NCBI GenBank assembly: GCA_907163375.1
Contig: CAJQUW010014413.1
Span: 1 to 64,000 of the forward strand
DNA from: Prostheceraeus crozeri
Taxonomy: Eukaryota > Platyhelminthes > Polycladida > Euryleptidae
DNA: 64,000 bases
Direction of reading: 5' to 3'
The translations under genes and the position numbers were made by a program. This document shows, piece after piece, positions 1-64,000 of this stretch. Within the stretch, counting starts at the first letter, position 1, and each line of letters starts with the position of its first letter. The notes beneath the pieces are model-generated. The model was given only the letters and a program-made list of their open reading frames with translations. It was not told the DNA's origin and searched no databases.

Positions 1-101
1 CACCTGTCATAAGATTGTAATCAAGCTCCGTTCACAACCAGGCAACACCAACATCAAGCTTCGACAATTTTCATCCATACAATTAGTAGATAACTTTGAC
101 G

Positions 102-2729
102 TATACAGACCACCCAGGCGATTCGAATTTAAAAAAAGTGAAAAAAAGAATCCTAAACTTAGAAAAGCGAACCGAAAATTTTTACATCAAAACAATGTAG
201 AAGTGTTATAAAGACATCATATGTTATCAACCCATGCACTGCCACGAACACTACGAACCTGTGTAGATTGCAAATATTACTTGTACAAAAATGATACCTT
301 GTCGGAGCACCACTTAGAAGGCATTTTACTTGCATCTTGCTAAACGATTCGCAAATACACCGGACCATATTTATACATAAAGCTAGCTTTTGTATTCTAT
401 TAATGATCAGACATATAAACAGCAATCAATTCAGATTGCTTCAATTTTAGACAAATAATGTAGATTCCAAGATTGTTTCATAGGATTGTTGAAACATAGT
501 GTTGAAAAAAATCAAAAAAATACTGCTAGAAACTTCAGCAATGAAGACGATTTTATAATTTCTGTGGTTAAGAAAATTTCTTTAGTTGTCATGCTTCCAA
601 CCGCTAAATTGGCCTGAAACTTTGAACATCTCTTTCATATGAATATTCCAAGGCATATTGATATTTTCAAGTATTTATTCGATCGGTGTCTGTTAACTAA
701 AGTCATGCGAAATGGATCATATGACGAATTAAGGATCCTTATTCAGGTTCTTCATCAATATGGCAATTATTTTATACAGTGATAGAATGCACACTAAAGG
801 TTTCATCTGAAAATTATTGTAGTTTTTCAGAACTCGCAAGTCTAATATCATGCTAATAATATTGCTTAATTGGATGCATTTTTGTAAAGGAAGATAATGC
901 TCATAATTAAGCTATATTATTGGAGCAAAATTGATATTTTATTAGATGGGCAAACGTTAATTTAGATGTAAAAGTGTCAACTTGTATATTTACAATCAAT
1001 GAATTTGATAATGCTCAACTATGCAGCCCCATAGTGATTAGATGATAAATATTTCAAAAATGGAATTTTTCCGATAATAGACGGCTGCCAAAGAGAGAAA
1101 ATTATGCTGTCAGTGACTTACATTCGATTGGGTTCTTTACAGACCCTTTCCGTCAAGCTTTTGACTGTAAGTGGGCCTATTCCAGAAATCAAAACTGCCT
1201 GTTATGAAACATATATTAGTACTTTTTCAATCAAAACTTTACAGTGTAAATATACATCAATATCATAAATCTAAATTGATGAAAGCCGACGATAAATTAT
1301 TATGTTGGCTAAATCTTTGAAAATATTCCATAAAAAACTATCACCATGCAGCCTACTTCAACGGCCAATTATCGAGATCATGCTCCATGCACGTCTACTA
1401 AAATCTGCAACCAAGTCTACGTAAGCTTGGAATTGAATTGGAGACAGCCAATATTGAAAAACATTGACTTTATTTTTGTCTTCATTATTTTGTAATAAAG
1501 AACGAAAACGGAAATAAAATCAATGTCTCTCAATATTGGCTCTTTCCAATTCGATTCAAAACATGACAAATAGCCCAGACAATTTTTCTAAAACCAAGTC
1601 CAAGCTTTGCGATGCAAGGTTCTCATTGTCTTGGATCGTAGACACCACTTTCTCTCGTTGAATTTTTTGTGGGCATTCATATTTACTGGCGCATTTACCA
1701 GAAGTCACGAGTTGTTGAAGCACACGAGATAAGTGGATATCTCATAGCTCATCACACAGACGCTATGAAAATACATTTATATAGCGGGTAAAGCATGACG
1801 TAATCAGTATGACTGCAGTAATGCAAACGGTTGTCAAATTAGTTACAAAATAGTGCATTAAGCCTACTGGTACATATATTCTTCAATCTAAAACTCAGAA
1901 AGTTTCAGGTGGTTCTACGACAATAGGCTACACATATCCGATCATATCAGCTTCATATTAATGTCTTTATCAGTAGATACAAAATGATTATTATACACAT
2001 CAACTTTTTGAGTTGCACGTTAGTTACACGTACTTCACGAAAATTACAGTGAAAGTGGCAGTGCAATAAAAGATTCCATTGTGTATATCATCATCTTAAT
2101 TTCTTATGCCTATTTATCAACATTATGCAATGCACCTCACTCATTCGCACGAACTGAACCGCTTGTTTCACTAATCCAAAATCAGTCTTCTAGGAAAATT
2201 CGATTGTAGGCCTCCCGTGTGTCTATGGCAAGCCAGCATGGATTGATGTCTCGAATTCCTTGACTGATAAATTCGATGACATTCATTTGTAGCATGTAAA
2301 CCGCATGTACTTTCAGGATGCATCAATTCAGAATCGTGTAAAAGCTATAGCACCATGGACTCAAAGTTACTGTAAAAATTGTGCATTTACCGGAACGCAC
2401 TACGACAAGGCTTTGCCTTCAAGAATTTCTACATGACTTTTTTGGCTAATACGGGCACATTTTCCAATGCCTATATAATATAGTTATTACATAAGATTAT
2501 GCGATCGTCAAGATATGCATTCAATTGTCAACACATGGATGATAGCATGACTAAAGTAAAGGGCAACATGACAAAAAGTCATGTTGCGTTGTAAACATGT
2601 AAAAAGTGCCTGTACAACGAAACATTTTTCCTGCTCTACCAAAAAAGCGAAAAAAACGAATGCCACTCGATAAAAGCGAAAATTCAGGCATATTTTCGAA
2701 AAAGCGAATGTCTGGGTGGTCTGCGTATA
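102..2729. repeat. Possible inverted terminal repeats of an old element
   Basis: Positions 102-125 and the reverse complement of 2705-2729 share TATAC(R)CAGACCACCCAG followed by ATTCG, with A/T-rich GAAAAAAG-type sequence next to both. The 2.6 kb between them holds no convincing gene. This could be a non-autonomous DNA element with degenerate ends or two unrelated repeat copies in opposite orientation. No target duplication was identified. Confidence 0.3.
1428..1560. repeat. Short foldback (hairpin) element
   Basis: Two arms of about 48 bp, each with the core CCAATATTGA, a CATTGA block and a poly-T/A stretch, are inverted around a short AT-rich loop near 1476-1505. The arms differ at a few bases. 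The arrangement is that of a small foldback or miniature transposon; no coding capacity. Confidence 0.55.
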
Positions 2730-2730
2730 G

Positions 2731-4850
2731 TTTGTGCGTATGAAATGTAAACATGAAAATGATAATTGATGAATAGCCTACTAAAAGTGTGCAAGATCAT
2801 AGCTTTCTAATGAAGTTGTTATTTAGAAGAGTTCAGCATTTCAAATTCATAGAGGGGAAAACATTCATAGTCGGCAATTCATTTTGATCACAGTTAAGTA
2901 TGAGGACATCATGAATGTGTATGCGTAAGACAGCAAATTGAACGACAGGCAAACAACCTTCTCAAAAACCCATCGTTGGTTTAATAGCAATTTGTAGTGG
3001 CAAGACTTTTATACGCGGTACCATTGGCAGGCCTCACAGCAACTAAGCATGCAAAAATAAGTGGATAAACTAGGTCTTGTAAAATTAATTTATTTGTTTG
3101 GCTGTATTTATATAGCGCTGTACCCAAAGGAGGCTCAGCGCAAAAAACGGGCAGAAAGAGGACAGTGAAGCCATTCTTAGAATAATTTGTTTGTTTCTGA
3201 CTTCTTTCTTGAAGTTTTGCTGTTTTCTTGTAATGAACTGAAGTTTAAAAGAAATACTAAGATTTCATTGAATTTTAATCAAGCGGCGTCGCCATGCGCT
3301 TCTATAAGATTTCTGTATTCGATTAATGGCAAATAAATTTCGAATTCTTCAACCGAAGAAACAGCACTCAACCAGCATTTAAGGCAGGGAGAAGACAATT
3401 CATCAGCATATACATGTATGTTGATATATTACTTTCTAAGTTGAAATAATTACTGATAAATATTTACTAAAGTATGCCTGACAGTGTAATCAAAAATATG
3501 TTTGACGAAAATAGGAAAATAGAAAAACAATCTTAAAAAACTTTGCTTCTCAAAGCGTACTGAAAAATTCAACAACCATAGAAAAAACCCTACCCCCACC
3601 CTTCTGTTTCATAACGTTCTTGGACGAATCCCGAGACCTAATAACGTTCATGCCAAATTTCCGGAAGAATCTCACCCATGAATGTGGTACACAGGGTGGC
3701 GGCCAGATTTCAAGCTTCAAATTTCCGGGCGATTCAGGGTTCTTTTTACCGAATTTACACATCTTGACCAGATTTGCATTCCAATTACATCGCTCAAGAA
3801 TTATCCGGACATTTCTTTAAGCTATTTTTATCACATTTGAAACATTTCCTGTTTGAATTTTGCCACTAAATTTTGACGCGCTAGATAATGAACACTATTT
3901 GACTTCACCGCACTCAGTTATCAAAATTTTTGAATTCTGTGACCGCTGTTCCGTAGGTTTCCAAGCGCTTTTCCTCTTTGGCCTGCACTCAATGAAGTCC
4001 TTGGGATCTGAATAATTTCATATCGACAGAAAAGGTAATTTCCTGAACTTCCTAAAGATAAAAAATTCTTTATTTTCATCATGTGATTCATAAAATTCTA
4101 GAAAGTTGTATTTAGACGATTTATCAGACTGAAATGTTCAAACATGTTGAGTTGAAGTAACAAATGACAAGCAACAACCATGACAGAAAACCATGGCATC
4201 AAAATGTGCATGTTAATGCAATGGCACGATCCTATAAAGAAGTATCGACATGGGAATCCAGGAAACTGCCACACTGGACGAAAACCGTAGACGCCACCTG
4301 TGCGGCTCTCGGGACAGAATTGAATAGGACCGACGCTCTCCCGCGTGTCGTAAAAGACACTGTAAATGGCGAATCCAGGGCTGCCACTCTTATCAAAAAT
4401 AAAAACCGGAAAGTCAAATTGGAATGGACCCCCATAAAATGCGTAGCTGTGCGCCCCCTTAAAGTAAAAAATTACGATCAATCGATATCCCACAATCCGA
4501 TTAGTTTTGAAAGCGTTCAGGTAGAAGTTGGGTCTGCTGCAATAAAGATGCTAATGAATCCTCAGTCAACAAGTAAATAAATGGCATAATATTGCTACTG
4601 ATGCTTTTTCAAACATCAGTTTTTACCAGGTTCACTAGAATGCATGACTGGAAAAACTACTATTTTCGAAAGAACTGCTTTTGAAGTCTAAACAGAATGT
4701 ATTACTGAGACTCCTCCCTCTCCCGTAACTCAAAACCGGCATGAATAATCACCTTAACTGTTTCAAAAATAAACTTCTTCATTTCGTTCAGAAATTTTAC
4801 ATTCAAAATTAGAAGGCATTATTCTCGTGCAGCTGTCATTTTCTATTAAT
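2731..4850. other. Gene-poor stretch
   Basis: No supported gene. An open frame at 4164-4580 (138 codons, plus strand) has no recognisable domain, and its internal piece near 4370-4400 resembles sequence at 7385-7420, so it looks like part of a dispersed repeat. The GGTGGCGGCC sequence near 3697 reappears inverted near 10,677, again pointing to repeats. Confidence 0.4.
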
Positions 4851-4851
4851 C

Positions 4852-5460
4852 ATGCCAAGACGTCACACGATACAAGATCTTGTCTTTCTGGGAATGGCTT
4901 GCAAGCTGTTCGATGTTTGGAAGACTGACTCTGCAGAGCGGTCTGGTCACAACAAATACCTTAACACAAAATCCATGGATCAACGCAGTCTAAAAGCTTG
5001 GGCTGGCATTTCCTTATGAAGCTCAACTGAGCCATTTTTCTTTCGAGAAACTGACAATGAATGGCAAAAACTTCCTTTTCATGCTGTGTAAAGTGATGCC
5101 GAATGTCACAGGATAGGAGCATCTTCATGCAGGATGGAGTGCCAGCGCACTACTGCCGACCGATCGTAAATTATTTAAGCAATCATTTTCCTAAATCGTG
5201 GATTGACCGTCATGACAGCCTATGGAATGGCTTCCGATATTACAGCTAATGACTTGTGTGACTTTTTATTCGCTTGAACATGTTAAGAAAATGGTGCAAT
5301 GGAGTCATCCAATTCTTTTGGATGAACTGGAAAACAAAATTTGTACCGTTTTTCACCAGATTGACGAGCGATTGAGTGGAGACATGCTCTTACGCGGCTG
5401 ACTGAAGAATTAGATTATGTTCGGGCAAATGCTGAGCAAGAAGAAAATAAATTGTCATAG
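4852..5460 (+). pseudogene. mariner/Tc1-type transposase relic
   Basis: Fragments in shifted frames resemble DDE transposases of the mariner/Tc1 superfamily. After a piece containing RSLKAWAGIS, typical of the strand before the second catalytic Asp, comes QDGVPAHYCRPIVNYL near 5130-5180, matching the family's QDGAPAH block in which the D is catalytic. A further piece has LFA..HVKKMVQWSHP, the region after the last catalytic residue. Several stops and frameshifts break it and the N-terminal DNA-binding part is not recognisable. It is a dead copy. Superfamily assignment rests on pattern recognition; subfamily unknown. Confidence 0.6.
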
Positions 5461-6774
5461 TGTTACTAGTGTTAACAACTGCTTTCTTTTGAATCATAAA
5501 TAACTTGCAGAAAGTCATAATTGAGTCTCTAATTGCCATTTCAAAAAGCTTTGAAATGATCAGTGAGAGAATAGGGAATTTATAAGAAAGTGACGTTGGG
5601 GCTCATTGTGAGATATCCTCTTATATTAACAGGAAAAAAAATTATATCATAAACAAATATCTAAGTAAAGCATCATCCGCCACGTTACACAAAAAAATTA
5701 ATCCATGTCACACAGCATGAATTGACGACTAAAACCTATCGCACATTACAGACACCATGCTAGTTAATATGATACTTAATCTAAAATGATGCCCAGACCA
5801 TGAAAGGAAAAAAGGAAGAGATGAGAGAGATATTTGATTGAAGCCATTACGAGAAGTAGTGGACTAACTTTTCTGGAATTTTAGCCGTGCAGTCAGTATG
5901 CTTGTAGATAGTCAGTAACTCACATGCAGATAAATCTTCATCCGAACTATAGACATCTACAATTGATGAAATCCATGTAGTTGAAATCTCATTGTCTAGA
6001 GCTCGCTCTCAAAAATTCATGTTCGTAAACAGGAATGCAAATAGCACAAAGGTGAGCTGCCGAATTTCCAAGCATATCCAGGTACTGATGGTTTGCGCGG
6101 TGAGTTGCTGATTCCTTACAATAGGGTACATTGCAACGATGACGGCTAAGAAGCCTAAAACGTTTGCAGTTCCGACTGAAAAGTGCTTGTAGGTCCGGCA
6201 ATTATTCAAATCAAGCCTTTCTCTCATCTCTTGTATTTCAAAAATAAGAAGAAAAAACAATGACATATCTAAAAGAAATAAACAAACTTGTCACAGCTAC
6301 TTTATCAAACAAAACTCAGAGGCCATGGCACAAGTAAACATAGCATCAGTACGAAAGGAAATGTTGATCACTTAAGCAGTTGCTTGCAAGATTTCAATTT
6401 TCATTGGTGTCTTATCCGAAATTTAACCGCTTTTGCAACAGGTAATCGCATATTCATTCGTCAACCCCTTGTATTCCCGAAACATTTGGTAGATTTCTCT
6501 TTCATACTTTTATTTTTCTAGCACGCCCCTTGAAAGGCGCATTTTGTAGAGAATCAAAGCAATCAAAACTCCATACGAACGTAGTACAAATTTTTCGTCA
6601 ACCATTCCCACCTAAAATTATTTCTTATTTCGGAATCTTGATTACTTGCGTTGAGTCCTGTTTCTTCATGATTGACGAAGGAATCAGTGATTTGCAGTTG
6701 CAGAAGGATCTCTGATCAAGTGTCACGCGGATTTTTCGAAAGTACCTGCTTTGAAATTCATGATTGTTTAAAAT
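5461..6774. other. No gene seen
   Basis: AT-rich sequence with only short open frames (5989-6266, 6288-6521, 6530-6715) that show no domain or coding pattern. Confidence 0.4.
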
Positions 6775-7300
6775 TGAAGGGCCCCTTCACGAGCTGAATA
6801 GGCTCCTTCACAATCTAAAAGAAACCCTGACGATCTCAGAGGGCCCCTGTCGCTCTCAAAAGGGCTCTTCACAATCTGAAAAGGGCCCTTCACAATCTGA
6901 AAAGGGACCCCTCACGATGTCAAAAGGGCCCTTCACAATCTGAAAGGGCCCCTTCACAATCTTAAAAGGGCCTCAAAACGATCTCAAGAGGGCCCCCTCA
7001 CGATGTCAAAAGGGCTCTTCACAATCTCAAAAGGGCCCTTCACAATCTGAAAAGGGCCCCCTTACAACCTCAAAATGGCCCCCTCACAATCTCAAAAGGG
7101 CCCTTCACAATCTTAAAGGGACCCCTCACGATGTCAAAAGGGCCCTTCACAATCTGAAAGGGCCCCTTCACAATCTTAAAAGGGCCTCAAAACGATCTCA
7201 AGAGGGCCCCCTCACGATGTCAAAAGGGCCTTTCACACTCTTAATGGGCCCGTCACAATCTAAAAGGACTTCATAGCGATCTCAAGAAGGCCCCTACAAT
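6775..7300. repeat. GGGCCC-rich minisatellite
   Basis: About 25 tandem units of roughly 20 bp, of the form AAAGGGCCCCTTCACAATCT, fill the interval. Units vary (AACGATCTCAAG, ACGATGTCAA) and a block of about 240 bp is itself repeated, with near-identical sequence near 6900-7010 and 7125-7235, so the array shows higher-order structure. Confidence 0.85.
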
Positions 7301-7494
7301 GCTGCTTTAAGCAAATTTCTGTTCCTTGGTAGAACATTGTCCCACTACTTAGTTAAATTTAAAAAACGCCGGAATTCCGGTTAAAACCGGAAGAGTGGCA
7401 GCCCTGGGCGAATCAAAGGAACCTTTTACCACTGCAGCTCCGGTGTTGGCAGTCTGATAACTTCTTTCTCGTTGCCCTTCATCGGTGGCTATAC

Positions 7495-8271
7495 CCCTGT
7501 GGGAACGCATCTTGCTAATATCAACAGATTATCTGGCGAGGTAGCGATTTTGTGGATAATTTTTTAAAGGTTCATTTTCGTGTAAAAACTATCTCCGCAT
7601 GTGAAAATGGTCATAATTTGTCCAAAAGCATGTGCAAAATTAAAAAACGACAGGTGGCGAAAAAGTTGCTATAATTGGCTGGTAGATATTTGTTTACTAA
7701 TGCGAGCTGATTTTTCGCCAACCGGCGAAATCGTGGATATTGTAGCAACTAATCAGTGGTAAGTAGTAATGTTCGTATATTACCTTCACATGAAAATATA
7801 TTGTATACTCAGTCTGATCTGATAAAAAGGGATCTCTTTTTAATTCACGAAGGCTTAAACTAAAAAAAGTATTTGTCTTCCATAAATGTCGCAGTAAATG
7901 CTATGATATTATTCAAATATTTCTCATTGTTGCAAATTATTGAATGTCAAGAGATCTTATGAAAATTGATATATGCGGATTCTCTGTATTCTTATCATTA
8001 TCAAAGAATGATAGTCTGCACTTATATCTTAGATAGTTTATAGCCATATGTGGGGGATAGTGAGGAGGTGAGGGAGAGAATAAAGCCTCGGCTGTAGAGG
8101 CGGATTACTAAAGAAAATAAGAGAGAAAGTCAAAAGTAAAAGGTGACATATAGAGCGCGAATTGTCGCCGGCGAACTTCGCCAGCGAATATCCCGCAAAT
8201 ATGACTGAACTTTAGCATGATATTCTGCAGCTGACATTCGCCAGTTTTTCGCAAGATTCGTTCCCACAGGG
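7495..8271. mobile_element. Non-autonomous element with CCCTGTGGGAACG ends
   Basis: The left end reads CCCTGTGGGAACGCATCTTG and the right end is its inverted counterpart (CCCTGTGGGAACGAATCTTG on the minus strand). The 777-bp interior has no open frame of note and contains CGCCGGCGAA/TTCGCC motifs. Size and inverted ends suggest a miniature DNA transposon; I could not assign a superfamily or a clear target duplication. Confidence 0.55.
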
Positions 8272-8275
8272 ACTA

Positions 8276-8945
8276 AGCTGATATTGCGGGGGGATCCTGA
8301 CAACCGAATCTTATGTTGGGATATGCATAGCTTTCAGAGCTTCATCCCCTGTGGCATATTATGACCTCTCCCTTTCCAAAGTCCCCTCAGCGATGGCCGC
8401 CGCCCCTCTTCGACGGTGAAGGTTGGGGCGGACCATCGGGGATGCTAACTACCCCGGTCAATGCTGTTCACCCTTGGCATGGCAGTACTCCGGTGGTATC
8501 GGAGTGCCCATATCCTCACCAGCAGTGGGCATATATTTGCTTACTAGGTCTGTTGCTTTGTATTGTCTTGATACGAAGCCTCCTATCCACTGGACGGAGC
8601 CGGGTAAAACAACAACAATCGTAAACGTCAGAAGTACTCCAACTTATCATCCTTTTTGTATCAGTTTGCGCAGAAACAAAGGACACATGGTAACCGTCTG
8701 TCGTAAAATTTGTGTCTGATGTTTCCAGCAAAGTCAGATATAATGCTGGAGAATCAAAGTCTTGATCTTTCTTGATTCAAATGATAGCGATGGCGGTTCA
8801 AATAGACTATAGGTAAAAATTGCATGGAAAAAGTTATAAAAATAAAATTCATCAGTTGATGAAAATGAATTGCTCTTTGATCATTAGCGAGTACAAAAAA
8901 TTAATCTTTCTATCACTGTAATTCAGATCCTGACTGGAATCTTTA
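8276..8945. other. No supported gene
   Basis: Overlapping open frames at 8361-8624 and 8423-8719 are the longest here but lie in GC-richer repeat-like sequence and show no domain. Confidence 0.35.
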
Positions 8946-8949
8946 CATC

Positions 8950-9605
8950 AAGCGCGCCGGATTGTGCGCCGGGCTTATGAGGCCAAATTCTATTTATAGA
9001 TTATTCCAGACTAAGGCGCGCCGGTAGCAAAATCTATTTATAGATCGTTCCGGATTAAAGCGCGCCGGCACCAAATTCTATTTATAGATTCTACTCAATA
9101 AAAATCCGCATGATGAGTTTAATGCGTGCCGTAAACCGAACACAGTAATTTAACTTGAACGAGTACGTTTTCATCCTTTCATTCGCAATATTTTTTGCGT
9201 TATATTTGCACGAACGAAAAGGATACAGGCCATATTTCCACAGAACTGATTTACGCCGTATCTATAGAAACGTGTCTCTTTCATGGAGTTTGTCTGAGTA
9301 GATCGGTGTTTATGATATACGGCTGACGATTTACCACAAAAAGAAATGATAGAAAAGTAAATGCAATCTCGCAGCCAGTAGGCCTGAGTACTGGCCTATT
9401 ATTGAGTACTCTCTACAGTATACTGTTTGTTACTACTCCATTAGTATCCTAAAATGTACTTCATCAAAGGCCAAAGCGCGCCGCGCCGGCGCGACGGGAA
9501 GTGCGCTATTTATAAAAATTCCAGGATCCCGGCGCGTCAGCGCGCCGGGATATGTTCTATTTTTAGAAAATATAGCTTATCGAGCGCGCCGGCGCGCCGG
9601 ATTAA
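8950..9605. repeat. GGCGCGCC-rich repeat islands
   Basis: Two clusters (about 8950-9085 and 9473-9602) contain repeated palindromic GGCGCGCC/GCGCGCCGG cores, each beside CTATTTATAGAT-like A/T blocks, with a spacing of about 55-60 bp in the first cluster. The rest of the neighbourhood is AT-rich, so the islands stand out in base composition. Confidence 0.6.
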
Positions 9606-9749
9606 TCTAGTAAAACATGTAAAGATTCCAGTCGGGATGCAGATCTAATAAGTAGTTCATGGCTACAAACCACTGAATAAGAGCCTGATTAACTGTGCTT
9701 GTTTCAAAAAAAGCTAAGCAGCTACATGTGCGATTGAATGTGTAGGCCT

Positions 9750-10148
9750 ACTTAAGTTTAATCAAATAACTTTTATGGCTCTGATTGCTTTCAAAACAAT
9801 AGGCATAGTACCGGTAATGTCATCAAATGTTTAATAGACCTTCAGCTAATTCAGTAGTCTTGAAAGATTTTATTTGACCGTCGATTAGTATTTCGGTGTA
9901 CTTTGTTAAGAAACACATGTGTGTATATCGCCGCTAAACATTATACTCGGGGATATTACTTAAGTTTAATCAAATAACTTTTATCGCTCTGATTGCTTTC
10001 AAAACAATAGGCATAGTACCGGTAATGTCATCAAATGTTTAATAGGCCTTCAGCTAATTCAGTAGTCTTGAAAGATTTTATTTGACCGTCGATTAGTATT
10101 TCGGTGTACTTTGTTAAGAAACACATGTGTGTATATCGCCGTTAAACA
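9750..10148. repeat. Tandem duplication, 208-bp period
   Basis: The block at 9750-9940 is repeated almost exactly at 9958-10148. The two copies differ at only a few positions (for example ATGGCT/ATCGCT, ATAGACC/ATAGGCC). This is a recent duplication with no coding content. Confidence 0.9.
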
Positions 10149-10876
10149 CATGTATCCAGGTATTTAATGGCTGAGCTTTTTTTGCGCATATGGTATGAGC
10201 TAGCAAAATGTACTTGATTAGTTACTTAGAACCGTATCTATTGATATATTTCCCGCGTTTCTGGTATTGTCGGGACCCCATCAGAGAGCAAAATCTTTAC
10301 CGCTGGAAGAAGCTCCGGATGGTTCCATAAACTAGCGACCCCGACATTTGGAAGCAGTGGTCTATACATAAGCCCCATTGATTAGGTGGCCTTCTTGTCA
10401 TGATTTACTGTATGGCTTCGAACTCATGACTTAGCTTAAGTCACTGACTTTCATTCGAAATTCCAACGAAAACTCTGATGCACTTTAATTTAATAGAAAT
10501 AGTGGGCTTAAAAACAGCCATATTAATAACTGTTGAAATCCGAGAAATTCTGCTCATTGAACTTAGTGGTAAGTAGTCACAAAATGGCATTGCCGGGCAA
10601 TGTAAGAGCCACCTAATTGGCCATTTCACTAAAATTTAAGGGCGATTCCCGGGACGCAACAAAATTACCGCACTCGGCCGCCACCCTGGGTACAGTTATC
10701 TTACTAGAGTAAGAACTGCTACTTAGGCCTACTCATATGGCAGGCATCTGAGATGTCTTAATGCAGTGACATAGCAATTGAAAAGATAATCAGTTCTAAA
10801 TAATTTGGGAGTACATCATGCAAATATATTACCAACTGGGCAATTTTAGTAGGCCATCTCATCCCGTTCAAACATG

Positions 10877-11904
10877 CACTGTAAATCGCTGGATACGAAG
10901 ATTTCATACAAACATATACCAAAATTACATACAATTTGAAACTAACGTCTGATACGAGATTCTGGTATCTCTACAGAGATCTGGTATGTTTTTCATACCA
11001 CATCTCACTTACTTTAGTATGTGATTGGTATGTAGCGATACAAACTATTCTATCTGTGATTGGCTGTTTTACACTGAAAAACGAATTGTTGGTATGTTTT
11101 ATAGACGAGACCCGATGCAAATTCATCCTTATTCGTAAGCCTCTGGTATGTGTTTGGTATGTGCAGCTTTAAGTCACATAGCAAAAAAATATATATATTA
11201 CATACTACTGTCAAATAATTTTTTTTCGGTAATGCTAGTCGTGAATATTTTTTGTTTGATAGAGTGATATTTAAGTACATTAGATTTATTGTGAATTTTA
11301 TGCTCCACGAATATGTCGTCGATGCTACTTGTCTAGCAACATTAACAGGACGTTTAGGTTGCTGTGCCTTATGAACCAAGTTGATTCGCATCAATTCATT
11401 CAAATGATATCTTTCGTGCAATCATGTTAACTTATATATACCAAACAAAACTATTTTTGCGTTGATGAATTATAATGTGTTTTTATTTCGGATTGATAAC
11501 ATGCTTAATTTCAAAATTACATAATGCATAATTGTTGATGGTTGAATACTTATTGATTATATTCATGAAATGCCTTAGACTTACGTGTATTAAAATCGAA
11601 TTCAGTATTCGAAGTATGACTATTGAATGTCATTATCTCACTACTTACAAAACAGTAGTAACATTAGTGTGATCTTTATTGGCAAAAGGCCTTAAATCAA
11701 CATACTTAGGACATGATTTATGCTTTCTTTTGACATTGTGCTAGTATGGCTTTAGTATGTAAAGCATACCACATTTAAAATAACATACAAAAAGCATACA
11801 AATATATACCAAGAGAATACAGAAATATACAAAAAAAATATTTTGGTATGCATCCTTCGTATGTGATTGGTATTAATACCAATCAATTGAGCGATTTACA
11901 GTGT
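10877..11904. mobile_element. Non-autonomous element with ACTGTAAATCGCT ends
   Basis: CACTGTAAATCGCT at 10,878-10,891 is mirrored by AGCGATTTACAGTG at 11,890-11,903. Inside both ends lie many copies of GGTATG or its complement CATACC, in opposite orientation toward the two ends. Open frames at 10,936-11,172 and 11,050-11,421 are translations of these repeats. I read it as a 1-kb MITE-like element of unassigned superfamily. Confidence 0.55.
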
Positions 11905-14192
11905 GAGCGACTGAGCGACTCACTTATTTTCCGTCCAAGATTGCATCAAATTTGTAAAAAATTACCTTCTAATTGTTAATAGACAAGCAGCTTCATGCAC
12001 TTATCACCACAACTACCGTAGAGGTGGTGTCTAGAATTACAGTTAAGTGATTTTCGACTGATTTTCATCGGTTATCGTAACTTTCGAGAATTTGCCACCG
12101 AAAAATATATAGGTGAGTGAAATTTTTCCATGAATCCTAGAATTCGGCTAAACTAGTGTAGTGTTGGCATGAGTGCCCAACTCCTTGATTATCTGCGGGT
12201 ACAAGAAGTTTTGGCATCGAGGTATTTGCCTGAATGGCAGATCCAAAAACCTGAAATTGAATTTCTCGGTTGACTAGTGAAATGCATTCGAGAGGAGCGA
12301 AGGTGATACGTCGGCGGGTGTACACAGTCAACACGAAATTGTACAAGAAACTAACAGTAGGAGAGATTAGAAGAATACCGGAATCCTGACTTGTAGAAAA
12401 TCGTGCTCAGTAGATCTACATGTATGTTCTTTACATTTGACAAATTTCTGAAGAATTTGGGATGAAATTGAAATGATAAAAAAAAGATGAATTGCAGTAT
12501 TTTACAAATGATTAGGCCTATGCTCGATAGGATTTCAAGAACCAACTGTGTGCTTAGAAATAGCATAGAAACACGTGAACTGAGGATGCAAATCATGTCT
12601 GTTAGGCGGTTGACTAGGGTATATAGACGTCCAAAGATTCACTTTTCGGAAGACAAGTGGGCTACATCATGAAGAACTATCATCATCTACAGGATCAGTA
12701 ATATGCTCAACTTGTATGTAGCTTGTCGATGTACATGTCGTCTATACTGCCTCTCAAGTATTTACTTGAATGATTATTTGTTGAAATAGAAAAGAATTTG
12801 CTAAAACACTTAACACAAAAATTAAGGCCCACATATAATTTGAATCACGTCAAGAAAGAAAGCACCATTGAAAAGACAAGAAATTAAAGGCAGTGATGGC
12901 TGCTACAACGACTGAGTCGGTCCAATTTCGTTCTCGTGAATATCACAGCGACTGAGGTGGTATTGATCGCATCATAAGTGAAAAGCAGAAAACATCTACA
13001 CCAAATTGTCCACAAAAATATCAACCACAGAATAAGATTCTTGAAAAAAATAAGAATTGATCACAAACACGGTCTCTTTTAGTGTTTTTGGAGTAGTTCA
13101 AAACTATAGGAAATATGCTTCCCACGAAATGGCACGAATGGGGTCACAAAATTCCTCTAGGGCTGAAGGCGAGACAAGATAGAATCAGGACACATCACTG
13201 ATTCCATCACTGTACATATTTCTTGCTACATTAAGTCACTTGGAGTCTTTAACAGCTGGGAAACACGAGGTGGGACAACAGACATGGTTTAGTGTTGTGA
13301 AAGCTCAGCCGGTGCAATAGCTAAAACCGAACTTGTATCGCCCCAGCCGGTGTAATAGCCGCTGCCTTAAACTGACTTCATCATCTAATCACCAACCTTT
13401 ACCTAAATTTTCAGCAATAACCCTATGACATTACCCATTGTAGCAAAGCACGTGGCTTTATTAAACAACTAAATCATAACTCCTAGAAAACCTTGTGTCA
13501 AAAATAATTCTCGCACGAAATTAACACAAGTAAAAACCGTCGCAAACGTTCAAAATGATCACTAGGTTGATAATTCAAATGCCTGAACCAAAAAGAAATC
13601 GTGCCCTCTCAAAACACTGGAGATAACTGCAAAAATGCAATTAGACCCCTGTTTTCACTCAAAACTTGCTAACGATTTTTATAGTTCTGACTTGAACGAC
13701 AACTAATCATTTATGCGCCAAATTATTTCTCGCGTTATTTGTGAAAAGAAAAACCGCGAGATCGTGATTCGCGTGAAACCCATTCAGAGCAGTTTGCAAA
13801 AAAGCAGTATTGTCCCTATACTCGTAATGCTTTTTTGCCAGTCTAATTAGGCAACGAGAGAGGTGCCACGATAATTGAATTATGTCCAATCTAGCTCCAT
13901 ATAAACAAATAGTGTTGAATATCTTTGCTAGAGATACTTTACTGAAATAAGTGTCATAGGTGTTGATAAGACTTACTACTATAAGCTTACTTGTACATGT
14001 AGGCCCCCTAGAATGTCTGTTCTAGATGATTTTTTGGAATAGGCATATTGTTATAATTCAGTATAGGCTACACACATTGGCAGTTTACAGGAGAACAAAT
14101 AAAATTCAATAATCAAATTGTCAACATTTATCATGCATCTCATAACAGAATTCAAAGACTTGCATGTACAGGCATACTTGGCAGCATATGCA
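11905..14192. other. Gene-poor stretch left of the piggyBac relic
   Basis: Only short open frames, none convincing. The left terminus of the piggyBac element would be expected in or before this interval, but I found no TTAACCCGC-type end matching the right one at 38,081, so that end may be lost or diverged. Confidence 0.4.
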
Positions 14193-14457
14193 TCAAATAT
14201 CTAAACATTGATCACATAAACAGGTTTCTTGACTGTGTATTTTACAAACAAACCGCTTGCACTGATCATACAGACACGAATGCTTCGAAGCCGAAGATCT
14301 GTGAGGACAAATGTAGCAGCGGCCCCGCTTCAGATTTGGTGATCTCCTCGCGGAAGTAGACGAATTGGTCGAAGCTACATTGTACTGCATTTGATCCAAA
14401 ACGCGGCGAGATGATTGAGAAATGCTGAATGAAACATTTCTAGATGAAATTGCAATT
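14193..14457 (-). pseudogene. piggyBac transposase, C-terminal zinc-finger part
   Basis: This minus-strand piece encodes a cysteine/histidine cluster: GRCYICPHR, then C..QC near SCLYDQC, VCKIH and CLCDQC. Such a C-rich domain ends many piggyBac-family transposases and helps bind the transposon ends. The rest of the gene lies 21.6 kb away at 36,116-37,642; the reading frame is interrupted exactly at the target duplication of the palindromic element. The stop is at 14,193. The gene cannot make a normal protein while the insertion is present. Confidence 0.8.
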
Positions 14458-14463
14458 CTCATC
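14458..14463. repeat. Left target-site duplication CTCATC
   Basis: CTCATC at 14,458-14,463 is repeated at 36,110-36,115, on the outer sides of matching inverted ends. Taking out one copy and everything between brings the two parts of the piggyBac coding region together, which confirms the boundary. Six bases is the duplication length known for Polinton/Maverick integrases. Confidence 0.93.
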
Positions 14464-17290
14464 AGTAGTAAGTAAAACTCCCCTTCTGGATAGCGCAAGA
14501 TGGCCGCCGTCGCTGACGTCCCCCCCCCTCCGGACCGGCAGAGTGTCGTGGTCGGCCGCCGTGGTGCTTCGGGTCTGACGTCCCCCCCCCTCTGGAACGG
14601 CAGAGTGTCGTGGTGTGCCGGCCACGTGCGTCCGTCAGGTTCGCTGACGTCGTCGTCCTCCCCCCCTCTGGCCGACCGTCGTATAGCGCGCGGTGATGTG
14701 GTGTCTAGGTTGGCGTGGTGTGCCGGCCAGGCTGGCGTGGTGTGCCGGCCAGGTTAGGAGGGTGGACTGTCGTAGCTCACCTGAAAAATCCTAAGTGTCA
14801 GAGTGGCTTTGTATGGGTAAAATTTTGAAAATTTTCCAAAGTGTGGAATTTCGACCTGGGACCGTCACCAAAACATTTTTCATCAAATTTCACTGACCCC
14901 CCCCCCCCCCGACAGCAATCTTCTAACTTTGGTTCTAGTGAACGGATTTTGTTCGTTCGGGTTGCATTCGAAAGAGGATGAAAAACTGCTCGACAACATT
15001 TTTTGTTGCGAGTCAATCGGACCAGCCGTTCAAAAGTTAGAGCGGTTACAAGATTTTAGGTCGGAGCTCGCTCACCTGAAAAAATCCTAAGTGTGAGAGC
15101 TCCAGTGTGGTGAAAATTTTGAAAATTTTCCAAAGTGTGGAATTTCGACCTGGGACCGTCACCAAAACATTTTTCATCAAATTTCACTGACCCCCCCCCC
15201 CGACAGCAATCTTCTAACTTTGGTTCTAGTGAACGGATTTTGTTCGTTCGGGTTGCATTCGAAAGAGGATGAAAAACTGCTCGACAACATTATTTGTTGC
15301 GAGTCAATCGGACCAGCCGTTCAAAAGTTAGAGCGGTTACAAGATTTTAGGTCGGAGCTCGCTCACCTGAAAAAATCCTAAGTGTCAGAGTGGCTTTGTA
15401 TGGGTAAAATTTTGAAAATTTTCCAAAGTGTGGAATTTCGACCTGGCACCGTCACCAAAACATTTTTCATCAAATTTCACTGACCTCCCCCCCCTCTGGA
15501 CAGCTAGCTTCGCTCTTGGCTTCTAGTAGACGGATTTTGTCGTGCCATAGCTCGTTTGAAAGCTAAGAGTGAGACAAATTCACTGAAAGAAACGGCTTGT
15601 TCATATCTGTCTTCGTTCAAAAGTTAGAGCGCTTACAAGATTTTAGGTCGGAGCTCGCTCACCTGAAAAAATCCTAAGTGTGAGAGCTCCAGTGTGGTGA
15701 AAATTTTGAAAATTTTCCAAAGTGTGGAATTTCGACGTGGGACCGTCACCAAAACATTTTTCATCAAATTTCACTGACCCCCCCCCCCCCGACAGCAATC
15801 TTCTAACTTTGGTTCTAGTGAACGGATTTTGTTCGTTCGGGTTGCATTCGAAAGAGGATGAAAAACTGCTCGACAACATTTTTTGTTGCGAGTCAATCGG
15901 ACCAGCCGTTCAAAAGTTAGAGCGGTTACAAGATTTTAGGTCGGAGCTCGCTCACCTGAAAAAATCCTAAGTGTCAGAGTGACTTTGTATGGGTAAAATT
16001 TTGAAAATTTTCCAAAGTGTGGAATTTCGACCTGGGACCGTCACCAAAACATTTTTCATCAAATTTCACTGACCTACCCCCCCCCTCTGGACAGCTCGCT
16101 TCGATTTTGGCTTCCAGTGGACGGATTTTGTCGTGCCATAGCTCGTTTGAAAGCTAAGAGTGAGACAAATTCACTGAAAGAATCGGCTTGTTCATATCTG
16201 TCTTCGTTTAGATGTGAGACGCCATTTAAGATTTTGGGACATTGGCGAAAAACGACAGAGTTAGAATTTGGGACGTTTTGGGCTGTAGCTTCAAAACGAA
16301 GCATCGGATTGGAAAACGGATTTCAGATTTGGAATCAGCGTGAAATTCTGCATCTGTATGGTGAGTTTCAAGGCAATCGGCGAGAAAAAATTTTCAACAT
16401 TTTTCGAAAAACGACAGAGTTAGAATTTGGGACGTTTTGGTGTGTAGCGCCAAAACGAACCATCGGATGGGAAAACGGAGGCCAGATTCGGATTCAGCGT
16501 GAAATTCTGCATCGGTATGGTAAATTTGAACGCCATCGGAGAGAAAAATTTTCGCTGACGTCTCCCCCCCCCCTCTGGACAGCTAGCTTCAATCTTGGCT
16601 TCCAGTGGACGGATTTAGTCGTGCCATAGCTCGTTGGAAAGCTAAGAGTGAGACAAATTCAGTGAAACAAACGGCTTGTTCCTATCTGTCTTCGTTTAGA
16701 TGTGAGACGCCATTTAAGATTTTGGGACATTGGCGAAAAACGACAGAGTTAGAATTTGGGACGTTTTGGGCTGTAGCTTCAAAACGAAGCATCGGATTGG
16801 AAACCGGATTTCAGATTTGGAATCAGCGTGAAATTCTGCATCGGTATGGTGAATTTGAACGCCATCGGAGAGAAAAAATTTTCGCTGACGTCCCCCCGCC
16901 TCTGGACAGCTCGCTTCGATTTTGGCTTCCAGTGGACGGATTTAGTCGTGACATAGCTCGTTTGAAAGCTAAGAGTGAGACAAATTCAGTGAAAGAAACG
17001 GCTTGTTCCTATCTGTCTTCGTTCAAAAGTTAGAGCGGTTACAAGATTTTAGGTCGGAGCTCGCTCACCTGAAAAATCCTAAGTGTCAGAGTGGCTTTGT
17101 ATGGGTAAAATTTTGAAAATTTTCCAAAGTGTGGAATTTCGACCTGGGACCGTCACCAAAACATTTTTCATCAAATTCCTCTGAACGAGGGGGGAGGGGG
17201 GGTCCGTGAAATTTGGTGAAAAATGTTTTGGTAAAGGTCCCAGGTCGAAATTCGGAAGTTTTAAATTTTTCGACATTTTCACCACACTGG
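14464..17290. repeat. Left-arm terminal repeat array with poly-C tracts
   Basis: After a GC-rich first 300 bp (GCCGGCC, GCGCGC motifs) come diverged repeats of about 290-370 bp. They share the blocks GTGGAATTTCGACCTGGGAC, CACCAAAACATTTTTCATC and a run of 7-14 C beside CTGAC, and some carry an AAACGACAGAGTTAGAATTT module. Two unit types, with GACAGCAATCTTC or with GGACAGCT after the C tract, alternate. Open frames of up to 170 codons run through the units but have no known domain. The right arm carries the same array inverted and longer. Confidence 0.9.
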
Positions 17291-17488
17291 AGCTCTCACA
17301 CTTAGGAATTTTTTCACTTGTGGCATGTTACATGGACATGTGCTGACGGACCAACTTTCCGTGGTCATATCAGAATGGTTCAGGTGTCATATGATAGAGC
17401 ATGATGAGACGAATCGTTTGCAACAAAGCGCATGTCGCTACGATAAATACTTTCGGAGATAGAGCCATTTTAAGTTTTCTTCCGAGCA

Positions 17489-17496
17489 TATATAAA
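17489..17496 (+). promoter_or_regulatory. TATA box of left coiled-coil gene
   Basis: TATATAAA followed by a C run, 42 bp before the predicted first splice donor. The same element lies inverted in the right arm (near 30,856-30,863), and a variant sits in the diverged copy near 52,255. Confidence 0.75.
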
Positions 17497-17537
17497 CCCC
17501 CGACAACGTAAGTCTGATCACTTCATCGAAAGACGAG

Positions 17538-18101
17538 GTAAGCGACGGTCGTCGCTCTGAGCTCCCGATATCGGGTGTTTCAAAGGACTCTATCTTTTGA
17601 AGTAGGCAAGCTATCTTCTTACTTCAAAGTTTGTATGATAGAGTTTGATAGTGTCTTTACTACTGATAAAAATTTTTTAAAAGTAGTATGAGTAGTAAAA
17701 TGCGGAATTTTTTAAAAATTCTTAATTTTCAGTTTTTTCAAAGTTTTAACATATAGACTAAGGTTTTCAAGTATCCTGAGTTCAAATCTGCTATCAGATT
17801 TGAAATTTGACTAAGTCTAAGGCAGCTTTGAGGGGTTAGATCCCAGCTACTGATCACTACCTTTGACTCGGCGTTCCTGTTACCACTTCGGGGCAGTGAC
17901 AATGATGTCTTCAGCTGTAAAGAGCGGGTATCGGGGAAGATCTCTCACTTCCCTAGTGATCAGTACAAGGACTTCGGGCTGTCGACGGGATCGAGTGCCA
18001 CTCACTACACTCAAATCTATCATTCCTGACTAAGTGTAATACTTTAGGAATATGACTGTACTACATGATTCCAAACTTATACAAATTTCATTATCTTACA
18101 G
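17538..18101 (+). other. 5'-UTR intron with conserved hairpin
   Basis: The donor CGAG|GTAAGC and acceptor TTATCTTACAG| bracket 564 bp directly upstream of the coiled-coil start codon. The intron contains a 12-bp stem TACTGATCACTA (about 17,853) pairing with TAGTGATCAGTA (about 17,955). It is kept in all three copies; in the copy at 51.8-51.9 kb one A-U pair has become a G-U pair. Splicing is predicted, not observed. Confidence 0.6.
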
Positions 18102-18118
18102 TTAACAATAAATCAGGC

Positions 18119-19285
18119 ATGGCAAACGATAAGAATCGTAAATATCACATCAAAATGTGCTCATGTGGGCGAATTAATCGCAGTGCGGACGCCAAGGCGC
18201 ATGTCAAGAAGGCGGGCACCGGCCACATGATTATCTTGAATAGGGTTGCGTGTGTGAAGTGCAGAGTGCTGAAGGGTGATGAGGATGAGGCGCGTTTCTA
18301 CAGAGTGCATGCTGACTGTAGTGGTGGTTTAGTGACTGATTTGAGATTTACGCAGTTGATTGTGGAAGAGAGGGAGCGAATGTTGGCGATCGAGCGAGAG
18401 GGTAAGGTTGAGAATGTTGTTGAGAATGTTGTTGAGAATGATGAGTTGGCGAGAGCGGTTGCGTCGTTGGAGGGTGAGATTGAGCGAAAGAGAGTGCTTG
18501 AGAGTGATGATGAGGATGATGTGGATTTAGATAGGGAGCGTGTGAGGAAAATGAGCTCTTCGTCGTCGGAGGTGTCAGACATTGTCATCACCGACCCCCC
18601 GAAGAGCTCATCTTCCCCAAAAGTGAAGAGTGGTGGGATTCGTGTGCAGTCGGCGAGGTGGTTGAAGGATGAAGAGAAGAGGCATGTTTCGCAGCAGATG
18701 GCGCATGATTTGTTGGTTAATAAGTATGAGAGTTTGAAGAAAGTGAAGGATGAAGTTGTGAAGGAGTTTGATGAGTTGAAAAAGAAGGAACTGAAGTCGA
18801 AGGAGGTAGCGGATGAAAATATTAGAATGAGGCGTAGTGTGACTGATTTGAAGAATAAGACGCGAGAGTTGGAAGAGAAGAATGATGAGTGTGAGAAGAG
18901 GGCGAGTGCTGCGGAGAGAAGAATGAGAGATGCAGAAGCGAAGTTTGAGGAGATGATGAAGGAGATGAGTGTGTTGAGAGCGAGGAATGTTGAGTTAGAG
19001 AGGACTGTGCCTCGGCGGGGTGATGAGAGGCAGGCGTATGAGAAGTTGGAGCGCATGAGGGATGAGTGGGAACGTGTGAATGGGGATCGTTTGTTTGAGT
19101 TTCACATCCCTATTCGGGATAATCATTTGGCCGGCGAAGTACTCGTGAATCAAAATCTGGACGAGTCCATCCTATGCTATAACGGCCATCCAACGAAAAA
19201 ATGTTTGCATGCCAGCCTAAGAATGCGCGGTCACTTGCACAAATTTTCTATTCGGAAGCGCGCGAGACTGCCAAAGGATGGCTAA
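18119..19285 (+). CDS. Coiled-coil protein with Cys/His N-terminus, left-arm copy
   Basis: About 388 residues, starting at MANDKNRK. An upstream in-frame ATG at 18,065 lies inside the predicted 5' intron, so I prefer 18,119. The first 60 residues contain CSCG, two His and CVKC, which could bind a metal. A Ser-rich linker (residues about 145-170) precedes a long charged region with heptad-like Leu/Glu/Lys pattern, roughly residues 190-320, predicted coiled coil. A conserved tail holds FEFHIPIRDNHLAGE. I do not recognise the family. The TAA stop is followed within 4 nt by a second intron (19,290-19,350) and then by a histone-like 3' hairpin. The right-arm copy is almost identical but has a premature stop; a third, deleted copy lies at 50,884-51,676. 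Confidence 0.8.
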   Translation: MANDKNRKYHIKMCSCGRINRSADAKAHVKKAGTGHMIILNRVACVKCRVLKGDEDEARFYRVHADCSGGLVTDLRFTQLIVEERERMLAIEREGKVENVVENVVENDELARAVASLEGEIERKRVLESDDEDDVDLDRERVRKMSSSSSEVSDIVITDPPKSSSSPKVKSGGIRVQSARWLKDEEKRHVSQQMAHDLLVNKYESLKKVKDEVVKEFDELKKKELKSKEVADENIRMRRSVTDLKNKTRELEEKNDECEKRASAAERRMRDAEAKFEEMMKEMSVLRARNVELERTVPRRGDERQAYEKLERMRDEWERVNGDRLFEFHIPIRDNHLAGEVLVNQNLDESILCYNGHPTKKCLHASLRMRGHLHKFSIRKRARLPKDG

Positions 19286-19289
19286 CTTG

Positions 19290-19350
19290 GTAAGTGAAAA
19301 AGTAAATAAGATAGTATATCCTATTCTAATACATATCATTTTCATTGCAG
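19290..19350 (+). other. Short 3'-UTR intron
   Basis: CTTG|GTAAGT to TTCATTGCAG| gives a 61-bp intron right after the stop codon of the coiled-coil gene; the mature message would then run into the hairpin at 19,403. Matching splice signals occur in the right arm and, in altered form, near 50,737-50,795. Confidence 0.6.
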
Positions 19351-19402
19351 ATCTTTGCCCGCCTTCACCACCCCATCAATTCACTCCCGAGAACGAACCA
19401 TC

Positions 19403-19418
19403 GGCTCTCTTAAGGGCC
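19403..19418 (+). terminator. Histone-type 3' stem-loop 1
   Basis: GGCTCTCTTAAGGGCC folds as a 6-bp stem with a 4-nt loop (CTTA), with GG at the base, a U-A pair closing the loop, and ACC directly after. These are the hallmarks of the replication-dependent histone 3' stem-loop bound by SLBP. It lies downstream of the coiled-coil gene. The preceding GAGAACGAACCATC is shared with the other copies. Confidence 0.75.
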
Positions 19419-19419
19419 A

Positions 19420-19540
19420 CCTAGGGGCAAGACATGATAGAACCTCCACGCGGTTTGCCCTGGACAGTCCTCGGACTGGCGAATACTATCATTAAGTTGA
19501 ATCTGCTATCAGTCAACTTGAACGTTGCGTCGCGTTAGAG
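19420..19540 (+). promoter_or_regulatory. Intergenic cassette, copy 1
   Basis: Between each stem-loop and the next gene lies a repeated segment of about 110 bp with CAAGACATGATAGAACCTCC, a CGGTTTGCCCTGG block and TGCTATCAGTCAACTTGAAC. Further copies occur at 19,896-20,000 and 20,422-20,526, and inverted in the right arm. Its position just upstream of TATA boxes suggests a promoter-proximal element. Confidence 0.55.
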
Positions 19541-19543
19541 GGT

Positions 19544-19550
19544 TATATAA
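19544..19550 (+). promoter_or_regulatory. TATA box of small gene 2
   Basis: TATATAA, 33 bp before the start codon region of the 88-residue gene; the leader is TTTCAT-rich. Confidence 0.65.
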
Positions 19551-19582
19551 ACCACTGCCTCTCATTTCATTTCATTTCAATC

Positions 19583-19849
19583 ATGCAGACGCCAAACAGT
19601 CAAGTCAGCTCTCCTCGCGGACCGCAGTTAAGGCCGCGAAATTTATTTGAGGAGTTTGTCAGGCTAGAGGAGCAAGACAGAGTCCACAATAATCTTGCTC
19701 GGATTGGCAATCCGATGACAGCAACTGCTGTCAATCCAACGGAATGGCGCTACATTCCACTTTTTAGTCACGTGCCAATTAGCGTGGAAGTCGACAGTGC
19801 TACCAAAGAGAGAGTCAAAGACTCTCTCAGCAGAATTGGTAGGGTGTAA
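19583..19849 (+). CDS. Small unknown protein (88 aa), left arm only
   Basis: The protein starts MQTPNSQVSS, has a basic N-terminal third (RGPQLRPRN), then a mostly hydrophilic body ending SLSRIGRV. No domain recognised. A TATA box lies upstream and the second histone-type hairpin lies 30 bp after the stop, so the transcription unit looks complete and very short. The right arm lacks this gene altogether, which fits loss by recombination between the flanking cassettes. Coding status is inferred from the promoter-ORF-hairpin layout. Confidence 0.6.
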   Translation: MQTPNSQVSSPRGPQLRPRNLFEEFVRLEEQDRVHNNLARIGNPMTATAVNPTEWRYIPLFSHVPISVEVDSATKERVKDSLSRIGRV

Positions 19850-19878
19850 GATGACATTACTCCCGAGAACGAACCATC

Positions 19879-19894
19879 GGCTCTCTTAAGGGCC
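19879..19894 (+). terminator. Histone-type 3' stem-loop 2
   Basis: Second copy of GGCTCTCTTAAGGGCC followed by ACCATG, 30 bp after the stop codon of the 88-residue gene, again preceded by GAGAACGAACCATC. Confidence 0.75.
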
Positions 19895-20067
19895 ACCATG
19901 AGGCAAGACATGATAGAACCTCCACGCGGTTTGCCCTGGGCAGTCTTCGGCCTGGCGAATACTATCATTAAGTTGAATCTGCTATCAGTCAACTTGAACA
20001 TTATGCAGTCGATTGCTATCCCTGAAGCATTCTGATTCGCTGTTGAGCAATTCATTGTTGAAAACCC

Positions 20068-20074
20068 TATATAA
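20068..20074 (+). promoter_or_regulatory. TATA box of small gene 3
   Basis: TATATAA in CCCTATATAAGCC, 42 bp before the ATG at 20,116. The right arm has the same box inverted near 28,756-28,762. Confidence 0.65.
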
Positions 20075-20115
20075 GCCAGAAGATTGTAGCGCTTCTCATT
20101 CAATTTGAAGTCACG

Positions 20116-20370
20116 ATGGAAGCGACATCTGCCGACAACATTCCCGTCTTCATCGATGAAGACAACGCCATTCCCGAGTTCGTCATCCTCGACGAGTGGG
20201 ATGAAGAGGATGAGAAGAAGGGGAAGATCAAGAGGATCGTTTGGACGGATGAGGTGTGGACTCCTAAAACCACCCGCATCCGAAAGGTGCCAGATGCACC
20301 TGTACGACCTCGGCGGTATAGGGTCTATGACAACCTAACCGTCATACCCATTGACTATTCCAGCCAATAG
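20116..20370 (+). CDS. Small acidic/basic protein (84 aa), left copy
   Basis: The protein begins MEATSADNIPVFIDED; an acidic stretch (DEWDEEDEKK) is followed by a basic, proline-containing C-terminal half. The family is not recognised. A second frame at 20,105-20,338 reads a Ser-rich string and is probably a shadow. The gene lies between a TATA box (42 bp upstream) and a histone-type hairpin (35 bp after the stop). The protein in the right arm (28,460-28,714) is identical, so there is no divergence with which to test selection. Confidence 0.65.
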   Translation: MEATSADNIPVFIDEDNAIPEFVILDEWDEEDEKKGKIKRIVWTDEVWTPKTTRIRKVPDAPVRPRRYRVYDNLTVIPIDYSSQ

Positions 20371-20974
20371 TCAAATTCACACCCCCCCCCGAGAACGAAC
20401 CATCGGCTCTCTTAAGGGCCACCATGGGGCAAGACATGATAGAACCTCCTCGCGGTTTGCCCTGGGCAGTCTTCGGACTGGCGAATACTATCATTAAGTT
20501 GAATCTGCTATCAGTCAACTTGAACGTTGTAAATGAAGTTCGGTGTAATACCTCCTTTCGACGGGCGTTCCTGTAAAGGGCGGCGGTGAAACCCGTAGCT
20601 ATGTATACCGCAAGGGACATTCGGCAATGGTCAATCTTGTTAAACCTCTCTGCGTCATGTTTGCAAGTGATTGCCTCTGTCTCAACGTAGTATACATTCG
20701 CGCCTGGGCGACATTTAGCCAACTGTCGAAGGTTGCCTAAAACTTTCCATTGCATACGTTATGAGAACCATGAGTTCTACCTGTCTCTATCAATGAGACG
20801 AATTGATGAATGGAATGAAATGGGAGGACATTCACGCGCCACACGCAACATAACACACTTCTCTCTTCCGTAGTCTAACAAGCTCTTTACACATGGATCG
20901 CAGTCGATTGCTATCCCTGTATCAGAAGTGCAAGCTATCTTAATTTTGTTTGACACTATTTCATCTATCATCAT
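20342..20974 (-). other. Outward-facing open frames, left arm
   Basis: Two minus-strand frames (137 and 65 codons) run away from the palindrome centre and across the cassette and hairpin on the opposite strand. Right-arm counterparts are at 27,854-28,453 and a diverged one begins near 50,386. They contain YYVETEA.TCKHDAE and NARRKEVLHRTS. The frame stays open in the diverged copy, but DNA similarity alone could explain this. No domain recognised; I leave the coding question open. Confidence 0.3.
20405..20420 (+). terminator. Histone-type 3' stem-loop 3
   Basis: Third left-arm copy, after a poly-C stretch and GAGAACGAACCATC, downstream of the 84-residue gene; identical 16-nt hairpin followed by ACCATGG. 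Confidence 0.75.
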
Positions 20975-21190
20975 CGCCCATATGAAATGTTTTAAGATTT
21001 ACAAGTTAGACTAAGCGTGCTATTATTTCCAAATGAAAAAGTATACATGGTTAAATCATCCACTTAAGCCCATCCGTAGTCTAACAAGCTCTTTACACAT
21101 GGATTGCAGTCGATTGCTATCCCTGTATCAGAAGTGTAAGCCATCTTAATTTTATTTAACACTATTTCATCTACCATCATCACCCATATG
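20865..21190. repeat. Direct repeat next to the satellite
   Basis: A segment containing GTAGTCTAACAAGCTCTTTA and CGATTGCTATCCCTGTATC occurs twice here, about 203 bp apart (near 20,870 and 21,073). The right arm has it once (27,845-27,965), so the arms differ by a local duplication. Confidence 0.7.
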
Positions 21191-21199
21191 AAGTGTCAT

Positions 21200-24147
21200 A
21201 AGATTTACAAGTTAGAAATAAAGTTTCAATAGTGTATGTGTTAGAAATAAAGGTGTAACTGTTTGTAAAAATAAGATCGCAAGATTTACTAGTTTACAAG
21301 TTAGACTAAGTGTAAATTAAAAATAAAATTATAACTGTTTCAAGAGTTTACAAGTTAGAAATTAAGTTTCAATGGTGTATACGTTAGAAATAAAGTATTA
21401 GCTGTTTGTATATCAAAATAAAGTTTCAAGAGTTTACAAGTTAGAAATAAAGTTTCAATGGTGTGTGCGTTAGAAATAAAGTTTTAGCTGTTTGTATATC
21501 AAAATAAAGTTTCAAGAGTTTACAAGTTAGAAATAAGGTTTCAATAGTGTGTGCGTTAGAAATAAAGTTTTCGCTGTTTGTATATCAAAATAAAGTTTCA
21601 AGAGTTTACAAGTTAGAAATAAAGTTTCAATAGTGTATATGTTAGAAATAAAGATGTAACTGTTTGTAAAAATAAGATCGCAAGATTTACTAGTTTACAA
21701 GTTAGACTAAGTGTAAATTAAAAATAAAATTATAACTGTTTCACGAGTTAAAGCGTTGATGCTACGATGAACAATTAATAAGCTGAAAAGTTTTAGATTC
21801 ACTTTAACATTACCATATGTTTACAGATAGAAATGTATCACAGCAAAGCTACTTCATGAGTTAGTTTGCCAGGAGTGTATCATCTCAAACTTTTACTCCG
21901 ACTGTGGAACATTGATTTCCATGATGAAGATTTAAATAGTTAGATTCGATGACGAACAAGATTTACTAGTTTACAAGTTGCACAAAGCGTTCTACTATTT
22001 GTAAATGAAAGATATCATTTCAACAGTTTACCAGTTAGAAATAAAGTTTCAACAGTCTACAAGTTAAAAATAAAGTTTCAACCGTTTACAAGTTAAAGAT
22101 GAAGTTTCAATAGTGTGTATGTTAAGAATAAAGTTCTACCTGTTTATATGTTAGAAATAAAAATGAAGGTTCACCAGTTTACAAGTTAAGAATAAAGTTT
22201 TATCTGCTTGTATGTCAGAAATGAAATAAAGCTTCACCAGTTTAAGAGTTAAAAATAAAGTTTCAATAGTGTGTATGTTAAGAATAAAGTTCTATCTGTT
22301 TATATGTTAGAAATAGAATGAAGTTTCACCAGTTTACAAGCTAAGAATAAAGTTCTATCTGTTTATATGTTAGAAATAGAATGAAGTTTCATCAGTTTAC
22401 AAGCTAAGAATAAAGTTCTATCTGTTTATATGTTAGAAATAAAATGAAGTTTCATCAGTTTACAAGTTAAGAATAAAGTCTATCTGTTTGTATGTTAGAA
22501 ATAAAACAAAGTTTCAACCGTTTACAAGTTAAAAATAAAGTTTCAATAGTTTACAAGTTAAGAATAAAGTTTCAATAGTGTACATGTTAAGAATAAAGTT
22601 CTATCTGTTTATATATTAGAAATAAAAATGAAGGTTCACCAGTTTACAAGTTAAGAATAAAGTTATATCTGCTTGTATGTCAGAAATGAAATAAAGCTTC
22701 ACCAGTTTAAGAGTTAAAAATAAAGTTTCAATAGTGTGTATGTTAAGAATAAAGTTTTATCTGTTTATATGTTAGAAATAAAATGAAGTTTCATCAGTTT
22801 ACAAGCTAAGAATAAAGTTCTATCTGTTTATATGTTAGAAATAGAATGAAGTTTCACCAGTTTACAAGCTAAGAATAAAGTTCTATCTGTTTATATGTTA
22901 GAAATAAAATGAAGTTTCATCAGTTTACAAGTTAAGAATAAAGTTCTATCTGTTTGTATGTTAGAAATAAAACAAAGTTTCAACCGTTAACAAGTTAAAA
23001 ATAAAGTTTCAATAGTTTGCAAGTTAAAACTAGTGTTTCAATAGTGCGTATGTTAAGAATAAAGTTTTATCTGTTTGTATGTTAGAAATAAAATGAAGCT
23101 TCACCAGTTTACAAGTTAAGAATAAAGTTTTATCTGCTTGTATGTCAGAAATGAAATAAAGTTTCACCAGTTTAAGAGTTAAAAATAAAGTTTCAATGGT
23201 GTGTATGTTAAGAATAAAGTTCTATCTGTTTATATGTTAGAAATAGAATGAAGTTTCACCAGTTTACAAGTTAAGAATAAAGTTCTATCTGTTTGTATGT
23301 TAGAAATAGAATGAAGTTTCATCAGTTTACAAGTTAAGAATAAAGTCTATCTGTTTGTATGTTAGAAATAAAACAAAGTTTCAACCGTTGACAAGTTAAA
23401 AATAAAGTTTCAATAGTTTGCAAGTTAAAACTAATGTTTCAATAGTGTACATGTTAAGAATAAAGTTTTATCTGTTTGTATGTTAGAAATAAAATGAAGC
23501 TTCACCAGTTTACAAGTTAAGAATAAAGTTTTATCTGCTTATATGCCAGAAATGAAATAAAGTCTCACCAGTTTAAGAGTTAAAAATAAAGTTTCAATAG
23601 TGTGTATGTTAGAAATAAAGTTTCATACGTTTACAAGTTAAAAATAAAGTTTCAACAGTGTCTACGTTAGAAATAAAGTTTTATCTGTTTGTAAAGTACG
23701 ATCGTAGGATTTACTAGTTTGCAAGTTAGACTCAGCATTCTACTAGTTGTAAATGAAAAATATCGTTTCAACAGTTTACAGTTTAGAATAAAGTTTCAAT
23801 AGTGTGCACGTTAGAAATAAAGTTATGACTGTTTGTATGTGTATGTGTGTGTGTTAGAAATAAAGTTTCAACCGTTTACAAGTTAAAAATAAAGTTTCAA
23901 CAGTGTGTATGTTAGAAACAAAACAAAGTTTCAACAGTTTACAAGCTGAAAAATAAAGTTTCAACAGTGTGTACGTTAGGAATAAAGTTTTATCTGTTTG
24001 TAAGTTAGAAATAAAGTTTCAACCGTCTACAAGTTAAAAATAAAGTTTCGACAGTGTGTATGTTAGAAACAAAACAAAGTTTCAACAGTTTACAAGTTGA
24101 AAAATAAAGTTTCAACAGTGTGTACGTTAGAAATAAATGAAAGTAAG
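21200..24147 (+). repeat. AATAAA satellite, left arm
   Basis: About 3 kb of short, diverged tandem units, typically GTTAGAAATAAAGTTTCAAC followed by AGTTTACAA, with unit lengths near 27-40 bp and higher-order blocks. Nearly every unit carries AATAAA on the plus strand, the direction in which the left-arm genes are transcribed. Possible role: a transcription stop or poly(A) buffer between the converging arms (inference). Confidence 0.85.
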
Positions 24148-24237
24148 AAACGTGTTTGTCAAGCTTGATTCTATCATGTCAGTATGACACACATTTGATT
24201 TACAAAACATGCTTTGAATACTCATACGATGAAGTTC
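24148..24237. other. Palindrome centre (spacer)
   Basis: About 90 bp of unique sequence separates the inverted arms, which meet at ATAAATGAAAGTAAGAA on the left and TTCTTACTTTCATTTAT on the right. A single-stranded molecule could fold on itself here. Confidence 0.8.
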
Positions 24238-27200
24238 TTACTTTCATTTATTTCTAACGTACACACTGTTGAAACTTTATTTTTCAACTTGTAAACTGTT
24301 GAAATTTTATTTTGTTTCTAACATATAAACAGCTAAAACTTTATTTCTAACGTACACACTGTTAAAACTTTATTTTTAACTTGTTAACGGCTGAAACTTT
24401 ATTTCTAACGCACAAAGCGCTTAAACTTTATTCCATCATACACACTATTGAAACTTTATTTTAATCTGTAAACTGTTGAAACGATATTTTTCATTTACAA
24501 CTAGTAGAATGCTGAGTCTAACTTGCAAAGTAGCAAATCTTACGATCTTGTCTTACAAACAGTTATACCTTTCTTTCTAGCATATAAACTGTCATACCTC
24601 TATTTCTAACATACAAGCAGTTAAAACTTTATTTCTAACTTACAAACAGATAAAACTTTATTCCTAACGTACACACTGTTAAAACTTTATTTTTCAGCTT
24701 GTAAACTGTTGAAACTTTGTTTTGTTTCTAACGTACACACTGTTGAAACTTTATTTTTCAGCTTGTAAACTGTTGAAACTTTGTTTTGTTTCTAACATAC
24801 ACACTGTTGAAACTTTATTTTTAACTTGTAAACGGTTGAAACTTTATTTCTAACACACACACATACACATACAAACAGTCATAACTTTATTTCTAACGTG
24901 CACACTATTGAAACTTTATTCTAATCTGTAAACTGTTGAAACGATATTTTTCATTTACAACTAGTAGAATGATGAGTCTAACTTGCAAACTAATAAATCC
25001 TACGATCGTACTTTACAGACAGATAAAACTTTATTTCTGACGTAGACACTGTTGAAACTTTATTTTTAACTTGTAAACGGTTGAAACTTTATTTCTAACA
25101 TACACACTATTGAAACTTTATTTTTAACTCTTAAACTGCTGAAACTTTATTTCATTTCTGGTATATAAGCAGATATAACTTTATTCTTAACTTGTAAACT
25201 GGTGAAGCTTCATTTTATTTCTAACATACAAACAGATAAAACTTTATTCTTAACATACGCACTATTGAAACATTAGTTTTAACTTGCAAACTATTGAAAC
25301 TTTATTTTTAACTTGTAAACGGTTGAAACTTTGTTTTATTTCTAACATACAAACAGATAAAACTTTATTCTTAACTTGTAAACTGATGAAACTTCATTCT
25401 ATTTCTGACATACAAACAGATAGAACTTTATTCTTAACTTGTAAACTGGTGAAACTTCATTCTATTTCTAACATATAAACAGATAGAACTTTATTCTTAA
25501 CATACACACCATTGAAACTTTATTTTTAACTCTTAAACTGGTGAAACTTTATTTCATTTCTGACATACAAGCAGATAAAACTTTATTCTTAACTTGTAAA
25601 CTGGTGAAGCTTCATTTTATTTCTAACATACAAACAGATAAAACTTTATTCTTAACATACGCACTATTGAAACACTAGTTTTAACTTGGAAACTATTGAA
25701 ACTTTATTTTTAACTTGTTAACGGTTGAAACTTTGTTTTATTTCTAACATACAAACAGATAGAACTTTATTCTTAACTTGTAAACTGATGAAACTTCATT
25801 TTATTTCTAACATATAAACAGATAGAACTTTATTCTTAGCTTGTAAACTGGTGAGACTTCATTCTATTTCTAACATATAAACAGATAGAACTTTATTCTG
25901 AACATGCACACTATTGAAACTTTATTTTTAACTTGTAAACTATTGAAACTTTATTTTGAACTTGTAAACGGTTGAAACTTTGTTTTATTTCTATCATACA
26001 AACAGATAAAACTTTATTCTTAACATACGCACTATTGAAACATTAGTTTCAACTTGCAAACTATTGAAACTTTATTTTTAACTTGTCAACGGTTGAAACT
26101 TTGTTTTATTTCTAACATACAAACAGATAGAACTTTATTCTTAACTTGTAAACTGATGAAACTGCATTTTATTTCTAACATATAAACAGATAGAACTTTA
26201 TTCTTAGCTTGTAAACTGGTGAAACTTCATTCTATTTCTAACATATAAACAGATAGAACTTTATTCTTAACATACACACTATTGAAACTTTATTTTTAAC
26301 TCTTAAACTGGTGAAGCTTTATTTCATTTCTGACATACAAGCAGATAAAACTTTATTCTTAACTTGTAAACTGGTGAACCTTCATTTTTATTTCTAATAT
26401 ATAAACAGATAGAACTTTATTCTTAACATACACACTATTGAAACTTTATTCTTAACTTGTAAACTATTGAAACTTTATTTTTAACTTGTAAACGGTTGAA
26501 ACTTTGTTTTATTTCTAACATACAAACAGATAGAACTTTATTCTTAACTTGTAAACTGATGAAACTTCATTTTATTTCTAACATATAAACAGATAGAACT
26601 TTATTCTTAGCTTGTAAACTGGTGAAACTTCATTCTATTTCTAACATATAAACAGATAGAACTTTATTCTTAACATACACACTATTGAAACTTTATTTTT
26701 AACTCTTAAACTGGTGAAGCTTTATTTCATTTCTGACATACAAGCAGATAAAACTTTATTCTTAACTTGTAAACTGGTGAACCTTCATTTTTATTTCTAA
26801 CATATAAACAGATAGAACTTTATTCTTAACATACACACTATTGAAACTTCATTTTTAACTTGTAAACGGTTGAAACTTTATTTTTAACTTGTAGACTGTT
26901 GAAACTTTATTTCTAACTGGTAAACTGTTGAAATGATATCTTTCATTTACAAATAGTAGAACGCTTTGTGCAACTTGTAAACTAGTAAATCTTGTTCGTC
27001 ATCGAATCTAACTATTTAAATCTTCATCATGGAAATCAATGTTCCACAGTCGGAGTAAAAGTTTGAGATGATACACTCCTGGCAAACTAACTCATGAAGT
27101 AGCTTTGCTGTGATACATTTCTATCTGTAAACATATGGTAATGTTAAAGTGAATCTAAAACTTTTCAGCTTATTAATTGTTCATCGTAGCATCAACGCTT

Positions 27201-27840
27201 TAACTCGTGAAACAGTTATAATTTTATTTTTAATTTACACTTAGTCTAACTTGTAAACTAGTAAATCTTGCGATCTTATTTTTACAAACAGTTACATCTT
27301 TATTTCTAACATGTACACTATTGAAACTTTATTTCTAACTTGTAAACTCTTGAAACTTTATTTTGATATACAAACAGCTAAAACTTTATTTCTAACGCAC
27401 ACACTATTGAAACCTTATTTCTAACTTGTAAACTCTTGAAACTTTATTTTGATATACAAACAGCTAAAACTTTATTTCTAACGCACACACTATTGAAACT
27501 TTATTTCTAACTTGTAAACTCTTGAAACTTTATTTTGATATACAAACAGCTAAAACTTTATTTCTAACGCACACACTATTGAAACTTTATTTCTAACTTG
27601 TAAACTCTTGAAACTATATTTTGATATACAAACAGCTAATACTTTATTTCTAACGTATACACCATTGAAACTTAATTTCTAACTTGTAAACTCTTGAAAC
27701 AGTTATAATATTATTTTTAATTTACACTTAGTCTAACTTGTAAACTAGTAAATCTTGCGATCTTATTTTTACAAACAGTTACACCTTTATTTCTAACACA
27801 TATACTATTGAAACTTTATTTCTAACTTGTAAATCTTATG
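24238..27840 (-). repeat. AATAAA satellite, right arm
   Basis: Inverted counterpart of the left satellite, longer by about 0.6 kb. Units read CTTTATTTCTAAC on the plus strand, so AATAAA lies on the minus strand, again in the sense of the arm's own genes. Unit order differs in places from the left arm, showing turnover since the palindrome formed. The open frame at 25,284-25,478 is only a translation of the repeat. Confidence 0.85.
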
Positions 27841-27853
27841 ACACTTCATATGG

Positions 27854-28453
27854 GTGATGATGGTAGATGAAATAGTGTTAAATAAAATTAAGATGGCTTA
27901 CACTTCTGATACAGGGATAGCAATCGACTGCAATCCATGTGTAAAGAGCTTGTTAGACTACGGAAGAGAGAAGTGTGTTATGTTGCGTGTGGCGCGTGAA
28001 TGTCCTCCCATTTCATTCCATTCATCAATTCGTCTCATTGATAGAGACAGGTAGAACTCATGGTTCTCATAACGTATGCAATGGAAAGTTTTAGGCAACC
28101 TTCGACAGTTGGCTAAATGTCGCCCTGGCGCGAATGTATACTACGTTGAGACAGAGGCAATCACTTGCAAACATGACGCAGAGAGGTTTAACAAGATTGA
28201 CCATTGCCGAATGTCCCTTGCGGTATACATAGCTACGGGTTTCACCGCCGCCCTTTACAGGAACGCCCGTCGAAAGGAAGTATTACACCGAACTTCATTT
28301 GCAACGTTCAAGTTGACTGATAGCAGATTCAACTTAATGATAGTATTCGCCAGTCCGAAGACTGCCCAGGGCAAACCGCGAGGAGGTTCTATCATGTCTT
28401 GCCCCATGGTGGCCCTTAAGAGAGCCGATGGTTCGTTCTCGGGGGGGGTGTGA
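27854..28453 (+). other. Outward-facing open frames, right arm
   Basis: Counterparts of 20,342-20,974: frames of 66 codons (27,854-28,054) and 125 codons (28,076-28,453), reading from the satellite outward. The proteins match the left-arm versions almost exactly. Coding status uncertain for the same reasons. Confidence 0.3.
28411..28426 (-). terminator. Histone-type 3' stem-loop, right arm A
   Basis: Same 16-nt hairpin on the minus strand, downstream of the 84-residue gene copy (28,460-28,714). Confidence 0.75.
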
Positions 28454-28459
28454 ATTTGA

Positions 28460-28714
28460 CTATTGGCTGGAATAGTCAATGGGTATGACGGTTAGGTTGT
28501 CATAGACCCTATACCGCCGAGGTCGTACAGGTGCATCTGGCACCTTTCGGATGCGGGTGGTTTTAGGAGTCCACACCTCATCCGTCCAAACGATCCTCTT
28601 GATCTTCCCCTTCTTCTCATCCTCTTCATCCCACTCGTCGAGGATGACGAACTCGGGAATGGCGTTGTCTTCATCGATGAAGACGGGAATGTTGTCGGCA
28701 GATGTCGCTTCCAT
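28460..28714 (-). CDS. Small acidic/basic protein (84 aa), right copy
   Basis: Identical protein to the one at 20,116-20,370, in the inverted arm, with its own TATA box upstream and the histone-type hairpin 33 bp after the stop. Because the arms may be homogenised by gene conversion, identity does not by itself show constraint. Confidence 0.65.
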   Translation of the reverse strand: MEATSADNIPVFIDEDNAIPEFVILDEWDEEDEKKGKIKRIVWTDEVWTPKTTRIRKVPDAPVRPRRYRVYDNLTVIPIDYSSQ

Positions 28715-28935
28715 CGTGACTTCAAATTGAATGAGAAGCGCTACAATCTTCTGGCTTATATAGGGTTTTCAACAATGAATTGCTCAACAGCGAATCAGAA
28801 TGCTTCAGGGATAGCAATCGACTGCATAATGTTCAAGTTGACTGATAGCAGATTCAACTTAATGATAGTATTCGCCAGTCCGAAGACTGCCCAGGGCAAA
28901 CCGCGTGGAGGTTCTATCATGTCTTGCCCCTAGGT

Positions 28936-28951
28936 GGCCCTTAAGAGAGCC
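28936..28951 (-). terminator. Histone-type 3' stem-loop, right arm B
   Basis: Minus-strand hairpin following the coiled-coil gene copy. Its flank is a mosaic: the CACCTAGGGG side matches left hairpin 1, while the far side of the cassette matches the one after left hairpin 2. This is what a crossover that removed the 88-residue gene would leave. Confidence 0.75.
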
Positions 28952-29068
28952 GATGGTTCGTTCTCGGGAGTGAATTGATGGGGTGGTGAAGGCTGGCAAA
29001 GATCTGCAATGAAAATGATATGTATTAGAATAGGATATACTATCTTATTTACTTTTTCACTTACCAAG

Positions 29069-30235
29069 TTAGCCATCCTTTGGCAGTCTCGCGCGCTTCC
29101 GAATGGAAAATTTGTGCAAGTGACCGCGCATTCTCAGGCTGGCATGCAAACATTTTTTCGTTGGATGGCCGTTATAGCATAGGATGGACTCGTCCAGATT
29201 TTGATTCACGAGTACTTCGCCGGCCAAATGATTATCCCGAATAGGGATGTGAAACTCAAACAAACGATCCTCATTCACACGTTCCCACTCATCCCTCATG
29301 CGCTCCAACTTCTCATACGCCTGCCTCTCATCACCCCGCCGAGGCACAGTCCTCTCTAACTCAACATTCCTCGCTCTCAACACACTCATCTCCTTCATCA
29401 TCTCCTCAAACTTCGCTTCTGCATCTCTCATTCTTCTCTCCGCAGCACTCGCCCTCTTCTCACACTCATCATTCTTCTCTTCCAACTCTCGCGTCTTATT
29501 CTTCAAATCAGTCACACTACGCCTCATTCAAATATTTTCATCCGCTACCTCCTTCGACTTCAGTTCCTTCTTTTTCAACTCATCAAACTCCTTCACAACT
29601 TCATCCTTCACTTTCTTCAAACTCTCATACTTATTAACCAACAAATCATGCGCCATCTGCTGCGAAACATGCCTCTTCTCTTCATCCTTCAACCACCTCG
29701 CCGACTGCACACGAATCCCACCACTCTTCACTTTTGGGGAAGATGAGCTCTTCGGGGGGTCGGTGATGACAATGTCTGACACCTCCGACGACGAAGAGCT
29801 CATTTTCCTCACACGCTCCCTATCTAAATCCACATCATCCTCATCATCACTCTCAAGCACTCTCTTTCGCTCAATCTCACCCTCCAACGACGCAACCGCT
29901 CTCGCCAACTCATCATTCTCAACAACATTCTCAACAACATTCTCAACCTTACCCTCTCGCTCGATCGCCAACATTCGCTCCCTCTCTTCAACAATCAACT
30001 GCGTAAATCTCAAATCAGTCACTAAACCACCACTACAGTCAGCATGCACTCTGTAGAAACGCGCCTCATCCTCATCACCCTTCAGCACTCTGCACTTCAC
30101 ACACGCAACCCTATTCAAGATAATCATGTGGCCGGTGCCCGCCTTCTTGACATGCGCCTTGGCGTCCGCACTGCGATTAATTCGCCCACATGAGCACATT
30201 TTGATGTGATATTTACGATTCTTATCGTTTGCCAT
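29069..30235 (-). pseudogene. Coiled-coil protein, right-arm copy with stop
   Basis: Inverted copy of 18,119-19,285. One base change turns an Arg codon into TGA at 29,528-29,530, splitting the frame into 29,531-30,235 (N-terminal part, about 235 residues from MANDK) and 29,069-29,527 (C-terminal part, beginning MRRSV). Otherwise the proteins are nearly the same; a Gly-to-Glu change is visible near the tail. Promoter, 5' intron, 3' intron and hairpin are all present, so the mutation is recent. The product would be a truncated protein lacking most of the coiled coil. Confidence 0.8.
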
Positions 30236-30299
30236 GCCTGATTTATTGTTAACTGTAAGATAATGAAATTTGTATAAGTTTGGAATCATGTAGTACAGT

Positions 30300-31025
30300 C
30301 ATATTCCTAAAGTATTACACTTAGTCAGGAATGATAGATTTGAGTGTAGTGAGTGGCACTCGATCCCGTCGACAGCCCGAAGGCCTTGTACTGATCACTA
30401 GGGAAGTGAGAGATCTTCCCCGATACCCGCTCTTTACAGCTAAAGACATCATTGTCACTGCCCCGAAGTGGTAACAGGAACGCCGAGTCAAAGGTAGTGA
30501 TCAGTAGCTGGGATCTAACCCCTCAAAGCTGCCTTAGACTTAGTCAAATTTCAAATCTGATAGCAGATTTGAACTCAGGATACTTGAAAACCTTAGTCTA
30601 TATGTTAAAACTTTGAAAAAACTGAAAATTAAGAATTTTTAAAAATTCCGCATTTTACTACTCATACTACTTTTAAAAAATTTATCAGTAGTAAAGACAC
30701 TATCAAACTCTATCATACAAACTTTGAAGTAAGAAGATAGCTTGCCTACTTCAAAAGATAGAGTCCTTTGAAACACCCGATATCGGGAGCTCAGAGCGAC
30801 GACCGTCGCTTACCTCGTCTTTCGATGAAGTGATCAGACTTACGTTGTCGGGGGTTTATATATGCTCGGAAGAAAACTTAAAATGGCTCTATCTCCGAAA
30901 GTATTCATCGTAGCGACATGCGCTTTGTTGCAAACGATTCGTCTCATCATGCTCTATCATATGACACCTGAACCATTCTGATATGACCACGGGAAGTTGG
31001 TCCGTCAGCACATGTCCATGTAACA
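30300..31025 (-). promoter_or_regulatory. Right-arm leader: TATA box and 5' intron
   Basis: Inverted match to 17,330-18,060, including the TATA box near 30,856, the donor, the GCGACGGTCGTCGC palindrome, CCCGATATCGGG, and the 12-bp intron stem. Very few differences from the left arm. Confidence 0.65.
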
Positions 31026-31029
31026 TGGC

Positions 31030-34000
31030 ACAAGTGAAAAAATTCCTAAGTGTGAGAGCTCCAGTGTGGTGAAAATGTCGAAAAATTTAAAACTTCCGAA
31101 TTTCGACCTGGGACCTTTACCAAAACATTTTTCACCAAATTTCACGGACCCCCCCCCTCCCCCCTCGTTCAGAGGAATTTGATGAAAAATGTTTTGGTGA
31201 CGGTCCCAGGTCGAAATTCCACACTTTGGAAAATTTTCAAAATTTTACCCATACAAAGCCACTCTGACACTTAGGATTTTTCAGGTGAGCGAGCTCCGAC
31301 CTAAAATCTTGTAACCGCTCTAACTTTTGAACGAAGACAGATAGGAACAAGCCGTTTCTTTCAGTGAATTTGTCTCACCCTTAGCTTTCAAACGAGCTAT
31401 GTCACGACTAAATCCGTCCACTGGAAGCCAAAATCGAAGCGAGCTGTCCAGAGGCGGGGGGACGTCAGCGAAATTTTTTCTCTCCGATGGCGTTCAAATT
31501 CACCATACCGATGCAGAATTTCACGCTGAATCCGAATCTGAAATCCGGTTTCCAATCCGATGCTTCGTTTTGAAGCTAGAGCCCAAAACGTCCCAAATTC
31601 TAACTCTGTCGTTTTTCGCCAATGTCCCAAAATCTTAAATGGCGTCTCACATCTAAACGAAGACAGATAGGAACAAGCCGTTTGTTTCACTGAATTTGTC
31701 TCACTCTTAGCTTTCAAACGAGCTATGGCACGACTAAATCCGTCCACTGGAAGCCAAGATTGAAGCTAGCTGTCCAGAGGGGGGGAGACGTCAGCGAAAA
31801 TTTTTCTCTCCGATGGCGTTCAAATTCACCATACCGATGCAGAATTTCACGCTGAATCCGAATCTGACCTCCGTTTTCCCATCCGATGGTTCGTTTTGGC
31901 GCTACACACCAAAACGTCCCAAATTCTAACTCTGTCGTTTTTCGAAAAATGTTGAAAATTTTTTCTCGCCGATTGCCTTGAAACTCACCATACAGATAGA
32001 GAATTTCACGCTGATTCCAAATCTGAAATCCGTTTTCCAATCCTATGCTTCGTTTTGAAGCTACAGCCCAAAACGTCCCAAATTCTAACTCTGTCGTTTT
32101 TCGCCAATGTCCCAAAATCTTAAATGGCGTCTCACATCTAAACCAAGACAGATAGGAACAAGCCGATTCTTTCAGTGAATTTGTCTCACTCTTAGCTTTC
32201 AAACGAGCTATGGCACGACAAAATCCGTCCACTGGAAGCCAAAATCGAAGCGAGCTGTCCAGAGGGGGGGAGGTCAGTGAAATTTGATGAAAAATGTTTT
32301 GGTAAAGGTCCCAGGTCGAAATTCCTCACTTTGGAAAATTTTCAAAATTTTACCCATACAAAGCCACTCTGACACTTAGGATTTTTTCAGGTGAGCGAGC
32401 TCCGACCTAAAATCTTGTAACCGCTCTAACTTTTGAACGAAGACAGATATGAACAAGCCGTTTCTTTCACTGAATTTGTCTCACTCTTAGCTTTCAAACG
32501 AGCTATTGCACGACAAAATCCGTCCACGATAAGCCAAGATTGAAGCGAGCTGTCCAGAGGGGGGGAGGTCAGTGAAATTTGATGAAAAATGTTTTGGTGA
32601 CGGTGCCAGGTCGAAATTCCACACTTTGGAAAATTTTCAAAATTTTACCCATACAAAGCCACTCTGACACTTCGGATTTTTCAGGTGAGCTACGACAGTC
32701 CACCCTCCCAACCTGGCCGGCACACCACGCCAACCTAGACACCACATCACCGCGCGCTATACGACGGTGGGCCAGAGGGGGGGAGGACGACGACGTCAGC
32801 GAACCTGACGGACGCACGTGGCCGGCATACCACGACACTCTGCCGTTCCAGAGGGGGGGGACGTCAGTGAAATTTGATGAAAAATGTTTTGGTGACGGTC
32901 CCAGGTCGAAATTCCACACTTTGGAAAATTTTCAAAATTTTACCCATACAAAGCCACTCTGACACTTAGGATTTTTTCAGGTGAGCGAGCTCCGACCTAA
33001 AATCTTGTAACCGCTCTAACTTTTGAACGGCTGGTCCGATTGACTCGCAACAAAAAATGTTGTCGAGCAGTTTTTCATCCTCTTTCGAATACAACCCGAA
33101 CGAACAAAATCCGTTCACTAGAACCAAAGTTAGAAGATTGCTGTCGGGGGGGGGGGTCAGTGAAATTTGATGAAAAATGTTTTGGTGACGGTCCCAGGTC
33201 GAAATTCCACACTTTGGAAAATTTTCAAAATTTTACCCATACAAAGCCACTCTGACACTTAGGATTTTTCAGGTGAGCGAGCTCCGACCTAAAGTCTTGT
33301 AACCGCTCTAACTTTTGAACGAAGACAGATAGGAACAAGCCGTTTCTTTCAGTGAATTTGTCTCACTCTTAGCTTTCAAACGAGCTATGGCACGACTAAA
33401 TCCGTCCACTGGAAGCCAAGATTGAAGCTAGCTGTCCAGAGGGGGGGGAGACGTCAGCGAAAATTTTTCTCTCCGATGGCGTTCAAATTCACCATACCGA
33501 TGCAGAATTTCACGCTGAATCCGAATCTGGCCTCCGTTTTCCCATCCGATGGTTCGTTTTGGCGCTACACACCAAAACGTCCCAAATTCTAACTCTGTCG
33601 TTTTTCGAAAAATGTTGAAAATTTTTTCTCGCCGATTGCCTTGAAACTCACCATACAGATAGAGAATTTCACGCTGATTCCAAATCTGAAATCCGTTTTC
33701 CAATCCTATGCTTCGTTTTGAAGCTAGAGCCCAAAACGTCCCAAATTCTAACTCTGTCGTTTTTCGCCAATGTCCCAAAATCTTAAATGGCGTCTCACAT
33801 CTAAACCAAGACAGATAGGAACAAGCCGATTCTTTCAGTGAATTTGTCTCACTCTTAGCTTTCAAACGAGCTATGGCACGACAAAATCCGTCCACTGGAA
33901 GCCAAAATCGAAGCGAGCTGTCCAGAGGGGGGGGGAGGTCAGTGAAATTTGATGAAAAATGTTTTGGTAAAGGTCCCAGGTCGAAATTCCACACTTTGGA

Positions 34001-36109
34001 AAATTTTCAAAATTTTACCCAAACAAAGCCACTCTGACACTTAGGATTTTTTCAGGTGAGCGAGCTCCGACCTAAAATCTTGTAACCGCTCTAACTTTTG
34101 AACGGCTGGTCCGATTGACTCGCAACAAAAAAATGTTGTCGAGCAGTTTTTCATCCTCTTTCGAATGCAACCCGAACGAACAAAATCCGTTCACTAGAAG
34201 CCAAGATTGAAGCGAGCTGTCCAGAGGGGGGAGGTCAGTGAAATTTGATGAAAAATGTTTTGGTGACGGTGCCAGGTCGAAATTCCACACTTTGGAAAAT
34301 TTTCAAAATTTTACCCATACAAAGCCACTCTGACACTTAGGATTTTTTCAGGTGAGCGAGCTCCGACCTAAAATCTTGTAACCGCTCTAACTTTTGAACG
34401 GCTGGTCCGATTGACTCGCAACAAAAAATGTTGTCGAGCAGTTTTTCATACTCTTTCGAATGCAACCCGAACGAACAAAATCCGTTCACTAGAACCAAAG
34501 TTAGAAGATTGCTGTCGGGGGGGGGTCAGTGAAATTTGATGAAAAATGTTTTGGTGGCGGTCCCAGGTCGAAATTCCACACTTTGGAAAATTTTCAAAAT
34601 TTTACCCATACAAAGCCACTCTGACACTTAGGATTTTTTCAGGTGAGCGAGCTCCGACCTAAAATCTTGTAACCGCTCTAACTTTTGAACGGCTGGTCCG
34701 ATTGACTCGCAACAAAAAATGTTGTCGAGCAGTTTTTCATACTCTTTCGAATGCAACCCGAACGAACAAAATCCGTTCACTAGAACCAAAGTTAGAAGAT
34801 TGCTGTCGGGGGGGGGGTCAGTGAAATTTGATGAAAAATGTTTTGGTGGCGGTCCCAGGTCGAAATTCTTCACTTTGGAAAATTTTCAAAATTTTACCCA
34901 TACAAAGCCACTCTGACACCTAGGATTTTTTCAGGTGAGCGAGCTCCGACCTAAAATCTTGTAACCGCTCTAACTTTTGAACGAAGACAGATATGAACAA
35001 GCCGTTTCTTTCACTGAATTTGTCTCACTCTTAGCTTTCAAACGAAGTATGGCACGACAAAATCCGTCCACTAGAAGCCAAGATCGAAGCTAGCTGTCCA
35101 GAGGGGGGGAGGTCAGTGAAATTTGATGAAAAATGTTTTGGTGACGGTGCCAGGTCGAAATTCCACACTTTGGAAAATTTTCAAAATTTTACCCATACAA
35201 AGCCACTCTGACACTTAGGATTTTTTCAGGTGAGCGAGCTCCGACCTAAAATCTTGTAACCGCTCTAACTTTTGAACGGCTGGTCCGATTGACTCGCAAC
35301 AAAAAATGTTGTCGAGCAGTTTTTCATACTCTTTCGAATGCAACCCGAACGAACAAAATCCGTTCACTAGAACCAAAGTTAGAAGATTGCTGTCGGGGGG
35401 GGGGGGTCAGTGAAATTTGATGAAAAATGTTTTGGTGGCGGTCCCAGGTCGAAATTCCACACTTTGGAAAATTTTCAAAATTTTACCCATACAAAGCCAC
35501 TCTGACACTTAGGATTTTTTCAGGTGAGCGAGCTCCGACCTAAAATCTTGTAACCGCTCTAACTTTTGAACGGCTGGTCCGATTGACTCGCAACAAAAAA
35601 TGTTGTCGAGCAGTTTTTCATACTCTTTCGAATGCAACCCGAATGAACAAAATCCGTTCACTAGAACCAAAGTTAGAAGATTGCTGTCGGGGGGGGGGGT
35701 CAGTGAAATTTGATGAAAAATGTTTTGGCGACGGTGCCAGGTCGAAATTCCACACTTTGGAAAATTTTCAAAATTTTACCCATACAAAGCCACTCTGACA
35801 CTTAGGATTTTTCAGGTGAGCTACGACAGTCCACCCTCCCAACCTGGCCGGCACACCACGCCAACCTAGACACCACATCACCGCGCGCTATACGACGGTC
35901 GGCCAGAGGGGGGGGAGGACGACGACGTCAGCGAACCTGACGGACGCACGTGGCCGGCACACCACGACACTCTGCCGTTCCAGAGGGGGGGGGACGTCAG
36001 ACCCGAAGCACCACGGCGGCCGACCACGACACTCTGCCGGTCCAGAGGGGGGGAAGTCAGCGACGGCGGCCATCTTGCGCTATCCAGAAGTGGAGTTTTA
36101 CTTACTACT
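31030..36109. repeat. Right-arm terminal repeat array
   Basis: Inverted and expanded version of the left array (5.1 kb against 2.8 kb), with more copies of the unit containing TCCACACTTTGGAAAATTTT and G runs of 7-14. The GC-rich terminal block (GCCGGCC, GCGCGC) occurs at the outer end and also once internally near 32,695-32,865, so units were shuffled. Open frames at 31,723-32,232, 33,428-33,994 and others are translations of this repeat. Confidence 0.9.
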
Positions 36110-36115
36110 CTCATC
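36110..36115. repeat. Right target-site duplication CTCATC
   Basis: Partner of 14,458-14,463; see the palindromic element. Confidence 0.93.
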
Positions 36116-37642
36116 AGCTCTTCGGAAACACTCAAAAGATAACGGAAACGATCTCTTTTGTTCTTGGAGATCGACTCAAAAATCGTGTGATACAAGACAT
36201 AGCCTGCAAGCGATCCGAGATCAATCATAGTCATGAAGAGTCGCACGGGCCATCTTCTCGTTGCTCTTCGTGTGGTGAAATGCGCTACCATCGAGTCCAT
36301 TACGTCAACACCACACTTTTGTGAATTGTAGTCAGCGATCATATTCGGTTTGTATGGCGGCGCAGAATCAACACGATTGTCAAAATGCGAAGATGGAAGA
36401 AGAACAACACATTTGCCTTTTTTCGGAATGTATGAAACAAGTGTTGCATGTTCGGAATGTCCGAACAGAGAAGAATGCACTAACCTCCCGTGGGGATCGT
36501 TGAATTCTGCAGGAATTTCCCTTTGGTTTTTTTAATCATGGTCCCGAGGTATGTTATATTGTGCTGCTTCAATTCCAAAAGAAGATCATAGGATGAAAAG
36601 AAGTTATCAGCGCAAATGTTTCTTACGCTGTTGAACAATGACTCCGTCAGATCGATCACTACTCGCTTGGATTGCCCAACTTCACGTTGATGATCATTTG
36701 GCTGTCTAACACAGTATACTTGGCCGTTGAATGGGTAAAAAGTTTCCGAATCGCACAACCACCATATCTTCCTGCCGTACTTAGCGGGCTTTGATGGAAT
36801 GTATTGACAAAGTGGGCACTTGCCCCTGAATGGAGTCAACATTTCGTCAATAGTGCAGTTAGGTCCGGGGTTGTTTGACGATCGTAGCCGTGACACGAAT
36901 AATTCCCACATTTCACGAATCGGTGCCAGTTTATCTACCCGTCGTCTCTCAGTTCTCGTGTTATGGTCATCAAAGCGGAGATGACGCAGGATAAGTGAGA
37001 ACCGCTCCCTTGACATCGTGGCATTGTTGATAGGCCTTCCACGTTCAGTCTGGAAAAGTTCATCAATCGACAAGCGATTATCGTGATAGGCACCAGCCAA
37101 TATCAACAGTCCCACAAAGCCGTAAAATTCATCAAGACCAACGCAACTTGCGTTTGAATTCGACGCAGTCAGCTTAGCATTGGTTGCAATGAGAACTTTC
37201 TCAATCAGATCTCCATGGAAGACTGAAGGAAAGTGTCTGCTGGTGATGACAAATGTTTATCTCGTACATGACGAGGAATAGATCGACGTTGACGTAAAAC
37301 ATTCACTGATCGCGTTTGAGACGACGGAGGTGGTGTAATTCGCTACTGAATCGTTCCACACCGTAACTTGTAGAAATTCGAATTTGAAGTCGCATGTTCG
37401 TCAGGAGAAGTAGGCCTAGGCTTAGTATCACCATCAGTGGCGTTATCATCGTCACACGATGCAGCTTCGTCACCAGAGATGTGGCTTGAGTGCACGGCTG
37501 AAGACATCGATGCATCTATCTCAGAATCACTCTGATCTTCGTCGTTGTCATCTGAACAGATATCAGACTCGTCGTCGTCGTCGACAATATAACCATACAG
37601 TTCTACAGGACGCCGGGTTCGCTGCGGGTAGCGCTCAGCCAT
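36116..37642 (-). pseudogene. piggyBac transposase, N-terminal and catalytic part
   Basis: Three pieces make up most of the protein: an acidic N-terminus (37,343-37,642), the first catalytic region (36,480 to about 37,200; TIDEML carries the first Asp, ADNFFSS the second) and the last region (36,116-36,480; KCGVDVMDSM carries the third Asp). Spacing and sequence fit the DDD transposases of the piggyBac family. Frame changes between the pieces, near 37,250-37,340 and near 36,480, show earlier decay, and the 21.6-kb element then separated the zinc-finger end (14,193-14,457). Confidence 0.85.
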
Positions 37643-37849
37643 CTCTCGAGAATGTAAGTCACTCGGTTTTCACTTCTCACGCCATGAGCGGAAATTCCAT
37701 TGTTTGTCATTTTCTTGAATTTCATTGGCTGTTTCAGCACGCTGTCTCTGCCAGTTAGCAATAGGGAAAGTTGCATGGAAAAACTGCTTCGCTGCTGTAA
37801 ACGAGGAGACTCGTCGTTCGGAATACAGAAACTGAAATATAACATTCTT

Positions 37850-38081
37850 GTGGGATGGGTCAAATTTACCCACCTCAGCCGTTCGCGTGGTAATTTTTTT
37901 AAAATCAGTGTAACATAAAAAGTATACAACATTTGGGTCTGAAATTCCATTTGAATTCGCGCAATACCAAACTGTAGGATGTCAGAAAAAATTGGGTGCC
38001 AATCGGATATAGTTTGCGAATTATCGCATTATAAATGAGCAAGTGGGCCAAATTGACCCACCTCCGCAGTACGCGGGTTAA
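37850..38081 (-). mobile_element. Right end of the piggyBac element (TTAA)
   Basis: The sequence GTGGG..CAAATT..ACCCACCTC followed by CGCGGGTTAA ends at 38,081; read from outside it is TTAACCCGCG, as expected for a piggyBac terminus with its TTAA target. A related subterminal copy, ending CGCGTGGTAA, lies at 37,852-37,893. Confidence 0.65.
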
Positions 38082-38186
38082 ATGAACTCGAGGTGACACA
38101 GTTGGGTATTGTTACCAAATGTGAAATATGCAAATGCTTGCAGTTTTGAAGAAATTGCCACAGAATTGACTGATCATGACATAGAG

Positions 38187-39990
38187 TAGGGATATATAGG
38201 TAGCAGTGGCGTCTTCTTCGTACCTGCGACGCCTTCGGCGCATACTCAAAAATAATTTTCCATTAGAATCCCATCCCAGGCGCAAGCGCAAAATGAGCAA
38301 CGATGAGTCATCATGCTACCTCAGCCCCCTCAGCCTGGAAGGAAGGGAGATGGCCAAGGATGTGCTGGGAGGAATGGGTCCGAGAGGAGGTAACTGTTCC
38401 TTACCCCCCCCCTCTGGAAGGAAGGAAGGAGTTTTCCAGCAAGGGGTGGAATGTGGGAAGGATATAGTGAGGAAAAGGTGGGTTTTGGTGCTTTTTGGGA
38501 TGAGAAAAGTTGGAAATCGTCATGAAGGAGGGTTCGGATGTGAAATTGGAGGTCAGAATCGGAATTTACGTGAAATGTTGGGTGGGGAAGGAAGGCAGGG
38601 AGGAGTTTTCCTGAGAGGTAAGGGGTGGAATCTCTGAAAACGTCAGAGTTGGAAAAGTCAGGTTTTGGATGTTTTGGGATGATAAAGTCCATTTTTCGAC
38701 ATGAAGGAGGCCTCGGATGGGAAAACGGAGTGCAAATTCGCACGTTTTGGCCAATGTTGGGTCTAGGAACTTCGTTCCAGCTAAATCGGAGAGTAAAAGT
38801 TCTGACCTCCCCCCCCTCCTGTCAGACTTCCAACTTTGGTGCTAGAGATCGTAGAAAGTCGTGTGATAGCCCATTTGAAAGCCAAGAGTGAGAAAAATGC
38901 AGTGAGAAGCTCAGTTTGGTCCTATTTTCCTAGAGAGGAAAATGGCAGGAAAACGTCAGAGTTGGAAAAGGCAGGTTTTGGATGTTTTGGGATGAGAAAA
39001 GTCGTTTTTTTGTACGAAGGAGGCCCCGCATGGGAGAACGGAGGCCAGATTCGGAATCTACGTGAAATGTTGGGATAGGAAGGATGTTTCCAGCGACATC
39101 GGAGAGAAAAAATTTCGAGGACGTCCCCCCCTCCTGTCAGACTTCCAACATTGGTGCAGAGATCGTAGAAAGTCGTGTGATAGCTCATTTGAATGCCAAG
39201 AGTGAGAAAAATGCAGTGAGAAGCTCAGTTTGGTCTTATTTTCCTAGAGAGGAAAATGGCAGGAAAACGTCAGAGTTGGAAAAGGCAGGTTTTGGATGTT
39301 TTGGGATGAGAAAAGTCGTTTTTTCTACGAAGGAGGCCCCGGATGGGAAAACGGAGGCCAGATTCGGAATCTACGTGAAATGTTGGGATAGGAAGGATGT
39401 TTCCAGCGACATCGGGGGGAAAAAATTTCGAGGACGTCCCCCCCCCTCCTGTCAGACTTCCAACTTTGGTGCTAGAGATCGTAGAAAGTCGTGTGATAGC
39501 TCATTTGAATGCCAAGATTGAGAAAAATGCAGTGAAAAGCTCAGTTTGGTCCTATTTTCCTGGAGAGAAAAATGGCAGGAAAACGTCAGAGTTGGAAAAG
39601 GCAGGTTTTGGATGTTTTGGGATGAGAAAGTCCATTTTTCGACATGAAGGAGGCCTCGGATGGGAAAACGGAGTGCAAATTCGGACGTTTTGGCCAATGT
39701 TGGGTCTAGGAACTTCGTTCCAGCTCAATCGGAGAGTAAAAGTTCTGACCTCCCCCCCTTCCTCCTGTCAAACTTCCAACTTTGGTGTTAGAGATCGTAG
39801 AAAGTCGTGCAATAGCTCATTTGAAAGCCAAGAGTGAGAAAAATTCAGTAGAAGAAACGGCTTGTTCCTATCTGCCTTCGTTTAGAGGTGAGACGCCATT
39901 GAAAATTTGGGACATTGACGAAAATACGACAGAGTTAGAATTTTTACGAAAACGGCTCTAGCGGGTGAAGCAAGCCTCGGACGGGAAAAC
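38187..39990. repeat. Left repeat array of Polinton segment A
   Basis: Four to five units of about 310 bp share GGTTTTGGATGTTTTGGGAT, a GGAGGCC..GGATGGGAAAACGGAG block, a C run beside CTGTCAGACTTCCAAC, and GAAAGTCGTGTGATAGCTC. The last unit (39,850-39,945) switches to the form seen in the palindromic element (AAACGGCTTGTTCCTATCTG). Inverted units lie at 52,440-52,940. This looks like a diverged version of the same terminal array. The outer end is not certain; AGTAGGGATATATAGG at 38,187 is a candidate. Confidence 0.65.
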
Positions 39991-40070
39991 AGAGACCAGA
40001 TTTGGAATCAGTGTGCCATTTTACAGCTGAATGTCATTCATGCTATGTCTCCAAAGTGATAGGAAGAAAG

Positions 40071-40493
40071 ATGACAGAAGCAGTAGAGTTCACGAATGAA
40101 TTTTGTTCACTACGTTTTCATCGACAAAGTCTTCGTGGTGTGATTAGGGACTACATCATCTCATTTCATCATGAAGAGGCAGACTTAGAATTTGCTATTG
40201 CTAAAGGTTACTTCGTTTTCCAACTGCTCATGGACAGTTTGATGAATAAAGATGTGAAAGGTCGATTAGTTGCAGAGATTGAATTTGAGAAAGTGACTGA
40301 TGAACATGCAGGTGAACGTGTAGTGTTTCAATTTGCATCCTATTCTGCAGAGACGATACATGATCCCAAAGATTTCTATCAGCGACACATAGCGAAAATT
40401 GCATCTCGACTAGATTCATTTCATGAGCATGGATCCAACTTGCTCTTATGTCGCATAAAACACATTCATATTCAACTCAATGTGCTAAACTAG
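40071..40493 (+). CDS. Stand-alone pol N-terminal-domain protein, copy a
   Basis: About 140 residues from MTEAVEFTNEF. I chose this start because the other two family members begin at the matching point, shortly before the conserved HRQSLRG block. It contains SLRGVIRDY, a long helix-rich middle, FQFASYS, RHIAKIASRLDSF and a GS..LL..I..IHIQL ending. Two more copies lie at 49,491-49,943 and 63,188-63,596. The same order of motifs occurs in the polymerase N-terminus (47,140-47,510: SLERLVRDY, IASCAADL, RHATYLVSNLNKF, then I..VDIKINL). The family therefore seems to be a detached polymerase domain; function unknown. Confidence 0.75.
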   Translation: MTEAVEFTNEFCSLRFHRQSLRGVIRDYIISFHHEEADLEFAIAKGYFVFQLLMDSLMNKDVKGRLVAEIEFEKVTDEHAGERVVFQFASYSAETIHDPKDFYQRHIAKIASRLDSFHEHGSNLLLCRIKHIHIQLNVLN

Positions 40494-40631
40494 ATTTGAC
40501 TACAAGATTTGGGAAAAGCATTCATGAGTCAGTCGTCCGCGTGCCTTTTTTTCCCGGCCGCAACGAAGTCAGGGGAGAAACGGAGGTCTCTGATTGGCTC
40601 TCATAGTGTCAAATGTGGATTCGCAGGAGAC

Positions 40632-40639
40632 TATAAAAG
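40632..40639 (+). promoter_or_regulatory. TATA box of the proline-rich gene
   Basis: TATAAAAG, 128 bp before the preferred ATG at 40,768; the leader holds TCATTTCATT-type sequence as in the small genes of the palindromic element. Confidence 0.6.
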
Positions 40640-40767
40640 CAGACGTCTCCCCATTTTCTCTTCATTTCATTCTCTTGACTTGGAAAGCGTGTGTGACTTG
40701 CTCAAGCCATTCTCCCCTCTCAACTTTGTCTGATTCAATCCTGTTTGCAAATTTACAAGTGAGTGTC

Positions 40768-41001
40768 ATGACTGTGTGGCCTAAACCTTACCAACATTTT
40801 AGAAGAGAGACGCAGGAGAGTGTGTGGCCGATGATTGTACAAGCTTATTTTGTTGAACCATCACCACCACCACCGCCTCTACCACCTAGACGCTTTACCT
40901 TTAAGTCTTTTAGGGAATTGAAACTCAATTCGGGTCCTAAGGCCAAGACATTTAATTTACTGGACGATGACGAAGACTTAGACTTTGGTGATAAGCTTTA
41001 A
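40768..41001 (+). CDS. Small proline-rich protein (77 aa)
   Basis: From MTVWPKPYQHF the protein runs to an acidic tail DDDEDLDFGDKL, with a run of prolines, PPPPPLPPRR, in the middle. The open frame extends upstream to 40,594, but that part would lie before the message start set by the TATA box. Poly-proline runs of this type often bind SH3, WW or EVH1 domains; that role is inference. A histone-like hairpin starts 21 nt after the stop. Confidence 0.6.
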   Translation: MTVWPKPYQHFRRETQESVWPMIVQAYFVEPSPPPPPLPPRRFTFKSFRELKLNSGPKAKTFNLLDDDEDLDFGDKL

Positions 41002-41021
41002 ATCATGTCAACGCTCCAAAA

Positions 41022-41037
41022 AGTCCTCTTAAGGACC
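41022..41037 (+). terminator. Histone-like 3' stem-loop after proline-rich gene
   Basis: AGTCCTCTTAAGGACC forms a 5-bp stem (the sixth pair is A-C) with the same CTTA loop, is preceded by an A run and followed by ACC. Stem bases differ from the palindrome's hairpins while pairing is kept at most positions. Confidence 0.6.
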
Positions 41038-41079
41038 ACCTCATATGTCACTGCTAAGCTAACGATTTTCTTTTCTCTG

Positions 41080-41808
41080 ATGATCATGAATGTACGTAGT
41101 GGTATTCGTTCGTTACAGACTGCCATGGCCATGAATCCTACTCCAACTGCAGCATCACTGAATCCTCAACATCTCGAGCTGTGGAATCCGAAAATTGAAA
41201 AGGTAATTCACGGCTATCCTACCTACAAACAACAAGTGCGCTACAACGGTGTTCGACTCTATCTTCAAACGCCGGCGGTATACTTACCAAACGTGGATAC
41301 GCAAGTAAATCATTGCGGTCAAAACCTGAGTATCCCTATTGATAATTGGTTGCGTCAGCAGCTTGACATTCTAGAAGACGTTGTGAGGCAAAAGGATCTT
41401 ATTCCCACTGAACTATTACAGTTGTGGCCAGAAAAGAAAACTTCTTATTATAAACCTTTGTATCGCAGCACTCGCTGCTATATTTTGCAAAGCAAGTATT
41501 GTAAAGTCACTTCAGGAGTGACAGTTGAACAGTCAGTTGAAACAGAATTGTCATCGCTAGTTGCAGGCTTTTATTCCTTTCATATTGAGGTGCCTGCTGT
41601 TTATGTGGGACATCATCAATCTGACGGGAATTTGATTTATCTCAATTTGCGCATTGCTCAAATTCATCATCAACCTGGGTTAACAGGTCTTGATCACATT
41701 GAGAAAGTCATTGATTCTTTTGTCAAAGAGTGTCAAGAACCTGTCACCAAACCTATACGTCGTCGCGCATCAAAGAAAGATGGTGTTACCACCAAAGAGA
41801 AATCTTAA
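41080..41808 (+). CDS. Unknown Polinton early protein, possible ssDNA-binding
   Basis: About 242 residues from the ATG at 41,080; the longer frame from 41,005 would include the preceding gene's 3' hairpin. Two halves look related: RLYLQTPAVYLP near residue 60 and FYSFHIEVPAVYVG near residue 170. A basic tail (RRRASKKD) ends it. The alternating strands, the YKPLYRSTRCYIL segment and the position beside a DNA polymerase gene would fit an OB-fold single-stranded-DNA-binding protein, but I see no diagnostic motif. Treat the function as a guess. Confidence 0.55.
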   Translation: MIMNVRSGIRSLQTAMAMNPTPTAASLNPQHLELWNPKIEKVIHGYPTYKQQVRYNGVRLYLQTPAVYLPNVDTQVNHCGQNLSIPIDNWLRQQLDILEDVVRQKDLIPTELLQLWPEKKTSYYKPLYRSTRCYILQSKYCKVTSGVTVEQSVETELSSLVAGFYSFHIEVPAVYVGHHQSDGNLIYLNLRIAQIHHQPGLTGLDHIEKVIDSFVKECQEPVTKPIRRRASKKDGVTTKEKS

Positions 41809-41809
41809 G

Positions 41810-41989
41810 TATTGTAATCAGTTAGTATGTAGTAAATGTGGAAAACGCGGATTCTACTCCTTCGAAATTAAAATTCAAACCATCTACATGGGTCCGCGCA
41901 GGGACGGAAGGTTGTTTACGTTGAATCCCTATCTTGTCTCCATCACCTTTAAAAATGATGTCCATTTTGATGATGATCAACTACAGTAA
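41810..41989 (+). pseudogene. Partial duplicate of the preceding gene
   Basis: An overlapping frame continues with CSKCGKRGFYSFEIKIQTIY and MGPRRDGRLFTLN, closely resembling the FYSFHIEVPAVY region of the preceding protein. It may be a truncated second copy or a last exon used by splicing. A CxxC pair is unique to it. Confidence 0.45.
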
Positions 41990-42018
41990 CACTCTCCACA
42001 CACTGAGAACGCACCATC

Positions 42019-42061
42019 GGTCTTTATGAGACCGCGGCCTAACGGCCACCGTATCAAGAAA
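42019..42061 (+). terminator. Variant 3' hairpin with purine-rich downstream element
   Basis: After GAGAACGCACCATC, nearly the same leader as in the palindromic element, comes GGTCTTTATGAGACC (5-bp stem), and 20 nt later CAAGAAAGA. The latter equals the downstream element that pairs with U7 RNA in classical histone genes. The hairpin is shorter than the standard one. Confidence 0.5.
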
Positions 42062-42144
42062 GAAATGTACACTCACCATGCCACACATGAACTCTCTCCT
42101 TCTTTCTTAGGCATATCATTCTTCACTCAGGTTTAAAACATATG

Positions 42145-42769
42145 GAAATTATCAGCATGCCTCTATGTATCATGGAAAAGTCAGTGTGTTACATTTCATG
42201 ATACGAAACGTCAACTTCAGATAACTCTAGAACGCTTTCAACTACGAAGGTTACATCGCGCAATCCTATCCAACTCTTGCCGTGTCATTAACGTAGGAGA
42301 CGGCATTGTATTTATTCGCATTCAAGAGATGATTCTACATAATGATCATTGCTACATCGTGATTCCAAAACCCTCATGGGAAAAGTATAAAACGGAAGTT
42401 CACTCAACCCTCATGTCATTTGTGAGTCATGCTCCCCATCCGCATCATCAACGCCATGCGCGAAATGAATCTCTGAAGAGACATCGATTTAGAACAGTTG
42501 CATACCCATCTACCCGATTCAGTCTATCGTCGCGGTCGTCCGCAAATGTTGGTCATTCGCATGAGCAATGGTCGAAATATTCAAATCTTTCGCTGCGGCA
42601 AAATCCAAGTCCTAGGAAACCTTTCTCATTTCGTGATGCAGTCCATGTGTTACGAAGTCGTCAAGAAAATGCGAACACTCATGCCTCATCTACGCCTCAC
42701 TCCCCTGACATTGAAGAATATAGTAGTGTCTGTTCAATTGAAGATGTTAGTGAATCTAGCCAACATTAA
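42145..42769 (+). pseudogene. PC4-like protein gene, segment A copy
   Basis: The frame covering about 42,140-42,769 aligns with the gene at 56,700-57,350: ITLERFQLRRLHRAI, then GDGIVFIRIQ, then SWEKYK..VHS. The arrangement (a strand, ITL..FQ.L, then helix) resembles the C-terminal DNA-binding domain of the transcription coactivator PC4/Sub1. No ATG precedes the conserved part in this frame (first ATG is at 42,329), and an ATG-started leader at 42,141 is in another frame, so the 5' part is frameshifted or spliced. Its last 340 bp overlap the TBP-like frame. PC4 relationship is tentative. Confidence 0.4.
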
Positions 42770-42968
42770 AACCAGTAATCATTGTATATTTTATGAAACT
42801 GAACTCTTTCCTGCTGCTTTGATTTGGAAGTGGCATCCTGTACATATTGCAGTGTTTCACAACGGACATTGTATCATGACTGGTTTACGTGATATCAGTA
42901 AAGTAGCTGACATTGTTAAATCTTTAATGCGTTATCTGTATGAGTCACAGTTAATAGAATCGTGTTAA
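42429..42968 (+). pseudogene. TBP-like protein, segment A copy
   Basis: The frame gives two repeats of the TATA-binding-protein fold: RPQMLVIRMSNGRNIQIFRC with GKIQVLG, and ETELFPAALIWKW, HIAVFHNGHCIMTGL. These match TBP's pattern of Y.PELFPgLI, a strand with FxxGKxVxTG, and a helix after each. Compared with the copy at 57,022, an in-frame TGA lies at 42,474-42,476; translation could still start later (TTG-led frame from 42,498), which would lose the first strand. Probably a decaying copy, though most of the DNA-binding saddle is present. Confidence 0.75.
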
Positions 42969-42969
42969 T

Positions 42970-44030
42970 CACATGATGTGTTTTGAATGAGTCATCGCAA
43001 TGAACTATCGCCCACACTCTTGTCGGTGAAAAGGTCATCAACAAGGTTCTTCGCTTTATGATGAGTCAACGCTATTTATAGACATGAAATGATGTCCACA
43101 CACGTGTCAGTGGAAAGGTTGAACAAGACTGATTAGATTCTTATCTAACTGACTGGCGCTTTACCACTTCATGAGTCAGAGCTATTTATAGACATGAGTC
43201 AGCAAAGTGGTTGATGCTTCCTAAGCCGAAGAAATTGTCATGATGTTACATTCGTTGGTGAGGATGATAACTTACAAACTCTGACATGGTTATGACTTCA
43301 TTTTATACTTTACCTATCTTGCAAACTCTGAAATGATTCTAACATTAATTCAAACTTTACAATCATCAACGTTATTTCTAACTTTACAAACGTCAACTTT
43401 ATTTCTAACTTTACAATCAGTGGAGTGATTCTGACTTCATTTATATTTCACCTATCTTACAAACAGCGACATGGTTATAACTTTATTTCTAACTTCACAA
43501 TCATCAACTTTATTTCTAACTTTACAAACGTCAACTTTATTTCTAAATTTACAAACAGTGAAGTGATTCTGACTTCATTTATATTTCACCTATCTTACAA
43601 ACAGCGGCATGGTTATAACTTTATTTCTAACTTTACAATCATCAACTTTATTTCCAACTTTACCCATCATACAAAATGATCAAAACTTTTACTTCTGTCT
43701 ATTGAGTGATAATCCCATCTTTATGTCAAAAGAAAAACGAGACAGTCTGTACATGATATGTTATTGAATGAAAGACATTTCATCACAGTCACACATAGTT
43801 ACTACTGATGGTAGCAGAAAACAAAGTTTTTATGGCTCACATCGCCGGAGAAAACAAAGTCACTCATGTGCAGAGAGAAAACAAAGTCAGGAAAACCAGT
43901 TGATATGCAAGTCATAATATGAAGTGATCAGGACTTGGACGCATGTTACAAGGCACTCACTCACAACACCCCATAGAAAACGCCATGGAGTGAAAAAGCA
44001 AAACATCAACCACAACAGAGAGGAAGCATT
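42970..44030 (-). repeat. TTTATTTCTAAC repeats between convergent genes
   Basis: Between the TBP-like gene (plus) and the polymerase (minus), the interval 43,260-43,680 has about 15 units such as AACTTTATTTCTAACTTTAC. On the minus strand these are AATAAA-bearing units like those in the palindrome's satellites, downstream of the polymerase stop. The flanks contain GAGAAAACAAAGT repeats near 43,815-43,890. No gene seen. Confidence 0.75.
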
Positions 44031-44035
44031 CATCA

Positions 44036-47000
44036 TCAGACATCGCCGGATGCAGGAGGAGAAAGTTTCTGTCTCTTGGGTGGAGGTAGATGAGTGTCTG
44101 GATGGCCGTACGGTAATGAGTGGTTAGGACTCATCCAGCATCGCTTGTCTTCCCAAGCTGAGAGACCTCGTTTCCTAAACGTCGTTGTTCTGACTTGATG
44201 CGACTGTGATTTTAAAATGGTCATTTCTACTTTTTTAATTTTAAGAGAATCTAAGGCATCTTGATGGTCCCTATGTGTAATTTTTCTAACGATTGACTTC
44301 AAGATGCCTTTCGCCCGTTTTATAGAAAGCTCTGAGGATTTTAGCTTCATGGAGTACATCTTGGGGCGAAGCAAGATCATCTCCTCTATCTGTTTGCCAG
44401 CACACTCATCCTTGAAGCAGCCAAGCTTCGCTTTATTTGAGATAGAGTAAAGCGGATGGTCAGTGGGATAGTTGGAACTATCAAACTTGGGTGGTAAATA
44501 TTTTAAAATGTCTTCTTGCTTGACTTTGCTAGTGGTTGTCAAAGCTAGGAAGAAGCTGTCTGTATCGCCTCCTACTAATTCCACATGTTGGATCAATGGA
44601 CAAGTTTTAAAAGTGTGGTAAAACAACTTGTACATTTCTAACTTGGAGTGATCCAAGACAGCTTGGGCTTGCAAAGTTCTACTTTGGATTTTAGCATTTT
44701 AAAACCAGTAATGTCTTCGGAAATGACATCATGGTGACAAAACAACGGCGAGCGACATAACTTGATACTCGTTTCCGGATCAGTCACGATACGATAGTTC
44801 ATGCGCTTTCTTACATCCTCCATGGTTTTACCAGAGGGCATTATTCTTAAATTTAAAGAAGTCCTTTTCGAAAGGATTCTTGGATTTAGCCCGTTTCTTA
44901 CTATTAAATTCTATATATGGTTTTAGAAAGGGCTTCTGCCTAAACTGGATAGCACGATGGACTTTGTCAAGTTGCATCCCCATACCTAGATAGAATTTGA
45001 GGATGGAATAGTGCACGATGTAATGCTGCTTGTTCAATTGGGTGAGCAACAACTTCCTAGTGGGTTTATATTTTAAGTCATTTTCCGCCTCATATTGCTT
45101 ATTGTGTTCTTCCATAAAGGGAGAGAACATATCTGGACTGACTATGCCAGATTCGGGTGCGAAAGGAAAATCAACTGTTCTATTCTTAGTACATTCTGGA
45201 TAGATGAGGTCGACTTCAAATAAATAACCTATGTCGGCCTCATCTCCCAGTGCCATGATGTGTGCTGGATAGGAGAAGTATTCAATGTCATGGGTCTCTA
45301 CCCATTGGAAGTCAGGCTGTGGCAAAGGCTTGGATAATGCACTCCCATATAAATTAGTTTGGTCTATGTACATTAAATGCGTGGTCGATCCTATGTCTTG
45401 GGTGCTGTTGACAACATGTTTGTTGACAAATGTTAAGTCACCCCTAATACCAATTTCAACTAACGTATACATTTCTGCATCTTGCAGTAAATGTATGCTC
45501 TCTTTCGTCATCTTGAAGGTTGACTGATAGGACAGACCCGGCAGACTAACAAAATGGACGGGGTCTAAGGCGTCCTGTTCTAATGTGACTTTCCTAAAAG
45601 TCTCAAACACGTCAGCCAACAGATAGACGTCTAATTTTAAGTAGGCAAGCATGTAGTCACCAAAAGTGCGACACCTAAATTCTAACCATGCTTGCTCTGC
45701 ATGCCTATAGTCATCCAGCGAAAAGTCCTCACCCGTCAAATCATTTTTAAATTTATCGATGGACGGAAGGGATGTCTCCTTCAATGTGTCCATTGAACTA
45801 AAATAACTATAAGGAAACACCCCTTTCCGTCGTATCAGACTGTCACTTATGTTGGGATAGTCTTTCTTTAAATGTTGAGTGAGGGGAAGAGTGTTTCTAA
45901 ATTATTAGCCAACGCGGCTAAGGAAGAAGACATAAATTGAAACTATCTAGAAACTTTATGTCATAGAAGACAGGCTTCCCCTCCTTCGTCTTATCGACTT
46001 GTACCTTAGCAGTGATGCACATAAATTTTTCCTTACTTTGTGCAATCACTTTGGATGACCAGGATTTAATTTTTTCCGAATCAATGGTGAATGATGATGT
46101 GAGCATCATAACAGCTAAAGTTATGAAGATGACGGGGAGCGTTCGCCGTTTGAGCCTAAGTTTCATATTACATTTACTGCATAAGGCAGACCTAAATTTA
46201 CCACTGAGATGGCAATGGTCCCTCACTTTCTTATGTTGCTGATCATCAAAGGATGAACAGCAGCGGGGACATTCCGTGGTCCTATCAAATTTGACTTTAT
46301 CGGCTTCTGTGAAGCACATGGGTTTCCTAGTCAGCTCCGTTTCATACCGTTGATGAAAACGGGCTTTCCTATCTAAAACGTTGAGGAAGTTTTCAACGCA
46401 CTCCTCGCCTTGCCACACATGCATTTTATTTTGATTCCTATAATATGGATGCCAAACTTCATAGCAGGCAATGACTGCTGGCTCACGACTTAGGTCTTCT
46501 TGTTCAATATAACATTCAATGTCCGCATAGATGGTACATATGGGACTGAGCTCATTGCCGTTTTCCTAATACCTATAAAATTTATCTTTGGGCATGACTT
46601 CCATTTGAAGCTTACCCCGAGAGCACCACTCGTAATGCTGTTCAAAATATGGTTTAGATGTGAAACGCCGTGTGCAGCGATCACAGTAGTAGAAATTGTT
46701 CCTATATCCAGTTTGATGGTGGTATAACTTTGAAATTTTAGGAATGCCACAATAATGCCATTCTGGGTGGTTGTCGCTATAGACTAGGAGAAGATTGACA
46801 ACCCGGTCGAAGTTACTTTGGCAGTTGTTATACCTAACGCCCTTCAGACCTTTTTCCCAGAGATGGACGACGATCTTAATGTTATTGAATTTTTCAAATT
46901 GGGTGATGTCTTTAAAATCTAATGTGTTGACATCCAACCCGTCAAACTTAAGTTCATCCGCCCATTCGCAATACTTGGTGACTCTTTGATGATTCCTATC

Positions 47001-49305
47001 TATATCATTATAGTAAAGAATGGAGAGGACGGCATACTTGAAACACTGTGACTGACACTCTACATTGATGACAGCCTTTTTGTCAGCCAGTGCTTTGGGG
47101 AGGGTGAAACAACCACTCACCTGTAAATTTTCTAAAAGATTGATTTTAATGTCTACTTTCTCTATCCCATCAAAAACCAGACCACTGTCTCTTTCATTAA
47201 ATTTATTCAAGTTGCTGACGAGATAGGTCGCATGTCTCTCTATCCACTCGTTTACATCACCTATCAGATCAGCAGCACAGGAGGCTATCCTAATGGTCAC
47301 AGTGGACTCTACTTCTCCCGTGCTACTGTCTACCTTATTGAAACGAGCAGTGAGATAGAACATGCCTTTGAGTAAAAATCTATCTAAGCTCGTCAACATT
47401 TGATGTATTAAGCCTATATTATTCATCAAGAAAGGATGAATATCTTGTACAGCTTCAGAGCTTTCTAACTCATAGTCACGAACGAGCCTCTCAAGGGAAA
47501 ACTTGCTCAGCCTTAGAGTGACGTTGTTGTCAGTGTAAAGCTCAGTGGGATGTGTGTGACAGAGTGTGTGCGAAAAAAGAACAAACTCTGTAGGAAAGGT
47601 CTTCTGACACGAAGAACAGGAAAAGCCGACGTGCGATGAAGGATGCTTCCTACCTGTTGTTGTCGGTGGTTGCCTCACACTGCCACAGGAACCGCCTTCG
47701 AGGTGACGTTGTAACTTGGTGTTGTTGTAGAACGTGCGTCCACAATCTTCACACTTGGGTCGTTGAGGGATCGGTCGGCGTGCCTTCTCCAGATCTCCTT
47801 TCACCTTTGGACAGCGAGAATGACGGTGCCGTCGAAGGCAGAATGGCCTCGCGGAGACCTGCACACAGTCTGTACAGCTGAGTTGTCGAGCCATAGGTCC
47901 TTCTCTCTCCCTGACACCTTCCTCCTCGATTGCAATCTCCTCCCCCACTATCTCCAACTCCTCCTCCTCCAACAGTCTCTCCACCAACTGAACGGAGAAG
48001 AGAGGGAGGCCGTTTGCGGCACGTGGTGGTGGCGATGCTGGGATGACGATGGGGCGGGAGGGAACGTCGCCGTCCAGGAGGTAGGCCGCCAGATCTGTTG
48101 AGAAAAAGAGAAAAGAGATTAGTAACATGATCATAATTTCAAGTTTGAAGTCTTATCCCCCTTTTCCCAATCACGGATACTTACCATCTAAGGACTGTAA
48201 CTCCGGCAGCAAGGATGGACGCGGAGGAGGCAGGAGAGAGACACGAGCCGAGGGTGGAAGGGTCCTGGGCTTCGGTGTTGGAGGGACGTGGTGACGAGGA
48301 GCAGGGACGGGAGCAGGGAGCGGAGCAGGCGGTGGAGGTGGGGCGATGATGATGCCCGAGAGAGGGGTCGCACCTTGGGCGGAGGTAGATGGGCGGGAAG
48401 GTAGGGCCGGAAATTCAGCTTCGAATTTCCGCCTCGCAGCTTCTTCCCACTTCTCCTGCCTTGCCAAATTGTAGAGAGGAAAGAGAGATTAGATAATGAG
48501 ACAAGGATGATGCCGAGGATCTGAAACAGTATAAACATGAGATGTTAAAGATACTTACACATGCCAAGCTGCTCATAGGTTCCCCGATTGTTCCTTGGGG
48601 GAAAGGTTCCCCATTACGAATACATTCATGCACTGAAAAAGAATGGCAGCAAAGATAAGCAGAGGTAAAATTTGGATTCGGTTTAAACATGAACAAAATA
48701 AGGGAAGGGCTCTTGATTTTAATGAGGATGTGCACCCTAATGATGTTAGTAATAGAGTCAACCTTGATACAAATACTTACATTGCTCGATGGTGGCCTTT
48801 TCCATCTCGACAGCAATGCGGTAGTTCTCAATTTTCTTGGATTCCATTTTTGATCGATTACAGATTACGCGATAGTAGCTTTCAATCACTGAAAAGGAAA
48901 GATGAGAATCGTTTCATTTGCCTAGTCAACGTTTATCATGGGAACAATCATTGAAGTGACATCTAATGAATTACATTTCACTCTACTCCATATCCTAAAG
49001 ACTAACCTTTGTCGAATGGCTGAAGTACTCTGACCTGGCGAGAGAAAGCATCACGTTGAGTATGAAGTCGAACGCCCAACATGAGCAACGGCTCAGAGGT
49101 TTCGGTCTAACAAACGACGAACAACCCGTGCAATGCACTCCCTCTACGGTAGTACCCACCGTCCCGAAGGAACGCCCGAGCAAAGGAGGTATTACAGCGA
49201 CGATATGTTTTATGAGCAGAAGTGAATCTCTTGATAGCAAGAGACTATTCAACTTGATAGCAAGTCAAAACAACCTGATAGCAGGAGCTCACCGACACTC
49301 ACCTT
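44036..49305 (-). pseudogene. Protein-primed DNA polymerase B (Polinton pPolB)
   Basis: Spliced 5' exons (about 48,095-49,305) lead into a long frame ending at 46,566. It has C2H2-like fingers (CEDCGRTFYNN, CSSCQKTF, CDRCTRRF) and an N-terminal domain shared with the small proteins a, b and c. Then follow IYADIE (ExoI) near 46,515, VRDHCHLSGKF, the YD motif of ExoII in a shifted frame near 46,110, YLKLDVYLLAD (ExoIII), YIDQTNLYG (Pol motif A), FFKFKNNA and SGKTMEDV (motif B) and GGDTDSFF (motif C). The C-terminus is SAWEDKRCW..LPYGHPDT. At least five frame changes (near 46,560, 46,130, 45,930, 45,850, 44,840 and 44,660) break it. It would replicate the element from a protein primer; this copy is broken unless the indels are sequencing errors. 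Confidence 0.88.
48095..48892 (-). other. Predicted short 5' exons of the polymerase gene
   Basis: On the minus strand I see acceptor/donor pairs giving exons at about 48,785-48,892 (KIENYRIAVEMEKATIEQ), 48,559-48,630 (ending at ATGT|GTAAGT) and about 48,182-48,530 (proline-rich; donor GATG|GTAAGT), joining the main exon at CTCAACAG| near 48,095. The proline-rich exon contains PPPPPAPLPAPVPAP. Exact exon edges are predictions. Confidence 0.55.
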
Positions 49306-49360
49306 GTGAAAGGTAAATGTGAAGAGCAGAGCTGGTGCACTGCCTTTTAAAAGATTTTCC
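49275..49360 (-). promoter_or_regulatory. Likely promoter and first exon of the polymerase
   Basis: CTTTTAAAAGGC near 49,346-49,357 is TATA-like; about 45 nt further is CACAAG|GTGAGT, a good donor near 49,300. The gene b start codon lies 135 bp away in the opposite direction, so the two are divergent. Confidence 0.45.
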
Positions 49361-49490
49361 TAAGCGGTGAATGGATGAGACCTCTCGTCCAATCACAGAC
49401 GAGCTAGAGTTCCCGATGTGCGCACGCGCATTTGTAAAACGTTCTTGAAATCGTGTTAGGCAAAAATGTTGTTTAGCAATAGACTCAACC

Positions 49491-49943
49491 ATGGCACCTG
49501 AAGTCAATACATTGAAACATGATGATTGCACGATTTGTTTTCATCAAGAGAGCTTCAGAGGCTTAATACAAGATTACATCCTTGAGTTTCAAAGGGAGGA
49601 GACAGAATTGGAAGCATGTTTAGACTACACACGAGAAATATTTACGGAGTTGATATCTTATTTCAAAGACAGTATCATCAAGGCTCACTTAATTGCACAT
49701 GTCAATTACACTCATTTTCCACAAGGTGAAGCGGCGGAAAGTGTTGACTTTCAATTTCGTTCCTACGGACAAGAATATGTTACTGATGCTTCTGAGTTTT
49801 ATACACGACATCTGCGGAAGATTATTTCTCGGATGGACAACTTTCATGGTTACGGCGATCATTTGCTTCTGAATAAAATAAACCATATTGTCATTGCTAT
49901 TAGTAAAGTGGGTTTCAATGATGTTAAATCAAAGACCAAATAA
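49491..49943 (+). CDS. Stand-alone pol N-terminal-domain protein, copy b
   Basis: 150 residues, intact, from MAPEVNTLKHDDC. It shares with copy a the blocks ESFRGLIQDYILEF, a long acidic helix, FQFRSYGQEYV, RHLRKIISRMDNF, and GDHLLLNKI..IVIAI. The C-terminus is basic (KSKTK) and AATAAA overlaps the stop region. It is divergent from the polymerase promoter. As for copy a, motif order matches the polymerase region before the exonuclease. Unknown function; a regulator or partner of the polymerase is one possibility. Confidence 0.78.
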   Translation: MAPEVNTLKHDDCTICFHQESFRGLIQDYILEFQREETELEACLDYTREIFTELISYFKDSIIKAHLIAHVNYTHFPQGEAAESVDFQFRSYGQEYVTDASEFYTRHLRKIISRMDNFHGYGDHLLLNKINHIVIAISKVGFNDVKSKTK

Positions 49944-50687
49944 AGTATTTTTTCATGACGACTTTTGCTAGCTATACTTTAGAGGTAACGAGTTTCTACT
50001 GATACCATGTAGTTGATTTCTATAAACGGTAGACTTGTTACCCTTCCTGGTAGTATTATTCATCAATGGTTTATCATGTTGAGTTCAATCTTCAAAGTAA
50101 CTATATTTGGAACATCACACGTCTCCCTATGTTTTTCTGCTGATTTTACTAACTTACGTTTTCTTCAATACTTGTATAGCAATCGACTGCGATACAGCAG
50201 AGTAACGTTCAGAGCTTGTTCACTACTGAAGAGAGAAGTCTGATGTGTTGCATGTGGTGCAAGGGTGGCCTCCAGTTTCATTCCATTCATCATTTCGTCT
50301 CCGTGATAGAGACAGTTCTTAGAAGAACTCGTGGTTCATTCTCATAACGTATGCAATGGAGAGTTTATAAGGTAACCTTCGACAGATGGCTAAATGTCGC
50401 CCTGGCGCGAATGCATACTACGTTGAGACAGAGGCAACCACTTGGAAACATGACGCAGAGACATTTAACAAGATTGACCATTGCCGAATGTCCCATGCGG
50501 CATACATAGTTACGGGTTTCACCGCCGTCCTTAACAGGAACGCCCGTCGAAAGGAAGTATTACACCGAACTTCATATACAACGTTAAAGTTGACTGATAG
50601 CAGATTCAACTTAATGATAGATTCAGTCAGACCGAAGCTTGTCCAGGGCAAACCGCGAGGGGGTACTATCATGTCTTGCCGCATGGT

Positions 50688-50703
50688 GGCCCTTATGAGG
50701 ACC
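50688..50703 (-). terminator. Histone-type 3' stem-loop with altered stem
   Basis: Minus strand GGTCCTCATAAGGGCC: a 6-bp stem with loop CATA, followed by ACC. Relative to GGCTCTCTTAAGGGCC, two stem positions and one loop position changed, yet all six pairs (with one G-U) remain, which favours a functional RNA hairpin. Confidence 0.7.
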
Positions 50704-50883
50704 GTTGGTTCCTTCACGGGACTGGAGGCAGGGGTAAGATCTTCAATGAAAATGACATGTGTTAGAATAGGATATACTATCTCAATTGCTTCACTTACCG
50801 AGTTAGTCATCTTTAGGAAGTTTAGTGCGCTTCCTAACGGAAAAGGCAGTCAAATGGCCACGCATTTGGAGAGTAGCATGGAG

Positions 50884-51676
50884 TCACTTCTTTTGGAGAT
50901 GACCATTATAACATTGAATCGTTTCATCCAAATTTTGATTCACCATTACACGGCCGGCCAGATGGTTGTCCTGAATGGGGATGTGGAACTCAAACATTCT
51001 ATCAGCATTCAGCAGATTCCACTCATTCCTCATACGCTCCAACTTCTCAATCGCTTGCATCTCATCACCCCGCCTAGCCACATTCCTCTCCAACTCAACA
51101 TTCCTTGCCCTCAACATAGTCATCTCCTTCATCATCTCCTCAAACTTCGCCTCTGTCTCTCTCATTCTACTCTCTGCAGCACTCGCCCTCTTCTGTCGCT
51201 CATCATTCTCCTCTTCCAACACTCGCGTCTTCTTCTTCAACTCTGCTACAACACCCCTCATTCGAATATTCTCATCCGCCACCTCCTTACACCTCACATC
51301 CTTCATTTCCAATTCATCCAACTCGCTCACCAGTCGATCATTCACTTTCTTCAAACTCTCATACTTATTCACTAACAAAGTATATGCCGTTTGCTGCGAC
51401 ACATGCTTCTTCTCAATATCCTCAAACCACCTTGCCGACTGCATACGTATCCCACCACCCTTCACTTTTGGAGAAGATGAGCTCTGCGGGGGGTCCTCGA
51501 CAACGATGTTGTCGACCTCCGAGGAAGAAGAGCTCAACTTCCTCACATGTCCTCGCCTTGGCGTCCACATGTCGGTTAATTCGTCCACTCGTACACAATT
51601 TGACGTGGAATTTACGATTTTGTCGTTTCCCATTGCTAACTGTAAGATAATGAAATTTGTATAAGTTTTGAATCAT
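50884..51676 (-). pseudogene. Coiled-coil protein, diverged and deleted copy
   Basis: The C-terminal frame (50,884-51,633) keeps the Ser-rich linker, the coiled coil (ADENIRMRG, AEAKFEEMMKEM) and FEFHIPIQDNHLAG. The N-terminal frame (51,422-51,676) keeps RINRHVDAKA. Compared with 18,119-19,285, about 350 bp coding for the CVKC part and following acidic region is deleted and the two parts are in different frames. The protein tail is also cut short by a stop near 50,884. Confidence 0.75.
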
Positions 51677-52439
51677 GTAGTACAGTCATATTCCTAATAG
51701 CAGATATGGAAAAGCATTACACTTAGTGACGAATTATAGGTTTGAGTGTAGTGAGTGACACTCGATCCCGTCTACAGCCCGAAAGCCTTGTACCGATCAC
51801 TAGGGAAGTGAAAGATCTTCCCCGATACCCGCTTTTTGCAGCTGAAGACATCATTGTCACTGCCCCGAAGTGGTAACAGCAACGCCCAGCCAAAGGTAGT
51901 GATCAGTAGCTGCGATATAGCCACTCGAAGCTTCCTTAGACTTAGTTAAATTTCAAATCTGATAGCAGATTTGAAGTCAGCATACTTGAAAACCTCAGAC
52001 TACATGTTAAAACTTTGAAAAAACTGAAAATTAAGAATTTTAAAAAAATTCCGCATTTTACTACTCATACTACTTTTAAAAAATTTATCAGTAGTAAAGA
52101 CACTATCAAACTCCATCACACAAACTCTGAAGTAAGAAGATAGCTTGCCTACTTCAAAAGATAGAGTCCTTTGAAACACCCGATATCGGGAGCTCCGAGC
52201 GACGACCGTCGCTTACCTCGTCGATGAAGTGATCAGACTTACGTTGCCGGGGGTTTATATATGCAAAGTAGAAAACTTAAAATGGCTCTATCTCCAAAAG
52301 TATTCATTGTAGCGACATGCGGTTACTTGCAATCGATTTGTCTCACAATTTCCTATCAGATGACACGTCATCCATTCTCATTTGACTATGGGAAGTGGGT
52401 GACTCAACACATGGCCATGTAACATGCCACAAGTGAAAA

Positions 52440-52940
52440 AATCCTTGAAAAAAATCCTTTGTGAAAAAAAGGGGGGCAAGTCAAAAATTTTCAAAGTATG
52501 CCAAAACCTGTTTCATCACTTTCCCGGGTGGGGGCGGCAGGGCGACGAAAATTTTAAAAGTTTAGAATGACAACCTGAAACCTATCCCAACACTTGTTTC
52601 ATCACTTTGCTCTCCAATACTTTTATTTGACTCTACAGCCCAAAACGTCCCACATTTTTTTCGTGAATTCCTAAAATCTTGTTTCTGCTCTAACTTCTAA
52701 ACGGATGAACCAATTGACAAGCCGTTTCTTTTACTGAGTTTGTCTCTCCTCTTTCAAACGAGTGGCCCTATGACGAAATCCATCCACTAGAAGCCGAGAT
52801 CGTTCCGGGGCGGGGAGGAGGGGCAGGGCCAAAAATTTTTCTCTCCGATTCAGCTGGAAAGAAGTTCCTAGACCCAAAATTGGCCAAAACGTCCGAATCT
52901 GCACTCCGTTTCCCATCCGAGGCCTCCTTCATGTCGAAAA
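52440..52940. repeat. Inverted repeat-array units closing segment A
   Basis: Contains the inverted counterparts of both array types: the GACAAGCCGTTTCTTT unit, and a unit with ATTGGCCAAAACGTCCGAAT, CCGAGGCCTCC and TTCATGTCGAAAAATGGACT that matches 38,685-38,760 and 39,635-39,715 in reverse. It ends abruptly at about 52,940 where polymerase-derived sequence begins. Confidence 0.7.
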
Positions 52941-52944
52941 ATGG

Positions 52945-53151
52945 ACTTTCTTCAATATGACAATCTTAAAATCTCAAGTTCATACTGTGAAAACGCACAC
53001 GTTCAAGAAACGAGCGCTTTCAGCATGGGAGGATAAGAGGTGTTGGATAGGACATAACACATCTCTTCCACATGGACATCCTGACACAAACATACCTCCA
53101 CCCAAAAGAATAAAACTCACGCTACCACATTCAGGAGATGTATTGACATAA
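52945..53151 (+). pseudogene. Polymerase B, C-terminal remnant of segment B
   Basis: About 64 codons from MTILKSQVHT match the last residues of the segment A polymerase (RALSAWEDKRCW, LPHGHPDTNIPPPKR, SGDV). Everything before this point, including all catalytic motifs, is absent; repeat sequence abuts the break. It shows that segment B once had its own polymerase on the plus strand, converging with the capsid genes. Confidence 0.8.
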
Positions 53152-53457
53152 TCAACTTTAACTCAGTATTTTGATGTTGCTTTTTGTAGATATACGTACA
53201 TGGTTGTTTTATGTATCGCATGAGATCGTTTCTTCCTTGTGAATATATGCCTACAGTCAGCCCATTCCCCCTATATCTGTGAAAAGACTTTTTCATACAC
53301 ATATTTTTATTTCAATAAACATATCACAATGACTTCACTTTGTTTTCCGAAACACTAAAGTTACGAGGGATTTAGTATCTTTCACATGGATGCACTCTTG
53401 TAAACCATTGGTAATTTTGATAGCAATAGAGGGTATAGTTTGTTTGACGACTGGATG

Positions 53458-54882
53458 CTAGAAAATAGATTCAAACATCTCGACTATTCCATATGAAGCG
53501 TCTTTATCATGAATGAAATCACGTAAAATGTATTCTTTTTTCTCACCAACAGAAATAGGTAGAATCAAATCACTTTGAATGTAAAGGTGCTGTTCATGTT
53601 TATCAAGTGTCATTGGTGTTTCTATACCAATCGTATGCGCAGCAGTAAACACAGTTTGTAGCATTGAAAAACCAAAGAGTTTTTTCAAATTTTTACTCAA
53701 TTGACATTGAATGTCATCACCCAGTTTCAGAACAACGCGTTGATTTTCAATTGAAAACGAAATGTGGTGTGTCTTTACATCATATTTACTTTTCATCACA
53801 TGCTTCAACTTCTGTTGTATATAAGGATTTACTACATGAATGAAGCTTTCAAATGTATGATATAGACGCGGCATTATATTGATAGCAACTTTAGATTCTT
53901 CATAAGACTGGTAAATTTTCTTGATGCGATCACCATAGATGTCCACCCACCATTCATCATTAACTGAATCAGCTTTAGTGTGATATTCATGAGAAGCATA
54001 CACCACACCGCTTCCAATAATAGGTGTATAATGTCTTACAAAATGACGCAAGGTTGGAGAGAAATAAACTGTAAGTTTGTCATTATATTTCTGAATGACC
54101 AACTTATTTTTGTCCGCCATAATTTTCTCTCCATACTTCTTACCCACAGTCTCATTTCATCGTTTTACTAACTCAATAAGTGATAAAGGTTGAACATCAC
54201 GCTTTTTCAAAATGATGCGTTCTTCACATTCTACAACATCTTCATCAAATATTTTAAATTTATAATGAAATTTGTTGATTCGATTTGAATAAACTTTTTT
54301 AACATTTGCAGTAGCAATTGACGTTAGATGTAGTCCATGGCCAAAACCGAGATGTGGATAGAATTCATTATCCAACCTCAGTGTAAGACCTTTCGTAAAA
54401 GAATGAAAGCGAAGGAACTGTCTCCCACTCCAATGATAGATAGTAAACTCATAAACTTTCTCATCCTTATTCTTCATGATGGAAGTATTACCACTGTTGA
54501 ATGCCTTAATAATTCTCTCATTCCCGAATGGTTCATAATAATCTGATTTTATCTGAATTCATTCATAGTTCCACTTTCCATCTGACGTTAAATTGTATAT
54601 GAACTGGAATGCATTATTCATCGTTATTCCATCATGGGTGCGAGGAGTCAATATCATTTCTTCCAAATCATTCACATTCTGAATATTGCTATCATAGCAA
54701 ATACTAGAAACGCCAACCTCCCATTCACCTTCTAAATGTAGTGGACGATTTAATTCTACTCGATAGTCTGATGGTTCATTTTTGGGAAATTTATTCATAG
54801 AAGCATTACTGGGTAAGTAAATTAGAAACGAGTCCTTATTTTCACTTTCCATACTAATCACATTGTAAAAATATATTAGCAT
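53458..54882 (-). pseudogene. Penton/minor-capsid-like protein 2, broken
   Basis: Three frames in a row: 54,559-54,882 (YLPSNASMNKFPKN, LHLEGEWEVGV), 54,157-54,477 and 53,458-54,147. The N-terminus matches the LPSNAS...L.GEWEVGL start of a protein family common in animal Polintons and usually taken as the minor capsid or penton component. The C-terminal part lacks the family's final strand motif, so this is a diverged paralog of the neighbour at 54,892-56,287. In-frame stops near 54,556 and 54,154 separate the pieces. Family role is from general knowledge; I rate it moderate. Confidence 0.6.
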
Positions 54883-54891
54883 ACTTTTGCA

Positions 54892-56287
54892 TTAACTCTT
54901 CATTCGGAAATGGAGTGTGATACTTGTCACAGCATCTTTATGAAAAGGAATCAACGCACCAGCATCGTCATAAATGGCAATATCAATTTGTGGGATGTAG
55001 TTTGATTTCAGCTTTGTATAATGCACTTTCTTGAAAGTATGCTCAGATAAAATACTGCAGCTTTTTGGCTGGTATGGTATCATTGCTAGCAATGGAGCTT
55101 CAACATCTCCAACACGTACATCTTCACCAATATTGGAATATATCTGAAAACAGTTAATACGACGCGATAGCGACATGTCTGCGCTAGCTTTGGTTACAGT
55201 ACCACTTTTAAAGATATTTTGATCAAAACCCAAAATGTCCATTAGAGTTTTATCCATAATTAGTTCAATACCTTTTCCACTTATAGTGAGAGGCAAAACA
55301 CCTTCTTTTTCAGAAAATGAAATTTGTTGCTCATTAATCACTTCATTTAAATAATCTACAGCCAATTTAACTGAAGTAATAATGCGAGGCATCAACACTC
55401 TTGTTTCATGTAAGATACCACCTAAAGGCTCTACACACTTTCTGTATACAGATACGGTCCATTCTGTATCAAATTGATTTGACCTTTCACATGGCAAATG
55501 TTGCATATCAAATTTTCCATGAACAGCTGCAGAACGATGTCGTAAGAACTGATGAAAATCTTTTGAACAAACTAATACTAGATCATCATCATTTAATTTA
55601 CTTATTGCAATATGATTAGATGATTTGATATAAGTCAATGTTGCCACTTGTTTACCATCAACTCGAAGGAGATAATTAAATTTCTTCAATAATGTTTCAG
55701 GAGTCATGTTTGTCTTTCTTGGCTTAATCACAATCTTCTCCACCAACGTCTTCTCATTTTTTGGAATAAGATCTACATAATAAGCTTCCTCTCGATATAT
55801 TAACTGTTTATGACCACTTATGTGGTAATTAACGTTAAAATTATCATAGCTTGTTAAGGCGCTAGCGAGGTAACCTAAATCATTTCTTAAACTTGGACTT
55901 AAACCAACAATCCAATCTTTCTCAACTACATGATGTACATAATTATGATCATCATTGTGCGGAGTAAATTGGACAATATGTTTACACGCTTTATTCAGGA
56001 AATCATATATAAACTTTTTACATGATAAGAGATCTTTCTTTGGCCACTGTGGAATGTATACTCGGCAGCCCTTTTCACATTGGTAAGCAGCTGTGCGTCT
56101 CATATTAATAGTCATCACCTCATGATCAAAAGTATAGACAGTTACTGTGAACAAGTTGTGTGACCCCTACTTCCCACTCTCCATTTAGCTGTTGTGTATG
56201 ATCAATGGGAGTAGAAAAGAGTGCGGATCGATTACTAGCAAATCTATTTGCGGCCGCATTGCTAAGCAAAATATGATAAAACGACAT
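54892..56287 (-). pseudogene. Penton/minor-capsid-like protein 1, one frameshift
   Basis: The main frame (54,892-56,154) ends with GDVEAPLLAMIP, IDIAIYDDAGALIPF and ITLHFRM, the usual C-terminal signature of the Polinton LPSNAS/WEVGL family. The family's N-terminal part (ILLSNAAANRF, LNGEWEVGV) lies upstream in a different frame, starting at the ATG at 56,287; the frames change between about 56,150 and 56,180. Most of the protein is otherwise intact, about 460 residues. It would form the vertex or minor jelly-roll component of a capsid. Confidence 0.65.
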
Positions 56288-56299
56288 TTTGATATTGCT

Positions 56300-56676
56300 G
56301 ATCTGCGGCTTTCCATAACATCATGAAGATTTGGATTTTGGACTCTACAATATATCAGAGTTGATCGTAATGGAAACGTACATTTCAAAAATTCTCATGG
56401 TCATACATCAAGAGGTATTACATTAACATGGCGACAATTTGTCAACCTCAATGACATCATGAGGGATTTGGAATATTTTGAAACATTAAGATTCATCTCC
56501 TCGGGTGATTAAGTTTGGCTTCAACATTACAGAAATGAAATTCAAATCTGCCATTCTCATTCCGCAAACTGTTTCTCATTTCGCAAATACAATTGGGAGA
56601 AGTATAGAAGATACATACATCGCTCCATCATGACATTTATTCGTCGTGAGTTCATCGCCCTACGATGCAAATCTTA
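56300..56676 (+). pseudogene. PC4-like gene remnant
   Basis: A degenerate copy of the gene that follows: DRNGNVHFKNSHG, RGITLTWRQFVNLNDIM and YNWEKYRRYIHRSIM are readable, interrupted by at least one stop (near 56,510). GITLTWRQF is the piece most like the PC4 signature (GISLT..QW). No TBP-like frame follows it. Confidence 0.5.
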
Positions 56677-56699
56677 ATCAGACATGACTACCACGCACC

Positions 56700-57350
56700 A
56701 TGAGTTGGAAATTAGATTCCCTACAACGTACTGAAACGGATCATGATCGAAACGTCTATTTCAAAGATTCAACTGGAAATGTGAGAAGAGAGTTTGCTTT
56801 ATCTTATCGTCATTTTCAATCTCTACATCATATCATGAAGGATTTGAAATACTTCTATATGAAAAAACATTCACGTATTGGAAATCGCATATGGTTGCGC
56901 GTCAACAAACGGCGAATTCAACTCTATCATTCCCAAATCCATACTAACTTCACATTTCATCAAGGTAGTTGGGAGAAGTATAAAAGGAAGGTACATCGCT
57001 CAATTTACTCATTTTTTCATCATGAAGCGCCATCGCTACACCATCGTCAACATTCTCCGTCGCTTCAGACTCTACACCAAAATCGATCTCACAACATTAC
57101 AACAACACCTTCCAAACAGCAAGTATTACCCGGGCCGTCCGCAAATGTTAGTGGTGAAGATGAACAATTCACGGAATCTTCAACTCTTCCCAAATGGGAC
57201 TGTACAGATTCTCGGCGCCCTTTCTCATTCATCGGCGCAGTCAATGCGCTTAGAGCTACAGAGACTACTACGTCGGACATGGAAGAGGGAGAGGTGTGTG
57301 ATGTCGAATCTGACTGTGGACAATATGGTGATCTCTACTCAATTGAGTGA
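56700..57350 (+). CDS. PC4-like protein overlapping the TBP-like gene
   Basis: 216 codons from MSWKLDSLQRTE. The first 110 residues hold DRNVYFKDSTGNVRRE, ALSYRHFQSLHHIM, NRIWLRVNKRRIQLY and SWEKYKRKVHRSIYSF, laid out like the ssDNA-binding C-terminal domain of PC4/Sub1 (strands, then L...F..L helix). The C-terminal half overlaps the TBP-like frame (57,022 on) by 329 bp in another frame; the overlap is present in segment A too, ending at nearly the same place. Transcription cofactor is a plausible role, but the PC4 assignment rests on a weak pattern. Confidence 0.5.
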   Translation: MSWKLDSLQRTETDHDRNVYFKDSTGNVRREFALSYRHFQSLHHIMKDLKYFYMKKHSRIGNRIWLRVNKRRIQLYHSQIHTNFTFHQGSWEKYKRKVHRSIYSFFHHEAPSLHHRQHSPSLQTLHQNRSHNITTTPSKQQVLPGPSANVSGEDEQFTESSTLPKWDCTDSRRPFSFIGAVNALRATETTTSDMEEGEVCDVESDCGQYGDLYSIE

Positions 57351-57566
57351 AAGTGTATCATTTTTGAAGATTCGTACCAGCAGTTGCAATTTGTGTTATG
57401 AACCCGAACTTTTTCCTGCAGCTCTCATTAGTTGTTGTTACCTGTGCATGTTGCAATCTTTCATAATAGTAAAGTGATCATTACTGGACTAAAATGTCAT
57501 GTACAAGCAAATGCGATCCTAGACTATCTCATCGAGTATGTACGTACCCAGCGGATTGTAAAATAA
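57022..57566 (+). pseudogene. TBP-like protein, segment B copy, one frameshift
   Basis: From the ATG at 57,022: YTIVNILRRF then IDLTTL, matching TBP's first strand and helix; RPQMLVVKMNN, NLQLFPNGTVQILGAL; then the second repeat VDNMVISTQL and CYEPELFPAALI, close to TBP's SYEPELFPGLIYRM. The frame shifts by one base near 57,438-57,442; the last strand and helix (AIFHNSKVIITGL) continue in the next frame to the stop at 57,564. Segment A has this junction intact. TBP fold assignment is strong; loss of TBP's usual Phe pairs cannot be judged by eye. Confidence 0.75.
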
Positions 57567-57592
57567 AAAACATTTTTTCCAACATGATGTTT

Positions 57593-58054
57593 TTATTTCA
57601 AATCATGATAGAACTTACAAATCATTTTTTCATTAGAGGATGGATTACATGATAAGTTTTGAATAACAGATATAAATCGAGATACATGTAAACGTTTTAA
57701 GATGAAGTACAGTACAAAAGCACCACACGTTGATGAAAGTGGATGTTGTAGTATGCGTTCATTTCGCTGATATTGACGTGTATGTTTTCTCAACCACTGC
57801 TGTGTTGGTATATTTGGAAGTTGAGCAAGAGAGTCAAATAGCTCACCACGTCGGTCTTCTCCAATAAAGATCGCTTTCCAATGCTCACCGCCTAAATTCT
57901 GCGAATGAGTGTTTAGCACAATAAAGATGGGATAGTGATTTACTGCAGGTGGTAAGGTATCGAGCGAATAGACATTATCGAAAGCTTTCAACGTCGCTTC
58001 GTCTGCATTACGCTGTACTTTAGTCTTAATATCGTCAGCAGTCAACCAACTCAT
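57593..58054 (-). CDS. Adenain-like cysteine protease
   Basis: 153 residues, the usual size for Polinton maturation proteases. The catalytic triad is visible: His in GGEHWKAIFI, Asp in LFDSL, Cys in SSTCGAFVLYF, with a Gln between. Such proteases (adenovirus adenain/Ulp1 type) cut capsid and core precursors during virion maturation. The start codon overlaps the capsid gene's stop codon by one base (TAATG). Frame intact. Confidence 0.88.
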   Translation of the reverse strand: MSWLTADDIKTKVQRNADEATLKAFDNVYSLDTLPPAVNHYPIFIVLNTHSQNLGGEHWKAIFIGEDRRGELFDSLAQLPNIPTQQWLRKHTRQYQRNERILQHPLSSTCGAFVLYFILKRLHVSRFISVIQNLSCNPSSNEKMICKFYHDLK

Positions 58055-59330
58055 TAACGATTATACTGAAGAATCACGTCACGATACTTTGTAATTTCAA
58101 TGTTTGAATCGAAGACTGCATAAATTAATACATTGATCGTCTCAGGTAGTGTTCTTTTGAACGTCAAATCCAAACGAATATTATGAGTCACGTTCGCTTG
58201 ACGATAGGGTGCACTAATATCGCTGTCAGCAGTCAAATCAAATGCATAAATAGTATATCCACTCTTAAACTCTTTCATTGTAAGTCCGTTGGTGTCATCC
58301 GTATTGTAAAAGCCAAAGACATCCATAAAATCAACATAACTGCGCATAAATTGATCCGCAGCAAAATCTGGTTTGTAGGGTGGACCAGGATGACTCACAC
58401 TATTTACACGTAAAGCAATTTCACTTAACTGATTGTGTTTAAAATTGAAAGGATTCTTCTTTATATTACCATTAAATGCATCATTTTCAACCATTGCCAC
58501 CATGAGGAGCTTCGGTGCTTCCGATGGAAAGAGGCCATCTTTCATGAAACTCTTTCGATCTTTCGGAATTGTAAAGGTGAGAAGCTTTGTATGCTGAACG
58601 GGGTAAATGGCATTTTGGCGGTTAAGACCTTCAGCATGTCCTCTAATGACACTTGGATTCGGTACTACTCGACGAATGTAAAGTGCAATATCTTCCACAT
58701 GAATTCTAAAATTGTCAACTTTACCAAATGCATTCAGCACAAATTCAGGCTTTTCAATGTCAGCTTGAGTCGCATGCTGGTATTACAGAGTAAAAACTTT
58801 GACTGTCTAAAGAAGTCTAAATTCAGCGGACCATATAGCTGACATACTTTACTATCTTTAATCATAGCAGATCGCTTTACAAAGCCACTGTTTGTTTCAG
58901 CATCAAATTTTCCTGCTTCATCTCTGTACCATCCCATGGCTTCCATATGACTTTTTTGTGCTGCTGGATGAAACTGTGATACATGATTGAAATATGATTT
59001 ATAGGGATAATCGCTTTGGCCACCTTCCACCTGCTGCTCTCCAATCGTTAGAGAAACATCGCGAAGTAATGTAGTCAATGGTAAATTGTTCAGTCCAACT
59101 TTATGTGTATCGTCAATAGCAGTTCCATCTGCTTGCTGAATTCTAAACCTCAAATCAACCATCGCATAACTCAAATCTATGTAGTCATCACTACCACCAG
59201 GAATAACAAATTCAATGGGGCCAGCATTCTCAGCTGTTCGATGATGATAATCTACAATACTTGAACTAAGAATATCTGTCTGTATGGCTTGTTGATCAAA
59301 CAAACAAAACCCGGAAGTTTTACACTCCAT
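58054..59330 (-). pseudogene. Major capsid protein (double jelly-roll), one frameshift
   Basis: The N-terminal frame (58,734-59,330) starts MECKTSGFCLFDQQA and contains IEFVIPGGSDDYIDLS, LRDVSLTIGEQQVEGG and YPYKSYF, a pattern typical of Polinton/adintovirus major capsid proteins. The C-terminal frame (58,054 to about 58,780) holds DNFRIHVEDIALYIRRV and FKSGYTIYAFDLTAD. The two frames meet, offset by one base, at about 58,765-58,785. Total length near 425 residues is right for the family. It lies between the protease and the core-protein gene, as in many Polintons. As read, the capsid protein cannot be made whole. Confidence 0.85.
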
Positions 59331-59332
59331 GA

Positions 59333-59788
59333 TTAGAAGTTATGGCAGCGTCGTCGTTTAGCGCCTGATGAATGATTAGAGACTCTGCGACGTTTGCGTG
59401 AATGCCTTTTGACTGAAGATCGCACCTTACCAGCTCCGCGATGTTTCCATCTTCCTTTATTCATTCGTTTAGGCGATTTCTTTCCTTGAGTAACACCAGC
59501 AAAGGTCTGCTTCAATGTTTTTAAACCGCGTTCCTTCCCACGATTCAACAAACTGCTCTTAAAACTTCTACCTCTGGAAAGATCACTAGCAACATCACCA
59601 GCAAAGCCAACGGCATTACTTAAAACATTTCGTTTTAAAGATCTACCGACATTGGATATGAGAGGTGCTACAACAGATTTCAGTGCACCAAGTATGCTAC
59701 CTCCACGTTGGCGGCGAGCGCCGATGTAAATTTGTCCTCCACCACTTACATAGGAGGGTCGTGAATAAAATGAGGCAGTTGGATTCAT
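59333..59788 (-). CDS. Basic core/minor virion protein (pVI/pX-like)
   Basis: 151 residues. A short Gly-rich start (YVSGGGQIYIGARRQRGG) is followed by a hydrophobic amphipathic segment (SILGALKSVVAPLISNVG) and a strongly basic C-terminal half (KRHSRKRRRV). Proteins of this kind sit next to the capsid gene in Polintons and are compared with adenovirus precursor proteins VI and X. The stop is 2 bp from the capsid start codon. Likely condenses DNA or disrupts membranes (inference). Confidence 0.65.
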   Translation of the reverse strand: MNPTASFYSRPSYVSGGGQIYIGARRQRGGSILGALKSVVAPLISNVGRSLKRNVLSNAVGFAGDVASDLSRGRSFKSSLLNRGKERGLKTLKQTFAGVTQGKKSPKRMNKGRWKHRGAGKVRSSVKRHSRKRRRVSNHSSGAKRRRCHNF

Positions 59789-59829
59789 AGCTCAAACCCT
59801 AAACATTGTTAGTTACAACTTTGCATGAA

Positions 59830-60918
59830 TCACTGTCGATCACTTAGATGAAAGATGTCGGCACGACGCATCCAAGAGTTCATACTTGAAGGATAACCAG
59901 TCCATTTAACAAGACACCATTCTTCACCTTGTCGTTTTTTACATCGAATGATTTTCTCTACCAAATATGTTTCACTTTCAGTGACTACCTCAATCTCATC
60001 GCGGTAAAAGCTACCCTCAATTTCTTCATTATCGTAATCTTTCAACTTGTAGGTGGTGGGAGAGTCTTTTTGATCAATCCTTGATACTGTAAATACTTCC
60101 TCTGTCCAATTCGGAAGGTACCCTTTAGCAAAAACACTTTTCACCTTTGAGATACGAACTTTATCGCCAATTTTCACATCACTTTTCACATGAGTGCGTT
60201 TACGTTGGAATGATTCGCGCACTTTATCTACATTGTCAGCATTTACATCTACTGGTCTGAGTCCAATAGAACGATGGATAGAGTGATTGTAGGCATGGAG
60301 TGTATCTTGTAGAACCTTTGTCCAATTTTGTGTCAAGTTGGCAGTAAAATGTCGCCACAAGCGATTTTTTAATGTGCGATTAAAACGTTCAACGAGTGCA
60401 GCTTTATAAGCGCTCTTTACACTAAACAACTCAATGTCATGCCTCTCAAATAATCTTGTCACATGCTGATTTTCAAATTCTTTTCCTTGATCACTCTGAA
60501 TTCTTTTTGGAATGCGACCTTCTCGAAAAATTGTTTGGAATGCTTTTGCTACTCCTTTCCCTTCTTTAGTTTTTAAAGGTTGAGCCCACGCATAACGCAA
60601 GAAAATATCAATGACGGTTAAAATAAAATTATTGCCCGAGTTATGTTTTGAAATGGAGGCAACATCACACAAATCTGCTTGCCACTGTTCATCGATGTCA
60701 TGAACAATATAATGGCGGGTGCGGTACTTCTTTTTCGCTTGTTTGTGGAGTGTATAGGTAGCCTGACCCTTTAACCATCGTTTCACTTGTGATTGTGGAA
60801 GACCACTCGCTTTTGATAATTTCTTGATCGATGCAAATCCTGCCAGATGTTTTACATCATAATAGATTGACTTCAAACGTTCAGTCGATGACGACTGACT
60901 CTTTTTCCTCCTTCTCAT
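59830..60918 (-). CDS. Polinton integrase with chromodomain
   Basis: About 362 residues from MRRRKKSQSS; the open frame extends to 61,050, but that part overlaps a cysteine-rich frame and looks non-native. Order: an N-terminal region with SGLPQSQVKRWL and ATYTLHKQAKKK; the rve catalytic core with WQADLCD, QSDQGKEF and ALVERFNRTL (the DDE triad); an SH3-like part (KIGDKVRI); and a chromodomain (LVEKIIRCKKR..WCLVKWTGYP..NSW). It inserts the element DNA and makes 6-bp duplications, the length seen around the palindromic element. The frame is intact, so this is the best candidate source of mobility in the window. Confidence 0.93.
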   Translation of the reverse strand: MRRRKKSQSSSTERLKSIYYDVKHLAGFASIKKLSKASGLPQSQVKRWLKGQATYTLHKQAKKKYRTRHYIVHDIDEQWQADLCDVASISKHNSGNNFILTVIDIFLRYAWAQPLKTKEGKGVAKAFQTIFREGRIPKRIQSDQGKEFENQHVTRLFERHDIELFSVKSAYKAALVERFNRTLKNRLWRHFTANLTQNWTKVLQDTLHAYNHSIHRSIGLRPVDVNADNVDKVRESFQRKRTHVKSDVKIGDKVRISKVKSVFAKGYLPNWTEEVFTVSRIDQKDSPTTYKLKDYDNEEIEGSFYRDEIEVVTESETYLVEKIIRCKKRQGEEWCLVKWTGYPSSMNSWMRRADIFHLSDRQ

Positions 60919-61107
60919 CTTTTTGTTTTCTTGCCTTTCTACATTTACAACAACTGCAGCATTTAGCTTTAGCGGTTTTGCGATCGTGTTCACATTGCTT
61001 AGGGGTTTCATTGTGAGAGCTGGCGCAGCAAGTGCAAGTGACAACGACATTCACCAAAGACTCACCTCTGGCGGCTCATTACATGGCAAGCAACACATCT
61101 GCTTCAT
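60904..61107 (-). other. Cysteine-rich frame upstream of integrase
   Basis: From the ATG at 61,107 a frame reads QMCCLPCNEPPE and then stops at a GTGAGT that could be a splice donor. One base over, a long open stretch runs CTCCASS, KQCEH, AKCCSCCKCRKARK to a stop near 60,904. Ten or more Cys in about 65 codons in CxxC-like spacing is unlikely by chance. It may be a small zinc-binding protein with a frameshift, or an exon of the integrase. Confidence 0.35.
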
Positions 61108-61108
61108 A

Positions 61109-61801
61109 TTAATAGTCTGAGAACATGTATTTCTTGGGAGGAGCTGTTTTACGTTTTCCTTTTACTAGTTTTAGTGGTGGTGTAGATCTACGTCGAGTTC
61201 TTCCTCTTGTTTGCTTAGTGAGTGTGGGAGGGGATGTAGCAGGTGACGTCTTAAACCAATTTCTTGGCATTTTCATCGTCTGAAGCATTGGAACAGTAGC
61301 TACTGTTGAATCAAGTTCTTTCAATGTCTCATTATTCAAAGCAAATTTTGGCACATTATGCTTTTTCAATAGTTTAAGAAAGTATGACCAACCAGGTGGA
61401 ACATAGCCCTGACGGCGCTTTCTACGTGTCGCATACTGAATCAAGTCTTCATAACTTGAAGCATCAATCTTTTTATTTTCATCTGTAATGATTTCTCCTC
61501 TATCATTTACATTGAGATGGGGTTCAATACTATTGAAAAGAGATATGGCATGTGCGCGAGATGCTAAAGGTGTAGCAGTCGATGCAGAGTCACGCATCTT
61601 ATTCTTCAAGTTTTTCAATTGCTCAACAGTTTCCGATTGTAATAATACAGCACGATGTGGATCTTTGATGTGAACATTTTGCTGATAATCTATTTCTTTC
61701 CTATACATTTGATTTGCAAGAGGTTGCTTTACTTGCTGCATGGCAGTCAATTGTACATATTCATCCTGAGGAATAACAATCATGCGAGAATAAGAACTCA
61801 T
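61109..61801 (-). CDS. Conserved Polinton protein of unknown function
   Basis: 230 residues, intact. It starts SSYSRMIVIPQDEYVQL; a middle region has IDASSYEDLIQYATRRKRR followed by GYVPPGWSYFLKLL; the tail is rich in Pro, Thr and Arg (RGRTRRRSTPPLKLVKG). Proteins with this layout recur beside the ATPase in animal Polintons, but I know no assigned role. The start overlaps the ATPase stop by 4 bp (ATGA), so the two probably share a message. Confidence 0.7.
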   Translation of the reverse strand: MSSYSRMIVIPQDEYVQLTAMQQVKQPLANQMYRKEIDYQQNVHIKDPHRAVLLQSETVEQLKNLKNKMRDSASTATPLASRAHAISLFNSIEPHLNVNDRGEIITDENKKIDASSYEDLIQYATRRKRRQGYVPPGWSYFLKLLKKHNVPKFALNNETLKELDSTVATVPMLQTMKMPRNWFKTSPATSPPTLTKQTRGRTRRRSTPPLKLVKGKRKTAPPKKYMFSDY

Positions 61802-62463
61802 AGTTTGTAGATAATCATGGGAGTTTTCAAAATATCACTTCGAAATCTAAATTCTTCCGGACACTCTTGTGTAAAGTCAATGAATAAGTAACCGGGTGGT
61901 TTTTCAGTAGCTGCTTGAAAAATTTCAATTAAGGCTTTTGATCCTCTTGGTGCAACTTGTCGCGCTAAAATTTCAAATTGACTTTTATCTCGCGGATTCT
62001 TGAAAATAGCATAACAGTGTGTATTCAGGTTTCGTGTACGAGCTTCTTTTCCATCAGGAAACAAATTTTGTGTGATATAGATGATAAAGCACCTTTTATG
62101 ATGTGCTGCGCGGGTGAACATATCTGTAACATCTTTGGAATTCTTATTTTCTTTTAATAAATCATCCAATACAACAACATCATTAGACTGAAGTTTATCC
62201 ACTGCAATAATTCCTTCATGTCGAATAAAGTTGTGACTTTGCAATTCCTGAAACAGCGACGGTTGATAAATACCATAACACCAAATCACTCGATTGATAA
62301 GTTCCTTAAACAACTCCCTTCTTTTATCCAATAAATTCAGCGTGAAAACAGTTTTACCTGCATGAGATGTACCTGATACAGTCAGAACTTTATCACATTG
62401 AAGTGTGAAATCTCTTATAATACTTTGAGATTCAACATTTGCATAATTAACGTCTAGAGCCAA
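61798..62463 (-). CDS. Packaging ATPase (FtsK/HerA, A32-like)
   Basis: 221 residues. The P-loop is VSGTSHAGKTVF (GxxxxGKT) near residue 35, the Walker B is NDVVVLDDLL near residue 95, and IIYITQNLFPDG supplies the polar sensor region, as in the poxvirus A32-like packaging ATPases of Polintons. It would drive DNA into capsids. Intact; its first 17 bp overlap the end of the upstream basic gene and its stop overlaps the next start. Confidence 0.9.
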   Translation of the reverse strand: MALDVNYANVESQSIIRDFTLQCDKVLTVSGTSHAGKTVFTLNLLDKRRELFKELINRVIWCYGIYQPSLFQELQSHNFIRHEGIIAVDKLQSNDVVVLDDLLKENKNSKDVTDMFTRAAHHKRCFIIYITQNLFPDGKEARTRNLNTHCYAIFKNPRDKSQFEILARQVAPRGSKALIEIFQAATEKPPGYLFIDFTQECPEEFRFRSDILKTPMIIYKL

Positions 62464-62812
62464 AGATATTACCCAATAGGTTACCCACGACAGGAGCTAA
62501 CATTGGAAGTATTGCTGAAAGGAAACCGCCCTTTTGTGTTAGAGTTTCCCTCTTTCTTTGAAGGGTGACTTTAGGATTGGAGATGAAACGCAATTTCGTA
62601 GCATATCGCTTAAGTAACTTTCGTTGTTTTGGTGCTAATTTCTTCGTCCTGAACTTTCTCACATGAGAAATAATTTCACGAATGAATTTATCGTTAGTAT
62701 GTCGTATAGCATTGTATCGCTGATTTGCTTTCATTCGTCGGAGAGCTTGAATGGCTGAAGAAAACTTTGAAGACTTTTGACTTTTACGTTTCGCCATTTT
62801 ACGTTTCGCCAT
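62447..62812 (-). CDS. Basic protein with hydrophobic tail (pX-like)
   Basis: 121 residues. The N-terminus is very basic (MAKRKMAKRKSQKSS, with the first six residues repeated), the middle is Arg/Lys-rich, and the end is KGGFLSAILPMLAPVVGNLLG followed by RR. This hydrophobic, Gly/Pro-containing tail after a basic body recalls small virion proteins of adintoviruses/Polintons compared with adenovirus pX. Intact. Confidence 0.65.
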   Translation of the reverse strand: MAKRKMAKRKSQKSSKFSSAIQALRRMKANQRYNAIRHTNDKFIREIISHVRKFRTKKLAPKQRKLLKRYATKLRFISNPKVTLQRKRETLTQKGGFLSAILPMLAPVVGNLLGNIFGSRR

Positions 62813-62820
62813 TTTCCGTG

Positions 62821-63180
62821 TTAGTCTTTGCTAAAACCTATCTTTACCACATTTGCATAGGTACTAACTATTGCGGCATAAGTGACACTCGAAATGAGCA
62901 ATATCACAGTGGTTACATTTGCAAAGTTGAATGCAATTACGTATGAAACAGCGTTGACAAAAAGCATGCTTACATCTCTTGAAGATGTGCTTTTCATTTC
63001 CATCCTTCGCTTACATACATCGCAACACATAGTTTCACCGTTACTGATGTCTATAGCAAGTCTTTTTGAAGATGTGAATTTGCTAGCCTTTTCTAAATAA
63101 TAGACGCATGTACAGAAGGAATATACTTCGAGAGTGAGCAGGCATAGCTCGAAAACCAGTTGTGCTACAATCAAGTACAC
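62821..63180 (-). CDS. Small membrane protein
   Basis: 119 residues with an N-terminal hydrophobic segment (VAQLVFELCLLTLEVYSF), a middle CCDVCKRR motif, and two hydrophobic segments (VNAVSYVIAFNFANV, VILLISSVTYAAIV). Probably spans a membrane two or three times. No family recognised. It follows the same strand and spacing as the late block. Confidence 0.5.
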   Translation of the reverse strand: MYLIVAQLVFELCLLTLEVYSFCTCVYYLEKASKFTSSKRLAIDISNGETMCCDVCKRRMEMKSTSSRDVSMLFVNAVSYVIAFNFANVTTVILLISSVTYAAIVSTYANVVKIGFSKD

Positions 63181-63187
63181 TGCATTT

Positions 63188-63596
63188 TCAATTTTTCTTT
63201 ATAGAAAGTTGAATGTGAATATCTGAAATCGCTTCAATCACTAGACTGCTACCATGATGGTTAAATGCGTTAAGACGTTCAGCAATTTTTATCATGTCTT
63301 TTAAAAAATTCTTCGGGGTGATCTACCACTTCCATTGAATAAGAAGCAAAATGGAAAGAGCGACTTTCCACCTCCTCCTTTCCAAAATGACTAAACTTAA
63401 TTTTCGCAACTAATCGCGCCATGATAATGCTATCAGAGAATGTATTCATTAACTCTAGAAATAGAGTGCTAGCATCATCGAGCACTGCTTCGATGTCGGT
63501 CTCATCTTTATGAAAATTTATCACATAATCTTGAACAGCTCCTTTTAAACTTTGCCTATGAAAATGTAATGTTCCGCAGTCGTTTGAGAAAGACAT
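63188..63596 (-). pseudogene. Stand-alone pol N-terminal-domain protein, copy c
   Basis: The first part (63,279-63,596) has HRQSLKGAVQDYVINF, a helix-rich middle and FHFASYSMEVV, very like copies a and b. After FFKRHD the frame changes near 63,297 and the remaining motifs (IAERLNAF, GSSLVIEAI, IHIQLSI) continue in the next frame to a stop at 63,188. So the gene is complete in content but carries one frameshift. Confidence 0.7.
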
Positions 63597-63871
63597 GATC
63601 GCCCTTTATCTAACCCATCCATTGCATGAAAACAACTCTTCTCATAGTAATATTTATTGAATAACTGTAACAAGCATGCATTATAAATCAATGGTTTGAA
63701 ATAGATAAAATAGATACAGCTGGTAACTATCATACAGCGAGCAATGATAACCATACAGGACTTTGGCAGTGTTGAGGTAAGGAGGAAAGAAGCATTGGTT
63801 ATGAACGTAGCTACTACAACGAACAGACAAAATAGGAACACACAAATCCTTAAAACGTTTCGTGACTTCAT
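63545..63871 (-). CDS. Possible secreted or membrane small protein
   Basis: 108 codons with a signal-like start (MKSRNVLRICVFLFCLFVVVA) and another hydrophobic stretch. It overlaps the 5' end of copy c, and another frame (63,681-63,911) competes, so its reality is uncertain. The remainder of the window to 64,000 shows no other gene. Confidence 0.35.
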   Translation of the reverse strand: MKSRNVLRICVFLFCLFVVVATFITNASFLLTSTLPKSCMVIIARCMIVTSCIYFIYFKPLIYNACLLQLFNKYYYEKSCFHAMDGLDKGRSCLSQTTAEHYIFIGKV

Positions 63872-64000
63872 GGTAGTGTTGATTCACTCTACTATCCCAA
63901 GGCGGGAGCAAAATATCATCAATGATTAGATTGAGAAATACTTTCCTCTCCTTACCAGGATTATTACAAAAGATGCGTATAACATTGAAAGCAGCTAACC

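Follow-up and report, generated by a model that had tools for sequence, protein, structure and literature searches.

The window analysed here, a 64,000-nucleotide stretch of Prostheceraeus crozeri contig CAJQUW010014413.1, carries an inverted-repeat element whose arms contain small protein genes, each followed by a compact candidate RNA module (Table 1). The element begins with AGTAGT, ends with ACTACT and is flanked by a 6-bp target-site duplication, and (AGT)2//(ACT)2 ends with such a duplication are the Maverick/Polinton criterion according to PMC8097293. Terminal inverted repeats are a further likeness to this group, as is the position of segment A, which carries a related leader and gene 1 and adjoins Polinton genes. 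In contrast, no Maverick core gene (pPolB, integrase, ATPase, protease or capsid) was recognised inside the element, and the Polinton core-type genes of the window lie outside it, at 44-63 kb. We classify the element as a non-autonomous Maverick/Polinton relative only.

Table 1. Features of the window, numbered from its first nucleotide
Feature	Position	Strand	Remarks
Left target-site duplication	14458..14463	.	CTCATC; sequence
Inverted-repeat element, 21,646 bp	14464..36109	.	ends AGTAGT...ACTACT, Maverick/Polinton-type
Gene 1, 388 aa	18119..19285	+	ATG to TAA; Cys/His-rich N-terminus, long coiled coil; relatives found
Putative GT-AG intron, gene 1 3' UTR	19290..19350	+	sequence; also in segment A
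Histone-type stem-loop behind gene 1, GGCTCTCTTAAGGGCC	19403..19418	+	exact; linker ACCTA 19419-19423
HDV-like ribozyme behind gene 1	19424..19492	+	25.7 bits; predicted cut 19423/19424
TATA motif upstream of gene 2	19544..19550	+	sequence
Gene 2, 88 aa	19583..19849	+	relatives found
Histone-type stem-loop behind gene 2, GGCTCTCTTAAGGGCC	19879..19894	+	exact; linker ACCAT
HDV-like ribozyme behind gene 2	19900..19968	+	17.6 bits; single mismatches in P1 and P4
TATA motif upstream of gene 3	20068..20074	+	sequence
Gene 3, 84 aa	20116..20370	+	open reading frame
Histone-type stem-loop behind gene 3, GGCTCTCTTAAGGGCC	20405..20420	+	exact; linker ACCAT
HDV-like ribozyme behind gene 3	20426..20494	+	27.5 and 26.5 bits; predicted cut 20425/20426
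Central AATAAA arrays	21000..27900	.	sense to genes of each arm
Right-arm HDV-like ribozyme, gene 3 copy	28337..28405	-	Rfam and sequence
Right-arm histone-type stem-loop, gene 3 copy, GGCTCTCTTAAGGGCC	28411..28426	-	exact
Right-arm HDV-like ribozyme, gene 1 copy	28862..28930	-	Rfam and sequence
Right-arm histone-type stem-loop, gene 1 copy, GGCTCTCTTAAGGGCC	28936..28951	-	exact
Right target-site duplication	36110..36115	.	CTCATC; sequence
Segment A HDV-like ribozyme	50614..50682	-	C.C mismatch in P1
Segment A diverged histone-type stem-loop, GGTCCTCATAAGGGCC	50688..50703	-	all six pairs kept
Segment A open frame with gene 1 homologue	50884..51672	-	homology to gene 1

The proteins themselves offer few clues. 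AlphaFold models gene 1 with confidence in its coiled coil only (mean pLDDT 53.8), Pfam searches with genes 1-3 and a PHROGs search with gene 1 returned nothing above cut-off, and no relatives of gene 1 or of the Polinton ATPase were found in IMG/VR. Neither AATAAA nor ATTAAA occurs within 400 nt of the stops of genes 1-3 or of the segment A gene 1, a property shared by 6 of 15 comparison open reading frames in the window. The arrays at the centre of the element hold 65 AATAAA on the + strand versus 1 on the - strand in 21000-24000, and 83 on the - strand versus 6 on the + strand in 24000-27900; they could be backup terminators. Another genomic copy of the element has similar arrays.

The original prediction proposed that a histone-type 3' hairpin plus ACC follows each of the three left-arm genes, and it does so without a single change, at 118 nt (gene 1), 30 nt (gene 2) and 35 nt (gene 3) from the stop. 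The proposed recurrence in the right arm is confirmed for two exact copies rather than three, because gene 2 is absent there, and in segment A the hairpin stands, in a diverged form, behind one gene and not several. Five of the six window copies score 18.1-20.4 bits with the Rfam Histone3 model (RF00032), whose cut-off is 34 bits, and the segment A copy received no score. The mismatch falls in the downstream half of the model: the U7 snRNA histone downstream element is not matched, and a ribozyme occupies its place. A separate Histone3 match at 41017 (18.1 bits) lies inside an open reading frame and looks like chance. A background score in a covariance-model search had been named as grounds for abandoning the hairpins. 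That objection applies only to the window's copies taken alone, since seven of the nine over-threshold matches in the genome are modules of the same kind, belonging to what we call family 2.

Five nucleotides past the stem, and overlooked in the original prediction, an HDV-like ribozyme begins (P1, P2, P3, P1.1, P4). The HDV-type matches in the window lie directly 3' of the Histone3 matches and score 17.6-27.5 bits, below the curated Rfam cut-offs of 44 and 50 bits. An alignment of 17 modules displays the nested double pseudoknot formed by these five helices, and the catalytic C of J4/2 is present, within GCGAAT in family 1. Family 2 shares with segment A the motif ACTGAAT, which is one base longer and whose catalytic C was placed by eye. 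Judging by their mismatches, the ribozyme of gene 2 is probably weakened and that of segment A is possibly weak or dead.

The hairpin is abundant, and the spacing of the module is constant in family 1. The exact 16-mer hairpin occurs 12,437 times (6441 + 5996) in the 2.05-Gb genome, and its reversed control not once. All 62 distinct family-1 copies with a P1 found, and all 7 family-2 gene-2 modules, have a linker of 5 nt. These counts, like a 52-row count of overlapping loci, took only copies fitting a pattern that includes part of the ribozyme, so they gauge spacing and not the frequency of ribozyme loss. Furthermore, the hairpin-ribozyme arrangement is kept in family 2, whose silent sites are near or at saturation relative to family 1 and whose proteins have fallen to 28-29% (gene 1) and 54% (gene 2) identity. 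In the family-2 gene-2 hairpin, GGTCTTTTTAAAGACC, both partners differ in three of the stem pairs, yet the histone consensus is kept. At loci L040-L056, all 12 second modules found via the ribozyme core have a hairpin at the same place, 7 of them a 16-nt hairpin with six pairs; the scan for joint conservation used a lenient rule, taking as the hairpin slot whichever of 28 positions fitted best. The P1 helix is less uniform: of the 16 family-2 gene-1 modules that could be parsed, a set selected by hairpin score, only 5 are fully paired in the chosen register, and an alternative register overlapping P2 often pairs as well (the P1 pairing table covers 25 of 28 rows, the other 3 being unreadable to the parser). 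Two histone-like hairpins with no ribozyme (L038 and L039) were considered as host histone ends; a script found no histone motif in their 9-kb surroundings, so both may be chance occurrences in 2 Gb. For a hairpin running into a poly-A stretch (L037), an origin by retrocopying of a polyadenylated message was rejected because the gene 1 intron is kept.

Such structures arise rarely by chance: 158.8 Mb of simulated sequence gave 2 HDV-descriptor matches and 1 match to the histone-type hairpin pattern, and the window holds 5 adjoining pairs. In the stem-loop 98.8% of cells are paired, compared with 20-63% when the alignment is slid, and its 16 double-change cells (shuffle mean 6.1) were reached in 0 of 500 shuffles. 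For the whole structure (17 modules) the corresponding values are 96.3% of cells paired versus 28-47%, and 28 double-change cells versus a mean of 10.0, again reached in 0 of 500 shuffles; covariation between families is seen in P1, P2 and P4. Two of the five measures do not rise above shuffles in either test, namely pairs changed on both sides (value reached in 150 of 500 shuffles for the stem-loop and 87 of 500 for the whole structure) and further pair types (499 of 500 and 497 of 500). We regard the stem-loop and the ribozyme fold as well supported by these comparisons, and the histone-type stem-loop originally proposed for the gene ends proves to be conserved and covarying.

One could still suppose that the modules are inactive relics and that poly(A) signals, for example those of the central arrays, terminate any transcripts. 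P1 mismatches in several copies and the 65 and 83 sense AATAAA would suit this view. To us it has only a very slight chance of being correct, as thousands of exact hairpins, open frames with Ka/Ks of 0.25-0.41 between related copies, and the covariation point to selection during the spread of the families, and the arrays could serve as backup.

How closely the hairpin follows the histone code bears on who might read it. Four hairpin types match the consensus GGYYYU/ARRRCC with ACC behind at 17-19 of 19 positions. The family-1 loop has C as its first base, and the 5' flank, AUC or ACC, lacks the two adenines that belong to the minimal SLBP site according to PMC10388802. These two features, and the fact that hairpin and ribozyme are kept together, favour 3' ends made by the ribozyme without SLBP, in which the hairpin caps or protects the new end or aids ribozyme folding and its histone likeness is convergent. 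However, the GG base, 5' pyrimidines, 3' purines, closing U-A pair and ACC behind all survive three double changes, agreement across four hairpin types is more than simple protection of the end would call for, and CTTA loops are described among C. elegans H2B genes (PMC1924863). We consider this reading without SLBP unlikely. The family-1 hairpin also contains CTCTCTTAAGG in 11 of 11 letters.

This 11-letter word is the R2 28S target word. The module might then derive from an R2-type junction of 28S rRNA and element 5' end, with the hairpin a relic or later turned into a histone mimic; the ribozymes of R2 are of the HDV type, and their cut falls either at the junction itself or within the 28S sequence as far as 36 nt upstream of it (PMC3774820). 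We disfavour this origin as quite improbable. The match to the target word drops to 8 of 11 letters in segment A and to 9 and 7 of 11 in the two family-2 hairpins, whereas agreement with the histone consensus holds at 17-19 of 19 positions and pairing is kept via double changes. No R2 reverse-transcriptase frame was found behind the modules of the window, where genes 2 and 3 or nothing follow.

Comparison with ribozymes of R2 and L1Tc/ingi raises a further question. The fold (P1, P2, P3, P1.1, P4, with C in J4/2) and the residence in a mobile element are shared, but those ribozymes head a retroelement RNA at its 5' end, whereas the ones described here lie at 3' ends of DNA-element protein genes. 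HDV-like ribozymes act at 5' ends in R2 (PMC3774820) and L1Tc (PMC4035085), and the modules sit between tandem genes, so the ribozyme could instead serve the downstream RNA by releasing the next gene's message, at its 5' end, from a shared transcript, leaving the hairpin incidental. Yet a separate TATA motif lies between each module and the gene that comes after it, no gene follows the last module of the arm, and the covarying hairpin sits on the upstream product. We give this proposal little credence.

We think it fairly likely, from the sequence evidence, that each gene's mRNA acquires a histone-like, non-polyadenylated 3' end cut by its own ribozyme, which would replace U7 snRNP and CPSF73, with SLBP the likely reader. 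The left-arm genes would be small transcription units composed of a short open reading frame, stem-loop and ribozyme, headed by a TATA motif in the case of genes 2 and 3. RNA polymerase II would read past the stem-loop, and the ribozyme would fold and release itself by a cut that normally falls five nucleotides past the stem. The resulting mRNA would end in hairpin-ACCAU or hairpin-ACCUA with no poly(A) tail. This predicted end has the spacing of histone pre-mRNA cleavage, whose major site falls 5 nt past the stem-loop (PMC6303110). Its shape would be that of the U7 snRNP/CPSF73 product, but made by RNA and without the histone downstream element. Protection and export of the message, and help with its translation, would then fall to host SLBP. 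Expression would accordingly track SLBP, which in animals means S phase, and presumably also the element's own DNA replication. This proposal draws on the module itself, the covariation of stem-loop and ribozyme, the constant family-1 spacing, the lack of a nearby poly(A) signal and the conservation between families; from these we infer cleavage, separate transcription, SLBP binding and S-phase timing. Points against it are the P1 mismatches in the gene 2 and segment A modules, the incomplete P1 pairing of most parsed family-2 gene-1 modules, the two covariation measures that do not rise above shuffles, the window's Rfam scores under cut-off, the 5' flank and the putative intron of gene 1. Typical histone genes are without introns.

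Set beside replication-dependent histone mRNAs, the element hairpins agree in the 6-bp stem, 4-nt loop, consensus and following ACC, in the expected end five nucleotides past the stem with no poly(A) signal nearby, and in the short 3' UTR of genes 2 and 3. They differ in that the genes are not histones, a ribozyme replaces the histone downstream element, the family-1 loop starts with C, and gene 1 has the putative intron. Nine IMG/VR contigs fit the histone-type hairpin pattern, none with a ribozyme behind by eye or by model (best 17.8 bits, E 0.0029); two contigs with the second hairpin type have no module, and the exact ribozyme-core pattern has 0 matches there. No publication joining an HDV-like ribozyme with a histone stem-loop was found, and Polinton titles and abstract openings mentioned no ribozyme or histone-type 3' end, in searches that covered only a minority of the subscription journals. 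The parts are known; their combination was not found in the literature searched.

On balance we lean towards the view that a Maverick-like element has evolved a means of its own to form mRNA 3' ends, placing a ribozyme five nucleotides behind a histone hairpin and so making messages that SLBP could read without U7 snRNP, CPSF73 or poly(A). Among the protein-coding mRNAs of animals, only those of histones are known to carry a terminal stem-loop in place of poly(A), according to PMC6303110 and, similarly, PMC1924863. If our reading is correct, an element with ribozyme-made, histone-like ends would break this histone-only rule and would extend the histone hairpin code to non-histone genes. It would also be an example from nature of mRNA 3' ends made by a ribozyme, a third route to such ends, and would make the role of the hairpin separable from that of U7 processing. 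Finally, it would illustrate a way for a DNA parasite to tie the expression of its genes to host S phase and to DNA replication.

The original prediction placed histone-type hairpins behind three small genes (1, 2 and 3) in the left arm of an inverted-repeat element, and all three are present (Table). Its expectation of recurrence in the right arm also held, with only two copies because gene 2 is absent from that arm; the hairpin of segment A, a related leader and gene 1 homologue, is present but diverged. What had been overlooked is an HDV-like ribozyme, recognized from sequence, at these same hairpins. Matches to Rfam families RF00094 (up to 27.5 bits) and RF02682 (up to 26.8 bits) start directly behind the hairpins and adjoin Histone3 matches of 18.1-20.4 bits in the window, all below the curated cut-offs of 50, 44 and 34, respectively. 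The Histone3 score is lost in the downstream half of the model, where the ribozyme stands in place of the histone downstream element.

Table. Histone-type hairpins and the second conserved hairpin in the window.
Feature	Position	Strand	Context
Histone-type hairpin behind gene 1	19403	+	118 nt past stop of gene 1 (18119-19285)
Histone-type hairpin behind gene 2	19879	+	30 nt past stop of gene 2 (19583-19849)
Histone-type hairpin behind gene 3	20405	+	35 nt past stop of gene 3 (20116-20370)
Right-arm histone-type hairpins	28411 and 28936	-	two copies, inverted arm
Segment A histone-type hairpin	50688	-	diverged form
Second hairpin	19487-19526, 19963-20002, 20489-20528		also in corresponding part of segment A

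Read by eye, the ribozyme fold is complete in four of five near-identical copies, with P1 (GGGGCAA/UUGCCCU, its first pair a G.U at the predicted cut), P2 (AUGAUAG/CUAUCAU), P3 (ACC/GGU, loop UCCUCGC or UCCACGC), P1.1 (CC/GG), P4 (CAGUC/GACUG) and a J4/2 containing GCGAAU. The gene-2 copy has one mismatch in P1 and one in P4, and segment A has a C.C mismatch in P1; such P1 mismatches go with weak or absent cleavage, according to PMC3774820. Simulated sequence totalling 158.8 Mb contained two matches to a fold descriptor, composed after the sequence had been seen, and one to the hairpin pattern; in the window, the same descriptor finds five sites where an exact hairpin is followed at once by the fold. 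A model of the whole module matches the window exactly six times, at the five arm copies and segment A, with no match behind other Polinton genes.

Each ribozyme is followed immediately by another conserved hairpin (the second hairpin of the Table), in which AAGTTGA...TCAACTT encloses ATCTGCTATCAG. CTATCAG/CTGATAG motifs occur again at 17781-17804 and 49240-49290, and repeated GTAATACCTCCTTT...CGGGCGTTCCT stretches (20540-20572, 49168-49200, 17860-17990) are perhaps another structured RNA or a promoter element.

The genome to which the window belongs (2.05 Gb) holds 12,437 exact hairpins (reversed control, 0). Among the matches listed, these often stand in twos and threes at intervals of about 475-530 nt, and some contigs have them as inverted pairs. 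A histone-family search in which 75 of 295,389 candidates were scored gave at least 19 matches, at least nine of them over the cut-off. Seventeen of the 19, and seven of the nine, belong to a second, diverged element family (family 2; the window's own is family 1), with hairpin GGCTCTTTTAAGAGCC, or in one case GGCTCTTTTTAGAGCC, and HDV-like sequence behind, whose P3 is damaged in at least one (L043). Against the window, family 2 has 28-29% identity in gene 1 (Ks 1.66-2.0) and 54% in gene 2 (Ks 0.95), with Ka/Ks of 0.41-0.55; for gene 1, Ka/Ks is 0.29-0.41 among close family-2 copies and 0.25 between the window and segment A. Public assemblies contain relatives of gene 1 (94% and 67% identity) and gene 2 (97% and 72%), and both genes are therefore found elsewhere too. 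At one further locus (L037, G000:C84:112719-113219), the first ribozyme bases are followed by at least 260 A; because the putative gene 1 intron is kept, a simple retrocopy is ruled out, and either an insertion or an error of assembly may explain the locus.

Spacing within the module is constant in family 1, where the stem-to-P1 gap is five nt in all 62 distinct copies with P1 found (linkers ACCAT 44, ACCTA 16, ACCAC 1, ACCTT 1), and it is five nt in 7/7 family-2 gene-2 modules. Histone cleavage falls mainly five and to a minor extent seven nt past the stem-loop (ACCCA), as given in PMC6303110. Family-2 gene-1 modules are ambiguous: the gap is four nt if P1 is GGAGCAA/UUGCUCU, a register with full pairing in 5 of 16 parsed modules (selected on hairpin score), and one about ten nt further also pairs in many rows, yet overlaps P2.

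When family-2 gene-2 modules were located through the ribozyme core rather than the hairpin, the hairpin stood at the same place in 12/12, mostly as GGTCTTTTTAAAGACC followed by ACCAT and GGGGCAA; three stem pairs differ on both sides between GGTCTTTTTAAAGACC and GGCTCTTTTAAGAGCC, with the histone consensus retained. The rows compared were hand-picked and are related to one another. Over 14 distinct rows, stem pairing is 98.8% (slid, 20-63%) and double-change cells number 16, where shuffles average 6.1. Over 17 modules, full-structure pairing is 96.3% (slid, 28-47%) and such cells number 28, where shuffles average 10.0; none of 500 shuffles reached either count. The 17 modules have double changes in the stem-loop, P1, P2 and P4. 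In both sets, two further counts, of pairs with changes in both strands of the stem and of additional pair types, are not above shuffles. Under a lenient rule, a hairpin is in place at 92/92 distinct ribozyme cores in the fetched sequences, most of which had been fetched through their hairpin (87 with six pairs, three with five and two of a shortened form).

The family-1 hairpin includes CTCTCTTAAGG, the word targeted by R2 in 28S rRNA, and might have been derived from rRNA at that target. R2 does bear an HDV-like ribozyme there (PMC3774820). In the other hairpin types 8, 9 and 7 of the word's 11 letters are left, and the histone consensus holds at 17-19 of 19 where the word decays; we consider a 28S origin of the hairpin unlikely. 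Common ancestry of the R2 and module ribozymes is possible.

An inverted-repeat element of 21,646 bp (14464-36109) carries the hairpins. Its ends read AGTAGT...ACTACT and CTCATC is duplicated at its borders (6 bp); PMC8097293 uses this end motif and duplication for vertebrate Mavericks. It is inserted in a piggyBac-type transposase gene (14193-14753 and 35878-37256) whose N-terminal part matches Pfam DDE_Tnp_1_7 and whose C-terminal part was identified by eye; besides being split by the insertion, this gene has a broken frame of its own. No core Maverick genes were recognized inside 14464-36109. Maverick-type genes occur at 44-63 kb (a chromodomain integrase, weak protease, capsid and ATPase matches, and a DNA polymerase assigned by eye), with segment A beside them. 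We regard the element as a non-autonomous Maverick relative, and its palindrome might have arisen by snap-back, as in other protein-primed linear genomes. By eye, two small ORFs at 39969-40493 and 49449-49943 are alike and also resemble the frame of the Polinton polymerase (46566-48152) in its N-terminal portion. Where the subterminal repeats end on their inner side there are long inverted repeats (17144-17243 and 31108-31209), which match a miRNA family weakly, at 36 bits against a cut-off of 230.

Genes 2 and 3 each have a TATA motif ahead of the ATG and past the module of the gene before; in most family-2 gene-1 modules such a motif follows the hairpin at a distance of about 129 nt. Neither AATAAA nor ATTAAA occurs within 400 nt of the stops of genes 1, 2 and 3 or of gene 1 in segment A; one does in 9 of 15 other ORFs tested. 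Each mRNA would be cut by its own ribozyme, would so carry a histone-like end and could be handled by SLBP. The family-1 loop CTTA is also that of four C. elegans H2B genes (PMC1924863). The 5' flank in family 1 is AUC or ACC, where a minimal SLBP site has two adenines (PMC10388802). A ribozyme cut leaving a 5'-OH might not terminate transcription unaided, and AATAAA arrays could do so: a 3-kb array behind gene 3 has 65 sense against one antisense, its mirror in the other arm 83 against six (both within 21000-27900), and another copy (L019/L020) has similar strand-specific arrays. The module structures are well supported and look selected, and ribozyme-cut, SLBP-handled histone-like mRNA ends are the most economical, if unproven, reading.
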